59,223 nucleotides of DNA, taken from Opitutia bacterium. Lineage in GTDB: Bacteria; Verrucomicrobiota; Verrucomicrobiia; Opitutales; UBA953. Positions 1 to 59,223 of this stretch are shown piece after piece; position 1 is the stretch's first letter, and each line of letters opens with the position of its first letter. The stretch covers positions 1 to 59,223 of the forward strand of contig CANCHK010000007.1 in assembly GCA_947377865.1 (NCBI GenBank). The letters run 5' to 3'. The translations under genes and the position numbers were made by a program. The notes beneath the pieces are model-generated. The model was not told where the DNA came from and searched no databases. It was given only the letters and a program-made list of their open reading frames with translations.

Positions 1-1355
1 TCGATGATGTCGAAGTTCGACGAATCGATCATGAACGGCACCTTGGCGATGTCCGGCTCCGTCGCCGCCATGTTCAGGAACTTCGTCATCGCCGCGGCGC
101 CATCGAGGAGGCCCGCGTCGAAATTGATGTCGATGACCGTGGCGCCCGCTTCGATCTGCTGCTTCGCGACGCGCAGGGCGGAGCGGTAATCATCGCGCTC
201 GATATGGCCCTTGAAGATCTTGGAGCCGGCGACGTTGGTACGCTCGCCGACGTTCACGAAGGTGCCGGGGCCGCCGACGATGTTGAGCGGCTCGAGGCCG
301 GAAAGCTTGAGCGCGGGCTGGACCGCGCCGGGGATGCGGGGCGGGTATTTCTCCGTGCGGCGACGGATCGCGGCGATGTGGCCGGGCGTGGTGCCGCAGC
401 AACCGCCGACGATGTTGACCAGTCCGTCGCGGGCGAAGGTCTCGAGGATGGCGGCGGTGTCTTCGGGGCCTTCGGGGAAGCCCGTCGGCGAAAGTGGATT
501 AGGGAGGCCGGCGTTCGGGTAGCAGGAGACGAAGATGTCGGCCTTCTTCGCCAGCTCGGCGATGTGCGGGCGCATCTGCTCGCCGCCGAGGGCGCAGTTC
601 ATGCCGATGCTGATCGGCTGGGCGTGGCGGACGGAGTTCCAGAAGGATTCGGTCGTCTGGCCGGTGAGCGTGCGGCCGGAGGCGTCGGTGATCGTGCCGG
701 AGATCATCACCGGGATCCGGCAGCCGCGGGCCTCGAAGGCCTCGTCGATCGCGAAGAGGGCGGCCTTGAGGACGAGCGTGTCGAAGACCGTCTCGCAGAG
801 GAGGAGGTCCGCGCCGGCGTCGATCAGGGCGTCGACCTGTTCGCGGTAGGCGTCGCGCACCTGGAGGAACGTCACGTCGCGCTTGGCGGAGTCGTTGACG
901 TCGCGGGACATCGACAGCGTCTTGTTCGTCGGGCCGATGGCGCCGGCGACGAAGGCGTCCTTGCCGGGGTTGGCGGCCTTGAAGGCGTCGACGGCCTCGC
1001 GGGCGACCTTGACGGCCTCGGTGTTCAGTTCGCGGACGAGGTGCGTCATCGCGTAGTCTTCCATCGCGATGGACGTGCCGTTGAAGGTGTTCGTCTCGAG
1101 GATGTCCGCGCCGGCGTCGAGGTAGGCGCGGTGGATGTCGCGGACGACGGCCGGCTTGGTGATGACCAGGAGGTCGTTGTTGCCCTTGAGCTGGCCGGGG
1201 TGGTCCTTGAAGCGGTCGTCGCGGTAGTCCTGCTCCTGCAGCTTGAGCTGTTGGATCATGGTGCCCATCGCGCCGTCGAGGTAGACGATGCGTTGGCGCA
1301 GGAGGGCCTCAAGGCGCTCGCCGGCCGGGTTCAATGGGAGTCTCTGACGGGACAT
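1..1355 (-). CDS. metH: Cobalamin-dependent methionine synthase MetH, N-terminal part (runs off window)
   Basis: MetH moves a methyl group from 5-methyltetrahydrofolate to homocysteine through cobalamin in the cytoplasm. The visible ~451 residues hold the homocysteine-binding barrel (LDGAMGTM near the start, the zinc ligands in GMNCALGG and the Cys pair of VGGCCGTTPGH) and the start of the pterin-binding barrel (VNVGERTNVAGS, then IDINFDAGLLDG). A pterin module after the homocysteine module separates MetH from MetE and from stand-alone BHMT-type enzymes. The cobalamin domains lie beyond the window edge. The ATG at 1353-1355 is chosen because the family's N-terminal fold begins about 25 residues later. 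rsmG ends 49 bases upstream on the same strand, so the two may be cotranscribed. I see no B12 or SAM riboswitch in that short gap. Confidence 0.95.
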   Translation of the reverse strand, partial: MSRQRLPLNPAGERLEALLRQRIVYLDGAMGTMIQQLKLQEQDYRDDRFKDHPGQLKGNNDLLVITKPAVVRDIHRAYLDAGADILETNTFNGTSIAMEDYAMTHLVRELNTEAVKVAREAVDAFKAANPGKDAFVAGAIGPTNKTLSMSRDVNDSAKRDVTFLQVRDAYREQVDALIDAGADLLLCETVFDTLVLKAALFAIDEAFEARGCRIPVMISGTITDASGRTLTGQTTESFWNSVRHAQPISIGMNCALGGEQMRPHIAELAKKADIFVSCYPNAGLPNPLSPTGFPEGPEDTAAILETFARDGLVNIVGGCCGTTPGHIAAIRRRTEKYPPRIPGAVQPALKLSGLEPLNIVGGPGTFVNVGERTNVAGSKIFKGHIERDDYRSALRVAKQQIEAGATVIDINFDAGLLDGAAAMTKFLNMAATEPDIAKVPFMIDSSNFDII

Positions 1356-1404
1356 CGCCTTTACCGTGCGGGTTGCCGTCCACGGGTCAAGGCACGGGGC
1401 AGGC

Positions 1405-2079
1405 CTATTGTGTCATCCCGGGCATGTCCGGCTTCTTGCAGCGCAGGAGGTCCTGGCTGCGGTAGAGGACGATGCGTTTGCCTTCGAATTTCTCGTCGTT
1501 CCAGAGCAGGGGGCGGAGTTCGAAGCTGAACACGGGGTTCAGGTTGGACTTCGCGGCCTCCTCGGCGGGGTCGCCGCCCTGCCAGTAGAGGATGCCGTTG
1601 GGCAGGGAATGCTTGGCGCCCTTGCAGAGGAGTTGGCGGGTATTATGGACGAACGTGCGGAGGTCCGCCACGGCGCGACCGGTGACGAAGTCGTGCTCGT
1701 GGTTCATCGTCTCGGCGCGGGCGTTTTTGACGTCGACGTTCTTGAGGCCGAGGCGCTCGGCGATGTCGGTGACGACCGTGATCTTCTTGCCGACGGAGTC
1801 GACGAGGGTGAAGCGGGCCTTCGGGTAGAGCACGGCGAGGATGAGGCCGGGGAATCCGCCTCCGGTGCCGACGTCCATGACGCGGCAGCCGTCCATGAGC
1901 TTGAGGAATTTCACCGCTGCGACGCACGGGGCGTAGTGATGACGCTCGAGGTTCTCGATGTCCTTGCGCGAGACCAGGTTGATCTTCTCGTTCCATTCGC
2001 GGTGGAGCGCGGCCATGGCGGTCAGCTGCTCCCACTGGGCGGGTGTGACTTCCGGAAAGAGGGGAACGAGGGACTGCAT
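1405..2079 (-). CDS. rsmG: 16S rRNA (guanine-N7) methyltransferase RsmG (GidB)
   Basis: SAM-dependent methyltransferase that modifies G527 of 16S rRNA. The 224-residue product has the family length and the SAM-binding loop DVGTGGGFPGL, followed by FTLVDSVGKK (the acidic end of strand 2) and NARAE. The N-terminal helix with WNEKINLVSRKD is typical of RsmG. The open frame continues upstream to 2490 but crosses the divergent Dabb gene and loses family similarity, so the ATG at 2077-2079 was taken. metH follows 49 bases downstream on the same strand. Confidence 0.93.
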   Translation of the reverse strand: MQSLVPLFPEVTPAQWEQLTAMAALHREWNEKINLVSRKDIENLERHHYAPCVAAVKFLKLMDGCRVMDVGTGGGFPGLILAVLYPKARFTLVDSVGKKITVVTDIAERLGLKNVDVKNARAETMNHEHDFVTGRAVADLRTFVHNTRQLLCKGAKHSLPNGILYWQGGDPAEEAAKSNLNPVFSFELRPLLWNDEKFEGKRIVLYRSQDLLRCKKPDMPGMTQ

Positions 2080-2184
2080 GCGAGGGCGCCAGCGTGTCCC
2101 GAGGTTGCTCTGAGGCAAGGACGCCTTTGACCCGCGCACTTTGCTGTTTCCTTCGGCCGGGACTTGGCCAAACCTAGCCGTCCC

Positions 2185-2484
2185 ATGTTCCACCACATCG
2201 TCTTCTTCTACCTGAAAAAGGACATCACCGCCGCCCAGCGCGCCGAGTTCGAGACCAAGCTCCGCGGCCTGCTCGCCATCAAGAGCATCCACAGCGGCTA
2301 CGTCGGCATTCCCAGCACCCACGCCGTCCGCCCGATCATCGACACCTCCTACGATTTCGCCGAGTTCTTCGTGTTCAAGAACCATGCCGACCATGATGCC
2401 TACCAGATCGACCCGATCCACCAGGCCTTCATCGCCGACTGCAAGGCCTACTGGGACTCCGTCAAGATCTACGACTTCGAATAA
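2185..2484 (+). CDS. Stress-responsive alpha/beta-barrel (Dabb) domain protein
   Basis: A 99-residue single-domain protein. It opens with MFHHIVFFYLKKD, the first strand of the Dabb ferredoxin-like fold, and contains the HADHDAYQIDPIHQAFI segment that is conserved in this family (PF07876). Dabb proteins are small dimeric barrels; most have no known function, although a few act as cyclases. The frame is open from a TTG at 2164, but the ATG at 2185 begins exactly at the domain. The gene is divergent from rsmG and followed by a strong terminator, so it is probably monocistronic. Confidence 0.85.
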   Translation: MFHHIVFFYLKKDITAAQRAEFETKLRGLLAIKSIHSGYVGIPSTHAVRPIIDTSYDFAEFFVFKNHADHDAYQIDPIHQAFIADCKAYWDSVKIYDFE

Positions 2485-2507
2485 GCCCACCGGCTCATCG
2501 ACGAATC

Positions 2508-2534
2508 AGGCGCCGCCCCCCTGGCGCCTTTTTT
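2508..2534 (+). terminator. Rho-independent terminator after the Dabb gene
   Basis: A 7-bp stem AGGCGCC/GGCGCCT with a C-rich loop is followed directly by six T. It sits 24 bases after the Dabb stop codon. Confidence 0.85.
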
Positions 2535-2544
2535 GCGTCCGCAG

Positions 2545-2571
2545 GGTAGGGATGCGATGACATCGCATCCG
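2545..2571 (+). repeat. GTAG-headed palindrome (REP-like), GATGCGATG core
   Basis: GGTAGGG leads into GATGCGATG-A-CATCGCATC, a perfect 9-bp inverted repeat. A second copy of the same core lies inverted at 24241-24267 and also ends in the GTAGG-type head. See the window-wide REP finding. Confidence 0.75.
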
Positions 2572-2629
2572 TCAGCGCGTATAGGTCCGTTTGGCTTGAA
2601 CTCTCTCGTGGGCGTGCCCCTATCGAACT

Positions 2630-4516
2630 ATGCGTGCCGCATTCGCCATCCTCCTTGTGTTGCTCTGCGTAGCTTGCCGGGCGGCGTCTGCATTGCCTGA
2701 GGTCGACCTTGCGCCGACGTTGCGGCCTTCGGCGATGGTCTCCGCAGGTGAGGATGGTGTCCTAATCCGCGGGAATACGCCGCTCGCCGAAGGAGCCAAG
2801 GTTCGTCTGCGCGTGACGACCTCGCAGGGCACGACGCATGAGGCGACGACCACAGCTCAGGCAGGCGTGTTCGCCGCCCGCTTTCCGGCAGATTTCAAAC
2901 CGCCGGCAAAGCTGGCGCCCACGGTGCTCTACGTCGATGCCACGGGCGCAGCCAAGTTCGGCGGACCGCAGGCCAAGCTCAGCCAATCTGAAATTACCCT
3001 ATTCGTCTCCGTCGGCGGAATTCGGCCTGAGCTGCCGTTCGTGTTCACCGATGACTTCATCGATACTCAGGGCAAGAAGGACGCCGAGTCCGCCCAGTGG
3101 AGCCGAAACCGGACCCTGGCCAATCTTTTCATGCGCAGCCGAGGCGCGGCCATGATGCGCATCCAGCAGCCTGCCTTCGACCTCGCAGTGCCGGCGGATT
3201 GGCAGTGGTTCCAGCAGTCGGCCACGCTCTACGATTTCGAACACCGGGATCGCGACTGGTCTTCGCCCTTGGGCAACCGAATCTCTGCAGGTTTTTGGAA
3301 TGCGGTCTGGCCGCGCTGGTTCAATCCCACGAACGACCATCCGTGGGATGGCGACGCCGCTCATAAGACCCAAGCCAATTACCGTCCGTACACCTTCACC
3401 AACGACCCCGCCGACCTCATCGTGCTCCATCGGCTGAACGGCCGCAGTACCCTCGGAGTGGTCGATGGAGTGACCCGCAACCTGCTCGCATCCCAGCATC
3501 GTGGGACGGAGAATTTCGCGCTGCGCGAGGCTTCCGGCCAGCAGGAGACCTACACGGCAGGTGCTTTCAGGTACGGCATGTTCAACAGCGGCGAATGGCT
3601 GACGGAAGGAAAGGGCTGGTTCGCCGATCCGAAACACCGGGACTTTGTCCGCGGCGGCGTGTTGAACGGCAGGGCCGTATGGGCGCTCGGCGAGACGTTG
3701 AAGGCCGCGCCTAATGGCTTGTCCGCGGCGGAACTGCGCGAGGCAATCTCCCTGACGGCGAAATTCTGCCTGCGGGACGCCTTGCCGCTTAAGTACGCCT
3801 ATCGCACGCCCGCCGGAAAGGTCATCTGGAACCGCACCGATGGTGAGCACGCTTACCTGCTCATGGGTCTGCTGGCGGCGTATCAAGCCGATCCAGGCAT
3901 GAAGATCGAGGTGGGCGCCGGTGAGTCCGTCGCTTTACGCGACCTTTGCGCCGACGCCCTCGATGGCCTCGCGGAGATTGTCGGCGTCGACGGCACCTGG
4001 TCCCGCTACGGCAACTCCAACGCGGTGAACATCATCGCTCTCGCCGATGGAGCGCGGTTGCTGAAGGACCATGCCCGCTCGGCGGTATGGCGGAAGGCTG
4101 CTGTGCGTGCGGCGGATATCTGGCTCGCCCTGAAATTCAGGCCGGAAGAGAAACGGGATGGCTCGCCCCTTTTCTCGAGCCGTGCTTCACCCGGTGGCGA
4201 CATGACATGCGTCATGGCCAAGAAGCAACTACCGCAGGTGTCGCTTTATATGAACGGCCATTGGCTGCATGCCATGGCGGCGATGCACGCATTGACGGGC
4301 GAGGCCAGGTATAAGGAGCGCGGCGAACGCCTCCTCGGCTATCTCTGCGGCGACAACCCGCTGCGGATCCGGCTGATCAACGAGCTGGGCGCCGTCTGTA
4401 ATAACGTCGCCGACTCGGATGGAGACGGTCAGGACGACCAGATTTTTTGGAACGGCTACCCGGAGTCCACAGCCTTCGTGCAGATCGGACTGCTGCATTG
4501 GCTTGACGGACGATAA
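2630..4516 (+). CDS. Secreted Ig-like plus helical-toroid protein, GH9-like
   Basis: A 628-residue exported protein. A hydrophobic N-terminus (LLVLLCVACRAASA) ends in a plausible signal peptidase site near residue 21. Residues ~25-130 look like a beta-sandwich (Ig-like) domain. The remainder is helical with many Trp and Asp residues. The C-terminal stretch GDNPLRIRLINELGAVCNN, the acidic DSDGDGQDD loop and GYPESTAFVQIGLLHWL recall the end of GH9-type (alpha/alpha)6 barrels, but I cannot place the catalytic acid with certainty. It ends 30 bases from a convergent gene that also encodes a secreted toroid protein, suggesting related polysaccharide work. Function unproven; it could be a glycan-binding or lyase-like toroid instead. 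Confidence 0.6.
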   Translation: MRAAFAILLVLLCVACRAASALPEVDLAPTLRPSAMVSAGEDGVLIRGNTPLAEGAKVRLRVTTSQGTTHEATTTAQAGVFAARFPADFKPPAKLAPTVLYVDATGAAKFGGPQAKLSQSEITLFVSVGGIRPELPFVFTDDFIDTQGKKDAESAQWSRNRTLANLFMRSRGAAMMRIQQPAFDLAVPADWQWFQQSATLYDFEHRDRDWSSPLGNRISAGFWNAVWPRWFNPTNDHPWDGDAAHKTQANYRPYTFTNDPADLIVLHRLNGRSTLGVVDGVTRNLLASQHRGTENFALREASGQQETYTAGAFRYGMFNSGEWLTEGKGWFADPKHRDFVRGGVLNGRAVWALGETLKAAPNGLSAAELREAISLTAKFCLRDALPLKYAYRTPAGKVIWNRTDGEHAYLLMGLLAAYQADPGMKIEVGAGESVALRDLCADALDGLAEIVGVDGTWSRYGNSNAVNIIALADGARLLKDHARSAVWRKAAVRAADIWLALKFRPEEKRDGSPLFSSRASPGGDMTCVMAKKQLPQVSLYMNGHWLHAMAAMHALTGEARYKERGERLLGYLCGDNPLRIRLINELGAVCNNVADSDGDGQDDQIFWNGYPESTAFVQIGLLHWLDGR

Positions 4517-4546
4517 GGGCTTCTGCGTCGCGTCGTCCGAGCCCGA

Positions 4547-6742
4547 TCAATCGTTCAAGGCCCGGCGTTCGGCGAGCGGCCGTCGCTCGATGACGTCGAC
4601 GTCGATTTCGCCGAAACGGTCCTTGAGACGGATGAGCGGGTCGAGGTGCGCCGCATAATTCCAGCTCAGGCACTCGAGCACGCCGCGCCGACGGGGTATG
4701 GTGACGGAGAAGGCTTCGAGCTGCAGTCCGCGCGGCTTGCCGGGGTAGAGCGTGCCGTCCCAGTTGAGGGCCTGCTTGGTGTTATGAACTAACAACTTGG
4801 CGACATCGAGGAAATGCGCGTCGCCGGTGAAGAGATAGAGCCGGTAATAGTCGAACGCGGAGAAAGCCAACCCGAGGTCCGCGCCCGACTGGCCGGTGGC
4901 TATCAGGGTCTGTCCCACGATGCTTCGATCGGGCGGAAAGGCGTTGGGTCCTCCGGGCACAGGGGGCACCTCATAGGCGTACATCCATGTCTCCGCATAG
5001 CGCGCGGCCTGGAGTGCGGCGTCCAGCCACCTGGTTTCCTTGGTCAGGTCTCGCAAGGCGAGGAAGGCGGCCAGCGCTTCCTGTCCTGATTCCCGATCCA
5101 AGGTGACCGGGTTATCGATGACGCTGCCAGCGTAGTGGTAGTCGTCGTGGACATGCCGCAGGCAGTATTCACCCGCGCGAATCGCCGCTTGGCGGTAGCG
5201 TTCGTCCTGCGTCGCCTGGCTTAGCAGCACGAGGAACCGGATCGCATTCGCCGTCGTCGCCTTGCTGGACTCGGTCGGAGTCCTTCGTCCGCCCGAAGAC
5301 TCGAGGCCGTAGGCGAGGTAATAGCTGCCGTCGGTATTCTGGTTCGCCGCCAACCAGTCGCCGAATTTGCGGCAGGCGTCCAGCCACTTGGGTTTGTCGC
5401 GCCCACTGGCGCGTATCTTCATCCAGGCGGCGAGCATCCCTTCCATGCCGGTGGCGGCGACGCGGAGCGCGGTGCCGCCATGCTTGTTGTCCGAGGTTCT
5501 CCAACGGCCGCGAACCTTTGGGTCGCGGGAGGGATCATACCATGTCCGGGGAAGGCCGTCGGACCGCTGGCACTCGTCGGCCCAGAAGTCCACGATGGCT
5601 TCGCCTTTGCCTAGCCAGTCCTGGCGATTTTGCTCGATGCCTTCATGGAGCAGGAAGAAGGCGTTGGGCAGTTGCCGGCCGATGAAGCCCATCTGGTAGT
5701 TGTATGCCCTGGCCTGGCCCTCGGGGAGCAGAACCGAGAACGGGAATCCGGGGGCGTCGTAGCCGTCCGCCTTGGTCACGGCATAATGGTCGAGGGTGTC
5801 AATCAGTCCGCGGAAGGCGATAGGCAGGTCGACCTTCCGCAACCTTGGCTGGTAGCGTTCGAACGTCCCCTTCCAGGCATGTTCGACGGCGTCCGGGTAG
5901 GAGGGGGTCTTCGCCGCGCTTAGCAACAGCTTGTAACGGTGGCTGACATCGGTCCGCACAGGATGACTCCGAAGGGCCCAGCCGAGGTGATTCTCCCGGA
6001 CCACGCGGTTCTTTTCGCCCTCGGATCCAGGGAAGATGAACATCAGGGCAATATGCGGGCTGCGGCTCATTCCGACGGAACCGAACTGCATCCGTCCGTC
6101 GATGACGCGTTCCAGGCCACGGTCGCCCAAGAATGTCGTCGGCTCGGCTTCCAGGTGCGAGAGGGTGATGGTCGCACCGGTCCGCGAGTCGCGGGCTGAT
6201 ATGAGAGGCAGGGGCAGCCGATCTTCCCGGAAGAAGTAATCGGTGTCGTTCGGGGAGGCGGCAAGGTCGCCTGGGATACGTGTCGAGAAGTTCTCGCGAT
6301 ACCATATCCCCGGGACGAACACCTCCTGTTCCTCGAAGCGTGCTTCTTCGCCCAGTCGCATGCCGAAGGCGCTATTGAAGGAGATGTCTCCCGTCTGCGG
6401 TTCGCGCACCTCGACCGAGCGGGTTAGCTCGAAGGCGTCTCCAGCGACGGCGCGATATTGATCGTGGAACACGAAGCGGGTGCCATGAGGTCCGCGGAGT
6501 TCACCTTCGCAGGCAAGCTGGCCGTCGGTCGTCAGGATCTTTTCGTAGCAGCCTCGGAGCTTCGTTCCGTTCACTTCGAGCAGCATGGGGTCGAGTTCTT
6601 GGCTGCCGCCGCTCCAAGTCAGGATTGCGCGACCTTCCGGAAGTAGGTCCAGTCGCCCCGCCCCCGAACTCAGCGACGACCCCTGAGCCCGGGTCGGCGC
6701 CATCGGTAGCAAGATCAGGAAGATAGCTAGGAAACGCTTCAT
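4547..6742 (-). CDS. Secreted two-domain protein with (alpha/alpha) toroid, glycoside-hydrolase-like
   Basis: A 731-residue protein with a Sec signal peptide (MKRFLAIFLILLPMAPTRAQ). Residues ~25-290 are beta-rich, like the sandwich that precedes many toroid enzymes. Residues ~310-700 carry successive helical hairpins with motifs such as WLGKGEAIVDFWADE, HGGTALRVAATGMEGML, FGDWLAANQNTDGSYY and SGADLGLAFSAFDYYRLY, typical of six-hairpin glycosidase or lyase barrels. No family assignment is certain. The start at 6742 was preferred over the upstream ATG at 6784 because it begins the signal peptide. It is transcribed away from bioA and converges on the other secreted toroid gene at 2630-4516. Confidence 0.65.
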   Translation of the reverse strand: MKRFLAIFLILLPMAPTRAQGSSLSSGAGRLDLLPEGRAILTWSGGSQELDPMLLEVNGTKLRGCYEKILTTDGQLACEGELRGPHGTRFVFHDQYRAVAGDAFELTRSVEVREPQTGDISFNSAFGMRLGEEARFEEQEVFVPGIWYRENFSTRIPGDLAASPNDTDYFFREDRLPLPLISARDSRTGATITLSHLEAEPTTFLGDRGLERVIDGRMQFGSVGMSRSPHIALMFIFPGSEGEKNRVVRENHLGWALRSHPVRTDVSHRYKLLLSAAKTPSYPDAVEHAWKGTFERYQPRLRKVDLPIAFRGLIDTLDHYAVTKADGYDAPGFPFSVLLPEGQARAYNYQMGFIGRQLPNAFFLLHEGIEQNRQDWLGKGEAIVDFWADECQRSDGLPRTWYDPSRDPKVRGRWRTSDNKHGGTALRVAATGMEGMLAAWMKIRASGRDKPKWLDACRKFGDWLAANQNTDGSYYLAYGLESSGGRRTPTESSKATTANAIRFLVLLSQATQDERYRQAAIRAGEYCLRHVHDDYHYAGSVIDNPVTLDRESGQEALAAFLALRDLTKETRWLDAALQAARYAETWMYAYEVPPVPGGPNAFPPDRSIVGQTLIATGQSGADLGLAFSAFDYYRLYLFTGDAHFLDVAKLLVHNTKQALNWDGTLYPGKPRGLQLEAFSVTIPRRRGVLECLSWNYAAHLDPLIRLKDRFGEIDVDVIERRPLAERRALND

Positions 6743-6856
6743 CGGCGCAGATCTCATCATGGGCGGGATGATTTCGGCCGACACCTTTATTCGCTACAAT
6801 GAGAAGCACATTCGGGTGCGTTAGCCCCCTTACTTTCCTTGCCGTGGCTCGTCCCT

Positions 6857-6890
6857 ATTGTAAACCTCCCCCTACTTCTGGCTTAACAAT
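6857..6890 (+). promoter_or_regulatory. Predicted BirA (biotin repressor) operator
   Basis: TTGTAAACC (6858-6866), a 14-base spacer, then GCTTAACAA (6881-6889). The known bacterial BirA site is TTGTAAACC-N14 to 16-GGTTTACAA, so the left half is perfect and the right half differs at two positions. It lies 27 bases upstream of the bioA start, where bound biotinyl-5'-AMP:BirA would block transcription. birA itself is not in the window. Confidence 0.85.
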
Positions 6891-6917
6891 GGCTCCCGGG
6901 GACCCTAGACAAGGGGT

Positions 6918-8300
6918 GTGCCGACTGCCACCGCAGCCGCTTCGTCCGCCACGGACGCCCTCGACGCCGCTGACCGGCGCTTCGGGTGGCATCCGTTTAC
7001 CCAGATGCGGGAATACCAGGACAACCCGCGCCTGCACCTGGTCCGCGGCGAAGGCAGCTGGCTGATCGACGGGGAAGGGAAGCGCTACCTGGACGGCAAC
7101 GCCTCGGTCTGGACGAACGTCCACGGCCACAACGACCCCGATCTGAACCGCGCCCTGCGCGAGCAGTCCGAGAAGATCGCCCACGTGACGCTCCTCGGCC
7201 TGAACCACCCGATCGCGACGGAACTCGCCGAAGATCTGGCCGGCCTGACGAACGGCGCCTTGCCGCGCTGCTTTTATACCGACAACGGCAGCAACGCCAT
7301 CGAAGTCGCCCTGAAGCTTTCGTTCCAGTATTGGCAACTCGTCGGCCAGGACGCTAAACGCGGAGTCATCTCGATGGAAGGCGCCTACCACGGCGACACC
7401 TTCGGCACGATGGCCGTCGGCGAACGCTCCGAGTTTCACCGCCGCTTCAATCCTTGGCTCTTCGCCGCGCAGACGTTCCCGGCCCCGGTCCATTCCGAAT
7501 GCGCCGGCAAGGTCGGCCTCTCCGACGCCTCCGCGTCGCTGGCCGCGCTGAAGACCATCCTCGAGCGCGACGCCGCTAAGACGGCCTGCCTGATCCTCGA
7601 GCCCCGCGTGCAGGGCGCCGCCGGGATGGTCCAGCAGCCTGCGGGCTTCGTGAGGGCCGTCTCCGCTCTTTGCCGCCAACACGGCGTGCACCTGATTCTG
7701 GACGAAGTCTTCACGGGCTTCGGACGCCTGGGTGCACTCACGGTCTCGGAGCTCGAAGGCGTCGTCCCGGATTTCCTGTGTCTGGCGAAAGGCCTCGCCG
7801 CGGGCTACCTGCCGCTAGCCGCTACGCTGACGTCCGAAAAGGTCTACGAAGCTTTTCTCGGTGGGTTCTCCGAAGGGAAGACGTTCTTCCACGGCCACAC
7901 CTTCTCGGGTAATCCGCTCGGCTGCGCGGTCGCCCGTGCTTCGCTGCGTAAGCTGAAGCCGATGCTGGCCTCGGGCCAGGTCGCTGATCGTGCGTCGCTG
8001 CTCGGTCGTGAGATGGAAGCCGCCTTCGCCGGGCACGCCCACGTGCGCACGTTCCGTCAGCTCGGCCTCACGGGCTCCGTCGAATTCAAGCCTGCCGCCG
8101 CCGATCGCTGGCCGACCGATACCCGTGCGGGTTATCGCGTCGCCCTGGCCGCTCGCCGCCACGGTCTCGTCATCCGCCCGCTGGGCGACTCGATCCTATT
8201 CGTCCCGCCCATCTCCATCCAAGCCGACGAAGTAAAGCACCTCGTACGCGCCGTCCGTCTCGCCATGGACGACACCCTGCCGAACCTCAAAGCAGACTAG
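6918..8300 (+). CDS. bioA: Adenosylmethionine-8-amino-7-oxononanoate aminotransferase BioA
   Basis: PLP-dependent transaminase making 7,8-diaminopelargonate from KAPA, with SAM as the usual amino donor. The 460 residues are a normal length. Visible landmarks are WHPFTQM at the substrate site, the phosphate loop TDNGSNAIEVALK, GAYHGDT, the Asp of LDEVFTGFGR (about D262) and the Schiff-base Lys in CLAKGLAAGYLP (about K291). The start is a GTG at 6918: no ATG lies between it and the conserved WHPFTQM, and the family needs residues before that motif. First gene of the biotin operon, just behind the BirA-type operator; 67 bases with a hairpin separate it from bioB. Confidence 0.95.
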   Translation: MPTATAAASSATDALDAADRRFGWHPFTQMREYQDNPRLHLVRGEGSWLIDGEGKRYLDGNASVWTNVHGHNDPDLNRALREQSEKIAHVTLLGLNHPIATELAEDLAGLTNGALPRCFYTDNGSNAIEVALKLSFQYWQLVGQDAKRGVISMEGAYHGDTFGTMAVGERSEFHRRFNPWLFAAQTFPAPVHSECAGKVGLSDASASLAALKTILERDAAKTACLILEPRVQGAAGMVQQPAGFVRAVSALCRQHGVHLILDEVFTGFGRLGALTVSELEGVVPDFLCLAKGLAAGYLPLAATLTSEKVYEAFLGGFSEGKTFFHGHTFSGNPLGCAVARASLRKLKPMLASGQVADRASLLGREMEAAFAGHAHVRTFRQLGLTGSVEFKPAAADRWPTDTRAGYRVALAARRHGLVIRPLGDSILFVPPISIQADEVKHLVRAVRLAMDDTLPNLKAD

Positions 8301-8320
8301 GGCAGCACGCGGTGCTGCCC
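8300..8320 (+). repeat. GGGCAGCAC hairpin between bioA and bioB (REP-like)
   Basis: A perfect 9-bp stem GGGCAGCAC/GTGCTGCCC with a 3-base loop begins inside the bioA stop codon. Close relatives occur at 24036-24056 and 30101-30120. The following CCACCCTTTTCCC has only a short T run, so it is at best a weak attenuator. Confidence 0.7.
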
Positions 8321-8332
8321 CACCCTTTTCCC

Positions 8333-8366
8333 GATACTCGATACTCTAAACTCCATACTCTAAACC
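8333..8366 (+). repeat. ATACTC-type tandem tract abutting the bioB start
   Basis: Imperfect units of GATACTC / CTCCATACTCTAAAC run up to one base before the bioB ATG. A related tract, in the same orientation relative to its gene, lies at 13700-13732 in front of the Na/Pi symporter gene. Confidence 0.6.
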
Positions 8367-8367
8367 A

Positions 8368-9438
8368 ATGCCTAACCTCACCGAAGCCCGAGCGCTCTAC
8401 GACCTGCCGCTCAACACGCTGATCTTCAAGGCTCAGCAAGTCCACCAGGCCAACCAGGATCCGGCCGGCGTGCAGCTCTGCACGCTGAAGTCGATCAAGA
8501 CGGGCGCCTGCCCCGAAGACTGCGCCTATTGCCCGCAGTCCATCCACAACCAGACCGGCCTCGAAAGCGAAGCCCTCATGGAGACCCAAGCGATCCTCGC
8601 CGACGCCCGCAAGGCCAAGGCCGGCGGCGCGACCCGTTTCTGCATGGGTGCCGCCTGGCGCCGCGTGAACGATGGCAAGCAGTTCGACAGCGTGCTGAAC
8701 ACGGTCTCGGGCGTGAAAGAACTCGGCCTCGAAGTCTGCTGCACCCTTGGGATGGTCAGCGAAGCGCAGGCTGGTCGCCTTAAGCAGGCCGGTTGCGACG
8801 TGTATAACCACAACCTCGACACCTCCCGCGAGCACTATTCGAAGATCATCACGACCCGCACCTATGACGACCGTCTCCAGACGCTCTCGAACGTCCGCAA
8901 GGCCGGCCTCGAAGTCTGCTCCGGCGGCATCATCGGTATGGGTGAGACGGTCGACGACCGTCTTAAGATGCTCGTCGAACTCGCCCAGCTCGACCCTCAG
9001 CCGGACTCCGTGCCGATCAACGCCCTCGTGGCTGTCGAAGGCACGCCTCTCGCGGGCCGCAAGTTCGTCGATACCATTGAGTTCGTCCGCACGATCGCCG
9101 TCGCCCGCATCCTGATGCCGAAGGCGATGGTCCGCCTCTCCGCCGGCCGCGCCAACATGAACGACGAGACGCAGGCCCTCTGCTACCTCGCCGGCGCCAA
9201 CTCGATCTTCCTCGGCGAGAAGCTCCTCACCACGGGCAATCCCGACATCGAAGAGGACATGAACCTCATGAAGCGCCTCGGCCTGCACCCGATGCACCCA
9301 GACGAAGCCCGTCGCATCCATCGCGGCGAACTCGCTCCGTCCGCCGCCAAGCCGGCCGAGTGGCCGAACGTCGCGGAGTTCGCTGCGGCCAACGCCGCGG
9401 AAGAATCCTGCGGCAACGGGGGGTGCGGCTGCAAATAA
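8368..9438 (+). CDS. bioB: Biotin synthase BioB
   Basis: Radical-SAM enzyme that inserts sulfur into dethiobiotin. The CxxxCxxC cluster motif is at C48, C52 and C55 ([10 protein letters not shown]). [32 protein letters not shown] and the Arg of MVRLSAGR, a ligand of the auxiliary cluster, are all present. At 356 residues it is slightly long, because of a Cys-rich tail CGNGGCGCK that many homologues share; that tail is not needed for the canonical clusters. The bioD ATG begins one base after its stop, so the two are tightly coupled. Confidence 0.97.
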
Positions 9439-9439
9439 C

Positions 9440-10066
9440 ATGGCCCTCATCTTCGTCACCGGCAGCGACACCGGCGTGGGCAAGACCCACGTCGCCGGCC
9501 TGCTCGCGCGTCGCCTTTCCCGCGACGGCTTCACGCAGGTCATCAAGCCGGTGGAGTCGGGCGCGGGCACGGGTCGTCCGGCCGACGCCAAGAAGGCGGC
9601 AGGCAAGTGGGCTGAGGCGCACACACTGTTGACGCTCCCGGCCCCAATTGCCCCGCTCGCCGCAGCGAAGAAGGCCCGCAAGACGCTCGACCTGCCCACG
9701 CTCCTGAAGCTCTACAAATCCGTCCCGCACGCGCCGTGCCGCGTCGTCGAAGGCGCCGGTGGCGTGGCCGTACCGATCGACCCCAAGGGCAAGGATTGGG
9801 CTGACTTCGCCGCGGCGATCAAGCCGACCGTCGCCATCGTCGTCGTCGAGGATCGCCTCGGTGCGATCAATCAGGCGCGTCTCGCTATTTCTTACCTGCG
9901 ACGCCGTTACGACGGCCCTATCGGCGTCTGGCTCAACGCAATCAAGAAACCTTCGAAGGAAGTCGCGGCCGCGAATCGCGCTGGCCTGGCCGAGTCTTGG
10001 ATTCCGCTACTCGGGGAATCGGGCAAGGGCGAAAAGTCCGCTCGCTTCCATTTCCTGCCGCGATGA
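9440..10066 (+). CDS. bioD: Dethiobiotin synthetase BioD
   Basis: ATP-dependent carboxylation and ring closure of 7,8-diaminopelargonate to dethiobiotin. The P-loop GSDTGVGKT is at residues 8-16, KPVESG follows as the substrate Lys motif, and VVEGAGGVAVP is the second signature. The length of 208 residues is normal. It starts one base after bioB, and its stop overlaps the bioF start (ATGA at 10063-10066). Confidence 0.95.
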   Translation: MALIFVTGSDTGVGKTHVAGLLARRLSRDGFTQVIKPVESGAGTGRPADAKKAAGKWAEAHTLLTLPAPIAPLAAAKKARKTLDLPTLLKLYKSVPHAPCRVVEGAGGVAVPIDPKGKDWADFAAAIKPTVAIVVVEDRLGAINQARLAISYLRRRYDGPIGVWLNAIKKPSKEVAAANRAGLAESWIPLLGESGKGEKSARFHFLPR

Positions 10067-11208
10067 ACGCGGCCTTGCTGCAGCGCCTGCGCCAGTCTCT
10101 CGCGCATCGCGAGGGATCGTCGCTACGCCGCAAGCTAACCGCCCGCGCTTCGTCCGACACCCGCGTCAATCTGGCCGACAACGATTACCTCGGCCTGTCG
10201 CGCGACCCTGCGGTCGTCGCCGCCGGCGTGGCCGCGCTGCACGAGTGGGGCGCGTCTTCCTCCGCCTCGCCGCTGGTCACGGGCTACACCGAGATCCATC
10301 AGCAGCTCGAGCAAACCCTCGCCGCTTGGCAGGGCTATGCGCATGGGCTGGTGATGAACACCGGCTTCTCGGCCAACTCGGCCGTCCTCGGCGGCCTGCC
10401 GAAAAAGGGCGATCTCATCCTCGCCGACCGTCTTGTCCACGCGAGTATGCTCGATGGCATCATGGCCTCGGGCGCTCGCCTCCGTCGCTTCGCCCATAAC
10501 GACCTCGATGCGCTCGAGCTCATGCTCCACGAGGAGCCGGCTTTGGATGGCGTGATCTTCGTGGTTACGGAAAGCGTCTACTCGATGGACGGCGATAGCC
10601 CGGACCTGAAACGTCTGGCCTCGCTGCGGAAGCGCTTCGGCTTCTGCTGGGTGCTCGACGAAGCCCACGCCACGGGCTGGTATGGTGCCACGGGTTCCGG
10701 CCTGCAGGAAGAGCAAGGCGCCTGCGCCGCCGCGGACATCGTGGTCGGCACGCTCGGCAAAGGCCTCGGGTCGCAGGGCGCTTACGTGCTTTCGCACGCT
10801 CCGGAAGTCCGCGACGCACTGATCAACTTCGCCGGAGAGTTCGTCTATTCGACCTACCTTGCGCCATCTTGCGCCGCTGCCGCCCTCGCCGCGGTCGATC
10901 GCGTGAAGGGTATGTCCGCCGAACGCAGCGAACTCTATGCGCTCTCCCAGGCTTGGCGCGACGGACTTGTCGAAGCCGGCTTCGCGGTGCCGTCGGGCGA
11001 TTCGCCGATCATCCCGCTCATCCTCGGCGATTCCGACGTGACCTTAAAATATGCCACCGCGCTGCGCGCCGCTGGCTTCATGGTCTCCGCCATTCGTCCG
11101 CCCACGGTGCCGGTGCGTACCGGACGCATCCGCATCTCGCTCCGCCGAGGCCTTTCGCCCGCCGTACTGTCCTCCTTTATCGCCGCCTTGAAGGGCGTCT
11201 CCGCATGA
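10063..11208 (+). CDS. bioF: 8-amino-7-oxononanoate synthase BioF
   Basis: PLP enzyme condensing pimeloyl-ACP with alanine to give KAPA. The 381 residues carry NDYLGLS, the PLP-contacting FSANSAV, DEAHATGWYG and the Schiff-base Lys in GTLGKGLG (about K233). The frame is open from 9997, but the ATG at 10063 overlaps the bioD stop and begins the family's N-terminal helix. Its own stop overlaps the next gene's ATG (ATGA at 11205-11208). Other alpha-oxoamine synthases share the fold; the operon decides the assignment. Confidence 0.95.
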   Translation: MNAALLQRLRQSLAHREGSSLRRKLTARASSDTRVNLADNDYLGLSRDPAVVAAGVAALHEWGASSSASPLVTGYTEIHQQLEQTLAAWQGYAHGLVMNTGFSANSAVLGGLPKKGDLILADRLVHASMLDGIMASGARLRRFAHNDLDALELMLHEEPALDGVIFVVTESVYSMDGDSPDLKRLASLRKRFGFCWVLDEAHATGWYGATGSGLQEEQGACAAADIVVGTLGKGLGSQGAYVLSHAPEVRDALINFAGEFVYSTYLAPSCAAAALAAVDRVKGMSAERSELYALSQAWRDGLVEAGFAVPSGDSPIIPLILGDSDVTLKYATALRAAGFMVSAIRPPTVPVRTGRIRISLRRGLSPAVLSSFIAALKGVSA

Positions 11209-11810
11209 AGATTGGCTGGATCGGCGGTTGGGGCGTCTCGCTCGAGGAGATGAAGGCCATCGCCGTGGCGCATGCGCCCGACGCCGAGCACCTCATCTAC
11301 CCGCCGGTCGTCGGCGCGGCGGAGAACCTGTCCGGTTGTGATGCCGTCATCGCGTGGTCGCTCGGCGCGCATCTCGTGCTCGAGGCCGGCGCCCGCGGTG
11401 TGCAGTTCCCGGCCAAGGTGCTGCTCTTTGCGCCGTTCACGTCATTCTGCTCCGAACATGGGAAGTGCGGGAAGCATTCCGAGACTCAGGTGAAGTGGCT
11501 GCGCCGCTGGATCGACACCGACGCGCCGGCGGCCTTGGCCGACTTCCGTAAGCGTGCCGGTCTGGCCCCGCTCGCCGGCGACGCCTTGCCCTACGAGAAG
11601 GAGTACCTGCAGGCCGGCCTGGATCTCCTCGCCCAGCCCGCAGGCATCTCGCTCATCACCTTCGGTCGTCAGGGGCTTGCCCCCGGCTGGGAAGCCTATG
11701 TCGGCGATCAGGATACGCTCTTGAATCCCGAGGGCGTTTGCCAAGCCATCGTGGGCTGTCATATTGGTGAAGCACTCGGGCACGACCTGCGCGAGTTCCT
11801 CGCCCCCTAA
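11205..11810 (+). CDS. BioH/BioG-like pimeloyl-ACP methyl ester esterase (candidate)
   Basis: A 201-residue alpha/beta-hydrolase-like protein at the position where bioH or bioG usually stands. The first strand gives MKIGWIGGWG, an oxyanion-type GWG seen in the BioG (DUF452) group. The nucleophile elbow is AWSLGAH (Ser about 52), Asp lies in VGDQDTLLNP (about 170), and His in LGHDLREFL (about 193) closes a plausible triad. It is shorter than E. coli BioH (about 256) and lacks a full lid. Role inferred: cleaving pimeloyl-ACP methyl ester after BioC methylation and chain extension. It overlaps bioF by four bases and precedes bioC by four. It could be a distinct isofunctional family. Confidence 0.75.
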   Translation: MKIGWIGGWGVSLEEMKAIAVAHAPDAEHLIYPPVVGAAENLSGCDAVIAWSLGAHLVLEAGARGVQFPAKVLLFAPFTSFCSEHGKCGKHSETQVKWLRRWIDTDAPAALADFRKRAGLAPLAGDALPYEKEYLQAGLDLLAQPAGISLITFGRQGLAPGWEAYVGDQDTLLNPEGVCQAIVGCHIGEALGHDLREFLAP

Positions 11811-11814
11811 CCCC

Positions 11815-12519
11815 ATGCGTTTCGAAGAAAGAGCGGAGAGCTACGACGCGCACGCCGCGCCGCAGAAGCGCTTCGCCGAGGCGCTGGCCGCTTTCGCTCC
11901 ATTCCGGCGCGGCGTCCGCGTCACCGAACTCGGCGCCGGCACCGGCTTCCTGACTTCCGCGTTGCTCGCCCAAGGCGTGAACGTCGACGCCACCGATGCC
12001 TCGCCCGCGATGGTCGAGCTGGGTCGTCAGTCCGTGCCCGCCGCCAACTGGTCGGTGCGTAATGCTTTTGGTCCCATCGAGAAAGCTGGTGCCCTTGCGT
12101 CGACTGGCCTCCTGCACTGGGCCGCCGATCCCGCCGCCGTGCTGCGTCATTGGCGCGCGGCCTTGCCGACCGGCGGACGGCTCCTACTCGGCGTCCCGTG
12201 TGACCCTTGCCTGAACGAATTACGCGACCTCATCGGCGAAGGCCCCGTGCGCTGGCGCGATGAGGCCCAGTGGCTCGCCTTGCTCAAGGCTGCGAACTTT
12301 GACGTCCATGCCCACGGCGTACTCGAGTCCGAAGAGATTTACCCAAGCGCCATCGATTTCTTCCGCCATCTTCATCGCAGCGGCGTGACCGGTGATCCGC
12401 GGCTCTCACCGAGCGAGCTTAAGTCGCTCCTCCGTGATTACGATCGCCTCAACGCCCGCCCCGACGGTGTCGTCGCCACCTGGGCGTGGTTGTTGGTGGA
12501 TGCGACCGCACGTGCTTAG
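11815..12519 (+). CDS. bioC: Malonyl-ACP O-methyltransferase BioC
   Basis: SAM methyltransferase that caps malonyl-ACP so that fatty acid synthase can build the pimeloyl chain. Residues 2-16 show the BioC hallmark FEERAESYDAHAAPQ, motif I is TELGAGTGFLTSAL, and DATDASPAMVELGR follows. The segment ASTGLLHWAADP corresponds to the post-I region. The length of 234 residues is slightly short. It starts four bases after the esterase stop. The frame is open from 11764, but the ATG at 11815 starts at the hallmark. Last gene of the operon; the only downstream structure is a repeat cluster without a T run. Confidence 0.92.
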   Translation: MRFEERAESYDAHAAPQKRFAEALAAFAPFRRGVRVTELGAGTGFLTSALLAQGVNVDATDASPAMVELGRQSVPAANWSVRNAFGPIEKAGALASTGLLHWAADPAAVLRHWRAALPTGGRLLLGVPCDPCLNELRDLIGEGPVRWRDEAQWLALLKAANFDVHAHGVLESEEIYPSAIDFFRHLHRSGVTGDPRLSPSELKSLLRDYDRLNARPDGVVATWAWLLVDATARA

Positions 12520-12603
12520 CGCGCGCCGTAGTTGACCGGTTGAACAGTTGGCCAGTTGGCCAGAAAAAGAGAGGCCCGGAGGCTCGGTTGAACATAGAAA
12601 ATG

Positions 12604-12720
12604 GGTAGGGTCGGGACCGCGTCACGACATAGCCTGTAGCTAGGTAGGGTCAGCACTGCGTGCTGACCTAGTTGCGAACAATCGATGCCACCTATGTCGT
12701 GACGCGGTCCCGACCCTACC
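12604..12720. repeat. 29-bp perfect inverted repeat enclosing a GTAG palindrome
   Basis: Arms 12604-12632 and 12692-12720 are exact reverse complements over 29 bases, starting GGTAGGGTCGGGACCGCGTC. Between them at 12643-12671 lies GGTAGGGTCAGCA-ctgcg-TGCTGACCTA, another GTAG-headed hairpin. A third exact copy of the 29-mer is at 20222-20250. The block sits between bioC and the convergent Na/Pi symporter gene and could act as a bidirectional transcript end. Confidence 0.85.
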
Positions 12721-12761
12721 TATGGGCATCGTTCTAACCGCCCACCGCTAACCGCTAATAC

Positions 12762-13688
12762 CTATCGTGCCTCCTCCGGTACGAATCTTTCCAGATAGCG
12801 CCAGATCCAAGGCAGAAGGAGCAGGGCCATCGCGGCGGCGGAGAGATTGAAAGCCGAGTGGACGAGTGCGACCTGTAGCCCTGGTTCAGGCATAAGCGCG
12901 AGTAGCGGACGGATGGCGAACTGGAGCACGGTGACGAAAAGAGCCAGGCCGCAGAGGTCTAGGCCGGCGTTGAATATCGCCAGGCGGCGAGCGATGGGCC
13001 CTAGCGACGATGACGTGAAGAGCGCGACCCAGCCGGTGCCGAGATTGGCACCCACGACCACCCAGATTGAGAGCGCGGGGTCGATGAGTCCGCCGGCAAC
13101 GGAGAGTACCGTCAGGCCGACGACGACCGATGACGACTGCACGAGCATCGTCAGCCCTGCGCCGAAGATGAGCGCGCGCACGGGCGTGGAGAGCGTATCG
13201 CGCCAGGCGAATACCTCAGGCGTCTGCGCCAGCGGCAGTAGCGTCGAGCTGATAAGGCTGAGTGCGAGGAAGATCAGGCCGAAGTGGAAGATGGGGTGTC
13301 CGTAGGTACGCCAGCGCCGCGGGCCGAGCAGCGACCACAGTCCACCCAGAGTGATGAAGACCGGCCCCATCCCCGTAAACTTCGTCGCGATCAGCCAGGC
13401 GGTGAGCGTCGTACCCACGTTGGCGCCGATCATGACCGTCCAGGCCGCGCGCATTGACAGGACTTTTTGCTCGGTCAGGCCCATTGTGATGAAGTTGACC
13501 ACGGAAGAAGACTGCACGATGGCCGCGCTGACCGCGCCGGCGAAGGCCCCGGCGAAGCGGTTCGCCGTCACGCGCTGAAGGACTTGCTTCAGCTGCGCGC
13601 CGCCGAGCTGCGTGACCTCGCGGGCGAAATCCCGCAGGCTGTGCAGGTACAGCATGATTGCCGCGACGGCGGTGAAGAAGAGGTCCAC
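12762..13688 (-). CDS. Na/Pi-cotransporter family (NptA-type) membrane protein
   Basis: Sodium-coupled phosphate transporter of the PF02690 type in the inner membrane. The two inverted repeats each contain the QSSS motif (VSAAIVQSSSVVNF and LTMLVQSSSVVVGL) followed by GANVGTT and GANLGTG, the substrate-site pairs of this fold. About eight hydrophobic segments are visible. At 308 residues it lacks the C-terminal PhoU-like domain of longer members. The frame is open to 13850, but that extension translates intergenic repeats. The GTG at 13686-13688 begins the first membrane segment and is preferred; the ATG of MLYLHSL is an alternative. Confidence 0.85.
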   Translation of the reverse strand: MDLFFTAVAAIMLYLHSLRDFAREVTQLGGAQLKQVLQRVTANRFAGAFAGAVSAAIVQSSSVVNFITMGLTEQKVLSMRAAWTVMIGANVGTTLTAWLIATKFTGMGPVFITLGGLWSLLGPRRWRTYGHPIFHFGLIFLALSLISSTLLPLAQTPEVFAWRDTLSTPVRALIFGAGLTMLVQSSSVVVGLTVLSVAGGLIDPALSIWVVVGANLGTGWVALFTSSSLGPIARRLAIFNAGLDLCGLALFVTVLQFAIRPLLALMPEPGLQVALVHSAFNLSAAAMALLLLPWIWRYLERFVPEEAR

Positions 13689-13699
13689 GCCACTTAAAT

Positions 13700-13732
13700 A
13701 GAGTATGGAGTATGGAGTATCGAGTATGGAGT
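13700..13732 (-). repeat. ATACTC-type tandem tract upstream of the Na/Pi symporter gene
   Basis: Four GAGTATGGAGTAT-like units on the + strand, reading ACTCCATACTC toward the gene. Same family and same relative orientation as the tract before bioB (8333-8366). Confidence 0.6.
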
Positions 13733-13750
13733 GCGCGGCCGGAGGCCGCG

Positions 13751-13793
13751 GGGGAACGGCTGGCATGGTGAACGGCTGCGAAGCAGAGGCATT
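13751..13793 (+). repeat. 40-bp interspersed repeat, copy 1
   Basis: GGGGAAC-GGCTGGCATGGTGAAC-GGCTGCGAAGCAGAGGCAT. The shared core ends in CTGCTGCGAAGCAG or a near variant, a 5-bp hairpin with a GCGA tetraloop. Eight copies lie between 13.7 and 31.5 kb. Confidence 0.75.
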
Positions 13794-13848
13794 CGTTTCG
13801 GGTGGCGGGTGGCAGCCTCGGGTGGCAGGTGGCGGGAGCTTTAAATTC

Positions 13849-14002
13849 AAAGGGAAACCGGAGACCGGATGATTGGTGGGGGTGCATTCTCAGGTCCCGG
13901 GACCTGCACCCGTACCTGATGCCCGCACCCGAACCTGCAGCCGAGACCTGGGACCTGAAAATATATCCCCGCAGCTTCCCATCCGGTTTCCGGTCTCCCT
14001 TT
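13849..14002. repeat. MITE-like 154-bp element with 23-bp imperfect inverted ends
   Basis: The left end, AAAGGGAAACCGGAGACCGG, and the right end, CCGGTTTCCGGTCTCCCTTT, are reverse complements except for two positions. The inside holds CAGGTCCCGGGACCTG and repeated ACCTG/CCCG units. Half-copies of the end appear near 20119-20136 and 24287-24299. No coding sequence is seen. The preceding 13800-13840 is GGTGGCGGGTGGC-type repeat that recurs at 18976-19014. Confidence 0.55.
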
Positions 14003-14020
14003 TATTGATGTCTCTCCCCC

Positions 14021-14074
14021 TTGTCACCGTGTCACCTTGCCCACGTGCCCCCTCGCTTCGGCTTTGCCGAAGCG
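14021..14074. repeat. GTCACC-rich repeat plus 9-bp hairpin after the DUF1080-like gene
   Basis: CCTTGTCACCGTGTCACC is followed by CGCTTCGGC-TTT-GCCGAAGCG (14054-14074), a perfect 9-bp stem starting two bases after the stop codon of the gene at 14076-14852. The GTCACC segment recurs at the ends of the two ~265-bp repeats, so it also lies just downstream of the sulfatase and Rrf2 genes. Confidence 0.65.
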
Positions 14075-14075
14075 C

Positions 14076-14852
14076 TTACTTCTTCCCCGGGGCAACCGGA
14101 TTATTCGCTGCGGCGATAACGGCGCGGGTCATGGGCCAGTCGGCGTTTGGCTTGGCTTCCCAGAGATGCAGATCGCGGATCGAGCCTTCGGGGCCGGTGA
14201 CGACCATGAAGCTGTGCTTGGGCTGCGCGATCGCGGCGTGCTGGCCGGTGATGATGTGCCCGTCGACGGTGGCGACGACTTCGTCGCCCATGATCTCGAT
14301 GAGGACCGTGTGCCATTTGCCCAATTCGATGGCCTTCTTGTGCGTGGCGAGGACCTCGAGCTTGTCCGGCCCTTCGCGATCGTTGTCGTCCTTGTTGATG
14401 CTGAAGCCGCTGGGGTTGAGGTTCAGGCTGCAGAGGTAAGACTTCTCGTTGGTGGCGCGCAGCTGGATATAACGCGCCTTACGGCCATGGGCCGGATCTT
14501 TGTCGAGCTCGACGTCTTCGAGGCGAAGCTGGCATTGGAGGATGATGTTCTGATACTGGATGCCGTAGGAGGCTGTGGCCGGGTGCTTCACCTGCGGGTT
14601 TTCCGAGCCCTGGAAACGTCCGTCGACCTGCTTCCACTGTCCGCCGCGGGATTCCGGGCCGGTGCCGTGGATGAGCCAGCCTGAAAAGCCGCTGGCATAG
14701 CCGTTGGGCTTGCCGGTGTATTTCGCAAGCGGCTTGGCGAAGTCTTCGCTATAGAGCTCCTTGCCGCGCACGGTCATCTGCGTGGGCACTTCTTCGGCGA
14801 AAGCCGAGACGCAGGCGAGGGCGAGGAGACCAGCCAGGCGGAGAGGGGACAT
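14076..14852 (-). CDS. Secreted DUF1080-like / concanavalin-fold protein
   Basis: A 258-residue exported protein with the signal peptide MSPLRLAGLLALACVSAFA. The mature part is a beta-sandwich: GKELYSEDFAKPLAKY near the start, QWKQVDGRFQG, YIQLRATNEKSY, GKWHTVLIEIMGDEVVATVDG and a final DLHLWEAKP strand. This order matches DUF1080 (PF06439), where some members hydrolyse 3-keto-glycosides and others probably bind glycans. The ATG at 14852 is preferred over the upstream one at 14894, which belongs to the repeated leader. It lies downstream of a sulfatase gene on the same strand and shares its leader sequence. Confidence 0.75.
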   Translation of the reverse strand: MSPLRLAGLLALACVSAFAEEVPTQMTVRGKELYSEDFAKPLAKYTGKPNGYASGFSGWLIHGTGPESRGGQWKQVDGRFQGSENPQVKHPATASYGIQYQNIILQCQLRLEDVELDKDPAHGRKARYIQLRATNEKSYLCSLNLNPSGFSINKDDNDREGPDKLEVLATHKKAIELGKWHTVLIEIMGDEVVATVDGHIITGQHAAIAQPKHSFMVVTGPEGSIRDLHLWEAKPNADWPMTRAVIAAANNPVAPGKK

Positions 14853-14856
14853 GCGG

Positions 14857-15121
14857 ACAGGATACGCCTCCGCGGAGGTCGTGGCAATCTTCATGCCCGC
14901 CGTGGTAGCTATTGGCGGTTAGCGGTTGGGAAAGGCATTTCGGGTGACGGGTGACAGCCACCAGGGCATCGGCCTCTCAGGAGTCGGCTTTTCAGCCATC
15001 GGCCATCGGCTTCGGGTTCCCGCGGCTGAAAGCCGAAATGAGTTCCTAACCGCCAACCGCTTCCACCTGATACATGTCTCTCCCCTTGTCACCGTGTCAC
15101 CTTGCCCACGTGTCCCCTCGC
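14857..15121 (-). repeat. ~265-bp duplicated leader, copy 1
   Basis: This block separates the sulfatase gene from the DUF1080-like gene and is nearly identical to 16672-16935. It contains GTTAGCGGTTGGG, GGGTGACGGGTGAC, a run of TCAG/CATCGGC units, CGCGGCTGAAAGCCG and the CCTTGTCACCGTGTCACC segment. It reaches to within five bases of the downstream start codon. No credible ORF. The rest of the 14853-15171 gap is AACCGCCAACCGCCAGCCGC-type low-complexity sequence. Confidence 0.85.
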
Positions 15122-15171
15122 GGCGGCTGTTTTCCCAACCGCCAACCGCCAGCCGCTCCCCCTAAGTCTGC

Positions 15172-16668
15172 CTACTTCCCCTTACCTTTACCTGCTTTCT
15201 TGGCGGCAGGGGCCGTGGCGCCGGCTTCGACCTTATTGGGTGTCGGCATCGGGGCGTTGGTTTCCTTACGCCACGCGTTCAGGCGTTCGAGTAGTTCCTT
15301 GGCTTTATCGGGATTCGTCGACGCGAGGTTCTTGGTCTCCCCAAGGTCGTCCTTGAGGTTGTACAGCTCGAGGTGTCCGTCCTCGAGGTATTCCATCAGC
15401 TTCCAATCGCCCATCTGCACGAGGCTGACCGGCGTCGTGCGCCAGAGTCCAGGGCCGGAGCCGAGGTAGCCGGGGAAGTGCTGGAAGATCGCATCGCGCT
15501 TTAGCGTCGTCGACTTACCGAGTAGCAGCGGCACGAGGCTTTCGCCGTCGAGGACCTGGCGTGGCTTGGCGGCACCGGAGAGTTCGAGCAACGTCGGGAA
15601 GAGGTCGACGTGCGCCGTGGGCGTGCCGAGCGAGGACCCTGCAGCGACCTTGCCGGGCCAGCGGACGATAAACGGCACGCGGACGCCGCCTTCGTAGAGG
15701 CTGCCCTTGCCGCTGCGCAGCGGGGTGTTGTCGGTGATGCCGCCGCCGCCTTCTTCGCCGTCGCCGGATTTAGCCTTCTTGCCTTTGCCTTCCTTGCCGG
15801 GTTCGCGGATTAGGCCGTCGGGGCGGTCGTAGCCGCCGACGCCGCCGTTGTCGCTCGCGAAGATGAGCACCGTATTGTCCGCAAGCTTAAGTTCCTCGAG
15901 CTTGGCCATCACGCGGCCGACGCTTTCGTCGACGCTCGCGAGCATTGCGGCGTAGGTCGGGCTGTTGTGGCCGCCGACGCCGGGCTTGCTCTTGAACTTC
16001 GCGATCAGGTCGGCCTTGGCTTGGAACGGCGAGTGTACGCCGAAGTGCGGCAGGTAGAGCAGGAACGGCTTGGCCTGGTTGCGCTGGATGAAGTCGACGG
16101 CCTTGTCGGTCAGGAAGTCGGCGAGGTATTGGCCCTTCGGGTATTCCGTCTTCGGCTTGGTCTCGAAATCGAAGTGCTGGCCCTCGGATTCAATCGCCTC
16201 GTCGAAGCCGCGCTTCGAGGGGTGATAGTCAGGCGTGCTGCCGAGGTGCCACTTGCCGAACATCGCGGTCGCGTAGCCAGCGGCCTTGAGCTGGTTGGCG
16301 AACGTGTCGCGTTCGAGGGAGAGCTTCGTGACGTTATCGACTGGGCGAAGCGGGCGCGTCTGCCAGTTGAAGCGTTCGATCGAGCCGACGGTGTAGGTGC
16401 CGGTGCGAGCGCCGTATTGGCCGGAGAGCAGGGCGGAGCGGGTCGGGGCGCAGTTCTGGCAATGGTGGTGGTTGGTCAGGCGCATGCCCTGTGAGGCGAG
16501 CCGGTCGATGTTCGGCGTCTCGTAATACTTGCTACCGAAGCAGGCCAGATCGGTCCAGCCGAGGTCGTCGGCCAGCACGAAGATGATGTTCGGCGGGCGA
16601 TCCGCGGCGATGAGCGGGCCGAAGAGACCGGCGAGCAGCAGGCCGAGGAGGGGAAGGACGGGGCGCAT
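15172..16668 (-). CDS. Secreted sulfatase (formylglycine-dependent, Cys-type)
   Basis: A 498-residue arylsulfatase-family enzyme that removes sulfate esters, probably from glycans, outside the cytoplasm. A signal peptide ends near AADRPPN. Metal ligands appear in FVLADDLGW. The Cys to be converted to formylglycine is C73 in NCAPTRSALLSGQYG (C-x-P-T-R). FGKWHLG carries the Lys and His of the active site, and FASDNGG the second Asp-Asn pair. A lysine- and glycine-rich insert (EGKGKKAKSGDGEEGGGG) interrupts the loop after FASDNGG. The C-terminus ends in a Lys/Gly tail. The anaerobic or aerobic formylglycine-generating enzyme is not in the window. Start at 16668; the longer frame to 16776 translates repeat. 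Confidence 0.92.
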   Translation of the reverse strand: MRPVLPLLGLLLAGLFGPLIAADRPPNIIFVLADDLGWTDLACFGSKYYETPNIDRLASQGMRLTNHHHCQNCAPTRSALLSGQYGARTGTYTVGSIERFNWQTRPLRPVDNVTKLSLERDTFANQLKAAGYATAMFGKWHLGSTPDYHPSKRGFDEAIESEGQHFDFETKPKTEYPKGQYLADFLTDKAVDFIQRNQAKPFLLYLPHFGVHSPFQAKADLIAKFKSKPGVGGHNSPTYAAMLASVDESVGRVMAKLEELKLADNTVLIFASDNGGVGGYDRPDGLIREPGKEGKGKKAKSGDGEEGGGGITDNTPLRSGKGSLYEGGVRVPFIVRWPGKVAAGSSLGTPTAHVDLFPTLLELSGAAKPRQVLDGESLVPLLLGKSTTLKRDAIFQHFPGYLGSGPGLWRTTPVSLVQMGDWKLMEYLEDGHLELYNLKDDLGETKNLASTNPDKAKELLERLNAWRKETNAPMPTPNKVEAGATAPAAKKAGKGKGK

Positions 16669-16671
16669 ACC

Positions 16672-16935
16672 AGCAGGATAGCCTCTGCCGAGGTCGAGGC
16701 AACCTTCATGCCCGCCGTGGTAGGTATTGGCGGTTAGCGGTTGGGAAAGGTATTTCGGGTGACGGGTGACGGCCACCAGGGCATCGGCCTCTCAGGAGTC
16801 GGCTTTTCAGCCATCGGCCATCGGCTTCGGGTTCCCGCGGCTGAAAGCCGAAATGAGTTCCTAACCGCTAACCGCTTCCACCTGATACATGCCTCCCCTT
16901 GTCACCGTGTCACCTTGCCCGCGTGCCCCCTCGCG
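16672..16935 (-). repeat. ~265-bp duplicated leader, copy 2
   Basis: Near-identical to 14857-15121 and in the same orientation, beginning four bases upstream of the sulfatase start and ending just past the Rrf2 gene. The differences seen are scattered single bases and small gaps. The pair flanks the sulfatase gene as direct repeats. Confidence 0.85.
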
Positions 16936-16953
16936 ACGGCTTCGCCGAAGCGT

Positions 16954-17367
16954 TCAAATCTCGAAATCCGTACCGGACTCCGACAGCGCCAGCTGCGCGA
17001 CTGTGAAGCCGGCGAGCGATTTATCGAAACGCTTCGACACTTCGCGCCAGAGCGCCGCGACCTGAGGTCCGGAGGCGCCCTTGAGCGTGATCTTGGTCTC
17101 GACGAGTTCCGGTTCCACGACCGCGAGCACCTGCTTCAAGGAAATGTCTTCGGCGTCTTTCGCCAGACGGTAGCCGCCGGTCTTACCGCGCTTCGAGACG
17201 ACCAGCCCGCCTTCGCGAAGTTCGTTGAGGAGCTGCACGAGGTAATTGGCCGGAATGTCCTCGAGCTTGGCGAGTTCTTCGATGCGCGTGACGGCCGTGC
17301 CGCGGTGGCGGCGGGCGAGCTGGGAGAGGACGCGGAGGGAATACTCGAGTTTGAGGGAGGCTTTCAT
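16954..17367 (-). CDS. Rrf2-family transcriptional regulator
   Basis: A 137-residue winged-helix regulator. It has the Rrf2 opening LKLEYSLRVLSQLARRH, the recognition region IPANYLVQLLNELREGGLV and the wing KRGKTGGYRLAKDAEDISL. The three Cys that bind Fe-S in IscR and NsrR are absent; there is no Cys at all, so it probably senses something other than an Fe-S cluster. The ATG overlaps the stop of the HAD gene (ATGA), showing cotranscription. Target unknown. Confidence 0.88.
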   Translation of the reverse strand: MKASLKLEYSLRVLSQLARRHRGTAVTRIEELAKLEDIPANYLVQLLNELREGGLVVSKRGKTGGYRLAKDAEDISLKQVLAVVEPELVETKITLKGASGPQVAALWREVSKRFDKSLAGFTVAQLALSESGTDFEI

Positions 17368-17912
17368 GCGCTATGCTTAGGACCGTTGTCAGGGGCTTTC
17401 GGTTCCGACCCTACGAGGATGAAGGTACGCTCCGCAACCTCATCTGGGAGGATCGGGGCCTTCGGGCGGGCGAAATACGAGGTGCCTAGGAAGCAGATAC
17501 CGCTGTTCTGCACCACCTGGATGGCACGGTCGTCCCAGAGCTCAATCATCCCGAAGTCCTTTTTATCGGTCACTTCAAGTTCCGGAAGCCCGTTAACCTT
17601 GAGCCAAGCCTGCGTGGCCGTGATGCCTTCGGGGTCGCCGGCACGTGCGGTCATGATCTTCACGCGCATGCCTTTCTCCAGCCACTGGCGCACGCGGTGC
17701 ATCATCAGCGGAACCGGCGGGCCGATGTGGCTCATCCCTTTCCAAGGGGTTGCCTCGGCCAAGGTGCCATCCAGATCGACGCCGATCCATGCCTGTTGAT
17801 CGGCCGGACGGGTGGACGGGGCCCGTTCCGACGGCACAGGCTCATCTGGCGCCTGGCTGAGGTCAGGCGCGGGCGTCTTCGGAGCGAAGAGAGAACGAAG
17901 CCACGCGAACAT
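17364..17912 (-). CDS. HAD-superfamily phosphatase-like protein
   Basis: A 182-residue protein with an N-terminal 40-residue Pro-rich segment and a compact HAD domain. Motif I is WIGVDLDGTLAE (nucleophile and acid Asp), motif II KIMTARAG, and the end shows ELWDDRAIQVVQNSG, the acidic motif IV. Together with IGPPVPLMMHRVRQWLEKG this matches a family of small HAD proteins found in bacteria and phages, often compared with polynucleotide-kinase phosphatase domains; the substrate is unknown. The start is the ATG at 17912. The longer frame to 18041 reads through a repeat and gives a false N-terminus. It is coupled to the Rrf2 gene. Confidence 0.78.
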   Translation of the reverse strand: MFAWLRSLFAPKTPAPDLSQAPDEPVPSERAPSTRPADQQAWIGVDLDGTLAEATPWKGMSHIGPPVPLMMHRVRQWLEKGMRVKIMTARAGDPEGITATQAWLKVNGLPELEVTDKKDFGMIELWDDRAIQVVQNSGICFLGTSYFARPKAPILPDEVAERTFILVGSEPKAPDNGPKHSA

Positions 17913-17980
17913 GGACTGACGGTAGGGATTGGGAGGGAAGGGGCAAGGACGGAGGCGGCCGCGCGCGACTACGTCGCGCG

Positions 17981-18078
17981 GGGGGTCTGCTGGCATGGTG
18001 AACTGCTGCGAAGCAAGCGCGGCATAGCCGCGCGGGGACATGCTGGCAGGCTGGCATGCTGCGAAGCAGAGGCATCAT
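17981..18078 (+). repeat. 40-bp interspersed repeat, copy 2 (with partial second unit)
   Basis: GGGGGTCTGCTGGCATGGTG, then AACTGCTGCGAAGCA, a GCGCGGCATAGCCGCGC hairpin, then a partial second unit ending GCTGCGAAGCAGAGGCATCA. Same composite layout as copy 5 at 29876-29963. Confidence 0.75.
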
Positions 18079-18141
18079 GTATATTCGTCTCTGGGTATTT
18101 CCCTGAGTTGAGACGGTTGTGCCCATGGAAAGCCTGTCGCC

Positions 18142-18522
18142 ATGTCCCCCGCCTGGATGTCGGAGTCGACGGAGGAGTTTGCGCGTTCGTTTCGACGCAC
18201 TCGCAAGCGACATGAGGCCAGCTGCGATGCCGCGTTAACCCGCTTACAGCACTTTCAGGATAGATGGCTGAACAGCCCCCAACTCGCTCCGGGCTTTCAT
18301 CTGCCTGGCTGGGTTCATCCCGAAGGGAAGGGGGTCTTGGCGGTCGACCAAGGAACGAAAGGTAATTCGGCGGCCATCAGACTCTATCTTTACCTCGATC
18401 ATTTCTCCCGACGCATCTGGCTCCTACGGATGGGCGATAAGCGGAGCCAACATGCAGATATTGCATATTGCCATGCATGGGTCGAGCAGTTCAAATCAGG
18501 TCATGGCCATGCGCACGATTAA
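18142..18522 (+). CDS. Putative toxin of a HigBA/RelE-type module
   Basis: A 126-residue protein whose stop overlaps the next gene, an XRE-type DNA-binding protein, in the toxin-first order of higBA systems. The middle segment RLYLYLDHFSRRIWLLRMGDKRSQHADIAYCHAW resembles the last strands and helix of RelE/HigB ribonucleases (a basic strand, then a xQHxDI helix), but the match is by eye. An unusually long N-terminal helical part (residues 1-60) precedes it. The ATG at 18142 could be replaced by the ATG five codons later. The pair is flanked by copies 2 and 3 of the 40-bp repeat. Confidence 0.6.
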   Translation: MSPAWMSESTEEFARSFRRTRKRHEASCDAALTRLQHFQDRWLNSPQLAPGFHLPGWVHPEGKGVLAVDQGTKGNSAAIRLYLYLDHFSRRIWLLRMGDKRSQHADIAYCHAWVEQFKSGHGHAHD

Positions 18523-18799
18523 GTCCCGCACGCACCGCGACGTCTTCACGCTCGCGGCCAGTCTTGGTTACACGCCGAAGGCCGTGGCCGGTCTGCGACA
18601 AAAGGTAGCCGACACGCATTTCACGGCGCAGCTCGAGGCGCGCCGCCAGTCGGCCGGGCTAACTCAAGCGGAAGTGGCCCGGCGCATGGGGGTGACGCAG
18701 TCGACGGTTTCCCGCCTGGAGTCGGATCGCTGGCAAGACCTCCGGCTCGGCGAGCTGGACGCCTACCTGCGGGCTATTGGCAGCTTGGCTGCCCGATAG
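18503..18799 (+). CDS. XRE-family HTH protein, probable antitoxin
   Basis: A 98-residue protein. Residues ~45-95 form an XRE/Cro helix-turn-helix: QLEARRQSAGLTQAEVARRM, then GVTQSTVSRLES. The short N-terminal arm (MAMRTIKSRTHRDVF) may contact the toxin. It overlaps the upstream gene by 20 bases; the ATG two codons later (18509) is also possible. HigA-type antitoxins neutralise the toxin and repress their own operon; both roles are inferred from arrangement. Confidence 0.75.
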   Translation: MAMRTIKSRTHRDVFTLAASLGYTPKAVAGLRQKVADTHFTAQLEARRQSAGLTQAEVARRMGVTQSTVSRLESDRWQDLRLGELDAYLRAIGSLAAR

Positions 18800-18830
18800 C
18801 CCTTACACGAAAGGGCGGTGGCGTCCTTCG

Positions 18831-18882
18831 GCCGCGGGGGAACAGCTGGCATGGTGAACTGCTGCGAAACAGAGGCATCATG
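18831..18882 (+). repeat. 40-bp interspersed repeat, copy 3
   Basis: GCCGCGGGGGAACAGCTGGC, then ATGGTGAACTGCTGCGAAAC, AGAGGCATCATG. The GCGA hairpin has one arm mismatch. The rest of the 321-base gap 18800-19120 holds a weak GCCCTT/AAGGGC hairpin after the antitoxin gene, a GGTGGCGGGTGGC-type repeat (18976-19014) and AT-richer sequence leading to the GYF gene; no gene is seen. Confidence 0.7.
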
Positions 18883-19120
18883 AGGGTGGGCGCGACGGCG
18901 TCGCGTACGGGGTGCAAAAGTTGAACCGGCCTACGGCCTGGGCAAAGGTGCAAAAAGCGAGATCCAATTTTTCAGGTGGCGGGTGGCAGCCCCGGGTGGG
19001 CGGTGGCGGGGCCGCGCACTTCCTGCTCTACTTTCTGTTGGGGGTTTGGTGCAGGCCAGGGATCCGCAGCAGGCACGATGTGTTGCTAAGACATCAAAGT
19101 ATACGCACTGTAATTACACA

Positions 19121-19780
19121 ATGAGCGAACCCCTCCAAGTCAGAGTCTCCCGAGATGGGAAAGAATTCGGGACGTATACCGCGCAGGAAGCGGTCCGGCT
19201 TCTCGTCTACGGCACCCTGAAAGAGACCGATTTCTACTGGCACGAGGGCATGACTGATTGGGCTCCGCTCACTCAGCTCCAGGCGTCGGAGGCACGCCGC
19301 CAATTGGCCGAGCGTGCGCTTCAGCAGAAGCAGGAGGAGGAGCGAAAGGCCGCTGAGTTGGCAAAGAAGCGCCTAGAGGAAGCCGAGCAGCTTGCACAAG
19401 AAAAAGCCAAGCAAGAGGAGGCGGAGAATCGTGCCAGGGAGGAACGTATTCGTTCGGAAGTGGCGAGGCGTAAGGCAACTTGGTTTCGTTGCCATTGTTG
19501 CCGTGAGTCTTTTTCGGAGCCGAAAACCCAGGGGGAAAACTTGGGCTGCGGGGCTGCGCTGATTCTTGGAAGCGCGATCGTCTTGTGGATTACTTACTCG
19601 GTTGCCGTTGATAGTTATCGGCCTTCGCCGTCGGGAATTTCGTTTGGTGCTTGGGTCGCATCGGTTTCATTTTTCTTGGGATTGAGTCTTTTCACCGTAG
19701 CTCACCTCAAGTCGCCTTACTGTCCGAAGTGCGAATCCACCAACTTCTCTCGGCCCGAAAAGCCGGACGAGCAGAAGTAA
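19121..19780 (+). CDS. GYF-domain protein with coiled coil, zinc-ribbon cysteines and membrane segments
   Basis: A 219-residue protein of unknown function. Residues ~1-65 form a GYF_2-type domain (QVRVSRDGKEFGTYTAQEAV, then FYWHEGMTDWAPL). Residues ~65-118 are a charged Glu/Lys/Ala coiled coil. CHCC (near residue 125) and a second CPKC near the C-terminus could form a zinc ribbon, with two hydrophobic segments between them (LGCGAALILGSAIVLWITYS and WVASVSFFLGLSLFTVAHL). Codon use is AT-richer than in neighbours. GYF_2 proteins with membrane segments are frequent in Verrucomicrobiota. The ATG at 19121 is preferred; the open frame upstream is repeat. Confidence 0.7.
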   Translation: MSEPLQVRVSRDGKEFGTYTAQEAVRLLVYGTLKETDFYWHEGMTDWAPLTQLQASEARRQLAERALQQKQEEERKAAELAKKRLEEAEQLAQEKAKQEEAENRAREERIRSEVARRKATWFRCHCCRESFSEPKTQGENLGCGAALILGSAIVLWITYSVAVDSYRPSPSGISFGAWVASVSFFLGLSLFTVAHLKSPYCPKCESTNFSRPEKPDEQK

Positions 19781-19804
19781 ACTAATCTTAGACTGAGACG
19801 CCTT

Positions 19805-20059
19805 ATGAATCCCCAGAAAGCCGCCGGACTCGCCATACTCCTTGCAGTTCTTCTCCCGTTCCTTGCAAGATGCGAACAGGAATCAGTTGTCATGCCTAAG
19901 GCCGGCCGCGTGCAGTCAGCCGATGAAGTCAAAAAGGTCGAAGACGAGCTCCGTGAGCTAAGGGAGCACATTCGAAAGCGAAATGAGACCAAAGACGCTG
20001 CAGCTCCTTCAGCTACCAAGGACTCTGAACATCAGAAAAAGCCGGAGGAGCCGAAGTAA
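19805..20059 (+). CDS. Small exported hypothetical protein
   Basis: An 84-residue protein with a hydrophobic N-terminus (AAGLAILLAVLLPFLARC) and a highly charged Glu/Lys/Arg helical remainder (EVKKVEDELRELREHIRKRN). The Cys after LAR is not a convincing lipobox. It follows the GYF gene by 24 bases in the same AT-richer stretch and may be cotranscribed. I do not recognise a family. Confidence 0.5.
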   Translation: MNPQKAAGLAILLAVLLPFLARCEQESVVMPKAGRVQSADEVKKVEDELRELREHIRKRNETKDAAAPSATKDSEHQKKPEEPK

Positions 20060-20068
20060 TCACTCACC

Positions 20069-20250
20069 GACGGACGCGACGCCGTCGCGCCCCTACCTAA
20101 GGCCCGCAGCAAACATTCCGGTTTCCGGTCTCCCTTTGGGATGGGCGTCTCTGCGCGAGGCAGGGCGGACCGCCTTGGCCGGTCGCTGTTGAGCGAGGGC
20201 GCTCAACCCTACCAAAGGCAGCTATGTCGTGACGCGGTCCCGACCCTACC
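20069..20250. repeat. Cluster of GTAG-headed palindromes
   Basis: Three elements in the inverted sense: GGACGCGACGCCGTCGCGCC ending CCCTACCT (20069-20098); a two-hairpin element with GGCGGACCGCC and TTGAGCG-AGGG-CGCTCAA ending CCCTACC (20161-20213); and an exact copy of the 29-mer of 12692-12720 ending CCCTACC (20222-20250). Between them, 20119-20136 repeats the end of the 154-bp MITE-like element. No gene is seen. Confidence 0.75.
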
Positions 20251-20312
20251 TCTGCCTCTCATCGACTCAGCACTCGATGCAGTCTTCTGTGCAGTCATCG
20301 ACTCAGTCCTCT

Positions 20313-20337
20313 TTCGCGAACGCTTTGCGTTCGCGAA
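20313..20337 (-). terminator. 11-bp perfect hairpin just downstream of tRNA-Leu
   Basis: TTCGCGAACGC, a TTT loop, then GCGTTCGCGAA. In tRNA sense it begins five bases after the tRNA 3' end. There is no T run, so it may be a processing or 3'-stabilising hairpin rather than a classical terminator. Confidence 0.5.
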
Positions 20338-20342
20338 CAGGG

Positions 20343-20423
20343 TGCTCGGGGCGGGGGTCGAACCCGCACACCTTGCGGCGCCAGAACCTAAATCTGGTGT
20401 GTCTGCCATTCCACCACCCGAGC
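20343..20423 (-). tRNA. tRNA-Leu (anticodon UAG)
   Basis: An 81-base class II tRNA. The acceptor stem GCTCGGG/CCCGAGC has discriminator A, TGG.AATGGCAGAC forms the D arm, the anticodon stem-loop CCAGA-TTTAGGT-TCTGG places TAG at 34-36, there is a short variable arm, and GCGGGTTCGACCCCCGC is the T arm. CCA is not encoded. It reads CUA and probably other CUN leucine codons. Confidence 0.95.
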
Positions 20424-20470
20424 GAAACCTGTAGGACGAGGTTTGCGCGTCGGGCGGCGGAGGCAAGCGC

Positions 20471-21376
20471 TTACGCTAAGCGACCGAGGGGCGAGCCGAC
20501 CTTGGCGTAGACTTCCACGGCGGTTTCCCCGGCGTGGATGAGGTCGTCCTCTAACTTAATGCGGCCGGGCTCGAAAATGGTCGCGACGAACGATCCGCCG
20601 AAACGGAAGTAGCCTTTCTCGTCGCCCTTGGCGACGGCCTGGCCGGGCTGATAGGTCTCGATGATGGTGCCGACGTTGGTCGCGCCGACGGACACCATGG
20701 TGACGAGTCCGAACGGTCCGGCGTCGATGGTCACGCGCTGGCGCTTATTCTGCCAGAGATACGAGGCATGGCGACGCAGGGCGATCGGGTTGACGGAATA
20801 GAGCTGGCCCTTGGCGAGCACGGGTTCGCCGGGCACGCCGGCGACGGGGAAGTGGAAGCGATGGTAGTCGACAGGGCAGAGGCGTGAGCAGACGACGGTG
20901 CCGCGTGCGTAGCGTTCGCCGAGCGCACGGTCCGCGACGAGCGCCGCCATGTCGAAGGTCTGGCCCTTGGCGAAGATGCCCTTCACGCGCGAGGCGTCAG
21001 CGAAGCCGAGGTGACGGCCATCCGCCGGCAATACGGCCATCTCGGGGCGCGGGTCGACAGGTCGAGCGGAGGCCTTGAGCTTGCGGTAGAAGAAGTCGTT
21101 GAAGGTGCGATACGACTTCAGGTCGGAATCGGCGAACTCGGCCGGGTCCAGACCGAAGGCCTTCACGAAGGCCTCGACGCGACGCGCGCTGCTCGGGCGA
21201 TCCATGGCCCAGCCATACAACTTGGAGAAAAGGCCCCGTTTGACCACTGCGTGGAGGGTCAGCTTGCCGAGCGGGTTGCCGTAGATGCGACGCAGCCAGG
21301 CCTCGCCGTAGACCTGCTCGGTCTCCATGCGGCCGGTATGGCGATTGAGGAGGGTGATGGGGGCGTCGACTTCCAT
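20471..21376 (-). CDS. psd: Phosphatidylserine decarboxylase proenzyme
   Basis: Membrane-associated pyruvoyl enzyme that makes phosphatidylethanolamine. The sequence shows FNDFFYRKL, DGRHLGF (near the Asp of the self-cleavage triad), CPVDYHRFHFPVAG with the catalytic His, and the self-cleavage site FRFGGSFVATIFE, where the Ser after GG becomes the pyruvoyl group (GGS rather than the LGST of E. coli, as in one known PSD clade). The start is placed at the ATG at 21376, where MEVDAPITLLNRHTGR begins family similarity; an in-frame ATG at 21415 would add 13 residues and leave only 26 bases to the divergent protease gene. Confidence 0.92.
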   Translation of the reverse strand: MEVDAPITLLNRHTGRMETEQVYGEAWLRRIYGNPLGKLTLHAVVKRGLFSKLYGWAMDRPSSARRVEAFVKAFGLDPAEFADSDLKSYRTFNDFFYRKLKASARPVDPRPEMAVLPADGRHLGFADASRVKGIFAKGQTFDMAALVADRALGERYARGTVVCSRLCPVDYHRFHFPVAGVPGEPVLAKGQLYSVNPIALRRHASYLWQNKRQRVTIDAGPFGLVTMVSVGATNVGTIIETYQPGQAVAKGDEKGYFRFGGSFVATIFEPGRIKLEDDLIHAGETAVEVYAKVGSPLGRLA

Positions 21377-21441
21377 ACGGGCAGATTTGCCAAAAAAGGA
21401 CTTCAAGGGAACCATTTATCTGTCAAAACAGTCTTCTCCCC

Positions 21442-22635
21442 ATGTCGCGCCTGGCCCTTGTCCCTCTTTTCCTCGCAGCGCTCGTCATGGCCCAGCAGGG
21501 CCCAGTCAAGAAGACCCCTGAGACCATCAAGGCCGAGATTGAGACCGACGTCATTCGCGCGCGCCTCGACCTCGCCTCTTCGCAGCGTCGTCTCGCCGCG
21601 CTGACGCAAGCCCTCGAGCTCCGTAAACTCGAGGCCGAAGCCGCCCTCCGCGCCGCCCGTGCCGACGCCGCCGCCGCTCCGGCCGATGCCGAGCAGACGA
21701 AGCTCAAGCTCGAGGCCGCCCTTGCCAATGCCAAGGCCGCCGTCGCCTCCGCCGACAAGGATCGCGCCCGCGCCGAACTCGAAGTCCAAGCCCGCCTCGC
21801 CAATGCCGAGCTCTCTGTCGAATACGCCAAGGTCTCCTCGGTCGCCCAGATCGCTCGCCTACAGACCAAGGCCGCCGACATCGCGAGTGGTGCGAAGGTT
21901 TCCTATCCCAAAGACCCGCTCATCGACGGCGTCCTGCATATCTCCGACCGCCGCATCCCGTTCAACGGACGCGTCGACGATAAGCTCTCCGACTTCGTCT
22001 GCAGCCGCATCGCCTTCTATAACGCCATCGATAGCGAAGCCCCGATTTTCATCGTCATCGACCGTTCGCCTGGCGGCTCCGTGATGTCGGGCTACATGAT
22101 GCTCCAGGCCATGGAGACCTCGAAGGCCCCGGTCTACGTCGTCGTGAAGGGTTACGCCGCCTCGATGGCCGCGATCATCACTACCCTCGCCAAGCGCTCG
22201 TTCGTCTACCCGAACACGATTGTGCTGCATCACCAAGCCTCCGTGGGCCTGAGCGGCAACGTCACCCAGCTCCAGGAGCAGCTCAAGTGGTCCAAGGTCT
22301 GGTGCGAACGCATTTTCGTCAAGGTCGCCGCTCGCATTGGGACCACTGTCGACGAATTCGTCGCGCAGATGTACAAGGGCACCTCGACCGGCGACTGGAA
22401 GGTCCTCGGCGATGAGGCCGGCCGCCGCAAGTGGGTGACCGACGTCGTCGACCGCATGGCCGAAGACTCTTTATTCAACGCCACGGCGGTTCCGCCCGTC
22501 CAGGCCGAGCCCAATCCCGACGGCTTCAACGCCGGCAAGACCCAAGACGGCCGCGTCCGCCAGCCGCTCCCGCTCCTCGGCCCGTGCGACCTCTGGTGGA
22601 TGTACGACCCCACCGTCGAATTCGTCCTTCGCTAA
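21442..22635 (+). CDS. Exported coiled-coil ClpP-like serine protease, paralog 1
   Basis: A 397-residue protein with a Sec signal (LALVPLFLAALVMAQQ), a long Ala/Glu/Arg coiled coil (~25-145) and a ClpP-fold domain (~155-340). The ClpP triad is recognisable: Ser in KGYAASMAA (about S241), His in VLHHQAS (about H264) and Asp in STGDWKVLGDEA (about D318); DRSPGGSVMSGY matches the ClpP handle/oxyanion loop. The tail ends in LWWMYDP, shared with the next gene. Export puts it away from ClpX or ClpA, so it is probably ATP-independent. NfeD/SppA proteases are alternatives but use a Ser-Lys dyad. The paralog starts 19 bases downstream. Confidence 0.8.
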   Translation: MSRLALVPLFLAALVMAQQGPVKKTPETIKAEIETDVIRARLDLASSQRRLAALTQALELRKLEAEAALRAARADAAAAPADAEQTKLKLEAALANAKAAVASADKDRARAELEVQARLANAELSVEYAKVSSVAQIARLQTKAADIASGAKVSYPKDPLIDGVLHISDRRIPFNGRVDDKLSDFVCSRIAFYNAIDSEAPIFIVIDRSPGGSVMSGYMMLQAMETSKAPVYVVVKGYAASMAAIITTLAKRSFVYPNTIVLHHQASVGLSGNVTQLQEQLKWSKVWCERIFVKVAARIGTTVDEFVAQMYKGTSTGDWKVLGDEAGRRKWVTDVVDRMAEDSLFNATAVPPVQAEPNPDGFNAGKTQDGRVRQPLPLLGPCDLWWMYDPTVEFVLR

Positions 22636-22654
22636 TTTTAAAAACAAAATCCTC

Positions 22655-24022
22655 ATGCATCTCCGCACCTCCCTCCGCATCCTCGCGCTCGCCGTCCTGA
22701 CGGCTGCTCCCGTGTTCGCCCAGCAGACCAAGGCCGCGCCGGGCGTTCCGGCTGACGTTCCTGCCGTGTCGCCTGCGGCGCAGCCCGCGCTGGCTCCTAG
22801 CGCTCCTGTTGGTGCTCCCGCGCAGCGCGATGAGCCCACGCCTGAGCAGAAGGCCGCGCTCAAGGAAGTCGACCGCATGCGCATCGAGAAGGCCCGCATC
22901 GACGCCGAGCTCGCCCTCGCCGAAGCCAAACGCGCCGAAGAGCTCGCCCCGCTCAACGCCGAGGTCGGCCGTCTGACCGCCGAGCGTTCGCTCCGCCTCG
23001 CCAAGGCTTCCGCCGACGCCGCTGCGCTCGAAGACGAGCGGGCTAAGCTTGAGCGACAGGCCGCCCTCGAGGCTGCCCGTTCCAGCGCCCGCCTGACCGA
23101 GCGTTCGAACAAGATCCGCGAGCTCGAAGCCGAAGCCAAGCAGCTCCAGCTTGAGGCCGCCAACACCGTCGCCCGCCTCTCTAATGAGATCCAGCGCTTC
23201 CAGAAGGAAGACGAGGCCCGCAAGATCGCCAGCAAGGCCAAGCCGAAGTACCTCAAGGATCCGCTCGTCGACGGCGTGCTCTATGTGAGCGACCGCCGCA
23301 TCGCCTTCAACGGCGCCGTGACCGAGCAGCTCGCCGATTACGTCTGCACGCGCATCGCCTTTTATAACAACCAGTCGTCGGAGTTCCCGATTTTCATCGT
23401 CGTCGACAACTCGCCCGGCGGTTCCGTCGCCGCCGGCTACCTGATCCAGAAGGCCATGGCCGCCTCCAAGGCTCCGGTGCACGTCGTTGTGAAGGGCTTC
23501 GCCGCCTCGATGACCGCCGTGATCTGCACACTCGCCGAGCGCTCCTATTGCTACCCGAACACCATCATCCTGCATCACCAGGCTTCGAACGTCGTCCGCG
23601 GCAACATGACCGTACTCAAGGAGCAGATCGACTTCACCAACCAGTGGTTCGACCGCCTCGCGACTCCGGTCGCCAAGAAGATGGGCATCTCGCTGCAGGA
23701 TTTTGTGAAGCAGATGTACGCCAACGACTCCACCGGCGACTGGCAGGCTTTTGGCGATAAGGCCAAGGAACTCAAGTGGGTCGATAACGTCGTCGAACGC
23801 ATTGAAGAAACCGCCGTGCTGGACCTCCTCCCCGTGCCCGTCGCTCCGCCCGTCATGCCGCAGACGCAGCCATTGCCGCAACCTCCCACGCGCACCGAAA
23901 TCTCGGGTGTGATCACGCGCGTCGACGACAAAGGCCGTCCGTATTTCGAGCTCCCGGCTCTCGCCAATCCGTTTGACGCCTGGTGGCTGTACGACCCGCA
24001 GGGATTGTATCGCGCGCGGTGA
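22655..24022 (+). CDS. Exported coiled-coil ClpP-like serine protease, paralog 2
   Basis: A 455-residue paralog of the preceding gene. Signal peptide ending PVFAQQ; a Pro/Ala-rich linker (~25-60); a coiled coil (~62-190); a ClpP-like domain with DNSPGGSVAAGY, Ser in KGFAASMTA (about S285), His in ILHHQAS (about H308) and Asp in STGDWQAFGDKA (about D362); and a C-terminal extension ending DAWWLYDP. The extra ~60 residues are mostly the linker and a Pro-rich insert before the tail. Close spacing and shared tails suggest a hetero-oligomer, as with ClpP1P2 pairs; this is inference. A strong terminator follows. Confidence 0.8.
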   Translation: MHLRTSLRILALAVLTAAPVFAQQTKAAPGVPADVPAVSPAAQPALAPSAPVGAPAQRDEPTPEQKAALKEVDRMRIEKARIDAELALAEAKRAEELAPLNAEVGRLTAERSLRLAKASADAAALEDERAKLERQAALEAARSSARLTERSNKIRELEAEAKQLQLEAANTVARLSNEIQRFQKEDEARKIASKAKPKYLKDPLVDGVLYVSDRRIAFNGAVTEQLADYVCTRIAFYNNQSSEFPIFIVVDNSPGGSVAAGYLIQKAMAASKAPVHVVVKGFAASMTAVICTLAERSYCYPNTIILHHQASNVVRGNMTVLKEQIDFTNQWFDRLATPVAKKMGISLQDFVKQMYANDSTGDWQAFGDKAKELKWVDNVVERIEETAVLDLLPVPVAPPVMPQTQPLPQPPTRTEISGVITRVDDKGRPYFELPALANPFDAWWLYDPQGLYRAR

Positions 24023-24030
24023 GCGTGACA

Positions 24031-24057
24031 GGTAGGGGCAGCACCGCGTGCTGCCCT
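24031..24057 (+). repeat. GTAG-headed palindrome (GCAGCA core)
   Basis: GGTAGGGGCAGCACCGCGTG continues into CTGCCCT. The 8-bp stem GGGCAGCA/TGCTGCCC is shared with the hairpins at 8300-8320 and 30101-30120. Confidence 0.7.
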
Positions 24058-24061
24058 AGCG

Positions 24062-24088
24062 AAGGCCGCCTGATGGGCGGCCTTTTTT
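24062..24088 (+). terminator. Rho-independent terminator after the ClpP-like pair
   Basis: AAGGCCGCC-TGAT-GGGCGGCC followed by six T; a near-perfect stem 39 bases after the stop codon of paralog 2. Confidence 0.9.
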
Positions 24089-24105
24089 ATTGAGAGGCAT
24101 CCTGA

Positions 24106-24267
24106 GGTAGGGACGTGATTGCCATCACGTCCGTTCGCGGACGTAAATGCGGCATCAGAGCAGCTGGCTAAGAACCGAAGACTGCGCGCCTGCGGTTTCG
24201 AACGGCGGCGATGGCAATCACCGCCCTACCCAAGGCAGGCGGATGCGATGTCATCGCATTCCTACCT
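24106..24267. repeat. Three GTAG-headed palindromes
   Basis: GGTAGGGACGTGATTGCCATC (24106-24126) with its 8-bp stem partner reaching 24132; an inverted relative with GCGATGGCAATCACCGCCC ending CTACC (24204-24230); and GGATGCGATGTCATCGCATT ending CCTACCT (24241-24267), the inverted twin of the element at 2545-2571. They occupy most of the 544-base gap before the cytochrome gene; no gene is seen there. Confidence 0.75.
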
Positions 24268-24324
24268 GAGACAGGGGTGATAAATGGGAAACCGGAAAGG
24301 ATGCGGCGGGATCTCATGACTGTA

Positions 24325-24465
24325 GGTGACGGGTGACGGCCATCAGGGCATCGGCCATTCGGGAGCCGGCCTTTCAGCCATCGGCAGCCGGCTCCAGGTT
24401 CCCGCGGCTGATCGCCGAACGGCCGGAGCCTGAATTCCCGCCACCCGTGGCCGTCACCCGTCACC
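24325..24465. repeat. 141-bp element bounded by 17-bp perfect inverted repeats
   Basis: GGTGACGGGTGACGGCC at 24325-24341 and its exact reverse complement at 24449-24465. The interior (CATCAGGGCATCGGCC, CAGCCATCGGCAGCCGG, TTCCCGCGGCTGA) is related to the ~265-bp leaders at 14857 and 16672. Upstream of the cytochrome/propeller cassette. Confidence 0.75.
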
Positions 24466-24566
24466 CGAAATTGTATCCCCGTCGTAATCATACCACCCGC
24501 CGAGGTTTATCGGCCCTTTTGATTTGCGAGGCCTCGGGGATTAAACTTCCTCGTCACACCCCCCTC

Positions 24567-26150
24567 ATGCGCACCTCGTCGCTCCTCGCCCTTTTGGCTT
24601 CGCTTGTCTTCGTGACGGCGGCCGAAGACGGCGCCCAAGTCTACAATACCCTCTGCGTCGCCTGCCATGGCCCTGACGGCAAGGGACTCAACGGCCTACC
24701 TCCCTTGGTCGGCAGCGACTGGCCCAAGGGCCAAGCGGCACGCTCAATCAAGATTGTCCTCAATGGCCTGGAAGGTCCGGTCGACGTCGCCGGCAAGACC
24801 TACAATATTGCCATGCCCCCGCAGGGAGCCGTGCTCAGCGACGAGAAGATCGCCGCCGCGCTCACGTATGTCCGTAAGAATTTTGCCAACGGCGCCGGTG
24901 CCGTGACGCCGGACGAGGTCAAGGCCGTGCGCGCCGCGACCGCCCAGCGTGTCACGCCTTGGACCGCCGAGGAACTCCTCAAGGCCCATCCGTTCCCGCC
25001 CACCAAGTCGCCGCTGAAGCATCTCGTGGCCACGGTCTACGAAGGCAAGTGGAAGGAGATGCCTGATTTCTCCACGCTCAAGCCCGTGCTGATGGAAGAC
25101 TTCAACGCTGGCATTCTCGATACCGCCCAGTCTGGACGTAAGGAATATTACGCGGTGGTCTGGACGGCCCAGTTCGATGCTTCTGAGGAAGGGAAGTATC
25201 TCTTCACCTTCGATTGCGACGACTTCGGCGCCCTCTATGTCGGCGGCGAACGCATTGCCGAAGTCAAGGGCATCGGACCCGTCGGCAAGCGCAGCAAAGA
25301 AGTCCCGGTCATGCTCAAGAAGGGACAGACCCCGCTGCGCGTCGAATACGTCCAGTATGGAGCCAACGCCGCTGTCCTGCTCGCCGTGAAAGGCCCGAAG
25401 GACAAGACGCCGCAGGCGCTCTCGAAGACCAAACTCAAGGCCGGTAAGCCCGCCAAAGAGAAGGTCTTCATCCCGATTCAGCCCAAGGACGGCGTCGCCG
25501 CTATCTACCGCAACTTCATCGACAACACCGCCCCGCGCGCCATCGGCATCGGCTTCCCCAACGGACTGAACATCGCGTACAGCGCCGACAACGTCGCCGC
25601 CGAGCTCTTCTGGAACGGTAAGTTCATGGACGGCGGCCGTCACTGGACCGATCGCGGCGCCGGCAACGAGCCGCCCGCGGGTACGAATATCATCAAGCTC
25701 TCCGACGGCCAGGGCATCCAACTCGAGGGCTTCGCCGGCGACGTCGTGCGCTACGTCCGCGAGAAGGGGAAGGAGGAGAAGGAGTGGAATTTCTCCGCGA
25801 TCAATGTCGCCGCTGAGTTCAAGGGCTACGACCTCGACAAAGCTGGCAATCCGACCTTCCGCGCTGCTGGCGAAGGCTTCGCGGTTACCGACGGCTGGTC
25901 GCCTGAAGAAGTCTCCGGCAAGGCCACGCTCACGCGCACGCTCAAGGTGACTGGTGACAAGGCCGTCACGATTGTGCTGTCCCGCGATATCGCCGTCAGT
26001 GGCCCGACCGATGGCGTCTCCGAGATCGCCGGCGGCCTGCTGGTGCGCGCCATCAGCGGCCCGGCCCCGAAGGCCAATGCCGCCACCAAGAGCCTCACCG
26101 TCACCCTCAATCCCGGCGAGACAGCCGTGTTGGGGTACTCCTTCCGCTAA
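24567..26150 (+). CDS. Secreted monoheme cytochrome c / PA14 domain protein
   Basis: A 527-residue exported electron-transfer protein. Signal peptide ending VFVTAAEDG; a cytochrome c domain (residues ~20-110) with one heme site, LCVACH at C30, and a distal Met in NIAMPPQG; a PA14-like carbohydrate-binding domain (~185-280: YLFTFDCDDFGALYVGGERI); and a C-terminal beta domain beginning RAIGIGFPNGLNIAYSADN that is paralogous to the C-terminal part of the pentaheme gene at 40816-42891. The following gene, 24 bases away, is a beta-propeller. Likely a periplasmic or surface sugar-oxidising complex, with this protein as electron acceptor. ATG at 24567 chosen at the signal peptide; the frame runs back to 24333 through repeat. 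Confidence 0.8.
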   Translation: MRTSSLLALLASLVFVTAAEDGAQVYNTLCVACHGPDGKGLNGLPPLVGSDWPKGQAARSIKIVLNGLEGPVDVAGKTYNIAMPPQGAVLSDEKIAAALTYVRKNFANGAGAVTPDEVKAVRAATAQRVTPWTAEELLKAHPFPPTKSPLKHLVATVYEGKWKEMPDFSTLKPVLMEDFNAGILDTAQSGRKEYYAVVWTAQFDASEEGKYLFTFDCDDFGALYVGGERIAEVKGIGPVGKRSKEVPVMLKKGQTPLRVEYVQYGANAAVLLAVKGPKDKTPQALSKTKLKAGKPAKEKVFIPIQPKDGVAAIYRNFIDNTAPRAIGIGFPNGLNIAYSADNVAAELFWNGKFMDGGRHWTDRGAGNEPPAGTNIIKLSDGQGIQLEGFAGDVVRYVREKGKEEKEWNFSAINVAAEFKGYDLDKAGNPTFRAAGEGFAVTDGWSPEEVSGKATLTRTLKVTGDKAVTIVLSRDIAVSGPTDGVSEIAGGLLVRAISGPAPKANAATKSLTVTLNPGETAVLGYSFR

Positions 26151-26174
26151 CCCTTATCACCGGAAATCACCTTT

Positions 26175-27689
26175 ATGAAGAAGCTCTCCCTTATCCTCGC
26201 CCTCGCCGGACTCGCTGTCGGCGTGTCGGCCGCTCCGGCAAAGGCCCCCAAGGCTGGCAAGCTCGCGACCGTCGACTCCATCAAGGCCGCCGAAGATCGT
26301 CAGAACGATTTCTACGAACGCGTCGAGATCCCCACGCCTGCAGGCGAGGTGGCCGAAGTCTCGTCGATCGCGCTGCTGCCCGGCAAGAAGGTCGCCATCG
26401 GCACCCGCCGCGGCGACATCTGGGTCGCCGAAGGCGCCTACGACGCCGATCTCTCCAAGATTAAGTGGACCAAGTTCGCTTCCAATCAGCACGAGCCGCT
26501 CGGCATGTTTTGGAAGGAAGGTTCGATGTACGCGATGCAGCGTCCGGAGTTCACGCGCATGACCGACCGCGATGGCGATGGCCGCGCGGATAGCTTCGAC
26601 ACCGTGAGCTCCAAGTGGGGCGTCAGCGGCGACTACCATGAATACGCCTTCGGCTCTGAGCCGGATAAGAATGGCGACGTCTGGATGGTCCTCTGCTTGA
26701 CCGGCTCGTTCCATGCCCACGCTCCATGGCGCGGCTGGTGCGCGCGCATCACGCCCGACGGCAAGTTCGTCCCGACCGCTTCGGGTATCCGTTCGCCGGG
26801 TGGCATCGGCGCCAACGATAAAGGCGATATGTTCTATACCGATAACCAAGGCGTATGGAACGGCTCCTCCGCGCTCAAGTGGCTCCGCCCCGGATCCTTC
26901 CAGGGTAATCCCACCGGTAATAAGTCGGCCGCCCTCGCGAGCTTCCCTGCGCCCCCCGAGCCTACCAGCGGCTCGCGCATCCTGACTGAGCGCCTGAAGT
27001 TCCCCGAGTTCGTGCCTCCTTCGGTGATCCTGCCGCACGGCAGGGTCGGTAATTCTCCGTCCGGTATCGCCTGCGATATGACCAAGGGCAAGTTCGGCCC
27101 GTGGGAAAGCCAGATGCTCATCGGCGAGCAGACCGCTTCGCAGGTCCAGCGTATCAACCTCGAGTTCGTCAACGGCCTCTACCAAGGTGCCGTGTTCCAT
27201 TTCCTCGGCGGCTTCGAAGCCGGCCTGATCCCGGTCCGCATGGACCAGGAAGATGGCACGCTCTTCGTGGGTGGTTCCAATCGCGGCTGGGGTTCGCGCG
27301 GCTCGAAGCCGTTCACCTTCGAGCGCGTGCGTTTCAAGGGTAAGGTGCCGTTCGAGATGCATGACATCTCCGCCCGCAATGATGGCTTCGAAGTGACGTT
27401 CACGCACCCCGTGGACGCTGCTGCGGCCGCTGACGTCGCGAACTACACGATGGATACCTTCACGTATATTTACCAGTCGAGCTACGGCAGCCCCGAGGTC
27501 GATCAGACCACGCCCACCGTCAAGTCCGCCACCGTCTCGGCCGACGGACTCAAGGTGCGCCTCGTCATCGACGGCCTCGTCCGCGGCAGCATCCATCACC
27601 TCGTCCTCGGTGATATCAAGGCCAAGTCCGGCGAGACCCTCTGGCACAGCGAAGGCTGGTATACCCTGAATGAGATACCGGCGAAATAA
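26175..27689 (+). CDS. Secreted beta-propeller protein, sorbosone/glucose dehydrogenase-like (paralog A)
   Basis: A 504-residue exported protein (signal MKKLSLILALAGLAVGVSA). Repeated blades are visible: VSSIALLPGKKVAIGTRRGD, LGMFWKEGSMYAMQRPEFTR, then the Ca-binding-like DRDGDGRAD, APWRGWCARITPDGKFVPTA, RSPGGIGANDKGDMFYTDNQG and TLFVGGSNRGWGSRG. A C-terminal Ig-like part with FEVTFTHPVD closes it. The pattern fits the six-bladed quinoprotein-like propellers common in PVC genomes, often next to heme proteins. No heme motif of its own. Whether it binds PQQ or another cofactor is not visible. It is paralogous to 42888-44369 and ends in a clear terminator. Confidence 0.78.
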   Translation: MKKLSLILALAGLAVGVSAAPAKAPKAGKLATVDSIKAAEDRQNDFYERVEIPTPAGEVAEVSSIALLPGKKVAIGTRRGDIWVAEGAYDADLSKIKWTKFASNQHEPLGMFWKEGSMYAMQRPEFTRMTDRDGDGRADSFDTVSSKWGVSGDYHEYAFGSEPDKNGDVWMVLCLTGSFHAHAPWRGWCARITPDGKFVPTASGIRSPGGIGANDKGDMFYTDNQGVWNGSSALKWLRPGSFQGNPTGNKSAALASFPAPPEPTSGSRILTERLKFPEFVPPSVILPHGRVGNSPSGIACDMTKGKFGPWESQMLIGEQTASQVQRINLEFVNGLYQGAVFHFLGGFEAGLIPVRMDQEDGTLFVGGSNRGWGSRGSKPFTFERVRFKGKVPFEMHDISARNDGFEVTFTHPVDAAAAADVANYTMDTFTYIYQSSYGSPEVDQTTPTVKSATVSADGLKVRLVIDGLVRGSIHHLVLGDIKAKSGETLWHSEGWYTLNEIPAK

Positions 27690-27700
27690 GCCTGACGGCG

Positions 27701-27740
27701 GGGAACTGCTGGCAGGGTGAACTGCTGCGAAGCAGAAGGA
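27701..27740 (+). repeat. 40-bp interspersed repeat, copy 4
   Basis: GGGGAACTGCTGGCAGGGTG followed by AACTGCTGCGAAGCAGAAGG, 11 bases after the propeller stop codon and directly before its terminator. Confidence 0.75.
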
Positions 27741-27743
27741 GAG

Positions 27744-27770
27744 GGCGCCGATTGGCGCCCTTTTTGTTTG
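27744..27770 (+). terminator. Rho-independent terminator after the propeller gene
   Basis: GGGCGCC-GATT-GGCGCCC followed by TTTTTGTTT. Confidence 0.88.
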
Positions 27771-27805
27771 GGCAGGGGCAGCACGGCGTCGCGTCCGCTG
27801 TCTCT

Positions 27806-27869
27806 GGGTAGGGCTGGCCATCCTTGGCCGGCCGCGGCCGAGCAGGGATGCTCGGCCCTACCTAGATGC
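27806..27869 (+). repeat. 64-bp direct repeat (double-hairpin REP), left copy
   Basis: Identical over 64 bases to 30026-30089. It begins GGGTAGGGCTGGCCATCCTT, contains GGCCGGCCGCGGCC and ends GGGATGCTCGGCCCTACC-TAGATGC, so two hairpins face each other with GTAGGG at one end and CCCTAC at the other, the layout of a BIME. Confidence 0.9.
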
Positions 27870-27923
27870 GAAGCCTCATACCCCTAATGCTCTCATCTGC
27901 TCAAATAGAGGAGGGGAACGCGG

Positions 27924-29867
27924 TTGCCACGGAGGGCGGGCGGAAAGAGAAGTATGCAACCCCTTACCTCTGCCATGCATATTACCTGGATTGATTGGGT
28001 CATCGTCGCGGCTTCGATCCTGATCTGCTTCGTCCCGGCGCTCTTCCTCGCCAAGCGCTCCGGCGGCAGCACCGCCGAGTTCTTCGCCTCCGGTCGCTCG
28101 GTGCCTTGGTGGCTCGCCGGTCTTTCAATGGTCGCGACGACGTTCTCGTCTGACACCCCGAACTGGGTGACCGAGCAGGTGCGCAAGTACGGCGTCGCCG
28201 GCAACTGGCAGTGGTGGGCCTTCGTACTGACTGGTGTCGCCACCGTCTTCTTCTTCGCCCGCCTGTGGCGACGCTCGGGCGTCATGACCGACCTCGAGTT
28301 CTACGAGCATCGCTACTCCGGCACTGCCGCCTCCGTCGTCCGCGGTTTCCGCGCCCTCTATCTCGGGTTGTTCTTCAATTGCTTCATCATGGGCATGGTG
28401 ACGCTGGCTGCGTGCAAGATCGCCAACATCCTCTTCGGCATGCCCGCCTGGCAGACCATCGTCGTCTGCGGTATCCTCAATGTCGTCTTCGCCGCACACT
28501 CCGGCCTCTGGGGCGTGCTGGTCATCGATATGATTCAGTTCTTTATCAAGATGACCGCCGTCTTCGCCGCCGCGTGGTTCTCGCTCGTCGAGGTCGGCGA
28601 GCGTCTTGTCGGTAAGGGTGCGGGTGGCTGGGCCGGACTCAAGGCCCTCGTCGTCCAGCTTTCCACCCAGCAGGTCGTGACGACCGCGGGCGTGCCGGTG
28701 ATGTCTGCCTCGGACGGGAAGGGCCAGCCGATCCTCGACATGCTGCCGAACTTCACGATGTCGGAGCTGGCGCTGATGATCTTCATCCTGCCGATCGCCA
28801 TCAGCTGGTGGGCGAACTGGTATCCCGGCTCTGAGCCGGGCGGCGGTTCGTACATCGCCCAACGCATGCTGGCCTCGAAGTCGGAGAAAGACTCCCTCGG
28901 CGGCACGCTCTTCTTCAATATCGCCCACTACGTGCTCCGTCCGTGGCCGTGGATCATCACTGCGCTGTGTTCGATCATCGTCTACCCGGACCTCGCGGCG
29001 ATCACCCGAGCATTCCCGAACGCGGACCCCGCCCTCATCGGTCATGACTCCGCCTTCCCGGCGATGCTGATGTTCCTGCCGGTTGGCTTCGTCGGCCTGA
29101 TGATCGGCGGGCTCATCGCCGCCAACTCTTCGACCATCCTGACGCACCTCAACTGGGGTTCGTCCTACCTCGTGCATGACTTCTATCGCCGCTTCATCAA
29201 GAAGGACGCCAGCGAGACCCATTACGTAAATGTCGGTCGCCTCTCGACCGTGTTCCTCTACGTCATCGCGGCGCTGCTCAGCCTGACGATGTCCTCGGCC
29301 CAGCAGGCCTTCCAGATTCTGCTCTCCATCGGCGCCGGCACCGGCCTGCTCTACATTGCCCGCTGGTTCTGGTGGCGCGTGTCCGCCTGGTGCGAAGTCA
29401 TCGCCATGGTGATGTCGCTCGTGACCGCCGTGGGCGTCCCGCTGGCCATGCCGCATGCAGACTTCGCGACCACGACCATCATTCAAGTCGCCTTGACCAC
29501 GCTATCCTGGCTCATCACCGCGTATGTCGGCCCGCAGACGGACCGTGCGACCCTCATCGCCTTCTGTCAGAAGGTGAAGCCCGCTGGTCCGGGTTGGACG
29601 GACATCCGGGCTGCGGCCGGTATCAGCGATGCTGAGATCGCTCAGGAGAATCGCATCGGCTCGGCCTTCGTTGGCTGGATCGCCGGCTGCGCGCTCATCT
29701 GGGGTTCGCTCTTCGCCATCGGCAACTTCCTCTACTCGTCGGGAGACCCCAAGCGCCTCACCATGGCCTGGGTGCTCACCGCCGTCACGCTCGTGAGCGG
29801 TTACGTGCTCTTGAAGGTCACCCAGCAGCTCTGGGCGGATAGTACGGCTTCGGAGAAGCGGGCGTAA
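27924..29867 (+). CDS. Sodium:solute symporter (SSS) family transporter
   Basis: A large (about 630-650 residue) inner-membrane symporter of the SSF fold with about 14 hydrophobic segments. SSF features are FFASGRSVPWWLAGLSMVATTFSSDTP (unwound helix 1 and Na site), QWWAFVLTG, LPIAISWWANWYPG, MIGGLIAANSSTILTHLNWGSSYLVHDFYRRF and GAGTGLLYIARWFWWR. The substrate is probably a sugar or sugar acid, judging from neighbours (oxidative cassette upstream, aldose epimerase downstream). Start: a strong GAGGAGGGG at 27908-27916 lies seven bases before a TTG at 27924; the ATGs at 27954 and 27975 are alternatives, the last one fitting the helix-1 start best. The gene is bracketed by the 64-bp direct repeat. 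Confidence 0.88.
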   Translation: MPRRAGGKRSMQPLTSAMHITWIDWVIVAASILICFVPALFLAKRSGGSTAEFFASGRSVPWWLAGLSMVATTFSSDTPNWVTEQVRKYGVAGNWQWWAFVLTGVATVFFFARLWRRSGVMTDLEFYEHRYSGTAASVVRGFRALYLGLFFNCFIMGMVTLAACKIANILFGMPAWQTIVVCGILNVVFAAHSGLWGVLVIDMIQFFIKMTAVFAAAWFSLVEVGERLVGKGAGGWAGLKALVVQLSTQQVVTTAGVPVMSASDGKGQPILDMLPNFTMSELALMIFILPIAISWWANWYPGSEPGGGSYIAQRMLASKSEKDSLGGTLFFNIAHYVLRPWPWIITALCSIIVYPDLAAITRAFPNADPALIGHDSAFPAMLMFLPVGFVGLMIGGLIAANSSTILTHLNWGSSYLVHDFYRRFIKKDASETHYVNVGRLSTVFLYVIAALLSLTMSSAQQAFQILLSIGAGTGLLYIARWFWWRVSAWCEVIAMVMSLVTAVGVPLAMPHADFATTTIIQVALTTLSWLITAYVGPQTDRATLIAFCQKVKPAGPGWTDIRAAAGISDAEIAQENRIGSAFVGWIAGCALIWGSLFAIGNFLYSSGDPKRLTMAWVLTAVTLVSGYVLLKVTQQLWADSTASEKRA

Positions 29868-29875
29868 GCGCCCGC

Positions 29876-29963
29876 GGGGGAACTGCTGGCATGGTGAACT
29901 GCTGCGAAGCAGTCGCGGTAAAGCCGCGAGGGGACATGCTGGTATGCTGAGAAGCAGAGGCAT
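29876..29963 (+). repeat. 40-bp interspersed repeat, copy 5 (composite)
   Basis: GGGGGAACTGCTGGCATGGTG, AACTGCTGCGAAGCAG, then TCGCGGTAAAGCCGCGA and a partial second unit GCTGAGAAGCAGAGGCATG. Starts nine bases after the symporter stop. The 313-base gap to galM is wholly filled by repeats. Confidence 0.75.
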
Positions 29964-30025
29964 GTATTCCAGGTGGCGGGTGGCGGGATTTGATATGCCA
30001 ACCGCCATCCGCTAACACCTCTCCC

Positions 30026-30089
30026 GGGTAGGGCTGGCCATCCTTGGCCGGCCGCGGCCGAGCAGGGATGCTCGGCCCTACCTAGATGC
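30026..30089 (+). repeat. 64-bp direct repeat (double-hairpin REP), right copy
   Basis: Exact copy of 27806-27869, 2,220 bases downstream and in the same orientation; together they flank the symporter gene. Confidence 0.9.
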
Positions 30090-30100
30090 AAAGGTAGATA

Positions 30101-30120
30101 GGACAGCACGTGGTGCTGCC
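30101..30120 (+). repeat. GCAGCAC-type hairpin
   Basis: GGACAGCACGTGGTGCTGCC, followed by CCACCCTT as after the hairpin at 8300-8320. Confidence 0.65.
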
Positions 30121-30132
30121 CCACCCTTAAGA

Positions 30133-30170
30133 CATTGCTTCGCAGCCGTTCACCATGCCAGCAGATCCCC
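30133..30170 (-). repeat. 40-bp interspersed repeat, copy 6 (inverted)
   Basis: Reverse complement of GGGGATCTGCTGGCATGGTG followed by AACGGCTGCGAAGCAATG; lies directly behind the galM stop-codon hairpin. Confidence 0.75.
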
Positions 30171-30194
30171 TTGTCCGCGGTTATCCGCGGACAA
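30171..30194 (-). terminator. 10-bp perfect hairpin spanning the galM stop codon
   Basis: TTGTCCGCGG-TTAT-CCGCGGACAA, with the galM TAA in the 4-base loop region. No T run follows. It could protect the mRNA 3' end. Confidence 0.5.
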
Positions 30195-31329
30195 CCCCGA
30201 AACGGAAGACGAGCTTCTGCGCGTAGGTTTCGCCCGGACGCAGGATGCCGCTGGGGTAGCCGAGGCGTTGGAACGAGGGCTGGTTGGGAGAATCGGGGAA
30301 GAGGCCGGGTTCGAGGCAGAAGCCCTGGCGGAAGGCGAAGGGCTTGGGCCAGCGGCCTTGCACGGTGCCGGTGAGGAAATTGCCGGTGTAGAGCTGTAGG
30401 CCCGGGGCGTCGGTGAGGACTTCGAGCGTGCGGCCCGAGGAGGCTTCGGTGACGAACGCGGCGGACTTTAGGGACTTGTCCAGGCCGAGGTCGTAGCAGT
30501 GATCGTAGCCACGGCCGCGACGAAGCTGGTCGTGCGGGTCGCCGATACGTTCGCCGATCGCGTGTGGGCGACGGAAATCAAACGGTGTGTTCGTCACGTC
30601 CATGAATTCGCCCGTCGGGATGAGCGCGGGCGTCACCGGCACGAGTCGATCGGAGCGCAGCGTGACGCGGTGGTCGAGGATGCTGCCCTGGCCGGCGAGA
30701 TTGAGGAACACGTGGTTCGTCAGGTTGCAGGCCGTCGGGGCGTCGGTCGTCGCCGCGAAGTCGATCGAGAGCTCATCGGAGGAGTCAGGCAGGGTGTAGG
30801 TGACCGTAACGGTGAGCGAACCGGGATAGCCTTCTTCGCCATCGGGGCTGACATAACTTAGGCGGACCGCCGAAGCGTCGGCCGTGCGGATGGCTTCCGA
30901 CTTCCAGACGCGCTTATCGAGGGCACGGAGGCCGCCGTGGAGGTGGTTGCCGTTGTTGTTCTGGGCGAGAGCGATCTCGCGTCCATCGATGGTCAGCTTG
31001 CCGCCCGCAAGGCGGTTGGCGTAGCGGCCGACCGTGCTGCCGAGGAAGGGATTGCCGGCGACATAGTCTTCGAGCGAGCGGAGACCGAGGGTGACTTCGC
31101 CGAGGCGGCCATGGACGTCGGGGACGCGGATCGAGGTGAGCGTGGCGCCAAACTCGCTGACCGAGACTTCCATCCCGCGGGCGTTGGTGAGCGTGTGGAG
31201 CTGAACCGGCTGGCCGTCGATGAGGCCGTGTTGGCGACGCAGGCTGAGGCCGGCACGACGCGAGCGACGGAGAATTAGGAAGCCCGTCACCAGGAGGGTG
31301 CCGTAGGTCAGTGCTTCGGGGGAGAGCAT
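30181..31329 (-). CDS. galM: Aldose 1-epimerase (galactose mutarotase)
   Basis: Interconverts alpha and beta anomers of aldoses. The 382 residues carry FGATLTSIRVPD, NPFLGSTVGRYANRL, the first His in NGNHLHGG, the catalytic His in CNLTNHVFLNLAG, and the catalytic Glu in CLEPGLFPDSPNQPSF. An N-terminal hydrophobic stretch followed by RRSRRAG suggests a membrane anchor, so the domain may face the periplasm (inference); cytosolic GalM lacks this. Monocistronic between repeat blocks. Confidence 0.93.
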   Translation of the reverse strand: MLSPEALTYGTLLVTGFLILRRSRRAGLSLRRQHGLIDGQPVQLHTLTNARGMEVSVSEFGATLTSIRVPDVHGRLGEVTLGLRSLEDYVAGNPFLGSTVGRYANRLAGGKLTIDGREIALAQNNNGNHLHGGLRALDKRVWKSEAIRTADASAVRLSYVSPDGEEGYPGSLTVTVTYTLPDSSDELSIDFAATTDAPTACNLTNHVFLNLAGQGSILDHRVTLRSDRLVPVTPALIPTGEFMDVTNTPFDFRRPHAIGERIGDPHDQLRRGRGYDHCYDLGLDKSLKSAAFVTEASSGRTLEVLTDAPGLQLYTGNFLTGTVQGRWPKPFAFRQGFCLEPGLFPDSPNQPSFQRLGYPSGILRPGETYAQKLVFRFGVVRG

Positions 31330-31380
31330 GCGGTAAGGTTGTTGGGAGGGTGGAGGGTGGGCAAATCAAAGAAATGCAGT

Positions 31381-31414
31381 GGGGGTCTGCTGGCATGGTG
31401 AACTGCTGCGAAGC
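31381..31414 (+). repeat. 40-bp interspersed repeat, copy 7
   Basis: GGGGGTCTGCTGGCATGGTG followed by AACTGCTGCGAAGC; truncated at the right end. Upstream of galM. Confidence 0.7.
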
Positions 31415-31432
31415 GGGCCGCCGGATGGGAGT

Positions 31433-31456
31433 GCACGATGAATCGTGCCCCTACCT
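31433..31456 (-). repeat. GTAG-headed palindrome (GCACGAT core)
   Basis: GCACGAT-GA-ATCGTGC ending in CCCTACCT; read on the minus strand it begins AGGTAGGGGCACGAT. Confidence 0.65.
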
Positions 31457-31471
31457 ATAAAATCATGAAAC

Positions 31472-31496
31472 AAAAAGGCCGCCTGGGTGGGCGGCC
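31472..31496 (-). terminator. Rho-independent terminator of the protease operon
   Basis: Minus strand AGGCCGCC-CACCCA-GGCGGCC followed by TTTTTG, 50 bases after the prc stop codon. Confidence 0.85.
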
Positions 31497-31501
31497 TGTC
31501 T

Positions 31502-31536
31502 TTGCTTCGCAGCTGTTCACCATGCCAGCGGATCCC
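31502..31536 (-). repeat. 40-bp interspersed repeat, copy 8 (inverted)
   Basis: Reverse complement of GGGGATCCGCTGGCATGGTG followed by AACAGCTGCGAAGCAAA. Lies between the prc stop codon and its terminator, as copy 4 does for the propeller gene. Confidence 0.75.
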
Positions 31537-31546
31537 CGCCTCAGGC

Positions 31547-33742
31547 CTACTTCGTCTTGGTTTCCTTGGCGGCCGCGACCGATGCGCCGGGGAGGAGGCT
31601 GGTCCAGTCGGTCGCGATACGCACCGCTTCCTGTAGCTGGATGTCGTACTCCGGCCAATCATCGTCTTCGAGAGGGTCGCGCATACGGCTCGCCTTCTTG
31701 CTCTTCGCGGCCGCGCCGGCACCTTCTTTTTTGTCCTGCTCGATGGCGGCATCGAGCTTTACGTCCGTCGACTTGGCGCTCTTCTTCGCGTAGTCAGAGA
31801 GTTCGTGGCGGATCTGGTCGCGGAATTCTAGGTCGTCCTTGCGCTCGGTGCGGCGCTGGTCGAGCGAGAGCGACACTTCCTTGCGGACCTGGCGGCTCTT
31901 CGTCCAGTCGATCGTTCGAGAGAGCGTGAGGAATTCTGGGAGCTCGGCCTGACGGCGGGCGGAGCCGGCGGCGAGCTGTGCAATCAGGTCGTCGGAGAGC
32001 TTGGCCTTCAGCCAGTCGCCTTCATCTGGCTTGGTGAGCGTGGGTGTGACGGAATCCCAGGGCAGAGGGCGATCGAGGTCGGCTTCCGCTACGGGCAGCA
32101 CGGAGTAGACAGATGGTACGACGATATCGGCCGGGACGCCCTTGAGCTGGATGGAGGAGCCACTGGGGGCGTACCACTTCTGGATGGTCACCTTCACCGC
32201 GGATTTCAGGTTCTTATCGAAGCGGCTTAGCTCAATGATATTTTGGACCGAGCCCTTGCCGTGGGTGTTCGTGTCGCCGACGATGATTGCGCGGCGGTGG
32301 TCGTGCATTGCGCCAGCGAAGATCTCGGAGGCGGAGGCGGAGAGTTTGGAGGTCAGCACGATCAGCGGGCCATTCCAGGCCACCTTCTCATCTTCGTCGC
32401 GGTAGTCTTCGGAACGGCCCTGGCTGTCTCGCACCTGAAGGACGGAGCCCTTCGGGATGAAGAGACCGGAGATATCGACGGCTTCGGTGAGCAGGCCACC
32501 ACCGTTCTTGCGGAGGTCCATGATGAGGGCCTTCATGCCGAGAGCCTTGAGTTTACCAATGAGCTGCTCGATGTCGGCTGAGGGGCTGGAGCCAGTGCCG
32601 TCAGAGTTCTTTCCGTAGAAGGCTGGGAGGTCGATGACGCCGAGCATTACCGTGCCGTTGCCGTTGGGGACTTCGAAGGCTTTGGCCGAGGCCATCTGGC
32701 CGACGAGTTTGATCTGGTCGCGCTTGAGCGTGACCGTCTTGCGGCCGCCGGCAGCCATGTCGACGAGCAGGCGGACGGACGTGCCCTGCTTGCCGCGGAT
32801 GCGGCTGATGGCCTTCGAGAGGCGCATGCCGACAATATCTTCCATCTCGCCCGCCGTGTCTTGCCCCACTGCGATGATCTTATCGCCGGACTTCACTTGA
32901 CGAGAGAGGTCGAGCGGGCCGCCGGGGAGGATGTCCTTGATGACGCAGAACCCGTCTTCGTCGGAGAGCGTCGCGCCGATGCCCACGAGTGAATTGCGCA
33001 TCGCAATTTCGAATTCTTCGAGAGACTGCTGGGAGAAGAAGGTCGAGTGCGGGTCGTATTGGCTCGAGTAGGAGTTGAGGAAGATCTCCTCGACCTCATT
33101 CTGGTCGAAGTTGAGGTACGTGCGGCCCTTGTCGTAGCGCTTCTTCAGGCGGGCGGCGGATTCCTTGGTCTTTTCCGGGGTGATGTCCGGCAACGTATGG
33201 TCCTTGGGCGCCTTGGTGCTGCCCGTACGGTCTTCGCCGAGGAGCTCCGACAGCATGTCGAGGCGGAGGCGGCGGGCCCAGAGGGCGTCGGCGGCTTCCT
33301 GGTTGGCCGGCCAGTCGGACTTCTTGCGGTCGACCGGGAAAGTGCCCGGCTGGGTGAGGTCGATCGTCTGGTCGAGGGCGGCGAGATTGGAGGTCGTGCG
33401 CTCGTTGACCTTCTTCTTGAAGAGGGCGTAGATTTCGAAGGCCGGGGTCAGGTTGCCGCGCTGCAGGTAAAGATCGAGCGTCTTGCCATAGCGGTTAACG
33501 AACTCATCCACTTCTTCCTCCGTGAAGTACATCTTCGCGCCGTCGAGGTTCTCGCAGTAGGTCTTCACCACGGAGTTCATGTCGACCGAGCCCATGTCCT
33601 TCTTGCTGATATGGAGCTTCTCGAGCAGGGCCGCGGTGGCGCGGGTCTCGTTCTGCATCGACTGCGTGGTCGTGAAGCCGGCGGTCTGGGCGGATACCAG
33701 CGCTGCCAAGAGGACCGGCAGCAGGAAAAGTCTGAGGCGCAT
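31547..33742 (-). CDS. prc: Carboxy-terminal processing protease (Prc/Tsp, S41A)
   Basis: Periplasmic protease of 731 residues that trims or degrades proteins from the C-terminus. A signal peptide ends LVSAQ. The N-terminal helical domain (~25-240) has the Tsp-type DPHSTFFS. The PDZ domain (~240-340) shows GIGATLSDEDGFCVIKDILPGGPLDLS and GDKIIAVG. The catalytic core has DLRKNGGGLLTEAVDISG, Ser in SASASEIFAGAM (about S472) and Lys in THGKGSVQ (about K496). The long N- and C-terminal helical domains match E. coli Prc rather than short CtpA. Last gene of a run clpP-rhomboid-prc with 15 and 20 bases between genes; terminator and repeat follow. Confidence 0.93.
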   Translation of the reverse strand: MRLRLFLLPVLLAALVSAQTAGFTTTQSMQNETRATAALLEKLHISKKDMGSVDMNSVVKTYCENLDGAKMYFTEEEVDEFVNRYGKTLDLYLQRGNLTPAFEIYALFKKKVNERTTSNLAALDQTIDLTQPGTFPVDRKKSDWPANQEAADALWARRLRLDMLSELLGEDRTGSTKAPKDHTLPDITPEKTKESAARLKKRYDKGRTYLNFDQNEVEEIFLNSYSSQYDPHSTFFSQQSLEEFEIAMRNSLVGIGATLSDEDGFCVIKDILPGGPLDLSRQVKSGDKIIAVGQDTAGEMEDIVGMRLSKAISRIRGKQGTSVRLLVDMAAGGRKTVTLKRDQIKLVGQMASAKAFEVPNGNGTVMLGVIDLPAFYGKNSDGTGSSPSADIEQLIGKLKALGMKALIMDLRKNGGGLLTEAVDISGLFIPKGSVLQVRDSQGRSEDYRDEDEKVAWNGPLIVLTSKLSASASEIFAGAMHDHRRAIIVGDTNTHGKGSVQNIIELSRFDKNLKSAVKVTIQKWYAPSGSSIQLKGVPADIVVPSVYSVLPVAEADLDRPLPWDSVTPTLTKPDEGDWLKAKLSDDLIAQLAAGSARRQAELPEFLTLSRTIDWTKSRQVRKEVSLSLDQRRTERKDDLEFRDQIRHELSDYAKKSAKSTDVKLDAAIEQDKKEGAGAAAKSKKASRMRDPLEDDDWPEYDIQLQEAVRIATDWTSLLPGASVAAAKETKTK

Positions 33743-33762
33743 AAAGGGTTGGGTGGGGGAAC

Positions 33763-34656
33763 TTAGCGTAGGCGGGCGCTAAGTTCTTCGAGCCTACGTT
33801 TCTCGCCGACAGTGAGCGAGCCGAATCCCCCGGACGAAATCTTGTCCAGCAGCATGTCCATTTCCGCGCGGGCTTGGGCGGAAGTGAGTGGGCGGGATGA
33901 GGGATTCTCCTCGGTCGGGGTCTCGAAAGCGGGGCTAGGGGCGTCGGTTGGCATGGGTTCCTGCACCTGAGCGTAACTGGGCGCCCAATTTGTCCGATTG
34001 AGATAACGCCACGCGAGCCAGCCGAAGATCAAGCCGCCGAGGTGGGCCGAGTGGCCGATGCCATCGCTCCAAGCCGGCTTCCATGCACCCCACGTGTGAC
34101 GGGCGGGGAATTCTGAGAAACCCCACCCGAGTAATGTGAACAGTGCGGTCAAGAGAAGTAGCCAGCGGACCTTGAGTGTGACGGGGAGAAAGAAGAACAG
34201 CAGCAGCGTGATCTGGTGGTCGAGCTTATCGAGCAGCGCGACGAGCATCAGCGCATAGACGCCGGCGGAGATGCCGATGAGCGCGCTGTCGTGCCGGCCG
34301 CCGAGGCCGGTGAGATACCAAGTGAGCGCACCGATGAGCGCGCCGCCGAGAAGCACCTTGAGGAACGTGGCCGGCCCATGTTCCTGTTCGACCGTCGCGC
34401 CGGTCCACCAGAGCACGAGGCAGTTGCCGAGGAGATGCCAGAAACCTTCGTGCAGGAGCGCGTGCGTGAGCCACTGCCAAGGGCGCAAGGCGCTTTCTTT
34501 GAGCACCATCCAGCCCAAGAAGTCCGCGTGCGCGGAATCTTGGATGAGGTTAAGGATGAAGAAGCCGACCAGGACGCCGACGACCCACGCGGTCATGGAG
34601 ATCGGCTCGCGCGGGGCGGAGCGATCTCGCATGTAGGCCCGGTCGCCGATGCCCAT
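33763..34656 (-). CDS. Rhomboid-family intramembrane serine protease
   Basis: A 297-residue membrane protease. Helix 2 carries HALLHEGFWHLLGN (the HxxxxHxxxN signature), the nucleophile is Ser in IGISAGVYAL (about S130) and the partner His lies in GHSAHLGGLIFGW (about H205). Six hydrophobic segments are visible. The cytosolic C-terminus (~235-297) ends in AEMDMLLDKISSGGFGSLTVGEKRRLEELSARLR-type sequence, a short helical domain common on Verrucomicrobiota and Bacteroidota rhomboids. Sandwiched between clpP (15 bases upstream) and prc (20 bases downstream), so almost certainly cotranscribed. Confidence 0.92.
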   Translation of the reverse strand: MGIGDRAYMRDRSAPREPISMTAWVVGVLVGFFILNLIQDSAHADFLGWMVLKESALRPWQWLTHALLHEGFWHLLGNCLVLWWTGATVEQEHGPATFLKVLLGGALIGALTWYLTGLGGRHDSALIGISAGVYALMLVALLDKLDHQITLLLFFFLPVTLKVRWLLLLTALFTLLGWGFSEFPARHTWGAWKPAWSDGIGHSAHLGGLIFGWLAWRYLNRTNWAPSYAQVQEPMPTDAPSPAFETPTEENPSSRPLTSAQARAEMDMLLDKISSGGFGSLTVGEKRRLEELSARLR

Positions 34657-34671
34657 GCGCGTGGGGCCGAC

Positions 34672-35292
34672 TTAGAGCTTCTTCACGATCGCGTCAGCGA
34701 GGCCATACTCGATGGCCTCCTCGGCGGTCATGTAGAAGTCGCGGTCGGTGTCCTTGGTAACTTTTTCGATCTTCTGCTTCGAAGCCTTGGCGAGGATCTC
34801 GTTGAGCTCGGAGCGGAGGCGTTCCATTTCCTGGGCCTGGATGTGGATGTCCACGGCGGTGGCCTGGATGCGGCCCATGATGAGCGGCTGGTGGATCATC
34901 ACGCGGGAATGGGGGAAGAGGAGGCGGTTGCCCTTTTCCTTAGGGGCCTGGAGTAGGATGGAGCCCATCGAGGCGGCCATGCCGGTGACGACGACCTTAA
35001 CGGGGGAGGAAATCATGCGAATGGTGTCATAGACAGCCATGCCGGAGGTGATCGAGCCGCCCGGGGTGTTGATGTAGAAGGTGATCTCCTTGCCGGGGTC
35101 GATGCCGTCTAGGTAAAGGAGCTTCTCGACGATGTCGCGGGCGGAGGCGTCTTCGACGGCGCCCCAGAGGAAGATCTTCCGCTGTTCGAGGAACTTCTTC
35201 TGGATGAGCATGGAGCTCGGGCCACCTTCTTTGGGGGCGGCCGGGGTCTTCTCGTCCTCGTCTTCGTCGTCGTTACGCATGGGAGTCGTCAA
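34672..35292 (-). CDS. clpP: ATP-dependent Clp protease proteolytic subunit
   Basis: Cytoplasmic barrel-forming serine protease working with ClpX or ClpA/C. The 206 residues have the triad Ser in GMAASMGSIL (about S108), His in VMIHQPL (about H134) and Asp in DTDRDFYMTAEEA (about D185), plus NTPGGSITSGMAVYDT. The N-terminus is unusually acidic (RNDDEDEDEK), which could affect the axial gate; the ATG four codons later (35280) is an alternative start. clpX and tig are not adjacent; instead clpP leads an operon with a rhomboid and a Prc protease. Distinct from the two exported ClpP-like proteins at 21442-24022. Confidence 0.95.
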   Translation of the reverse strand: MTTPMRNDDEDEDEKTPAAPKEGGPSSMLIQKKFLEQRKIFLWGAVEDASARDIVEKLLYLDGIDPGKEITFYINTPGGSITSGMAVYDTIRMISSPVKVVVTGMAASMGSILLQAPKEKGNRLLFPHSRVMIHQPLIMGRIQATAVDIHIQAQEMERLRSELNEILAKASKQKIEKVTKDTDRDFYMTAEEAIEYGLADAIVKKL

Positions 35293-35405
35293 ATTGCCCG
35301 AAACCGGCCCCGTGGCAAGCGTGGGAAGGTGAAGCGGTCGGAGAAATCATTCACAGTCGGCGGGCGACCTTGCTCCCCGGAGGGGCTTATGCCTAGGTTC
35401 CGGCC

Positions 35406-36476
35406 GTGCCCACCCTCCGCCTTACCGGCCTGCGCCGCCAGCTCGGCACGACGCCCGTCCTTGCGGGGGTCGACCTCGTCGTGGAGTCGGGCACGCTCTG
35501 TTGCCTGCTGGGTCCGTCGGGCAGCGGTAAGACGACCTTGCTCAAGGTGCTCGCCGGGCAGATTGAATCCCAAGGCGGCACGGTGCTGCTGGATAACCGC
35601 GACATCACCTTCGCCGAGTCCGCCGAGCGCGGCTTCGGGTTTGTCCACCAGAACTACGCGCTCTTCCCGCACCTGTCCGTCCTCGAGAATGCCGCGTTTT
35701 CGCTCGACGCCGAAAAGCTCTCCGCCGCCGAGATCAAGGCGCGGGCCCTCGAGGCGCTGAAGCTCGTCGGCGCCGATGGCTGGGCTTCGCGCCGTCCGCA
35801 GGAACTTTCCGGCGGCCAACAGCAACGCGTCGCGCTCGCCCGTGTGCTGGCGCTACGTCCGAAGCTGCTCTTGCTGGACGAACCTTTGAGCAACCTCGAC
35901 GCCGCTTCGCGCCTCGAGGTCCGCGAGGTCATCCGCAAACTCGTCCGCACGACCGGCGTGACGGTGCTTTGCGTGCTGCACGACCAGAAGGACGCCTTCG
36001 CGATGGCTGACCGCCTCGCGATCATGCATGAAGGCCGCATCGTCCAGGCCGGCCTGCCCATCGATCTTTATCGTCGACCAGCCGATAGCTGGATCGCGAC
36101 CTTCCTCGGTTCGGCCAATCTCATCCCCGGCAAGGTGTCCCATGTCGGCGCCGGCGAATTCGTCGCCGAGACCGCCGTCGGCGAAGTGCGCGGAGCGCTC
36201 GCGACGCCGGACAGCGCCCCGGGCCCCGGTGCGAAGATCGTCGTCTGCATCCGTCCGGAGTGCCTGAAGCTCGACTTCATGGCGCCTGATGAGAACGCTT
36301 TCGCCGGCTCCATCGTGGCTTCGCTCTTTCAGGGCGACGTCTCGCTGCACGATTTCAAGACCAAGGAAGGCGTGGTCCTCAGGATCTCCGAAGCCAATCC
36401 GCGCCAGCGGGTCGGCTCCAAGGCCACCGTGTTCGCCTGGGCCGAGCCCGAGGACGTCGTCGGCCTCAATCGCTGA
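35406..36476 (+). CDS. ABC transporter ATP-binding protein, PotA/FbpC type, orphan
   Basis: A 356-residue ATPase of the CUT1/ferric/spermidine branch. Walker A is GPSGSGKTTLLK, the Q-loop VHQNYALFPHLSV, the signature LSGGQQQRVALAR, Walker B LLLLDEPLSN and the H-loop LCVLHDQKDAF. After ~residue 240 comes a TOBE-like regulatory domain (FLGSANLIPG, then VCIRPECLKL and FQGDVSLHDF). The start is a GTG at 35406. No permease or binding protein lies nearby, so it must pair with subunits encoded elsewhere, or serve several transporters as MsiK does. It abuts the convergent XylR-like gene: their stop codons share TGATCA. Confidence 0.88.
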   Translation: MPTLRLTGLRRQLGTTPVLAGVDLVVESGTLCCLLGPSGSGKTTLLKVLAGQIESQGGTVLLDNRDITFAESAERGFGFVHQNYALFPHLSVLENAAFSLDAEKLSAAEIKARALEALKLVGADGWASRRPQELSGGQQQRVALARVLALRPKLLLLDEPLSNLDAASRLEVREVIRKLVRTTGVTVLCVLHDQKDAFAMADRLAIMHEGRIVQAGLPIDLYRRPADSWIATFLGSANLIPGKVSHVGAGEFVAETAVGEVRGALATPDSAPGPGAKIVVCIRPECLKLDFMAPDENAFAGSIVASLFQGDVSLHDFKTKEGVVLRISEANPRQRVGSKATVFAWAEPEDVVGLNR

Positions 36477-37640
36477 TCAGGCCTTCGCGCGGCGGAATCT
36501 CCCTGGGGTCTGCTTGTAGCGCGACTTAAAGGCCGCCTGCAGGTAGTGGCTGTGCGTGAAGCCCGTCTGTTCGGCGATGAGGTCGATCGTGAGGTTGGTC
36601 TGGCGGAGCAGCCGTTCCACTTCGCGGAAACGCACGCGCAGGATCTCGTCCTTCGGGGAGCGCTTGAGCACCGTCTTCATGCGGCGGTCGAGCGTGCTCC
36701 GCGACGCGCCCAGCTTTGCGGCGAGTTCATTGACGTCGAGTCCGCGCACGGCGCCTTCGCGGATGAGCGCGACCGCCCTCGCCACGAGCCGGTCACTGAT
36801 TACCAGTTCGCCAGAAGACCCGCGCACCACGATGCCTTTGGGCGCGATCAGGGTTGGCTTAGTCCGGCCGGCCTTGCCGCGCATCATTCGGTCGAGCAGT
36901 TCAGCGGCGGCGAAGCCCACTGCCTGGCCGTCGAAGCGGACGCTCGAGAGGGGCGGGGTGGTGAAGCTGCACAGCGTCTCCTCGTTTTCCGCGCCGACGA
37001 CCGCGACTTCTTCCGGCACGGCGACGCCCGCCGTCTGACAGGCCTCCAGCAGGCGTACGCCAAGTTGATCCGTCGTCGCGAAGATGCCGATGGGCTTGGG
37101 CAGTTGCGCAATCCATTGGATTAGCCGCGACTGGCTCTGCTCCCAGTCCGGGACACGCTCGGGATGGTCTTCGGGGAGTTCGAGGCAGCGGTGTCCGTAG
37201 GCACGGATGACTTTCTTGAAGTTGTTGACGCGCTCGACGAAGAACTGCTCATTGCGTTGGCTGTAGGCGGCGAAGTGTCGGAAGCTTCGTTCATAGAGAT
37301 GCTCGGCCACCATGCGGCCGATATCATCATTATTACAGCCCACGAAGGGCCGTCCGCCGGCGAAGTGCGTCGAGCGAAGTTCGACGGCCGGCAGGCCCGT
37401 CGCTGCGACCAGCTTGGAGGTCTCTGCGCTGAACGTGCGGGTCAGGATACCGTCGCCGTCCCAATCCTTCAGCCAGGTGGGAGGGGAGGAGTCGAGGGCG
37501 CGGAGTTCGAGGTAGGTCGACCAAGGGCCGTGGGCCGCCACGTAGCTGCGGACCCCGGCGAGTAGCTCGCGGGTGTAGGACCGCGTGGTCTCGATGAGCA
37601 GGGCGACCCGCGGGGCGCGGCGATGGGCGGGGGAGGGCAT
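36477..37640 (-). CDS. XylR-like AraC-family regulator with periplasmic-binding-protein-like sensor
   Basis: A 387-residue one-component regulator. The N-terminal ~270 residues form a LacI/PBP-like sugar-sensing domain (VALLIETTRSYTRELLAGVRSY, then GCNNDDIGRMVAEHLYERSF and KPIGIFATTDQLGVRLLEAC), and the C-terminal ~100 residues are an AraC double helix-turn-helix (VNELAAKLGASRSTLDRRMK, then IDLIAEQTGFTHSHYLQAAF and GRFRRAKA). This is the architecture of E. coli XylR, common in Planctomycetes and Verrucomicrobiota beside glycan genes. It is divergent from the operon of exported proteins starting at 37723, which it probably controls. Start at ATG 37640; the longer frame to 37793 overlaps the divergent gene. 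Confidence 0.9.
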   Translation of the reverse strand: MPSPAHRRAPRVALLIETTRSYTRELLAGVRSYVAAHGPWSTYLELRALDSSPPTWLKDWDGDGILTRTFSAETSKLVAATGLPAVELRSTHFAGGRPFVGCNNDDIGRMVAEHLYERSFRHFAAYSQRNEQFFVERVNNFKKVIRAYGHRCLELPEDHPERVPDWEQSQSRLIQWIAQLPKPIGIFATTDQLGVRLLEACQTAGVAVPEEVAVVGAENEETLCSFTTPPLSSVRFDGQAVGFAAAELLDRMMRGKAGRTKPTLIAPKGIVVRGSSGELVISDRLVARAVALIREGAVRGLDVNELAAKLGASRSTLDRRMKTVLKRSPKDEILRVRFREVERLLRQTNLTIDLIAEQTGFTHSHYLQAAFKSRYKQTPGRFRRAKA

Positions 37641-37670
37641 GGATTTGACCAAAAACCTTACTTTTAGTGC

Positions 37671-37698
37671 ATCATACCTGTAATGACTTTCCGGGCAA
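37671..37698 (-). promoter_or_regulatory. Candidate promoter of the XylR-like gene
   Basis: Minus strand TTGCCC (37693-37698), a 16-base spacer and TATGAT (37671-37676). Predicted start about 25 bases before the ATG. It overlaps the -35 of the divergent promoter. Confidence 0.5.
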
Positions 37699-37711
37699 GA
37701 AAGGATATAGT
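37683..37711 (+). promoter_or_regulatory. Candidate promoter of the exported-protein operon
   Basis: ATGACT (37683-37688), a 17-base spacer and TATAGT (37706-37711). The ATG at 37723 would lie only about five bases behind the predicted start, implying a nearly leaderless message; no Shine-Dalgarno sequence is seen. Confidence 0.45.
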
Positions 37712-37722
37712 ACAAGACCCCC

Positions 37723-38409
37723 ATGAAACTCCGCCTCCTCACCGCCGGCCTGCTCGGACTTTGCGCCGTGGCTTCCGCCGCCCTCGTCGACAATCACAAC
37801 CAAGCCGCGATCTCCTCGGGCGCGGACAAGCCCGAGAACGCCAACAAGCCCAAGGTGCTCGTAATCATCGGCGACGCCACCGAGCTGCTCGACACGATGT
37901 ACCCAGTCTACCGCCTGCAGGAAGCGGGTTTCCAGCCGGTCTTCGCCTCCATCGACAAGCGCGTCTACCAGACTGTCCTCCACGAAGTGAAGCCGGGTTG
38001 GACGATTACCAAGGAGTGGGAAGGCTACACGATCAACTGCGACATCGCCTTCAAGGACATCAAGCCCGAGGAATACGCCGGCATCTTCTTCAGTGGTGGC
38101 CGCGGCCCTGAGTATCTTCGTGAAGACGAAGCCCTCCTCGCGGCGACCCGCTGGTTCTGGGAACACAAGAAGCCGATGATGAGCGTTTGCCATGGCGTCG
38201 AGATCGTTGCCCGCGCCGGCATCGTGAAGGGGCTGCACATGGCCACCGTGCCGAAGTGCAAGTTCGACCTCGAGGTCTGTGGCGGCATCTTCGTCAATGC
38301 TCCGGTTGTGATCGACGGCAACATGGTCAGCGGCCGTACCTTCCATGACCACGGCTCGTTCGTCGGTCCGTGGATCAAGATGCTCGAAGCCCAGCGCGAC
38401 CAGAAATAA
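37723..38409 (+). CDS. Exported DJ-1/PfpI-family protein
   Basis: A 228-residue class I glutamine amidotransferase-like protein with a Sec signal (LLTAGLLGLCAVASAA). The core reads KVLVIIGDATELLDTMYPVYRLQEAGFQ, IFFSGGRGPEYL, and the nucleophile elbow MSVCHGVEIVARAG with the reactive Cys followed by His; VSGRTFHDHGSF near the end fits the partner region. The family includes deglycases, isocyanide hydratases and chaperones; the activity here is unknown. Export is unusual for the family. First gene of the run of exported proteins under the XylR-like regulator; the next gene starts five bases after its stop. Confidence 0.82.
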   Translation: MKLRLLTAGLLGLCAVASAALVDNHNQAAISSGADKPENANKPKVLVIIGDATELLDTMYPVYRLQEAGFQPVFASIDKRVYQTVLHEVKPGWTITKEWEGYTINCDIAFKDIKPEEYAGIFFSGGRGPEYLREDEALLAATRWFWEHKKPMMSVCHGVEIVARAGIVKGLHMATVPKCKFDLEVCGGIFVNAPVVIDGNMVSGRTFHDHGSFVGPWIKMLEAQRDQK

Positions 38410-38414
38410 ACGCC

Positions 38415-39338
38415 ATGCTTTCCCGTCGCGATTTCCTCCGTGCCGTCCCGGCCGCCGCCGTCTTCGCGGCTCTGTCGGCCCGGGCCCAGTCCAAGGACGA
38501 ATTCAAGATTCGCTATACGCTGTCTTCTGCCCTTTACGGCACGATGCCGCTCGACGTCATCCTGCCCGAGGTGGCCAAGGTGGGCGCCGAGTCGCTCGAT
38601 ATATGGTGCAAGGTGCACGGCGACCAGCGCGAGCAGGCCACGGCTCTCGGTGAAGAAGCTTTTGCGGCACTACTCAAGAAGCACGGCGTAAAACTCGGCT
38701 CCAGCACGCGCTACCCGCTCGGACCGTTCAAGCTCCAGGAAGAGATGGTCTGGGTGAAGAAGCACGGCGGAGACCTCGTCATCTGCGGCTGTGTCGCAGC
38801 GAAAAATCCCAAGGGCGCTGAAGCCAAAGCAGCCATCAAGAAGTTCCTGGAGGACATGAAGCCGCACGTCGACAAGGCCGCCGAACTCGGCATCACCATC
38901 GCCGTCGAGAACCACATCAACCAGATCCTCCACCATCCGGATTCCGTCAAGGCGTTCGCCGACCTGAACACCTCGCCGAACCTCGGCCTCGCCTTCGCCC
39001 CGCACCACCTGCACGAGTGGAAAGACCAGATTCCCGACCTTATCCGCTACGCCGGCAGCAAGAATCTCCCGTTCATCTATTTCCAGGAGTATTCCGAAGG
39101 CGAATTCAAGAAGGCCAGTAAGGAGATCGAGATGCAGCAGCTGCCTGGCTTTGGCGGCGGTCTTGACTATCGTCTCGTCATCAAGGCGCTCCGCGATGTC
39201 CGCTTCAAAGGCGTGGCTGAGATCTTCATGCACCCGACCCCGCGCGGCATACCAATCTTGCCGACCGTTGGCGAAATCACCGCGGCCGTGAACAAGTCCC
39301 GCGCCTATCTGGATAAGTGCATTCTCGAGACGGCATGA
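38415..39338 (+). CDS. Tat-exported xylose-isomerase-like TIM-barrel protein
   Basis: A 307-residue sugar phosphate isomerase/epimerase-family (AP endonuclease 2-like) barrel. The N-terminus MLSRRDFLRAVPAAAVFAAL carries the twin-arginine motif SRRDFLR, so it folds, probably with metal, before export. Metal-site features are the Glu of IAVENHINQI, the His/Glu of FAPHHLHEWKDQ, the Glu of YFQEYSEG and FMHPTPRG. Relatives act on keto-sugars, inositols or 3-keto-glycosides. The ATG at 38415 starts the Tat signal. Its stop overlaps the next start (ATGA at 39335-39338). Confidence 0.85.
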   Translation: MLSRRDFLRAVPAAAVFAALSARAQSKDEFKIRYTLSSALYGTMPLDVILPEVAKVGAESLDIWCKVHGDQREQATALGEEAFAALLKKHGVKLGSSTRYPLGPFKLQEEMVWVKKHGGDLVICGCVAAKNPKGAEAKAAIKKFLEDMKPHVDKAAELGITIAVENHINQILHHPDSVKAFADLNTSPNLGLAFAPHHLHEWKDQIPDLIRYAGSKNLPFIYFQEYSEGEFKKASKEIEMQQLPGFGGGLDYRLVIKALRDVRFKGVAEIFMHPTPRGIPILPTVGEITAAVNKSRAYLDKCILETA

Positions 39339-40810
39339 TGGTACGCCTCGCGATGCTGCTCGCTGCTTTGCTGCTCGCGCCGCTGGCCGCGTGGGGCGCG
39401 GCCGAGGTTCCGAAGGCCAGGCCGAACATCATTGTGATCCTTTCCGACGACCTCGGTTGGGCTGACCTCTCCTGTTACGGCAGCACCTTCCACGAGTCGC
39501 CTCATCTCGATAACCTCGCCGCGCAGGGCATGCGCTTCACGCAGGCTTACTCGAGCAGCCCCTATTGTTCGCCATCGCGGGCGGCGATCATGACCGGACG
39601 TTACCCGGCACGGCTGAAGCTCACCGATTACATCCCGGGCAACGGCAAGTCGGGAAAATTCTTGCCGGCCGAGATGAAGATGGAGCTACCGCTGGAAGAA
39701 GTGACCATCGCAGAAGTGTTGAAGGGCGCCGGTTATGCCACCTGGCATGTGGGCAAGTGGCACCTCGGTGACACCGGCTTCTACCCGCAGAATCAGGGCT
39801 TCGACGTTAATATCGCCGGGCACGCGGGCGGCCTGCCGCCCAGCTACTTCTGGCCTTACGGCATGGATAAGAAGCCCGACCCGAATAATTATCATTCACG
39901 CGGAGTGCCGGGGCTCGAGGACGGCAAGCCAGGCGAACACCTCTGCGACCGCCTCACGAGCGAGGCGATGAAGCTCATCGAGCACCGCAAACCGGACCAG
40001 CCCTTCTTCCTCTATCTGCCGTTTTACGATGTGCACATTCCTGCCATGGCAAAGCCGGAGCTGGTGAAAAAATATCAAGCCAAGGCCGCCAAGATGGGGC
40101 TGCCGAACGTGAAATCGGCACCGACGTATGACGAGGGCACCGTTGCGCGAGGATCGGAGCAACCGCCCAAGCTCTTGGAGCAGCAGGTCAATATCACCTA
40201 TGCCGCCATGATCGAGACGATGGACACGAATGTCGGGCGACTCATGGCCAAGCTTGGTGAACTCGGCCTCGCCGACAATACGGTGATTCTCTTTACCAGC
40301 GATAACGGCGGCCATTTCATCACCAGCAACCGCCCGTTGCGCGGCTGCAAAGGCTGGCTTTACGAAGGCGGCGTGCGCGAACCGTGGCTCGTCCGATGGC
40401 CCGGCGTCACCAAGCCAGGGAGCACCTGCGACGTGCCCATCATTAACACCGACATCTTCCCCACGCTGCTTGAGGCCGCTGGTCTTGCCGCCATGCCCGA
40501 CCTGCATCGGGACGGCATCAGTATCGTCCCCTTACTCAAAGGGGATACCAAGCCCACACATGATGCCCTGTTTTGGCATTACCCGCATTACGGTAATCAC
40601 GGCAACGGTCCGTGCAGTAGCGTCCGCGTCGGGGACTGGAAGCTCATCGAATGGCTGGAGGACGACAGTGTGGAACTCTTCAACCTCGCCGCCGATCTTT
40701 CCGAGAAGAACGACGCCTCGGCGCAACATCCCGAAATCGTCCGACAACTCCGCGAACGTCTCCACGCTTGGCGTAAGGAGACCGACGCCAATATGCCTAG
40801 AATTAAGTAA
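39335..40810 (+). CDS. Secreted sulfatase (formylglycine-dependent, Cys-type)
   Basis: A 491-residue arylsulfatase-type enzyme. Signal peptide ending LAAWGAAE; metal Asps in VILSDDLGWADL; formylglycine precursor Cys in YCSPSRAAIMTGRYP (C-S-P-S-R, about C78); VGKWHLGDTGFYP with active-site Lys and His; FYDVHIPAMA and LFTSDNGGHF. The C-terminal subdomain has FWHYPHYGNHG and VRVGDWKLIEW. Only moderately similar to the sulfatase at 15172-16668. It is translationally coupled to the upstream TIM-barrel gene and followed after five bases by the pentaheme gene, so desulfation seems tied to the redox proteins. ATG at 39335 or the next codon at 39338. Confidence 0.93.
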   Translation: MMVRLAMLLAALLLAPLAAWGAAEVPKARPNIIVILSDDLGWADLSCYGSTFHESPHLDNLAAQGMRFTQAYSSSPYCSPSRAAIMTGRYPARLKLTDYIPGNGKSGKFLPAEMKMELPLEEVTIAEVLKGAGYATWHVGKWHLGDTGFYPQNQGFDVNIAGHAGGLPPSYFWPYGMDKKPDPNNYHSRGVPGLEDGKPGEHLCDRLTSEAMKLIEHRKPDQPFFLYLPFYDVHIPAMAKPELVKKYQAKAAKMGLPNVKSAPTYDEGTVARGSEQPPKLLEQQVNITYAAMIETMDTNVGRLMAKLGELGLADNTVILFTSDNGGHFITSNRPLRGCKGWLYEGGVREPWLVRWPGVTKPGSTCDVPIINTDIFPTLLEAAGLAAMPDLHRDGISIVPLLKGDTKPTHDALFWHYPHYGNHGNGPCSSVRVGDWKLIEWLEDDSVELFNLAADLSEKNDASAQHPEIVRQLRERLHAWRKETDANMPRIK

Positions 40811-40815
40811 CGAAC

Positions 40816-42891
40816 ATGAAGCACTCACGTAAGCTATTCACCGCCCTCCTGTTCGCACCGCTGGCTACGTTGCACGCCGAACCTCTCGTCATCGGCTTCG
40901 AGCGTTTCCACGTCGCCACGCCGACGGCTGAAGGCGGGCGTTTGCTTTATAACGAGCTGGGTTGCGTCAACTGCCATGGCGGCGTGACCGGCTTGCCGGC
41001 GATGCGCGGTCCCGCGCTCGCGACGGTCACCCAGCGCGTCCGTTCGGAATGGCTCCGCAAGTTCGTCGCCGATCCCGCCTCGGTCCATCCCGGGACGGTC
41101 ATGCCGCAGGTACTGGCCAAGGCCGACGGACAGACCCTCGTCGCGATTGAGCATTACCTCGCCTCGTTGAAGCCGAAGACTGCCTCCAAGGGCCCGGCGA
41201 AGATCCTGCACGTGAACGGCGCCCGTGGCGGCGAGCTGTTCAACACCTTGGGTTGCGTCGCTTGCCACGCCCCCGGCAAGGATTTCGCCCCGCCCGAAGG
41301 CGCGCCCAAGGCTTCCGAGTTCACGCATCGCAGCGTGGGCTTCGGCGACCTCAAGGCGAAGTATAGCCTCGATAGCCTTGGCGCCTTCATCCTCGATCCG
41401 CTCAAAGTGCGCACCGACGGTCGCATGCCGAAGATCGTGATGGATCGGCAGGACTCCATCGACATCGCCGGTTACCTTCTCGAATTCCAGGGCAGCGACG
41501 GACGTCTGGATAACCCCGTCGTCTCGATTGCCGCTGACAAGGCACTCGCCATCGCCGGCCGCAAGACCGTGATCTCCGCCCAGTGCGCTGCCTGCCACGA
41601 ATTACCTAAGGACGCCGCGGCTAAGCCGGTTCCCTTGAAGAAGACCGAAGGCGGCTGCTTGGACGCCGATCACGCCAAGGGCCCACGCTATGCGCTTTCC
41701 GAGGCGCAACGTGCCTCGCTGAAGCTCTTCCTCGCCAAGAAGGACGAAGCGGCTGCACCCAAGCTTGCCGCTGATCTCACGTTGCAGGCACTCAACTGCG
41801 TCGCGTGCCATGAGCGTGATGGCAAGGGCGGCCCAGACGTTGCCCGTAAGCCTTACTTCCAGGGCGACCACAATCTCGGCGACACCGGTCGCTATCCGCC
41901 GCCCCTGACCGGCGTCGGCGGTAAGCTCCGTCCCGAATGGCTCGCCAAGGTGCTTTCTGGCGAGAACCGCGTGCGTCCCTATCTGAAGACCAAGATGCCG
42001 CAGTATGGCGCGGCCACTGCTGAGCTCGGTAAGCTGCTCGGCGTCGCCGATGCGCGTGTCGCGCTCAAGTTCGAAGGCGGCGACGACACCGCCGGCCGAA
42101 AACTCATGGGCACGCAAGGTGGGGCGGGTTGCATCACCTGCCATAGTTGGGGCGATCGTCCTTCGCTCGGCATCCATGGGCCTGACCTCAGCAACGTCGC
42201 TGCCCGCCTGCAGGAAGGTTGGCTTCGTGAGTATCTCATCAATCCGGCGGCTTATCGTCCGGGCACGCTGATGCCGTCGTTCTGGCCGGCTGGGAAGTCC
42301 TTCAATCCGGCCATCCTTGGCGGCGATACTGATAAGCAGATCGCCTCGATCTTCAAGTTCGTCGAAAGCGCCAACGGCGAGCCCGAAGGTTTCCCGCAGA
42401 ATCGTAACGGTGAATTCGAAATCGTGCCCAAGGATCGGCCCGTCGTACAGCGCGCGTTCCTCGACGGCGTGGGCGTCCGCGCCATCCTCGTCGGCTTCCC
42501 GACCGGCGTGCACCTCGCCTATGATGGCGACAAGGGCGGCCCCGGCCTCGCCTGGAAGGGACGTTTCTTTGACGCCTATCTCACCTGGTATTCGCGCTTC
42601 CCGACTTTTGAGAAGCCCATCGGCGAGCAGGTCGTCGCCTGGCCTAAGCCCATCGGTCGATTCCTCGGCTACCGCCTCGACGCGAAAGGCAACCCCACGT
42701 TCCTCAACGAGCAGGGCGGCGTGAAGGTTGAGGAGACCTACGAGGGTATCGAGAACGGACTTCGTCGCACCGTCACCTGGGTGCCCACGCCCGACTTCAA
42801 GCCGACAATCACGCATCCCGCCGGTATGATTGTCGACATGAAGGAATCCTCCACCGAAGGCCATCGCGTCTTCACCTATCTCTGGAAATGA
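40816..42891 (+). CDS. Secreted pentaheme cytochrome c protein
   Basis: A 691-residue exported multiheme protein. After the signal peptide (ending ATLHAEP) there are five CxxCH sites: CVNCH (C50), CVACH (C147), CAACH (C257), CVACH (C328) and CITCH (C439), in cytochrome-c-like repeats with methionine ligand candidates in GTVMPQVL, RMPKIVMD, KTKMPQYG and GTLMPSFW. The last ~180 residues are a beta domain (RAILVGFPTGVHLAYDGDK) paralogous to the C-terminus of the monoheme protein at 24567. It overlaps the following propeller gene (ATGA), so the two products probably form one oxidoreductase complex. Electrons would leave toward terminal oxidases or other cytochromes. Confidence 0.88.
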   Translation: MKHSRKLFTALLFAPLATLHAEPLVIGFERFHVATPTAEGGRLLYNELGCVNCHGGVTGLPAMRGPALATVTQRVRSEWLRKFVADPASVHPGTVMPQVLAKADGQTLVAIEHYLASLKPKTASKGPAKILHVNGARGGELFNTLGCVACHAPGKDFAPPEGAPKASEFTHRSVGFGDLKAKYSLDSLGAFILDPLKVRTDGRMPKIVMDRQDSIDIAGYLLEFQGSDGRLDNPVVSIAADKALAIAGRKTVISAQCAACHELPKDAAAKPVPLKKTEGGCLDADHAKGPRYALSEAQRASLKLFLAKKDEAAAPKLAADLTLQALNCVACHERDGKGGPDVARKPYFQGDHNLGDTGRYPPPLTGVGGKLRPEWLAKVLSGENRVRPYLKTKMPQYGAATAELGKLLGVADARVALKFEGGDDTAGRKLMGTQGGAGCITCHSWGDRPSLGIHGPDLSNVAARLQEGWLREYLINPAAYRPGTLMPSFWPAGKSFNPAILGGDTDKQIASIFKFVESANGEPEGFPQNRNGEFEIVPKDRPVVQRAFLDGVGVRAILVGFPTGVHLAYDGDKGGPGLAWKGRFFDAYLTWYSRFPTFEKPIGEQVVAWPKPIGRFLGYRLDAKGNPTFLNEQGGVKVEETYEGIENGLRRTVTWVPTPDFKPTITHPAGMIVDMKESSTEGHRVFTYLWK

Positions 42892-44369
42892 AAGCCACAA
42901 TTGTAGCCCTCCTTGCCGCCGCCTCGCTTTCCGCGGCGTCCTATGACATCGCCGATATCCTGACCGCGAGCACCGTCCTCGATACGCGCGCCAAGGATTG
43001 GAAGCCGGGTGACGGCCTCGCGCTCGAGGTCAGCGGCATGGATTGGACCGCCGACGGCAAACTCGCGCTCTCGATCCGCAAGGGCGAGGTCTGGGTGCTC
43101 GACGGCGTTCTCGATCCCAAGCCGAACAAGGTCAGCTACAAGCTCTTCGCTTCCGGCCTGCATGAGCCGCTCGGCCTGCTGCGCGACGGCAAGGACCTGC
43201 TCGTCACCCAGCGCACCGAGACCACGCGTCTGCGTGATACCAACGGCGACGGCGTCGCAGACGAATACCTCACCGCTGGAGCGGGCTGGAATGTCTCCGG
43301 TGCCTATCATGGTTATGCTTACGGCCCCAAGCGCGACGGGCTGGGACAGCTTTGGGTCACGCTCAACGTCGACATGGGCGACCATGCCGACAACAAGGCG
43401 CCGTGGCGTGGTTGGGGTGGCATCCTCGGCCATGACGGCAAGTTCATCCCCATGGTGGCCGGCATGCGTTCGCCGTGTGGCCTCGGCACGAACCTCGCCG
43501 GCGACATGTTCTGCGTCGACCAGCAGGGAACTTGGATTCCGACCACGCCGATCTACCATCTGCGCAAAGGCGCGTTCTTCCTTAATCCCGAAGGCATCGC
43601 CTCCGAGAAGCTACCCGAGTCGCCGCTCAAGCTTTCCGCCAAGATCCCTGAGAAGCTTCCCTATCCCGAAGCCCTCAAGGCCTTGCCTGAGATGCGTCCG
43701 CCCGCGGTCTGGATGCCTTATAACAAAGTCGGCCGCAGCGGCACCGACCTCGCCACGTGCGATACCGGCGGCAAGTTTGGTCCGTTCGAGGGGCAGATGT
43801 TCGTCGCTGAGTTTACTGACGCCAAGATCAGCCGCGTCTTCATGGAGAAGGTCGACGGCGAGTATCAGGGCGCCTGCTTCCCGTTCGTCGGCGGCTTCGC
43901 CTCTGGCATCGTGCGTCTCAGCTTCGCCCCGGACGGCTCGCTCATGGTCGGCATGACCAGCCGCGGTTGGTCTTCGCTCGGCACCAAGGCCTACGGCCTG
44001 CAGCGCCTCCGCTATAACGGCACCGTGCCGTTCGCCATCAAGGAGATGAAGGCCAAGCCCGATGGCTTCGAACTCACCTTTACCAAGCCCGTGGACGTAG
44101 CCCGCGCCGGTGATCTCGCCTCTTACCGCATGACCAACTACACGCTCTTTTATTCGGGCGCTTACGGCAGCGACGAGATCCAGGCGGCCGCCAACGGCAT
44201 CGTCTCGGCCAAGGTCGCCTCGGATGGCCTCAGCGTGCGCCTTAAGATCGACGGCCTCCGCGAACTCTACATCCATGAGCTGCATGCCGACGGCATTCGC
44301 TCGGCGGGCGGCGAGACGTTGGACCACGCGGATGCGTATTACACGCTGAACCGCGTTCCGAAGAACTGA
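42888..44369 (+). CDS. Secreted beta-propeller protein, sorbosone/glucose dehydrogenase-like (paralog B)
   Basis: A 493-residue paralog of 26175-27689. A very short signal peptide (KATIVALLAAASLSAAS) precedes blades such as LALEVSGMDWTADGKLALSI, LGLLRDGKDLLVTQRTE, the Ca-like DTNGDGVAD, APWRGWGGILGHDGKFIPMV, MRSPCGLGTNLAGDMFCVDQ and GGFASGIVRLSFAPDGSLMVG, then a C-terminal FELTFTKPVDVA domain. The ATG overlaps the stop of the pentaheme gene. No heme site. The cofactor is not visible; a quinone or a donated heme are both possible. Confidence 0.8.
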   Translation: MKATIVALLAAASLSAASYDIADILTASTVLDTRAKDWKPGDGLALEVSGMDWTADGKLALSIRKGEVWVLDGVLDPKPNKVSYKLFASGLHEPLGLLRDGKDLLVTQRTETTRLRDTNGDGVADEYLTAGAGWNVSGAYHGYAYGPKRDGLGQLWVTLNVDMGDHADNKAPWRGWGGILGHDGKFIPMVAGMRSPCGLGTNLAGDMFCVDQQGTWIPTTPIYHLRKGAFFLNPEGIASEKLPESPLKLSAKIPEKLPYPEALKALPEMRPPAVWMPYNKVGRSGTDLATCDTGGKFGPFEGQMFVAEFTDAKISRVFMEKVDGEYQGACFPFVGGFASGIVRLSFAPDGSLMVGMTSRGWSSLGTKAYGLQRLRYNGTVPFAIKEMKAKPDGFELTFTKPVDVARAGDLASYRMTNYTLFYSGAYGSDEIQAAANGIVSAKVASDGLSVRLKIDGLRELYIHELHADGIRSAGGETLDHADAYYTLNRVPKN

Positions 44370-44405
44370 CTCGCAACGGGGAGGTAATCCTTTCCTCTTG
44401 GGGGC

Positions 44406-45770
44406 TTGGACAACTCGCCGACCATCCGCGCCGAAATCGGCCCCACGCTCAAGCTGGCGATCCCCATCATGCTGGGGATGTTGGGCTACGGCCTGATGTT
44501 CGTCGTGGATGTCGCCATGGCCGGCCACCTCGGCGAGACCGCGTTGGCCGCGTCGGCCTTGGCTTCGAATCTCAATTATATCCCGTATGTCTTCGGCATC
44601 GGGGTCGTCGGGGCCATCGCCGTGTATCAGTCGCAGGACAACGGCGCCGGCGTCGAGGAGTCGTCGCCCGCGATCCTGCGGCACGGCATGGTGCTGGCCG
44701 TCGCCATCAGCGTCGTCGCCGCGGTCCTTTCACACCTCGCCGCTGGTTTTATCCCGCTGCTCGGTTCGTCTCCGGCCGTCACCGCCGAGGCCAAGGAGTT
44801 CTTCATCCTCATGTCGTGGGCCATGGTGCCCGGGCTGGCCTTCCACGCCTTGCGTGGGCATCGCGATTCGCAGCACCAGCCGTGGATTTCGCTCGCGTGG
44901 CTGAGCCTCGGTATCCTCGCCAATATCTTCTTCAATTGGCTGTGGATGTTCGGCAACTGGGGCTTCCCTGCGATGGGACTCGCCGGCGCTGGCTGGGCCA
45001 CAATCGTCGCCCGCCTGGTCATGCTCATCGGCCTTTGGTTCACGCCAGGACGCGGCGAGGTGCGCTGGGCCGACGGTCTGCAGATGGCCGTGTTCCGTCG
45101 CCTCATGAAGACTGGCTGGCCCGCGGGGCTGCATAGCCTCAGTGAAGTCGGCATCTTCGCGATTGTCCCCGTCATGGCTGGCTGGATCAACGCCACCGCG
45201 CAGGCCGCGCACCAAGTCGCCATCAGCACCGCATCGGCCGCGTTCATGTTGCCGCTCGGCCTCGGTATCGCCGCTGGCATCCGTGTCGGCGAAGCCTATG
45301 GCGCCAAGGATCCGCGCAAGGTGCAGGCCATCGGCCTGGGCGCCTTGATTATGGGCGGACTCATCATGGCCGCTTATGGCCTAGGGATGATCCTGCTGCG
45401 CCCATTGCTCATGGCGACGTATGGCGTCGCTGGGACCGAGACCGCCGCGCTCGCGTCGACCTTGCTCATCTTCGCCGCCGTGTGGGCGCCCTTCGACGGC
45501 GTGCAGGTTGTGGCGGCCTATCTCCTCCGGTCGGTCAATCGGGCCGCCTGGGCTTCGTGGAGCGTCTTCATCGTCTACTGGTTGTTCTGTCTCCCGTTGG
45601 CGCTCGCCTTGGCTTTCCCGGCAGGGTTCCGACTCTTCGGGATTCCTGCGGGTTGGTTTGGTCTCGGGGCCGTCGGCATTTGGATCTCGCTGGCGGCTGG
45701 ACTCGTCGTCGTGTCGCTGGCCATGGCGTGGAAGTTCCGTCAGGCCGCACAGGCCGGCGTGGACGCCTGA
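44406..45770 (+). CDS. MATE-family multidrug/toxin efflux transporter
   Basis: A 454-residue 12-segment antiporter with two homologous halves. The N-half begins LKLAIPIMLGMLGYGLMFVVDVAMAGHLGETALAA, typical of NorM-like proteins, with GHRDSQHQPWISL after helix 5; the C-half has RLMKTGWPAGLHSLSEVGIF and GIAAGIRVGEAYGAKDP. It exports cationic compounds with Na+ or H+. The start is a TTG at 44406; a GGGGAGGT at 44378-44385 is about 20 bases away, too far to be its ribosome site. It follows the propeller gene by 36 bases and could be the end of that operon, but its link to sugar work is unclear. Confidence 0.9.
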   Translation: MDNSPTIRAEIGPTLKLAIPIMLGMLGYGLMFVVDVAMAGHLGETALAASALASNLNYIPYVFGIGVVGAIAVYQSQDNGAGVEESSPAILRHGMVLAVAISVVAAVLSHLAAGFIPLLGSSPAVTAEAKEFFILMSWAMVPGLAFHALRGHRDSQHQPWISLAWLSLGILANIFFNWLWMFGNWGFPAMGLAGAGWATIVARLVMLIGLWFTPGRGEVRWADGLQMAVFRRLMKTGWPAGLHSLSEVGIFAIVPVMAGWINATAQAAHQVAISTASAAFMLPLGLGIAAGIRVGEAYGAKDPRKVQAIGLGALIMGGLIMAAYGLGMILLRPLLMATYGVAGTETAALASTLLIFAAVWAPFDGVQVVAAYLLRSVNRAAWASWSVFIVYWLFCLPLALALAFPAGFRLFGIPAGWFGLGAVGIWISLAAGLVVVSLAMAWKFRQAAQAGVDA

Positions 45771-45864
45771 GGCCGTCACCTCGCTGGCACGGGCGGGTCA
45801 GCGAATCTTAACATCGCCGGACTTTGCTTCCTGGGGTTGGGGCTTACCCTGAAGGCGCACCCCA

Positions 45865-46128
45865 ATGCACCTCACTCAGAACATCACCCTTCGCCGGGAG
45901 ATGGATGAAGATCCGGAATATGGTTTCCGCGAGGAAACCGAAGCCGACGTCATGCTGATGTCGCTTGAGAAGCTCCACTTGCTCGCAGCCGAACTACGTG
46001 GCTGCGGAGCCAGCCCTCAGGCAATTGAGCATGTCTGCGACTACGTCGTACGCGACCCCGTGTACGCCGATTCCACCCGATCGCTCTTCCGTTCGACCCT
46101 GGAGATTCTTCGCAACCGGGCCGGCTAG
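45865..46128 (+). CDS. Small conserved-looking hypothetical protein
   Basis: An 87-residue acidic, helical protein (MDEDPEYGFREETEADVMLM, SLEKLHLLAAELRGCGASPQ, then AIEHVCDYVVRDPVYADSTR). No signal peptide or membrane segment. I do not recognise it. Codon use is regular, and it stands alone between the MATE gene and the rpmA terminator. Confidence 0.6.
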   Translation: MHLTQNITLRREMDEDPEYGFREETEADVMLMSLEKLHLLAAELRGCGASPQAIEHVCDYVVRDPVYADSTRSLFRSTLEILRNRAG

Positions 46129-46198
46129 GTGCCGACCCGAAGGACGACGCTAGACCCGGGTCGCTCCCGGGGGAGGGGAGTGTCGTCGCTTGGTCCGT

Positions 46199-46230
46199 AA
46201 AACAAAGAAGCCGACCTGATGGCCGGCTTC
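46199..46230 (-). terminator. Rho-independent terminator of the rplU-rpmA operon
   Basis: Minus strand GAAGCCG-GCCATCAGGT-CGGCTTC followed by TTTGTTTT, 20 bases after the rpmA stop. Confidence 0.85.
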
Positions 46231-46250
46231 TCGGGAGGCTGGCGAGCAGC

Positions 46251-46520
46251 TTACTTGATCGAGCAAGCGGAGGAGGTCGTCGGAACGATCTCAACCTTGC
46301 GGTGCTCGGCGTCCCACTTGACGAGGCCGTCGGCCTTGGCGAAGAGGGTGTGGTCGCGGCCCATACCGACGTTGCGACCAGCATTCATGCGGGTGCCGCG
46401 TTGGCGGATGATGATCGAACCTGCGGTGGCGAATTCGCCGCCGTAAAGCTTCACGCCGAGGCGCTTGGAGGTGGAATCGCGGCCGTTGGAGGAAGTGCCG
46501 CCGCCTTTCTTTGTTGCCAT
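46251..46520 (-). CDS. rpmA: 50S ribosomal protein L27
   Basis: Essential 50S protein near the peptidyl-transferase centre. The 89 residues begin [20 protein letters not shown] with the flexible N-terminus that reaches the tRNA acceptor ends; the bacterial core [21 protein letters not shown] and [14 protein letters not shown] follow. No N-terminal cleavage sequence of the Firmicutes type. Second gene of rplU-rpmA, 19 bases after rplU. Confidence 0.97.
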
Positions 46521-46539
46521 GGTGGTAGGACGTTAAGGG

Positions 46540-46854
46540 TTAAGCAGAGATGGACTCGACCTTGATCACCGACAGCTCCTGGCGGTGGCCACGACGGCGG
46601 TAGTAGCCCTTACGGCGGCGGTGCTTGAAGATGTCGATCTTGTCGCCGCGCTTGTTCTCAAGGATCTTGGCGGTGACCTTCGCGCCGGGGACGGTCGGGG
46701 TGCCGATTTTAGCGGCAGCGCCTTCGCCTACGAGGAGGACCTGGTCAAAGGTGAGGATGTCCCCTTCGTTCTTACCAGGGTACTGGTTAACGATGAGGAT
46801 GTCGCCTTGAGTGACGGTGAATTGGCGACCGGAGGTGATAAATGTGGCCTTCAT
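46540..46854 (-). CDS. rplU: 50S ribosomal protein L21
   Basis: The 104-residue 50S protein has [20 protein letters not shown], the L21 core [20 protein letters not shown] and the basic [19 protein letters not shown] motif that contacts 23S rRNA. The ATG at 46854 is chosen; the longer frame to 47001 translates a C-rich tract into poly-Pro. First gene of the rplU-rpmA operon. The tract 46919-46975 lies in its upstream region. Confidence 0.97.
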
Positions 46855-46918
46855 GGCTGTCGGAAGGTCGGAGCAAACGGAGTGAGGGGGCGTTGGCAAG
46901 GGGAATTGTCGGGTGATT

Positions 46919-46975
46919 GGGGGTGGGGGTAGGGATATAGAAAGGGGTGGGGGGAGGGGTGGGGGTAGGGGTGGA
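46919..46975 (+). other. G-run tract with G-quadruplex potential, upstream of rplU
   Basis: At least eight runs of three to six G separated by one- to ten-base linkers, for example GGGGGTGGGGGTAGGG and GGGGTGGGGGGAGGGG. It lies between the divergent rplU and gamma-carbonic anhydrase genes, where promoters must be; the rplU coding strand is C-rich here. Confidence 0.8.
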
Positions 46976-47063
46976 GAGTTTTGGGCCATAAAATAGGACA
47001 AAAGTGGCCGACCTAGGCTGGTTCGGCCTTCCCTGTCGGGGGGAGCTGCTTAATTCTCGGTCT

Positions 47064-47639
47064 ATGAACCCTTTCCACCAAGGCGGACAATCTGAGGGGC
47101 CGATCGATGCCGACGACGCCTTGTCCAAGGAGCTGACCCGCAACCTATCCAGGGGGCCCAGCGTACACGCCACGGCCTTCGTCCACTCCAAGGCGGTAGT
47201 CATCGGCAACGTCACTGTCGGCCCCAAGGCTAGCGTCTGGCCATGTGCCGTGCTGCGAGGAGATGTCGCCCCGATTGAGGTGGGCGAAGGGAGTAATGTT
47301 CAGGACGGCGCGGTGGTGCATGTCGCCGATGGACTGCCAGCCAAGATTGGCGCCCGCGTCACGGTGGGGCACCTAGCGATGATCCACGCCTGCACCATTG
47401 GTGACGAGTGCCTGATCGGCATGCACGCCACCGTCCTCGATGGTGCTGTCATCGGTGCGCGTTCGATCGTCGGTGCTAACTCGCTCGTCACCAAGGGCAC
47501 GCAGGTACCGTCTGGTTCACTCGTTATGGGTTCGCCGGCCAAGGTCGTGCGACCGCTGACGGCTGCCGAGCAGGCGTCGTTGCCTGGTTGGGCAGAGAAG
47601 TACGTGAAGGTCGCCGCCCATCATCGTCGTTTCGATTGA
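47064..47639 (+). CDS. Gamma-carbonic anhydrase family (left-handed beta-helix) protein
   Basis: A 191-residue hexapeptide-repeat trimer protein. Repeats run from VHSKAVVIGNVTVGPKASVW to GARSIVGANSLVTKGTQVPS; metal ligand candidates are the His of AVVHVADG and the two His of VGHLAMIHACTIGD, the family spacing, and NVQDGAVVH is the active-site Gln/Asp segment. YrdA/PaaY-like members bind zinc; many have weak or no anhydrase activity. The ATG at 47064 starts 30-40 residues before the helix. Its stop overlaps the next gene's TTG (TTGA). Confidence 0.88.
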   Translation: MNPFHQGGQSEGPIDADDALSKELTRNLSRGPSVHATAFVHSKAVVIGNVTVGPKASVWPCAVLRGDVAPIEVGEGSNVQDGAVVHVADGLPAKIGARVTVGHLAMIHACTIGDECLIGMHATVLDGAVIGARSIVGANSLVTKGTQVPSGSLVMGSPAKVVRPLTAAEQASLPGWAEKYVKVAAHHRRFD

Positions 47640-48508
47640 GCGTCGAGCCCGCCAGTCAGGTTGTGCTCGGTTCCGTGGAGTGGCGGGCCCGCCGTGCAGC
47701 GCATGAGGCTCGGGCCGACCGGCTCGTCGAGGCGCGTCGCGAGCGCGCCCAGAAGGGCGAGCGAGACCCTGTCGAAGATTTCCTCTTCACCTATTATCCG
47801 TTCCGCTTCTCGGCCGTCCGGCGTTGGACGCCCGGCGCTGGTGTCGCGCTGGTCGACGCCAACGAACTTGTCGACGACCGCCGCTTCCTGAGGGGCTCCG
47901 ACGGACTCATCCGGGTGGCCTTACCGGACGAGGCGCAGGCCGGCCGCCTCGCCTTCAGTCTGAAACTCTGTCGGGCGGTCGCAATGCGCGCGGCCTTCCA
48001 TGGCTGTTTCGGCCTGCATGAATGGGCGATGGTCTATGGCCAGGCTGAGCAGCGCCGCCATGGTGCGTGGCCGTTACGACTAGGTGCAGAGGGCACCGAC
48101 GCAGTGGTGCGTTCGATGCCTGTGCGGTGCACGCATTACGATGCCTTCCGTTTCTTCACGCCGGGTGCACGGCCGTTGAACAAGCTAGCGCCCACCCTCG
48201 ACGCGCGGGTCGAGAATGAACAACCCGGGTGCGTGCATGTCACCATGGACCTCTTCAAGTGGGCGATGAAGGCGCAGCCGTGGGTCTCTTCTGAACTGGC
48301 CGCGGACGCCTTTGAACTCGCGCACGTCGCGCGGACGGTCGACATGCGGGCCAGCCCTTATGATTTTTCGGCCATCGGCCTGAAGCCTATTACGATTGAG
48401 ACCCCTGAAGGCCGCAGTGAATACGAGGCCGAGCAACGGCGACTGTCGGCCTTGGCCGAACCCATCCGTGAGCGACTCATCGCGGAGCTCGAGCGCGCGC
48501 TCTCCTGA
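47636..48508 (+). CDS. Conserved protein of unknown function, coupled to the gamma-carbonic anhydrase gene
   Basis: A 290-residue cytosolic protein with striking conserved-looking blocks: DFLFTYYPFRFSAVRRWTPG, GCFGLHEWAMVYG, PLRLGAEGTDAVV, CTHYDAFRFFTPGARPLNK, QPGCVHVTMDLFKWA and MRASPYDFSAIGLKPITIET. From memory, homologues in actinobacteria and elsewhere are sometimes labelled 3-methyladenine DNA glycosylase, but I see no helix-hairpin-helix or other glycosylase motif, so I treat the function as unknown. The TTG start at 47636 overlaps the preceding stop; the frame is open from 47588. A bidirectional terminator follows. Confidence 0.75.
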   Translation: MSVEPASQVVLGSVEWRARRAAHEARADRLVEARRERAQKGERDPVEDFLFTYYPFRFSAVRRWTPGAGVALVDANELVDDRRFLRGSDGLIRVALPDEAQAGRLAFSLKLCRAVAMRAAFHGCFGLHEWAMVYGQAEQRRHGAWPLRLGAEGTDAVVRSMPVRCTHYDAFRFFTPGARPLNKLAPTLDARVENEQPGCVHVTMDLFKWAMKAQPWVSSELAADAFELAHVARTVDMRASPYDFSAIGLKPITIETPEGRSEYEAEQRRLSALAEPIRERLIAELERALS

Positions 48509-48520
48509 GGCGTGTGCACG

Positions 48521-48549
48521 AAAAAGGCGGACCGGGTGGTCCGCCTTTT
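48521..48549. terminator. Bidirectional Rho-independent terminator
   Basis: AAGGCGGACC-GGGT-GGTCCGCCTT flanked by A's on the left and TT on the right; serves the + gene at 47636-48508 and the convergent DUF1080 gene. Confidence 0.88.
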
Positions 48550-48569
48550 GGTTTCCGTTGCCGGACTAC

Positions 48570-49217
48570 TCAGGGTAGGCGTTCGACGACGAGGTCCTTG
48601 TAGTCGACCTTGCAGGTAGGGTCGTGGGCCTGGATGGCAAAGGTGCCATTGCCGAGCTTGCGGCCAGGCATACCTTTAGGAGGGGTCCAGTCTTCTGGCT
48701 GGGTGAAGTCGACAGTCTGCTTGCCGTCGATCCAGATCTGGATGCGCTTTCCGTCGACGCGGATGTGGTATTCGAACCAGACGTTGTCGGGGGCGGCCGG
48801 CGTGTTGAGGACGTCGCGAACGGCGTAGAGACCGCCCGTGCGCTTGATGTCCTTGTGGCTGCCGTTGACCTGGCATTCGTAGCCGGTGGACGGCCAGCCC
48901 TTGTCTTCGTAAGCCGTGTGGAAGTAGATGCCCGAGTTGGCGCCCGGGTAGGTCTTCACCTTCGCTTTGAAGTCGAAGTTCGTGAAGTTGGCTTTGCCGT
49001 CGGTGCCGACGAAGAAGATGTGGCCTTGGCCACCACGGATTTGGAGGACACCGTCTTCGACCTTGTAGGTGCCTTCGGGGGAGTTCTTGGAGGCCTTCCA
49101 GCCGGCAAGGGACTTGCCATCGAACATCTGGATCGTTTCGCCGGCGAACACGGCGTACGAGCTCAGGAAGAGCGCGGCCGTGGCCAGCAGGGTGGTGCGG
49201 AGGGGTGAGGTGCTCAT
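48570..49217 (-). CDS. Secreted DUF1080 (3-keto-disaccharide hydrolase-type) protein
   Basis: A 215-residue exported beta-sandwich. A signal peptide (LLATAALFLSSYAVFA) is followed by the DUF1080 opening IQMFDGKSLAGWKASK, YKVEDGVLQIRGGQGHIFF, FDFKAKVKTYPGANSGIYFH, GYECQVNGSHKDIKRTGGLY, the pair WFEYHIRVDGKRIQIWIDGK and IAIQAHDP-like FAIQAHDPTCKVDYKDLVV. Some DUF1080 enzymes hydrolyse 3-keto-glycosides; many PVC copies are uncharacterised. It stands alone, convergent with the preceding gene. ATG at 49217 chosen at the signal peptide rather than 49289. Confidence 0.88.
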   Translation of the reverse strand: MSTSPLRTTLLATAALFLSSYAVFAGETIQMFDGKSLAGWKASKNSPEGTYKVEDGVLQIRGGQGHIFFVGTDGKANFTNFDFKAKVKTYPGANSGIYFHTAYEDKGWPSTGYECQVNGSHKDIKRTGGLYAVRDVLNTPAAPDNVWFEYHIRVDGKRIQIWIDGKQTVDFTQPEDWTPPKGMPGRKLGNGTFAIQAHDPTCKVDYKDLVVERLP

Positions 49218-49260
49218 AGGGAAGCGCCTTACCATACCCATTTCCGGCCCGAGGCAAAGG

Positions 49261-50751
49261 TTAAGTGAAGACCTTGATACCGGCCTCACGCATCTCGAGC
49301 AGGCGCTTCTTCAACGTCGAACGGTTGATGCCGAGGATCATTGCGGAACGCAGTTGGTTGCCACGGGTCTCTTCCATTGCGCGGCGAATCATCTCCATCT
49401 CGATGACCGTGAGGATAGATTTACCGTCATTCACGCGGCACTGCTTGTAGATTGTGTCGTAGGCCGGAATGAGGCCGGCTACGGGAGCGGCGACTTCAGG
49501 CGAGGTGGCCGCGGGAGCGGCCGACAAGGTGCCGAGCGGCGCGGCGACTTTGCGAGGATTCAGGACGTCCTGGGGGAGGTCCTTCGGCAGAATGGTCTCT
49601 CCCTTGGCGAGCACGTTGGCGCGCTGCACGACGTTCTCGAGTTCGCGCACGTTACCTGGCCAGTCGTAGGCCAGTAGGGCGTCGAGGGCTTCGTTGGAAA
49701 GACGCTTCGGCTTAATCTTCTTTGCGGCGGCCTGGCGCTGCAGCATGTAGTCCACGAGGAGCGGCACATCACCCTTACGGTAGCGTAGGGCGGGCAGGCG
49801 GATGCGGAAGACGTTGAGGCGGTAGTAGAGGTCTTCGCGAAACTGCCGGGTGGCCACCATCGCCTCAAGGTCCTTGTTCGTTGCGGCGACAAGGCGAACG
49901 CTGATCTTGACTGTGACCGTGCCGCCGACGCGCTGAATTTCGCCTTCCTGGATGGCGCGGAGCACCTTGGTCTGCGTGGGCAAAGACATGTCGCCGATTT
50001 CGTCGAGGAAGATTGTGCCACCGTCGCAGAGCTCGAACTTGCCGAGCTTCTGATTCGTCGCACCGGTGAAGGCGCCCTTTTCGTGACCAAAGAGCTCAGA
50101 TTCAATGAGGTTTTCGGGAATCGCCGCGCAGTTGACTGCGAGGAAGGTGCCTTTGGCGCGCAGTGAATGCTGGTGGATGCAGCGCGCGACGAGCTCCTTG
50201 CCCGTACCACTTTCGCCGGTGATGAGCACGGTGGCGTCGGAAGCGGCGACCTGGCCGATGGACTTCAGAACTTCCTGCATCGGCTCGGAGCTACCGACGA
50301 TGCCTTCCTTGTAGTCGGCTGGGTTGACCAGTGTGCGCGTGGACTTGGTCGCAGCCGCGAGGTCGCGACGAGCGGAGAGAGCCTTATCGACGAGCGCGAT
50401 GAGCTTCGCCTGGTCGAAGGGCTTCATCACGTAGTCGTAGGCACCGAATTTCATCGCCTCGATCGCGGTCTGTGTGGTGCCGAACGCGGTCATGAGAATC
50501 ACCATTGCCTGCGGCTGCGCGCCGCGGAGCATCTGCAAGGTCTCGATGCCGGTCATGCCGCCCATGCGGTTATCGAGCAGGATAACGTCGGGCTGTTCGC
50601 GCTTGGCGGCGACGACGCCAGTTTCGCCGCTATCAGCTTCGATGACCGTGTGCCCTAGTCCGGCGAGAGCCCGGCGCAGCGAGTAGCGCAGGTCCTTATC
50701 ATCATCGATGACCAGGACTTTGGCGTTCGCAGCGGAAGGTGTGGCACTCAT
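49261..50751 (-). CDS. Sigma-54-dependent response regulator (NtrC family)
   Basis: A 496-residue activator. The receiver (~10-125) has the acidic pair in VIDDDKD, phospho-acceptor Asp in [10 protein letters not shown] (about D60), MTAFG and the Lys of MKPFD. The AAA+ domain (~150-380) has Walker A GESGTGKE, the sigma-54 contact loop GAFTGA, Walker [12 protein letters not shown] and [15 protein letters not shown] Pro/Ala linker leads to a Fis-type HTH ([30 protein letters not shown]). No histidine kinase is adjacent, so it is an orphan in this window. Targets unknown. A sigma-54-like site lies directly in front of its own start. Confidence 0.93.
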
Positions 50752-50765
50752 GTTGAGTAAAAGTA

Positions 50766-50781
50766 GGCAGAATTCGTGCCA
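50766..50781 (-). promoter_or_regulatory. Sigma-54-type promoter motif in front of the NtrC-family gene
   Basis: Minus strand TGGCACGAATTCTGCC: GG and GC are exactly ten bases apart, and the -24 half TGGCACG matches the consensus; the -12 half is CTGCC instead of TTGCA/T. The ATG would lie about four bases after the predicted start site, so the message would be nearly leaderless or the match is fortuitous. Confidence 0.45.
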
Positions 50782-50905
50782 TTGGTGGCATGCTACTCAA
50801 AATGCCCTAATACCGTCTTTCGGCAACCTGATGATGCTTAATTTTAAGCAATTCCTCTAAAGCAGACCCCTTGCCAACGGAATTTTGGGCGTAATGGTCG
50901 TTTTC

Positions 50906-51538
50906 ATGTCTCGCTGGCTCAAACGCACCGTCGCGGTTCTAATCACGCTGTTGGGGGTTTTCTGTATCGGTTCAAACCTTTGGGTTTGGTCGGCGGGTTG
51001 GGGTCGGCTCGCGAGATCGCCGGTCGAAGTCCCCGTTGGTTCGGTGATGGTCTTGCTCGGGACGAACGAGTTCGATGAATCGACCGGCCAAAGTTCCGGC
51101 ACCTTTAGGCCTCGCATCGATGCAGCCGTTGAGCTGGCGCGATCGGGGCGAGTGAAACTCGTCGTGACCTCTGGTACCGACATTCATGCGCGTTCGATGG
51201 CGACACAGCTACGGGCGCAGGGAGTGACGTGCCCCATCGTCGAGGACCCATTCGGTTGGCGTACGCTGGATTCGGTGCTGCGGGCGAAGGCCTACTACCC
51301 TGACGACCACGTCGTCTTCGTCTCACAGGGTTGGCATTGCGTGCGTGCGCTCTGGTTGGCGGACCACGAGAAGTTGGGCGCGACGGCTTATCCCGCCGCC
51401 TTCGGCGATGGCTGGCGGGCGTACCGGAGCTGGGTCCGCGACTGCTTCGCGAAACCGAAGGCCGTCCTCGATCGTCTCTTCGGCAATCGACTCACGTCGT
51501 CGATGCCGGCGAACCAAGGTAACCTGCCGCATCGCTGA
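50906..51538 (+). CDS. SanA/YdcF-like DUF218 membrane-anchored protein
   Basis: A 210-residue protein with an N-terminal membrane anchor (WLKRTVAVLITLLGVFCIGS) and a DUF218 domain: VPVGSVMVLLGTN, RPRIDAAVELARSGRVKLVVTSG, QLRAQGVTCPIVEDPFGWRT LDSVLRAK, and VVFVSQGWHCVRALWLAD, which holds the family His/Arg residues. SanA-type proteins influence envelope barrier function and vancomycin resistance in enterobacteria; the enzymatic role is not settled. ATG at 50906 or the in-frame ATG at 50894. It converges directly on dprA (shared TGATCA). Confidence 0.85.
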   Translation: MSRWLKRTVAVLITLLGVFCIGSNLWVWSAGWGRLARSPVEVPVGSVMVLLGTNEFDESTGQSSGTFRPRIDAAVELARSGRVKLVVTSGTDIHARSMATQLRAQGVTCPIVEDPFGWRTLDSVLRAKAYYPDDHVVFVSQGWHCVRALWLADHEKLGATAYPAAFGDGWRAYRSWVRDCFAKPKAVLDRLFGNRLTSSMPANQGNLPHR

Positions 51539-52624
51539 TCAGGTCCGCTCGTGGCGGCCGTCGGGTCGTCGAGTGAGTACGCCGCGGATTTCCATCATCG
51601 TCAGGCTTACCGCTGCTTCCGCGACGGCGCAGTCCGCCAGCGTTGCCAGGCTTTCGGCGTCGTGTGCTGTGCCGCCGGCGAAGTGCGGCAGCCAACGTGC
51701 GAACTCAGGCGGATCCGCGATCAGCGCGAGCGCGGGGCTGCCGCGGCCTTCGCCGAGTTCCGTCAGGATGTCGTCGACGGAAGAGACGAGCGTCGCGCCG
51801 TCGCGGATCAGCGCATGGCAACCGCGGCTGGACGGGCTGTCGGCGCGACCAGGTACGGCACAGAGCGTCTTACCGAGGTCGCCGGCAAATCGCGCGGTGA
51901 TCATGCTGCCGCCATCGACGTCGGTCTCTACCACCACCATCACGCGTACCAACCCGGCGACGATCCGGTTGCGTTGCGGGAAGGTCTGGCGGTCAGCGGG
52001 TCGACCGAGCGGGAACTCCGAAAGGACGCAGCCGTCGGACTTCATGCGTGCGCGCAGGCGGACCGCTTCGGGCGGGAAGGTGAGGTCAAGCCCGTGGCCG
52101 ACCACGGCCGCCGTGCGGCCCTCAGCGTCAAGCGCCCCTTCATGCGCCGCGGTGTCGATACCGCGGGCCAGGCCGCTGACGATCCACCAGCCTTCCTTCG
52201 CGAGATCGCGTGCGAAGCTGCGTGCGAGCGAAGCCCCGTAAGTTGTACAATGGCGCGAGCCGATGATGCCGACGCATCGATCCGACGGGAAGTGTGTGCC
52301 CTCCGCGTAGAGTACCAGCGGCGGATCCCAGAGCTTGGCCAGCGGCGAGGGCCAAGCGACGTCGTCTTCACTAAGCAGGCGAAATCCCAGCTCACGTACT
52401 CGGCCCATCTCTGTCGCCCAATCAAATTGACGGGCAGCGATTGCCGAAGCGACGGGTCGACTAACACCTTCGACCTTGGCGAGCTGTTCGGCTGGGGCGC
52501 CGAGCGCGACGGATAAATCGCCGCCAAACGCATCGCGCAGTCGTCTCACCGTGACCGGGCCGACACCTTTGAGTCCGTTGAGCAGGACGCGTTGCGCGAG
52601 CGGATCGGTCGGGATTGGGAGCAT
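51539..52624 (-). CDS. dprA: DNA-processing protein DprA
   Basis: Binds incoming single-stranded DNA and loads RecA during natural transformation. The 361 residues contain an N-terminal helix-hairpin-helix (GLKGVGPVTVRRLRDAFGGD), the Rossmann core with IIGSRHCTTYG, WWIVSGLARGIDTAAHEGAL, SEFPLGRPADRQTFPQRNRI and GGSMITARFAGDLGKTLCAVPGR, and a C-terminal winged-helix remnant (VSLTMMEIRGVLTRRPDGRH). It follows nnr by 22 bases on the same strand. Convergent with the SanA-like gene. Confidence 0.94.
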   Translation of the reverse strand: MLPIPTDPLAQRVLLNGLKGVGPVTVRRLRDAFGGDLSVALGAPAEQLAKVEGVSRPVASAIAARQFDWATEMGRVRELGFRLLSEDDVAWPSPLAKLWDPPLVLYAEGTHFPSDRCVGIIGSRHCTTYGASLARSFARDLAKEGWWIVSGLARGIDTAAHEGALDAEGRTAAVVGHGLDLTFPPEAVRLRARMKSDGCVLSEFPLGRPADRQTFPQRNRIVAGLVRVMVVVETDVDGGSMITARFAGDLGKTLCAVPGRADSPSSRGCHALIRDGATLVSSVDDILTELGEGRGSPALALIADPPEFARWLPHFAGGTAHDAESLATLADCAVAEAAVSLTMMEIRGVLTRRPDGRHERT

Positions 52625-52646
52625 CCCTTCAGCCAGCCGGTCTGCT

Positions 52647-54140
52647 TCAGCCGCGCAACACCGGGGACAGCCCAGCGAGTAGGTCGGTGGTTCTCACCGC
52701 TTCTTCCCCTTGGGTTTCCCTCAGCCAATCAGCCGCACGCGCATGCCAGGTCGTCGCGAGTACCACGGCGTCGAACGGCGTGAGTCCGAGTTCATGGCGC
52801 CGGGAGAGTACCGAGGATACGATGCCGGCGAGCAGGTCGCCGGAGCCGCCGCGGGCGAGCACTGGGCCGCCGAAAGGAATATGGATCACCCGGAGGCCGT
52901 CGGTGACGCAGGTCAGCGGGCCTTTGAGCACGACGATCGTCTTCGTCTTACGTGCGTAGGCACGAGCCGCCGGGACGGAAGCATTGCGGCCGCTGAGCCG
53001 CTTGAATTCGCCAGCGTGCGGGAGAAGAACGCGGACTTTGGTTCGCTTGGAGGCGGTGATCACCGCCGGGCGGAGCGCGTCGGCGTCTAGGACGATGGCG
53101 GCGGAGCATTGGGCGGCTACGGCACCAATCAGCTTAGCGGATTTTTCGCCCATACCGGAGCCGATGAGCAGCGTGTCCTTGTCGGCAAGTAAGCCACGGA
53201 CTTCCTGAAGGTTGGCCGAAGCGACGCGTCCGTCGTGTTCAGTGCTGAGCCCCCGCCACATCGCTTCAGGATACGCAACGGCCGCTTTTGTGCGGATGGA
53301 TTCTGGCAGGCAGGTCGTCACGAGGGCTGCGCCGGCGCGTAAGGACGCCGCGGTGTTCATCAGCACGGCGCCGGGCATGCGGTCCGAGCCTCCGACGATG
53401 AGCAATCTTCCTTGGTGACGTTTGTCGCTGCGGGCACGGCGAGGTCGGCGAAGCGGTGCGAGGCTCGCCGCGGTGACGCAGGCTTCTTCGGTCTCACCGA
53501 GCGGCAGGCCGATATCAAGGACGCGGAGGCGTCCGACGAAGTGGGCGGATTTAGGTTCGAGCAATGGACGTTTCAGGCACCCGATCGAGACCGTGAGGTC
53601 GGCACGGAATGCCGGACTGGTGGCGTCGTCGCCGAGTCCGCTTGGAAGATCGACCGAGATACGCAATCCGCGGAGGGCCTCGGAGGCGCGGAGGAACGCT
53701 CGGAGTTCGGTCGAGAGCGGAGCATGGAAGCCTTGGCCAAGGATGCCGTCAAAAATCAGGCAGAACTCATGGGCCGCGAGGAGGCGCAGGTTTGCGGCGG
53801 CGACCACGCCGATGCGGACGCCGGGCTTACGTGCGGACCAGGCGCGCTGGGCTTGGGCGCGGGCCGGGCCGCCTTCGGCGAAGACCGCGACGATTTCCGT
53901 GCCGCGCCGGGCGCAGTGCAGTGCGGCGAGGAAGGCGTCGGCGCCGTTATTGCCCTTACCCGCGAGGACCAGGATGCGTTTCGGTTTACGGCCGAGTAGT
54001 GCTAGGGCTTCGTCGGCGACCCCGCGTGCGGCGAGGTTCATCAGCTTCCAGGAAAGCGCGGTGTCTCCAGCGATGAACGCCGCCTCGGCGGCCGCTGCTT
54101 CTGCGCAGGAGAGGACCGGTAGGCGGGCAGACATACTCAT
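52647..54140 (-). CDS. nnr: Bifunctional NAD(P)HX epimerase / ADP-dependent dehydratase
   Basis: Repairs hydrated NAD(P)H. N-domain (~1-230, YjeF_N epimerase): AGKGNNGADAFLAALH, FDGILGQGF and VDLPSGL. The usual GKGNNGGDG is changed to GNNGADA, a deviation next to the nucleotide site. C-domain (~230-497, YjeF_C dehydratase): GRLLIVGGSDRMPGAVLMNT, SGMG near 320, LDADALRP, LPHAGEFKRLSG, VVLKGPLTCVTDG and ARGGSGDLLAGIVSS. At 497 residues it has the normal fused length. It starts three bases after the acpS stop and leads into dprA. Confidence 0.93.
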   Translation of the reverse strand: MSMSARLPVLSCAEAAAAEAAFIAGDTALSWKLMNLAARGVADEALALLGRKPKRILVLAGKGNNGADAFLAALHCARRGTEIVAVFAEGGPARAQAQRAWSARKPGVRIGVVAAANLRLLAAHEFCLIFDGILGQGFHAPLSTELRAFLRASEALRGLRISVDLPSGLGDDATSPAFRADLTVSIGCLKRPLLEPKSAHFVGRLRVLDIGLPLGETEEACVTAASLAPLRRPRRARSDKRHQGRLLIVGGSDRMPGAVLMNTAASLRAGAALVTTCLPESIRTKAAVAYPEAMWRGLSTEHDGRVASANLQEVRGLLADKDTLLIGSGMGEKSAKLIGAVAAQCSAAIVLDADALRPAVITASKRTKVRVLLPHAGEFKRLSGRNASVPAARAYARKTKTIVVLKGPLTCVTDGLRVIHIPFGGPVLARGGSGDLLAGIVSSVLSRRHELGLTPFDAVVLATTWHARAADWLRETQGEEAVRTTDLLAGLSPVLRG

Positions 54141-54143
54141 GAC

Positions 54144-54539
54144 CTAGCGGACCAGCACCACGAAGGCCTGGGCCAGTGTATCGGTATGCGTAAGCGAGAT
54201 CAGCAGGTGGGAGGCACCGCGAGCGGCGAGGAGGGCGCGGGCCTTATCGTCGAGCTCGACGACTGGTTCGCCGGCGGGGCCGTTAAGCACTCCGACGCTG
54301 GTCAACGCGAGTTCTGCGCCGATGCCGGTGCTGAAGGCCTTGCTGGCCGCTTCTTTCGCCGCGAAGCGCGCCGCGAGGGACGGGTAGGGGTCGGGCTTCG
54401 CGAGGCAGAGTTTCAGTTCGGCGGGCGTGAAGATCTTGTCCAGGAAAGCCGCGCCGTGTCTGAGGTGCGCGGAGCGGATGCGTTGCACCTCTGTGAGGTC
54501 CACGCCGACGCCGAGCACATTGCCGCCTTCGAGGTTCAT
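54144..54539 (-). CDS. acpS: Holo-[acyl-carrier-protein] synthase AcpS
   Basis: Transfers 4'-phosphopantetheine from CoA to ACP, so it also feeds the ACP-dependent biotin branch encoded earlier in the window. The 131 residues show VLGVGVDLTEVQRIRS with the Mg-binding Asp, FTPAELKLC, and RFAAKEAASKAFSTGIG with the second acidic ligand. The C-terminal strand is SLTHTDTLAQAFVVL. The ATG overlaps the pdxJ stop (ATGA at 54536-54539), the usual pdxJ-acpS pairing. Confidence 0.95.
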   Translation of the reverse strand: MNLEGGNVLGVGVDLTEVQRIRSAHLRHGAAFLDKIFTPAELKLCLAKPDPYPSLAARFAAKEAASKAFSTGIGAELALTSVGVLNGPAGEPVVELDDKARALLAARGASHLLISLTHTDTLAQAFVVLVR

Positions 54540-55291
54540 GCCTTCTTGGTCAGGTGGGCCTTCATCTCCGCGACGGAGCCACGGATTCCCGTAAAGAGGG
54601 CGCGGGCCACGATCGAGTGGCCGATATTCAGTTCATGCAGGTGAGGCAGCGTCAGGATCGATTGGATATTGTCGTAGTTGATGCCATGGCCGGCGTTCAC
54701 GATGAGTCCGAGACGATGGGCCTGCTCGCAGGCGAGGTGGAGACGGGCGAGTTCGGATTCCGCGGCCGGCGATTTCCAGGCGTTGGCGAAAGCCCCCGTG
54801 TGGAGTTCGACGACTGGTGCGCCGATGGCGACGGCGGCTTCAATCTGCGGGGCGTCCGGGCCGATGAAAAGCGAGACCTCGATACCAGCCGACTTCAGGG
54901 CCTGTGTCGTTTCCTTTACGCGAGTGAGTTGGCCGGCGACGTCGAGCCCCCCTTCGGTCGTCACCTCTTCGCGGGATTCGGGGACAAGGCAGACCGCGGC
55001 AGGGCGGAGCTTCAGGGCGAAGGCAGTCATCGCGGGCGTGCAAGCCATCTCGAGGTTGAGACGGATGCCCGAGATCGCGGCAATCGCGTGGACGTCGGCG
55101 TCCTGGATGTGACGTCGGTCTTCGCGCAGGTGGAGTGTGATACCGTCGGCTCCGCCGGCGAGCGCTTCGCGCGTGAAGGCCACGACGTCGGGCTCGGCGT
55201 GCGGCGACTGGTGCGCGCCGCGGTAGCGTGCTTGGCGGAGCGTCGCAGCGTGGTCGATGTTGACGCCGAGGAGAATGGGACGGGAGGACAT
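54536..55291 (-). CDS. pdxJ: Pyridoxine 5'-phosphate synthase PdxJ
   Basis: TIM-barrel enzyme joining 1-deoxyxylulose 5-phosphate and 3-amino-2-oxopropyl phosphate to make PNP. The 251 residues have GVNIDHAATLRQAR, the HLREDRRHI loop, LNLEMACT, VPESREEVTTEGGLDV, VSLFIGPD, ELHTGAFAN and NAGHGINYDN, with LNIGHSIVARALF at the C-terminus, all PdxJ signatures. It supplies PLP precursor, used by BioA and BioF in this window. Its stop overlaps the acpS start. Confidence 0.96.
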   Translation of the reverse strand: MSSRPILLGVNIDHAATLRQARYRGAHQSPHAEPDVVAFTREALAGGADGITLHLREDRRHIQDADVHAIAAISGIRLNLEMACTPAMTAFALKLRPAAVCLVPESREEVTTEGGLDVAGQLTRVKETTQALKSAGIEVSLFIGPDAPQIEAAVAIGAPVVELHTGAFANAWKSPAAESELARLHLACEQAHRLGLIVNAGHGINYDNIQSILTLPHLHELNIGHSIVARALFTGIRGSVAEMKAHLTKKA

Positions 55292-55359
55292 CGGGCTTCT
55301 AGCTGAATCAATACCCTTCGGCGGGCTGGGGTCAAAGGGAACCGCAAGGCCCTTGCGTC

Positions 55360-58300
55360 TTAAACTGCGGACTTCTTGACGAGGCCGCGTTCGAGCGTGA
55401 GGCGGAGAGAGGGGGCGGTTGGCGACTTCTTCTGCTTCGCGAGGGATTCGGGGTCGCCCGCGTGCACGAGTTCGCCGCCAGCGTTGCCGCCTTCGGGCCC
55501 GATCTCGAGGACCCAGTCCCCTTCAGCGATCACGTCCGGGTGATGTTCAATCACGACAACCGTGTGGCCTTGGTCGACGAGCGCATGGAGCAGCTCGATG
55601 AGACGGCGGCAGTCAGACTGGTGCAGGCCGATAGTCGGTTCTTCTAGGATGTAGAGGTTCGGACGGATCTCACCCCGCGAGCGTTCGCGGAACGTGGGGA
55701 GGCCTTGGGCGAGTTCGCTGACGAGCTTGAGGCGTTGGGCTTCGCCGCCGGAGAGGGTGGGGCTGCTCTGGCCGAGCGTGAGGTAGCCCAGCCCGGTCTT
55801 GACCATCAGCCCGCAGAGGTCGCCCAGCTTGGCGTCAAAGGAAAGAAACGCCGCCGCTTCCTCGAATGTCATTGCGAGGAGGTCCGCGGCGGACTTGCCG
55901 TTCCAACGAATGGCCTTGGCGGCGGAACCGTAGCGCGTGCCGGCGCATTCTTCGCACGGCACATAGGTGTCGGGTAGGAAGCTCATCTCGAGCTTGATGC
56001 GCCCAGCGCCCGAGCAGGCTTCGCAACGACCGCCGGAAGTATTGAACGAGAAGAAGCCGGCGCCATGGCCGCGGATCGCGGCTTCGGGGAGCGAAGCGAG
56101 GCGCTCGCGGATGAGATCCCATGCCCCGATGTAGGTCGCTGGTGTGGAGCGCGGCGTCTTACCGATCGGTTCCTGGTCGACGACGACCAGCTGGCGGAAA
56201 CCCTTGAGCCCGGAGAGTGTGGTGAAGGCTGGCTTACCTTGATGGAAGACGACCGCCATCGCTTCCTTGCCCGTGAGGCCGTCTTTCTTCTTAGCGATGG
56301 CCGCGCGGATCGCCGGCGCGAGTAGGTCGGTGACGAGCGTCGATTTACCGGCGCCGGAGACACCACAGACAACAGTGAGTCGTCCAACGGGAATCTGGAC
56401 GTCGAAGCCCTTGAGATTGCGGAGCGCCGCGTTCTTCAGGCGGACCCATTCGGCGGGCGCACCCTTGCCGGCAATCGGGCGGCGGGCGCCGCGGAGCGGA
56501 TGAGGGATGGCTTCCTTGAGGAATCGGCCGGTGACGGAGTCAGCGCGTTTCTCGAGCGCGGCCGCCGTGCCTTGCGCGACAATCGTGCCGCCATGGACGC
56601 CAGCGCCCGGACCCATGTCGACCACCAGGTCGGCGGCACGCATGGTATCTTCGTCGTGCTCGACAACGAGGACCGTGTTGCCGCGGTCGCGGAGGTCCTT
56701 GAGCGAGCCAATGAGGCGGTCGTTGTCGCGCGGGTGCAGGCCGATGCTCGGTTCATCGAGCACGTAGAGCGCACCAGAAAGCGTCGAGCCCAGCTGCGCC
56801 GCGAGGCGGATACGTTGCGCTTCGCCGCCGGAGAGCGTGTCGGCGCCGCGGTCGAGCGCGAGGTAGCCGAGGCCGACGGAATCCAGGAAGCGGAGGCGGG
56901 CGCCAATCTCGGGCAGCAGCGCACCCACGATGGCTTTCTCGCGGGCCTCGAGTTTGAGTCCGGAAAGGAACGCGAGGGATTCGTCGGGCTGCAGGCGGAG
57001 TAGGCCGGGCAGCGAGAGCGAGCGGCCTTTCGGACCGGCGAGCTTCACCGAACGGCCGATGGGACCGAGGCGTTCGCCGTGGCAGGTCGGGCAGACTTCT
57101 TCGCCAACACGGTCCGCGATGGCGTTCTCGTTGATGGATTCTTCTTCGTCGGACGAGAAGGTTTTTACTTCTAGTCCGTGGCCGCGGCAATCAGGGCACC
57201 ATCCGCGCGGGGAGTTCCAGGAGAGGTGCTTCGGGTCGACCTCGGGGAACGATTCACCCGTGGCGGGGTCGCTGCGCGACGTCGAGAGGTAGGCGAGCTG
57301 GTGGCCGTCGGCGCCCAGGAGGACGCACGCGTTCTTGCCGGAGGCGAGCGCCTGGCGGACGAGCGTGCGTAGGGCTTTTTCGCCGGACTCCTCGGTCTCG
57401 TCCGGAAGGAGAATTAATCCGTCGGCGCGGATCTCGCCGAAGACCGCGTCGACGTCATGTTCGGAATAACGGTCGAGGCCTTCGAAGCCCTCGACTTTGA
57501 GCATCTTGCCGTCGCAACGAAGGAGGCGGAGGCCCTTGGTCTCGGCCCATTCGGCCAGCGGACGGTGATGGCCCTTGCGGGAGCGGACGAGCGGGGCCGC
57601 GACGAGGAGCGAACCTTTCTTCAGCGTCTTCGCTTTCTTGGCGACGAGGCGGACGACTGCGTCTTCGGTCATCTCTTCCAGCGGTTCGCCGGTGGTCGGG
57701 CTGTGCAGTACGCCGGCGCGCGCGAAGAGCACGCGGAGGTACTGGGCGACCTCGGTGACCGTCGCCACGGTGGACTTCGCGGAACCGCGGGTCACGCGCT
57801 GTTCGATGGCGACCGTGGGCGGTAGGCCCGTGAGCGAATCGATGTCGGGCTTCGGCAGCTGTTCGACGAACTGGCGCGCGTAGGCTGAGACGCATTCCAG
57901 GAAGCGGCGCTGGCCTTCGGCGAAGAGGATGTCGAACGCCAAGGAAGATTTTCCCGAGCCTGATACGCCGGTCATCACCGTGAGCGAGCCGTGGGGGATC
58001 TCGAGGCCGACGTCCTTCAGGTTATGTTCGCGGGCGCCGCGCAGTGAGATGGAGGTCGGACGCGGCTTGCTTGCCGAGGTCGGCCCGGAGGCGAAGGCGT
58101 CGTCGCCTTGCGCAAGGAAGCGGCCCGTAACCGTGGCGGCCTTGGCGACTTCGGCGGGCGTGCCTTCGGCGACGAGGTGACCGCCGGCGGGACCGGCCTC
58201 GGGACCCATTTCCAGGATCCAATCGCAGGACTTCAGAACGTCGAGGTGGTGTTCCACCACAATCAGCGAATGGCCGGCTTCCGTGAGGCGATGCAGTAGG

Positions 58301-59223
58301 CCGATCAGGCGCGAGACGTCTTCGCGGTGCAGGCCTGTCGTGGGTTCGTCGAGGAGCAGCAGCGCGCCTGGCTTGCGCGTATCAATCTTGGAAAGGTAGC
58401 GGACCAGCTTGAGGCGCTGGGCTTCGCCGCCCGAAAGCGTCGTGAGCGGCTGGCCCATTGAGAGGTAGCCTAGGCCGACTTCCTCTAGGCAGGCGAGCTG
58501 GGTGGAGGCCGGCGTGCGTTCGCCGAGGAACTTTCGCGCCTCGGTCACTGACATCGCGAGCAGGTCGCCGACGGACTTACCGTCATAATGGAAGCTCAGA
58601 ACCTCGTCACGGAAGCGCTTGCCGTTGCACGAAGGGCAGGGGAGAGCGACGTCTGAGACAAACTGCATCTCCACCGTCTCCCAGCCTGCGCCGCCGCAGC
58701 GTTCGCAACGGCCTTCGCCGGCATTAAAGGAGAAGTGCGAGGGCGTGAGGCCGGCGGCCTTAGCTTCGGCCGAGTTGCCGAGCAGTGTGCGAATCGCGTC
58801 CCAGGCGCCGACGTAGAGCGCGGGGTTGGAGCGTGGCGTGCGCGTCGCGGGAGATTGGTCGACGAGCGCAATCTCGGCGGGCTCCTTGTCGAACTTCACC
58901 CATTTCAACTCCTTAGCTTCGTCGCCTGATTCTGGATCGCGGCGGCCGATGACCTGGTGGAGTAGCGTTGATTTGCCGGAGCCCGAGACCCCGCAGAGCC
59001 CGACCAGGCGGCCGAGTGGGATCGTGCAGGCGAAGTCGTGCAGATTGTTAACCGTCGCGCCGCTGACGCGGAGTCGCGGCGTCGTGTCGGTAATCGGGCG
59101 CGGGGTGCGCGTCTCCGAGACACGGCGACCCGAGAGCCAGTTGCCCGTGGCAGAATCCTTGATCTTCAGGATGCCCTTCGGGACGCCTTGGTAGAGAAGA
59201 TGACCGCCTTCGGCGCCGGGGCG
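55360..59223 (-). CDS. uvrA: Tandem double-length UvrA (excinuclease ABC subunit A), C-terminal ~1,287 residues
   Basis: Damage-recognition ATPase of nucleotide excision repair. The open frame crosses the window edge, so the start is not visible; the TTG at 58906-58908 is an internal Leu codon. Reading N to C, the visible part holds the last ATPase of a first UvrA unit (LCGVSGSGKSTLL, zinc module CERCGGAGWE/CPSCNG, LSGGEAQRLKL, LLLDEPTTGLH) and then a whole second unit: MTGVSGSGKSSLAFD, DRVGEEVCPTCHGE, LSGGEAQRIRL, VLDEPSIGLHPRD, then VCGVSGAGKSTLV, CEACSGAG/CEECAG, LSGGEAQRLKL and ILEEPTIGLH. Ordinary UvrA is about 940 residues. Chlamydial UvrA is about 1,790 with the same duplication. Confidence 0.93.
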   Translation of the reverse strand, partial: RPGAEGGHLLYQGVPKGILKIKDSATGNWLSGRRVSETRTPRPITDTTPRLRVSGATVNNLHDFACTIPLGRLVGLCGVSGSGKSTLLHQVIGRRDPESGDEAKELKWVKFDKEPAEIALVDQSPATRTPRSNPALYVGAWDAIRTLLGNSAEAKAAGLTPSHFSFNAGEGRCERCGGAGWETVEMQFVSDVALPCPSCNGKRFRDEVLSFHYDGKSVGDLLAMSVTEARKFLGERTPASTQLACLEEVGLGYLSMGQPLTTLSGGEAQRLKLVRYLSKIDTRKPGALLLLDEPTTGLHREDVSRLIGLLHRLTEAGHSLIVVEHHLDVLKSCDWILEMGPEAGPAGGHLVAEGTPAEVAKAATVTGRFLAQGDDAFASGPTSASKPRPTSISLRGAREHNLKDVGLEIPHGSLTVMTGVSGSGKSSLAFDILFAEGQRRFLECVSAYARQFVEQLPKPDIDSLTGLPPTVAIEQRVTRGSAKSTVATVTEVAQYLRVLFARAGVLHSPTTGEPLEEMTEDAVVRLVAKKAKTLKKGSLLVAAPLVRSRKGHHRPLAEWAETKGLRLLRCDGKMLKVEGFEGLDRYSEHDVDAVFGEIRADGLILLPDETEESGEKALRTLVRQALASGKNACVLLGADGHQLAYLSTSRSDPATGESFPEVDPKHLSWNSPRGWCPDCRGHGLEVKTFSSDEEESINENAIADRVGEEVCPTCHGERLGPIGRSVKLAGPKGRSLSLPGLLRLQPDESLAFLSGLKLEAREKAIVGALLPEIGARLRFLDSVGLGYLALDRGADTLSGGEAQRIRLAAQLGSTLSGALYVLDEPSIGLHPRDNDRLIGSLKDLRDRGNTVLVVEHDEDTMRAADLVVDMGPGAGVHGGTIVAQGTAAALEKRADSVTGRFLKEAIPHPLRGARRPIAGKGAPAEWVRLKNAALRNLKGFDVQIPVGRLTVVCGVSGAGKSTLVTDLLAPAIRAAIAKKKDGLTGKEAMAVVFHQGKPAFTTLSGLKGFRQLVVVDQEPIGKTPRSTPATYIGAWDLIRERLASLPEAAIRGHGAGFFSFNTSGGRCEACSGAGRIKLEMSFLPDTYVPCEECAGTRYGSAAKAIRWNGKSAADLLAMTFEEAAAFLSFDAKLGDLCGLMVKTGLGYLTLGQSSPTLSGGEAQRLKLVSELAQGLPTFRERSRGEIRPNLYILEEPTIGLHQSDCRRLIELLHALVDQGHTVVVIEHHPDVIAEGDWVLEIGPEGGNAGGELVHAGDPESLAKQKKSPTAPSLRLTLERGLVKKSAV

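Follow-up and report, generated by a model that had tools for sequence, protein, structure and literature searches.

A conserved gene unit for putative extracytoplasmic glycoside oxidation and an apparent late sulfatase insertion in a lake verrucomicrobial genome

Judged by comparison of loci, the genes for a DJ-1/PfpI protein (DJ-1), a xylose-isomerase-like barrel (TIM), a five-heme c-type cytochrome (PENTA) and an exported beta-propeller (PROP) are a conserved unit in Verrucomicrobiota, into which, in one assembly so far, an S1 sulfatase gene (SULF) has apparently been inserted late. Putative extracytoplasmic glycoside oxidation is the best label for this module. The full reading, i.e., a four-gene module that oxidizes sugars or glycosides outside the cytoplasm with the hemes as electron acceptor and that received the sulfatase late, is a tentative one, which we put slightly short of an even chance.

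Operon layout and conservation

The operon lies in a window, by which we mean the whole analyzed stretch of 59,223 nucleotides, from a lake bacterium whose draft assembly consists of 128 contigs and is 75.66% complete. All five open reading frames were confirmed on the forward strand with the tight packing (gaps of 5 bases or ATGA overlaps) claimed in a preliminary description of this DNA. DJ-1 (37723..38409, Pfam DJ-1_PfpI, Sec signal peptide) is followed after a 5-base gap by TIM (38415..39338, AP_endonuc_2), the stop of which overlaps the start of SULF (39335..40810, Sulfatase, Sec signal peptide) in an ATGA; PENTA (40816..42891, Cytochrom_C) begins 5 bases after SULF and shares another ATGA with PROP (42888..44369). 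The divergent XylR-like sensor described in front of these genes is indeed found there, on the reverse strand (36477..37643), with Peripla_BP_3 and an AraC-type HTH as its Pfam matches. No DUF1080 protein, which had been invoked for a 3-keto-sugar route, was found by Pfam among the operon proteins, and a domain-model search of the five proteins found no glycoside 3-dehydrogenase of the Gfo/Idh/MocA type. A scan of positions 37400-46900 gave three promoter-like sites (2.0 in shuffles) and three terminator-like sites (7.5 in shuffles) and is thus uninformative.

The comparison set comprised 80 PENTA loci of relatives, 70 of which have at least 1 kb upstream of PENTA. In 68 of these 70 Verrucomicrobiota loci TIM directly precedes PENTA, at a distance of at most 350 bp, and PROP directly follows PENTA wherever this could be seen (65/65 loci). 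DJ-1 is present at 55 of 66 loci, all four genes are present in 45 of the 54 loci with both flanks, and a homologue of the regulator diverges from DJ-1 in 39 of the 53 loci in which DJ-1 is present with 1.2 kb of sequence upstream. Because four of the five window genes retain their order and strand in relatives, the arrangement is more than chance. The expected co-occurrence across Verrucomicrobiota is thus seen, in order, for four families and fails for the fifth: none of the 80 loci has a sulfatase between TIM and PENTA. In the parts of the literature covered by our search, no description of this gene set was found.

Putative oxidation by the four-gene module

In the proposed scheme, PROP would bind a sugar or glycoside, oxidize it at a ring hydroxyl and hand the electrons to PENTA and on to respiration. 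The Tat-exported TIM would then isomerize the keto-sugar or carry out an elimination on it, and DJ-1 would remove a reactive carbonyl by-product or act on an intermediate; in this lineage, SULF would first remove a sulfate ester and so widen the substrate range. TIM begins with the twin-arginine sequence MLSRRDFLRAV, both arginines of which are invariant in 32/32 rows. By profile it matches IolI distantly (1i60, E 2.6e-05), and the barrel that occupies the TIM slot in locus L143 has IolE as its closest model (61.3 bits, cut-off 290); TIM barrels able to cleave 3-keto-glycosides are known (PMC10628242). DJ-1 matches PF01965 (E 1.3e-30) and falls below the TIGR01382 PfpI cut-off (111.8 vs 139.05), and its catalytic E54, C156 and H157 are found in 98-100% of 57 rows. 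For most loci outside the genus, inspection of the translated upstream sequence by eye showed no signal peptide of DJ-1, which suggests that its export is confined to some lineages. As for the view of one operon of five exported proteins, the genes and their signals stand in this genome, but SULF falls outside the conserved set and export of DJ-1 appears to be lineage-specific.

The gene context of TIM outside the genus bears on the substrate. Eleven such loci were found with TIM as query (one of them, L210, lies on the same contig as L147); PENTA-PROP is adjacent in six and missing in five, and seven have DJ-1. Among the five, TIM is immediately followed by a GMC oxidoreductase in L211, while L216 has, right before DJ-1, a Tat Gfo/Idh/MocA oxidoreductase nearest to the model of the BT_2158 glycoside 3-dehydrogenase (310.9 bits, below the equivalog cut-off of 750). 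In L215, two genes separate TIM from a Gfo/Idh/MocA gene, and no oxidoreductase was found among the scanned neighbours in L212 and L214. The BT2158 enzyme works in the periplasm as a glycoside 3-dehydrogenase (PMC11300592), and GMC glycoside 3-oxidases exist (PMC10646112). Since DJ-1/TIM adjoin a GMC or a distantly BT2158-like enzyme in two genomes without PENTA-PROP, sugar oxidation gains support from this substitution of context, as it does from the sGDH-like model of PROP, and is plausible. Should Gfo/Idh/MocA genes be frequent in these genomes, as they may be, the argument from context would be weaker. A search for further TIM loci without PENTA-PROP in 161 genomes of the order of genome G235 gave only two that were already known. 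An SDR-like ORF was also observed in L214, at 12864-13613.

The five CxxCH sites noted earlier in PENTA are present, at residues 50, 147, 257, 328 and 439, and together with four Met-Pro pairs they are invariant in 33/33 rows, so the five hemes appear conserved; the predicted structure has a pLDDT of 84. The last heme domain (residues 437-516) matches SoxX TIGR04485 at 89.9 bits, above the curated cut-off of 61, and the best fold match of PENTA, a weak one, is the SoxX chain 1h32_B (E 0.0094, 118 columns); the C-terminal beta domain of PENTA gave no confident fold match, with rows for fatty-acid-binding proteins at E >0.2. The SoxX match speaks for sugars no more than for electron transfer of a generic or sulfur type. 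It is one of the observations that would suit a non-sugar substrate of PENTA-PROP (a polyol, hydroxy acid, aromatic alcohol or sulfur compound), with the barrel and DJ-1 belonging to a neighbouring, different step. Another is that Opitutaceae loci have genes for a CoA-transferase (III) and an enoyl-CoA hydratase after PROP (assigned by clustering in L139, L142, L146, L147 and L153, and checked with Pfam in L146 alone), a pairing that suits an acid product better than a plain sugar, and a third is that PENTA-PROP is separable from DJ-1/TIM, as the five loci of eleven show. However, the two oxidoreductases that directly adjoin DJ-1/TIM in loci lacking PENTA-PROP are of sugar-acting classes, SoxA, SoxYZ and SoxB were not found among the operon proteins, and the regulator is XylR-like; we consider a non-sugar substrate rather unlikely.

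PROP has no CxxCH. Its best Pfam match is DUF7133, at 22.5 bits below the cut-off of 27, and the sub-threshold DUF7133 match recurs at E <= 0.01 in 34/34 PROP members (best E among relatives, 3.5e-10); Piru_Ver_Nterm is also below threshold (24.2 bits, cut-off 122.2). The propeller-type structure is that of a predicted model (pLDDT 84), for which Foldseek ranks PQQ sugar dehydrogenases first (best 2ism_B, E 6.2e-10), with TM-scores of 0.47-0.52 by query length for the sGDH-type matches. H141, R194, Q213 and K280 are invariant. We rejected the placing of PROP among ordinary PQQ glucose dehydrogenases and kept the resemblance in fold: none of the 34 members matches PF07995 (GSDH), hhalign against the GSDH family gave a probability of 4%, and PqqC and PqqE were each found in 0/49 same-genus genomes, its own included, in a search run without a PQQ producer as control. 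As PqqC and PqqE were not found, a PQQ mechanism would need an imported cofactor. The same missing genes and profile link, and the SMP30/gluconolactonase and HHIP propellers among the fold matches (E about 4e-06 to 1e-05), would also fit a non-catalytic PROP, a lactonase-like or binding propeller, with PENTA taking electrons from an enzyme encoded elsewhere. This is unlikely in our view: PQQ sugar dehydrogenases rank first with lower E-values, PROP stands directly after PENTA in all 65 loci, and the five TIM loci lack both genes of the pair. Of the proposed extracytoplasmic desulfation and oxidation, oxidation with hemes thus stays plausible, given the context in L211 and L216 and the fold of PROP, and is tempered by the failure to find PQQ genes and by the profile comparison with GSDH, while desulfation as the core is not supported.

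The inserted sulfatase

SULF matches PF00884 (E 1.3e-59) and carries at residue 78 the CSPSR reported earlier, i.e., the CxPSR maturation motif, which makes it an S1 sulfatase. The 68 relatives with TIM within 350 bp of PENTA leave no room for such a gene, and the two loci in which TIM is not directly before PENTA (L135 and L143) have no sulfatase there either. The first 36 bases of SULF (39335..39370, forward strand) mark the insertion site: they agree with the PENTA starts of relatives at 27 of 36 positions in L102 and L114 and at 21-26 in nine others, where the highest unrelated start reaches 22. The PENTA start in the window is unlike those of relatives (best 13-18 of 36). From these junctions it appears that SULF, on insertion, took over the start of the next gene, PENTA.

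The origin of SULF was sought in two sets of genomes. No full-length match in the same genus exceeds 51%. Among 141 relatives the closest match (63%) is in genome G104, on a contig with none of the four core genes, and among 387 genomes of the phylum full-length matches reach 55%; a donor was found in neither set. The sulfatase being an insertion that relatives do not have, desulfation would be an add-on, and because none of the 70 relatives whose sequence extends 1 kb or more upstream of PENTA has a sulfatase at this place, we rejected desulfation as a core step of the pathway.

A dedicated desulfation and oxidation route with the sulfatase as its integral first step, as the preliminary description had it, is accordingly distinctly unlikely. 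It would be in keeping with the export of SULF, with its translational coupling on both sides and with the presence in the genome of a gene of the formylglycine-generating enzyme family, that of the maturation enzyme (PF03781, best E 1.6e-82); PF03781 also includes other proteins. Also in its favour, a different sulfatase directly follows PROP in 6/56 loci (L160, L162, L164, L174, L175 and L181, all Verrucomicrobiales by title), L167 shows the beginning of one where its contig ends, and an earlier study of lake Verrucomicrobia had noted sulfatase genes close to cytochromes of another class (PMC5615132). The similarity of the sulfatases after PROP to SULF is, however, no more than 26-35%. The genome of the window has 51 sulfatase genes and 26 DUF7133 genes (52 and 29 before split matches were merged by hand), and 4/26 DUF7133 genes lie within 1.5 kb of a sulfatase (2.9 expected) and 8/26 within 5 kb (6.9 expected); the expectation is a rough one that ignores contig ends and clustering, and four of the DUF7133 matches are below cut-off. 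With proximity near random expectation, a systematic partnership between sulfatases and DUF7133 propellers is not supported for this genome. That the insertion is an assembly artefact of the metagenome bin is very improbable: the draft is a single one and the insertion was seen in no other genome among the relatives searched, but SULF bears a PENTA-like start while PENTA keeps an intact new start and signal peptide of its own, all frames are open, and the GC3 of SULF is 0.758, compared with 0.772-0.834 in the other four genes.

The late-inserted sulfatase is an example, visible in the sequence, of a single step by which an operon can acquire an exported and coupled enzyme. A wider proposal is that PENTA and PROP represent an unrecognised class of respiratory, PQQ-independent glycoside dehydrogenases replacing the enzymes that use flavin or NAD in 3-keto-glycoside pathways, within a modular cassette that exchanges its isomerase and regulator from species to species and acquires new exported hydrolases by capturing the start and signal peptide of a neighbour; we offer it as a speculation that is unlikely to hold in full. 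Exported hemes and propellers are numerous in lake Verrucomicrobiota, as the DUF7133 genes of this one genome illustrate, and a cassette that swaps places with glycoside-oxidizing enzymes is a direct, testable route to the function of heme/propeller pairs.

Comparison with known systems

The closest solved chain to SULF is the kappa-carrageenan sulfatase S1_16 (9fo1, E 1.7e-131), a match that alone gives no substrate. The Planctomycete-specific (PSCyt/PSD) cytochromes of lake Verrucomicrobia are likewise of exported type and often near sulfatases, and their function has been called unknown (PMC5615132); PENTA differs from them, with no PSCyt or PSD model among its Pfam matches at E 0.001. The soluble PQQ sugar dehydrogenases (sGDH, Asd; GSDH PF07995) are like the model of PROP in fold and unlike it in profile and in the PqqC/PqqE search, whereas the PVC-type heme-binding propellers (DUF7133, Piru_Ver_Nterm) match PROP weakly and differ in that the heme domain is here a separate gene, not fused.

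The glycoside beta-eliminases AtOGE and PuCGE, whose substrates are 3-keto-glucosides, are TIM barrels that depend on a metal and belong to the sugar phosphate isomerase type (PMC10628242); TIM is likened to them by description, not by sequence, and differs in its Tat export. The periplasmic 3-keto-glycoside pathway of Bacteroides thetaiotaomicron (BT2157/BT2158; PMC11300592, PMC9007349) is an exported sugar oxidation such as the one proposed here, and a BT2158-like oxidoreductase stands beside DJ-1/TIM in L216 only; in place of the Gfo/Idh/MocA dehydrogenase and the DUF1080 hydrolase of that pathway, the operon in the window has hemes and a propeller.

Gene order in the operon and its relatives

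The five open reading frames of the operon (37723..44369, forward strand) and the divergent regulator in front of it (36477..37643, reverse strand) were confirmed by ORF positions and family profiles, with the spacing (5-base gaps or ATGA overlaps) and the families of the preliminary description. In profile searches, the first protein matches DJ-1_PfpI (DJ-1), the second, which has a twin-arginine N-terminus, matches AP_endonuc_2 (the xylose-isomerase-like barrel, TIM), the third is an S1 sulfatase carrying CSPSR (SULF), the fourth is a cytochrome carrying five CxxCH (PENTA), and the fifth, a beta-propeller (PROP), has a DUF7133 match only, which is sub-threshold. The host genome is a draft (2.32 Mb, 128 contigs, completeness 75.66%). 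For its small size of 2.3 Mb it is heavily loaded, with approximately 51 genes for sulfatases and 26 for DUF7133 proteins.

Conservation of gene order was set beforehand as the test of the proposed pathway, and it holds for four genes, DJ-1, TIM, PENTA and PROP. PENTA relatives at 77-93% identity come from Opitutae and Verrucomicrobia bins, frequently with lake names. By a hand count, 33 of the 54 other same-genus genomes have a PENTA match at or above 77% identity, in some cases a fragment only. Among 29 same-genus loci around PENTA (L003-L031), TIM is present in 27 and immediately 5' of PENTA in each of these, with a sulfatase between the two in none (0/27); at the remaining two the contig end falls inside PENTA. 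The wider set consists of the best 80 loci of 444 relatives from a genome-contig scan. Many of them are from the same genomes and many are close relatives of one another; beyond these genomes, record titles name Opitutales, Opitutaceae, Chthoniobacteraceae, Spartobacteria, Verrucomicrobiales, Akkermansiaceae and others. Profile searches of these best 80 loci placed TIM at most 350 bp upstream of PENTA in 68/70, PROP at most 400 bp downstream in 65/65, DJ-1 at most 6 kb upstream in 55/66 and a divergent XylR in 39/53, with all four core genes at 45 of the 54 loci having both flanks and no sulfatase in the TIM-PENTA interval. Since the loci were chosen by PENTA, the counts for TIM, DJ-1 and PROP are unbiased by their own search.

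As for the exceptions, L135 has neither a TIM nor a DJ-1 match, and the TIM slot of L143 is occupied by a different barrel, which comes nearest to IolE. A DJ-1 match is also missing from L131, L133, L144, L153, L155, L166 and L168-L171, and that of L156 (8443-8976) contains two in-frame stops, TIM, PENTA and PROP being present there. Ten same-genus genomes (G003, G006, G018, G030, G038, G043, G045, G046, G049 and G053) have no PENTA match; all are small (0.9-1.5 Mb) and several are incomplete, as if the cassette had been lost on genome reduction.

The sulfatase gene and other turnover in the cassette

The sulfatase is the gene for which the conserved order fails, and desulfation is a recent accessory of one assembly. 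The pathway reading of the preliminary description, desulfation and oxidation of sugars outside the cytoplasm, is half right: the putative extracytoplasmic oxidation with hemes gains support, and desulfation is not supported as a core step. In relatives, the start of PENTA, which leads into the signal peptide of that protein, overlaps the stop of TIM (mostly as ATGATG). In the window, SULF starts at the site where the PENTA of relatives starts, and its first 36 bases (39335..39370) agree with the PENTA starts of relatives, at 27 positions for both L102 and L114 and at 21 to 26 for nine more. A set of 52 signal-type starts, drawn from the window and nine relatives, has a mean best match of 19; within it, 27 is reached by SULF itself and 24 by a true PENTA start (L066), the best unrelated starts reaching 22. 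The PENTA start of the window matches those of relatives at just 13 to 18 of 36 positions, and the protein is alignable to theirs from just before the mature part. The simplest reading of this single assembly is that a sulfatase gene would have entered the signal-peptide region of PENTA and captured its start, while PENTA acquired a new start and signal peptide. The GC3 of SULF (0.758) is near that of the other four operon genes (0.772-0.834). Its best match among 141 relatives (63%) is from another family, on a contig without core genes, and its best full-length same-genus match is at 51%. A second sulfatase gene of the window is found at 15172-16776 (reverse strand), 23 kb off the operon.

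Other parts of the cassette have changed as well. Two TIM alleles occur within the genus (window 38415-39338; L102-L127, L136, L149); nucleotide identity between L106 and L108 is 89% for PENTA, 92% for DJ-1 and 76% for TIM, and the gene trees are in conflict. TIM alleles have been exchanged among same-genus species, and the flanking genes have another history. The export of DJ-1 proposed earlier is not general: judged by eye, a Sec-type signal peptide is present across most of the genus, and no signal is visible in L124, L149 and most other lineages. DJ-1 of L211 and L216 has a twin-arginine signal. DJ-1 and TIM are about 3 kb apart in L140, L147 and L150; the insert of L147 is a TonB receptor, with which an ORF of L150 clusters. 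CoA-transferase III and enoyl-CoA hydratase genes follow PROP in L146 (Pfam, this locus only), and ORFs clustering with them also follow PROP in the other Opitutaceae loci L139, L142, L147 and L153. A sulfatase lies immediately 3' of PROP at 6 of the 56 loci having 1.2 kb of sequence there; in translation, those of L160, L164, L174, L175 and L181 have the maturation site CRPSL, without the Arg of CxPSR.

The putative oxidation step

The PROP model, built from 34 sequences, has a pLDDT of 84, and its nearest folds are PQQ-type sugar dehydrogenases (2ism, E 6.2e-10); a relation to the PQQ sugar dehydrogenase family was not found by profile comparison. Neither PqqE nor PqqC turned up in searches of 49 same-genus genomes, the host's own among them. 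Judging by the PqqC search (0/14), the control genomes include no PQQ producer, which leaves both negatives with no positive control, and PQQ may be imported. In PENTA, five hemes and four Met-Pro pairs are invariant across 33 rows, and from these pairs we infer that the hemes may be His/Met-ligated. Its last heme domain is above the SoxX cut-off, with no other Sox proteins in the operon. TIM has distant similarity to IolI and sugar epimerases, and the catalytic residues of DJ-1 are retained.

The window contains a second pair of this kind (24333-29867), a cytochrome (24333-26150) and a DUF7133-like propeller (26175-27689) followed by a sodium:solute symporter. A short C-terminal stretch is common to this cytochrome and PENTA (residues 528-609, 33%). 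In same-genus relatives, parts of the block sit at equal distance upstream.

TIM loci with and without the cytochrome-propeller pair

At a strict limit of E 1e-60, the TIM profile found 13 of 387 phylum genomes, two of which are the window's own genome and G019, another genome compared. One of the other 11 TIM loci, L210, repeats the contig of L147. An adjacent PENTA-PROP pair occurs in 6 of the 11 (L210, L213, L217-L220; 5/10 without L210), DJ-1 is present in 7 (6/10 without L210), and a sulfatase-profile match in none. The order in L217-L220, from four genomes of one family, is TIM, DJ-1, PENTA, PROP.

PENTA-PROP is absent from the other five (L211, L212, L214, L215 and L216). In L211, DJ-1 and TIM are followed by a GMC oxidoreductase. 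In L216, a Tat Gfo/Idh/MocA oxidoreductase precedes DJ-1 and TIM; a divergent XylR-like match lies upstream, and 3.4 kb downstream of TIM there is a GntP-type permease. In L215, a Gfo/Idh/MocA gene is separated from TIM by two genes. No oxidoreductase was found among the part of the neighbours scanned in L212 and L214, the latter having an alpha-L-fucosidase and an SDR-like ORF nearby. An oxidoreductase of the GMC or Gfo/Idh/MocA class thus adjoins DJ-1/TIM where PENTA-PROP is absent, in two genomes, three at most. Together with the known enzymes of these classes, this is the strongest evidence that DJ-1/TIM would work on oxidised sugars, with PENTA-PROP supplying the oxidation. The L216 oxidoreductase is nearest to the BT_2158_fam glycoside 3-dehydrogenase, at 310.9 bits, far under the cut-off of 750, and glycoside-3-oxidising enzymes are known, from passages of PMC11300592 and PMC10646112, in the Gfo/Idh/MocA and GMC classes, respectively.
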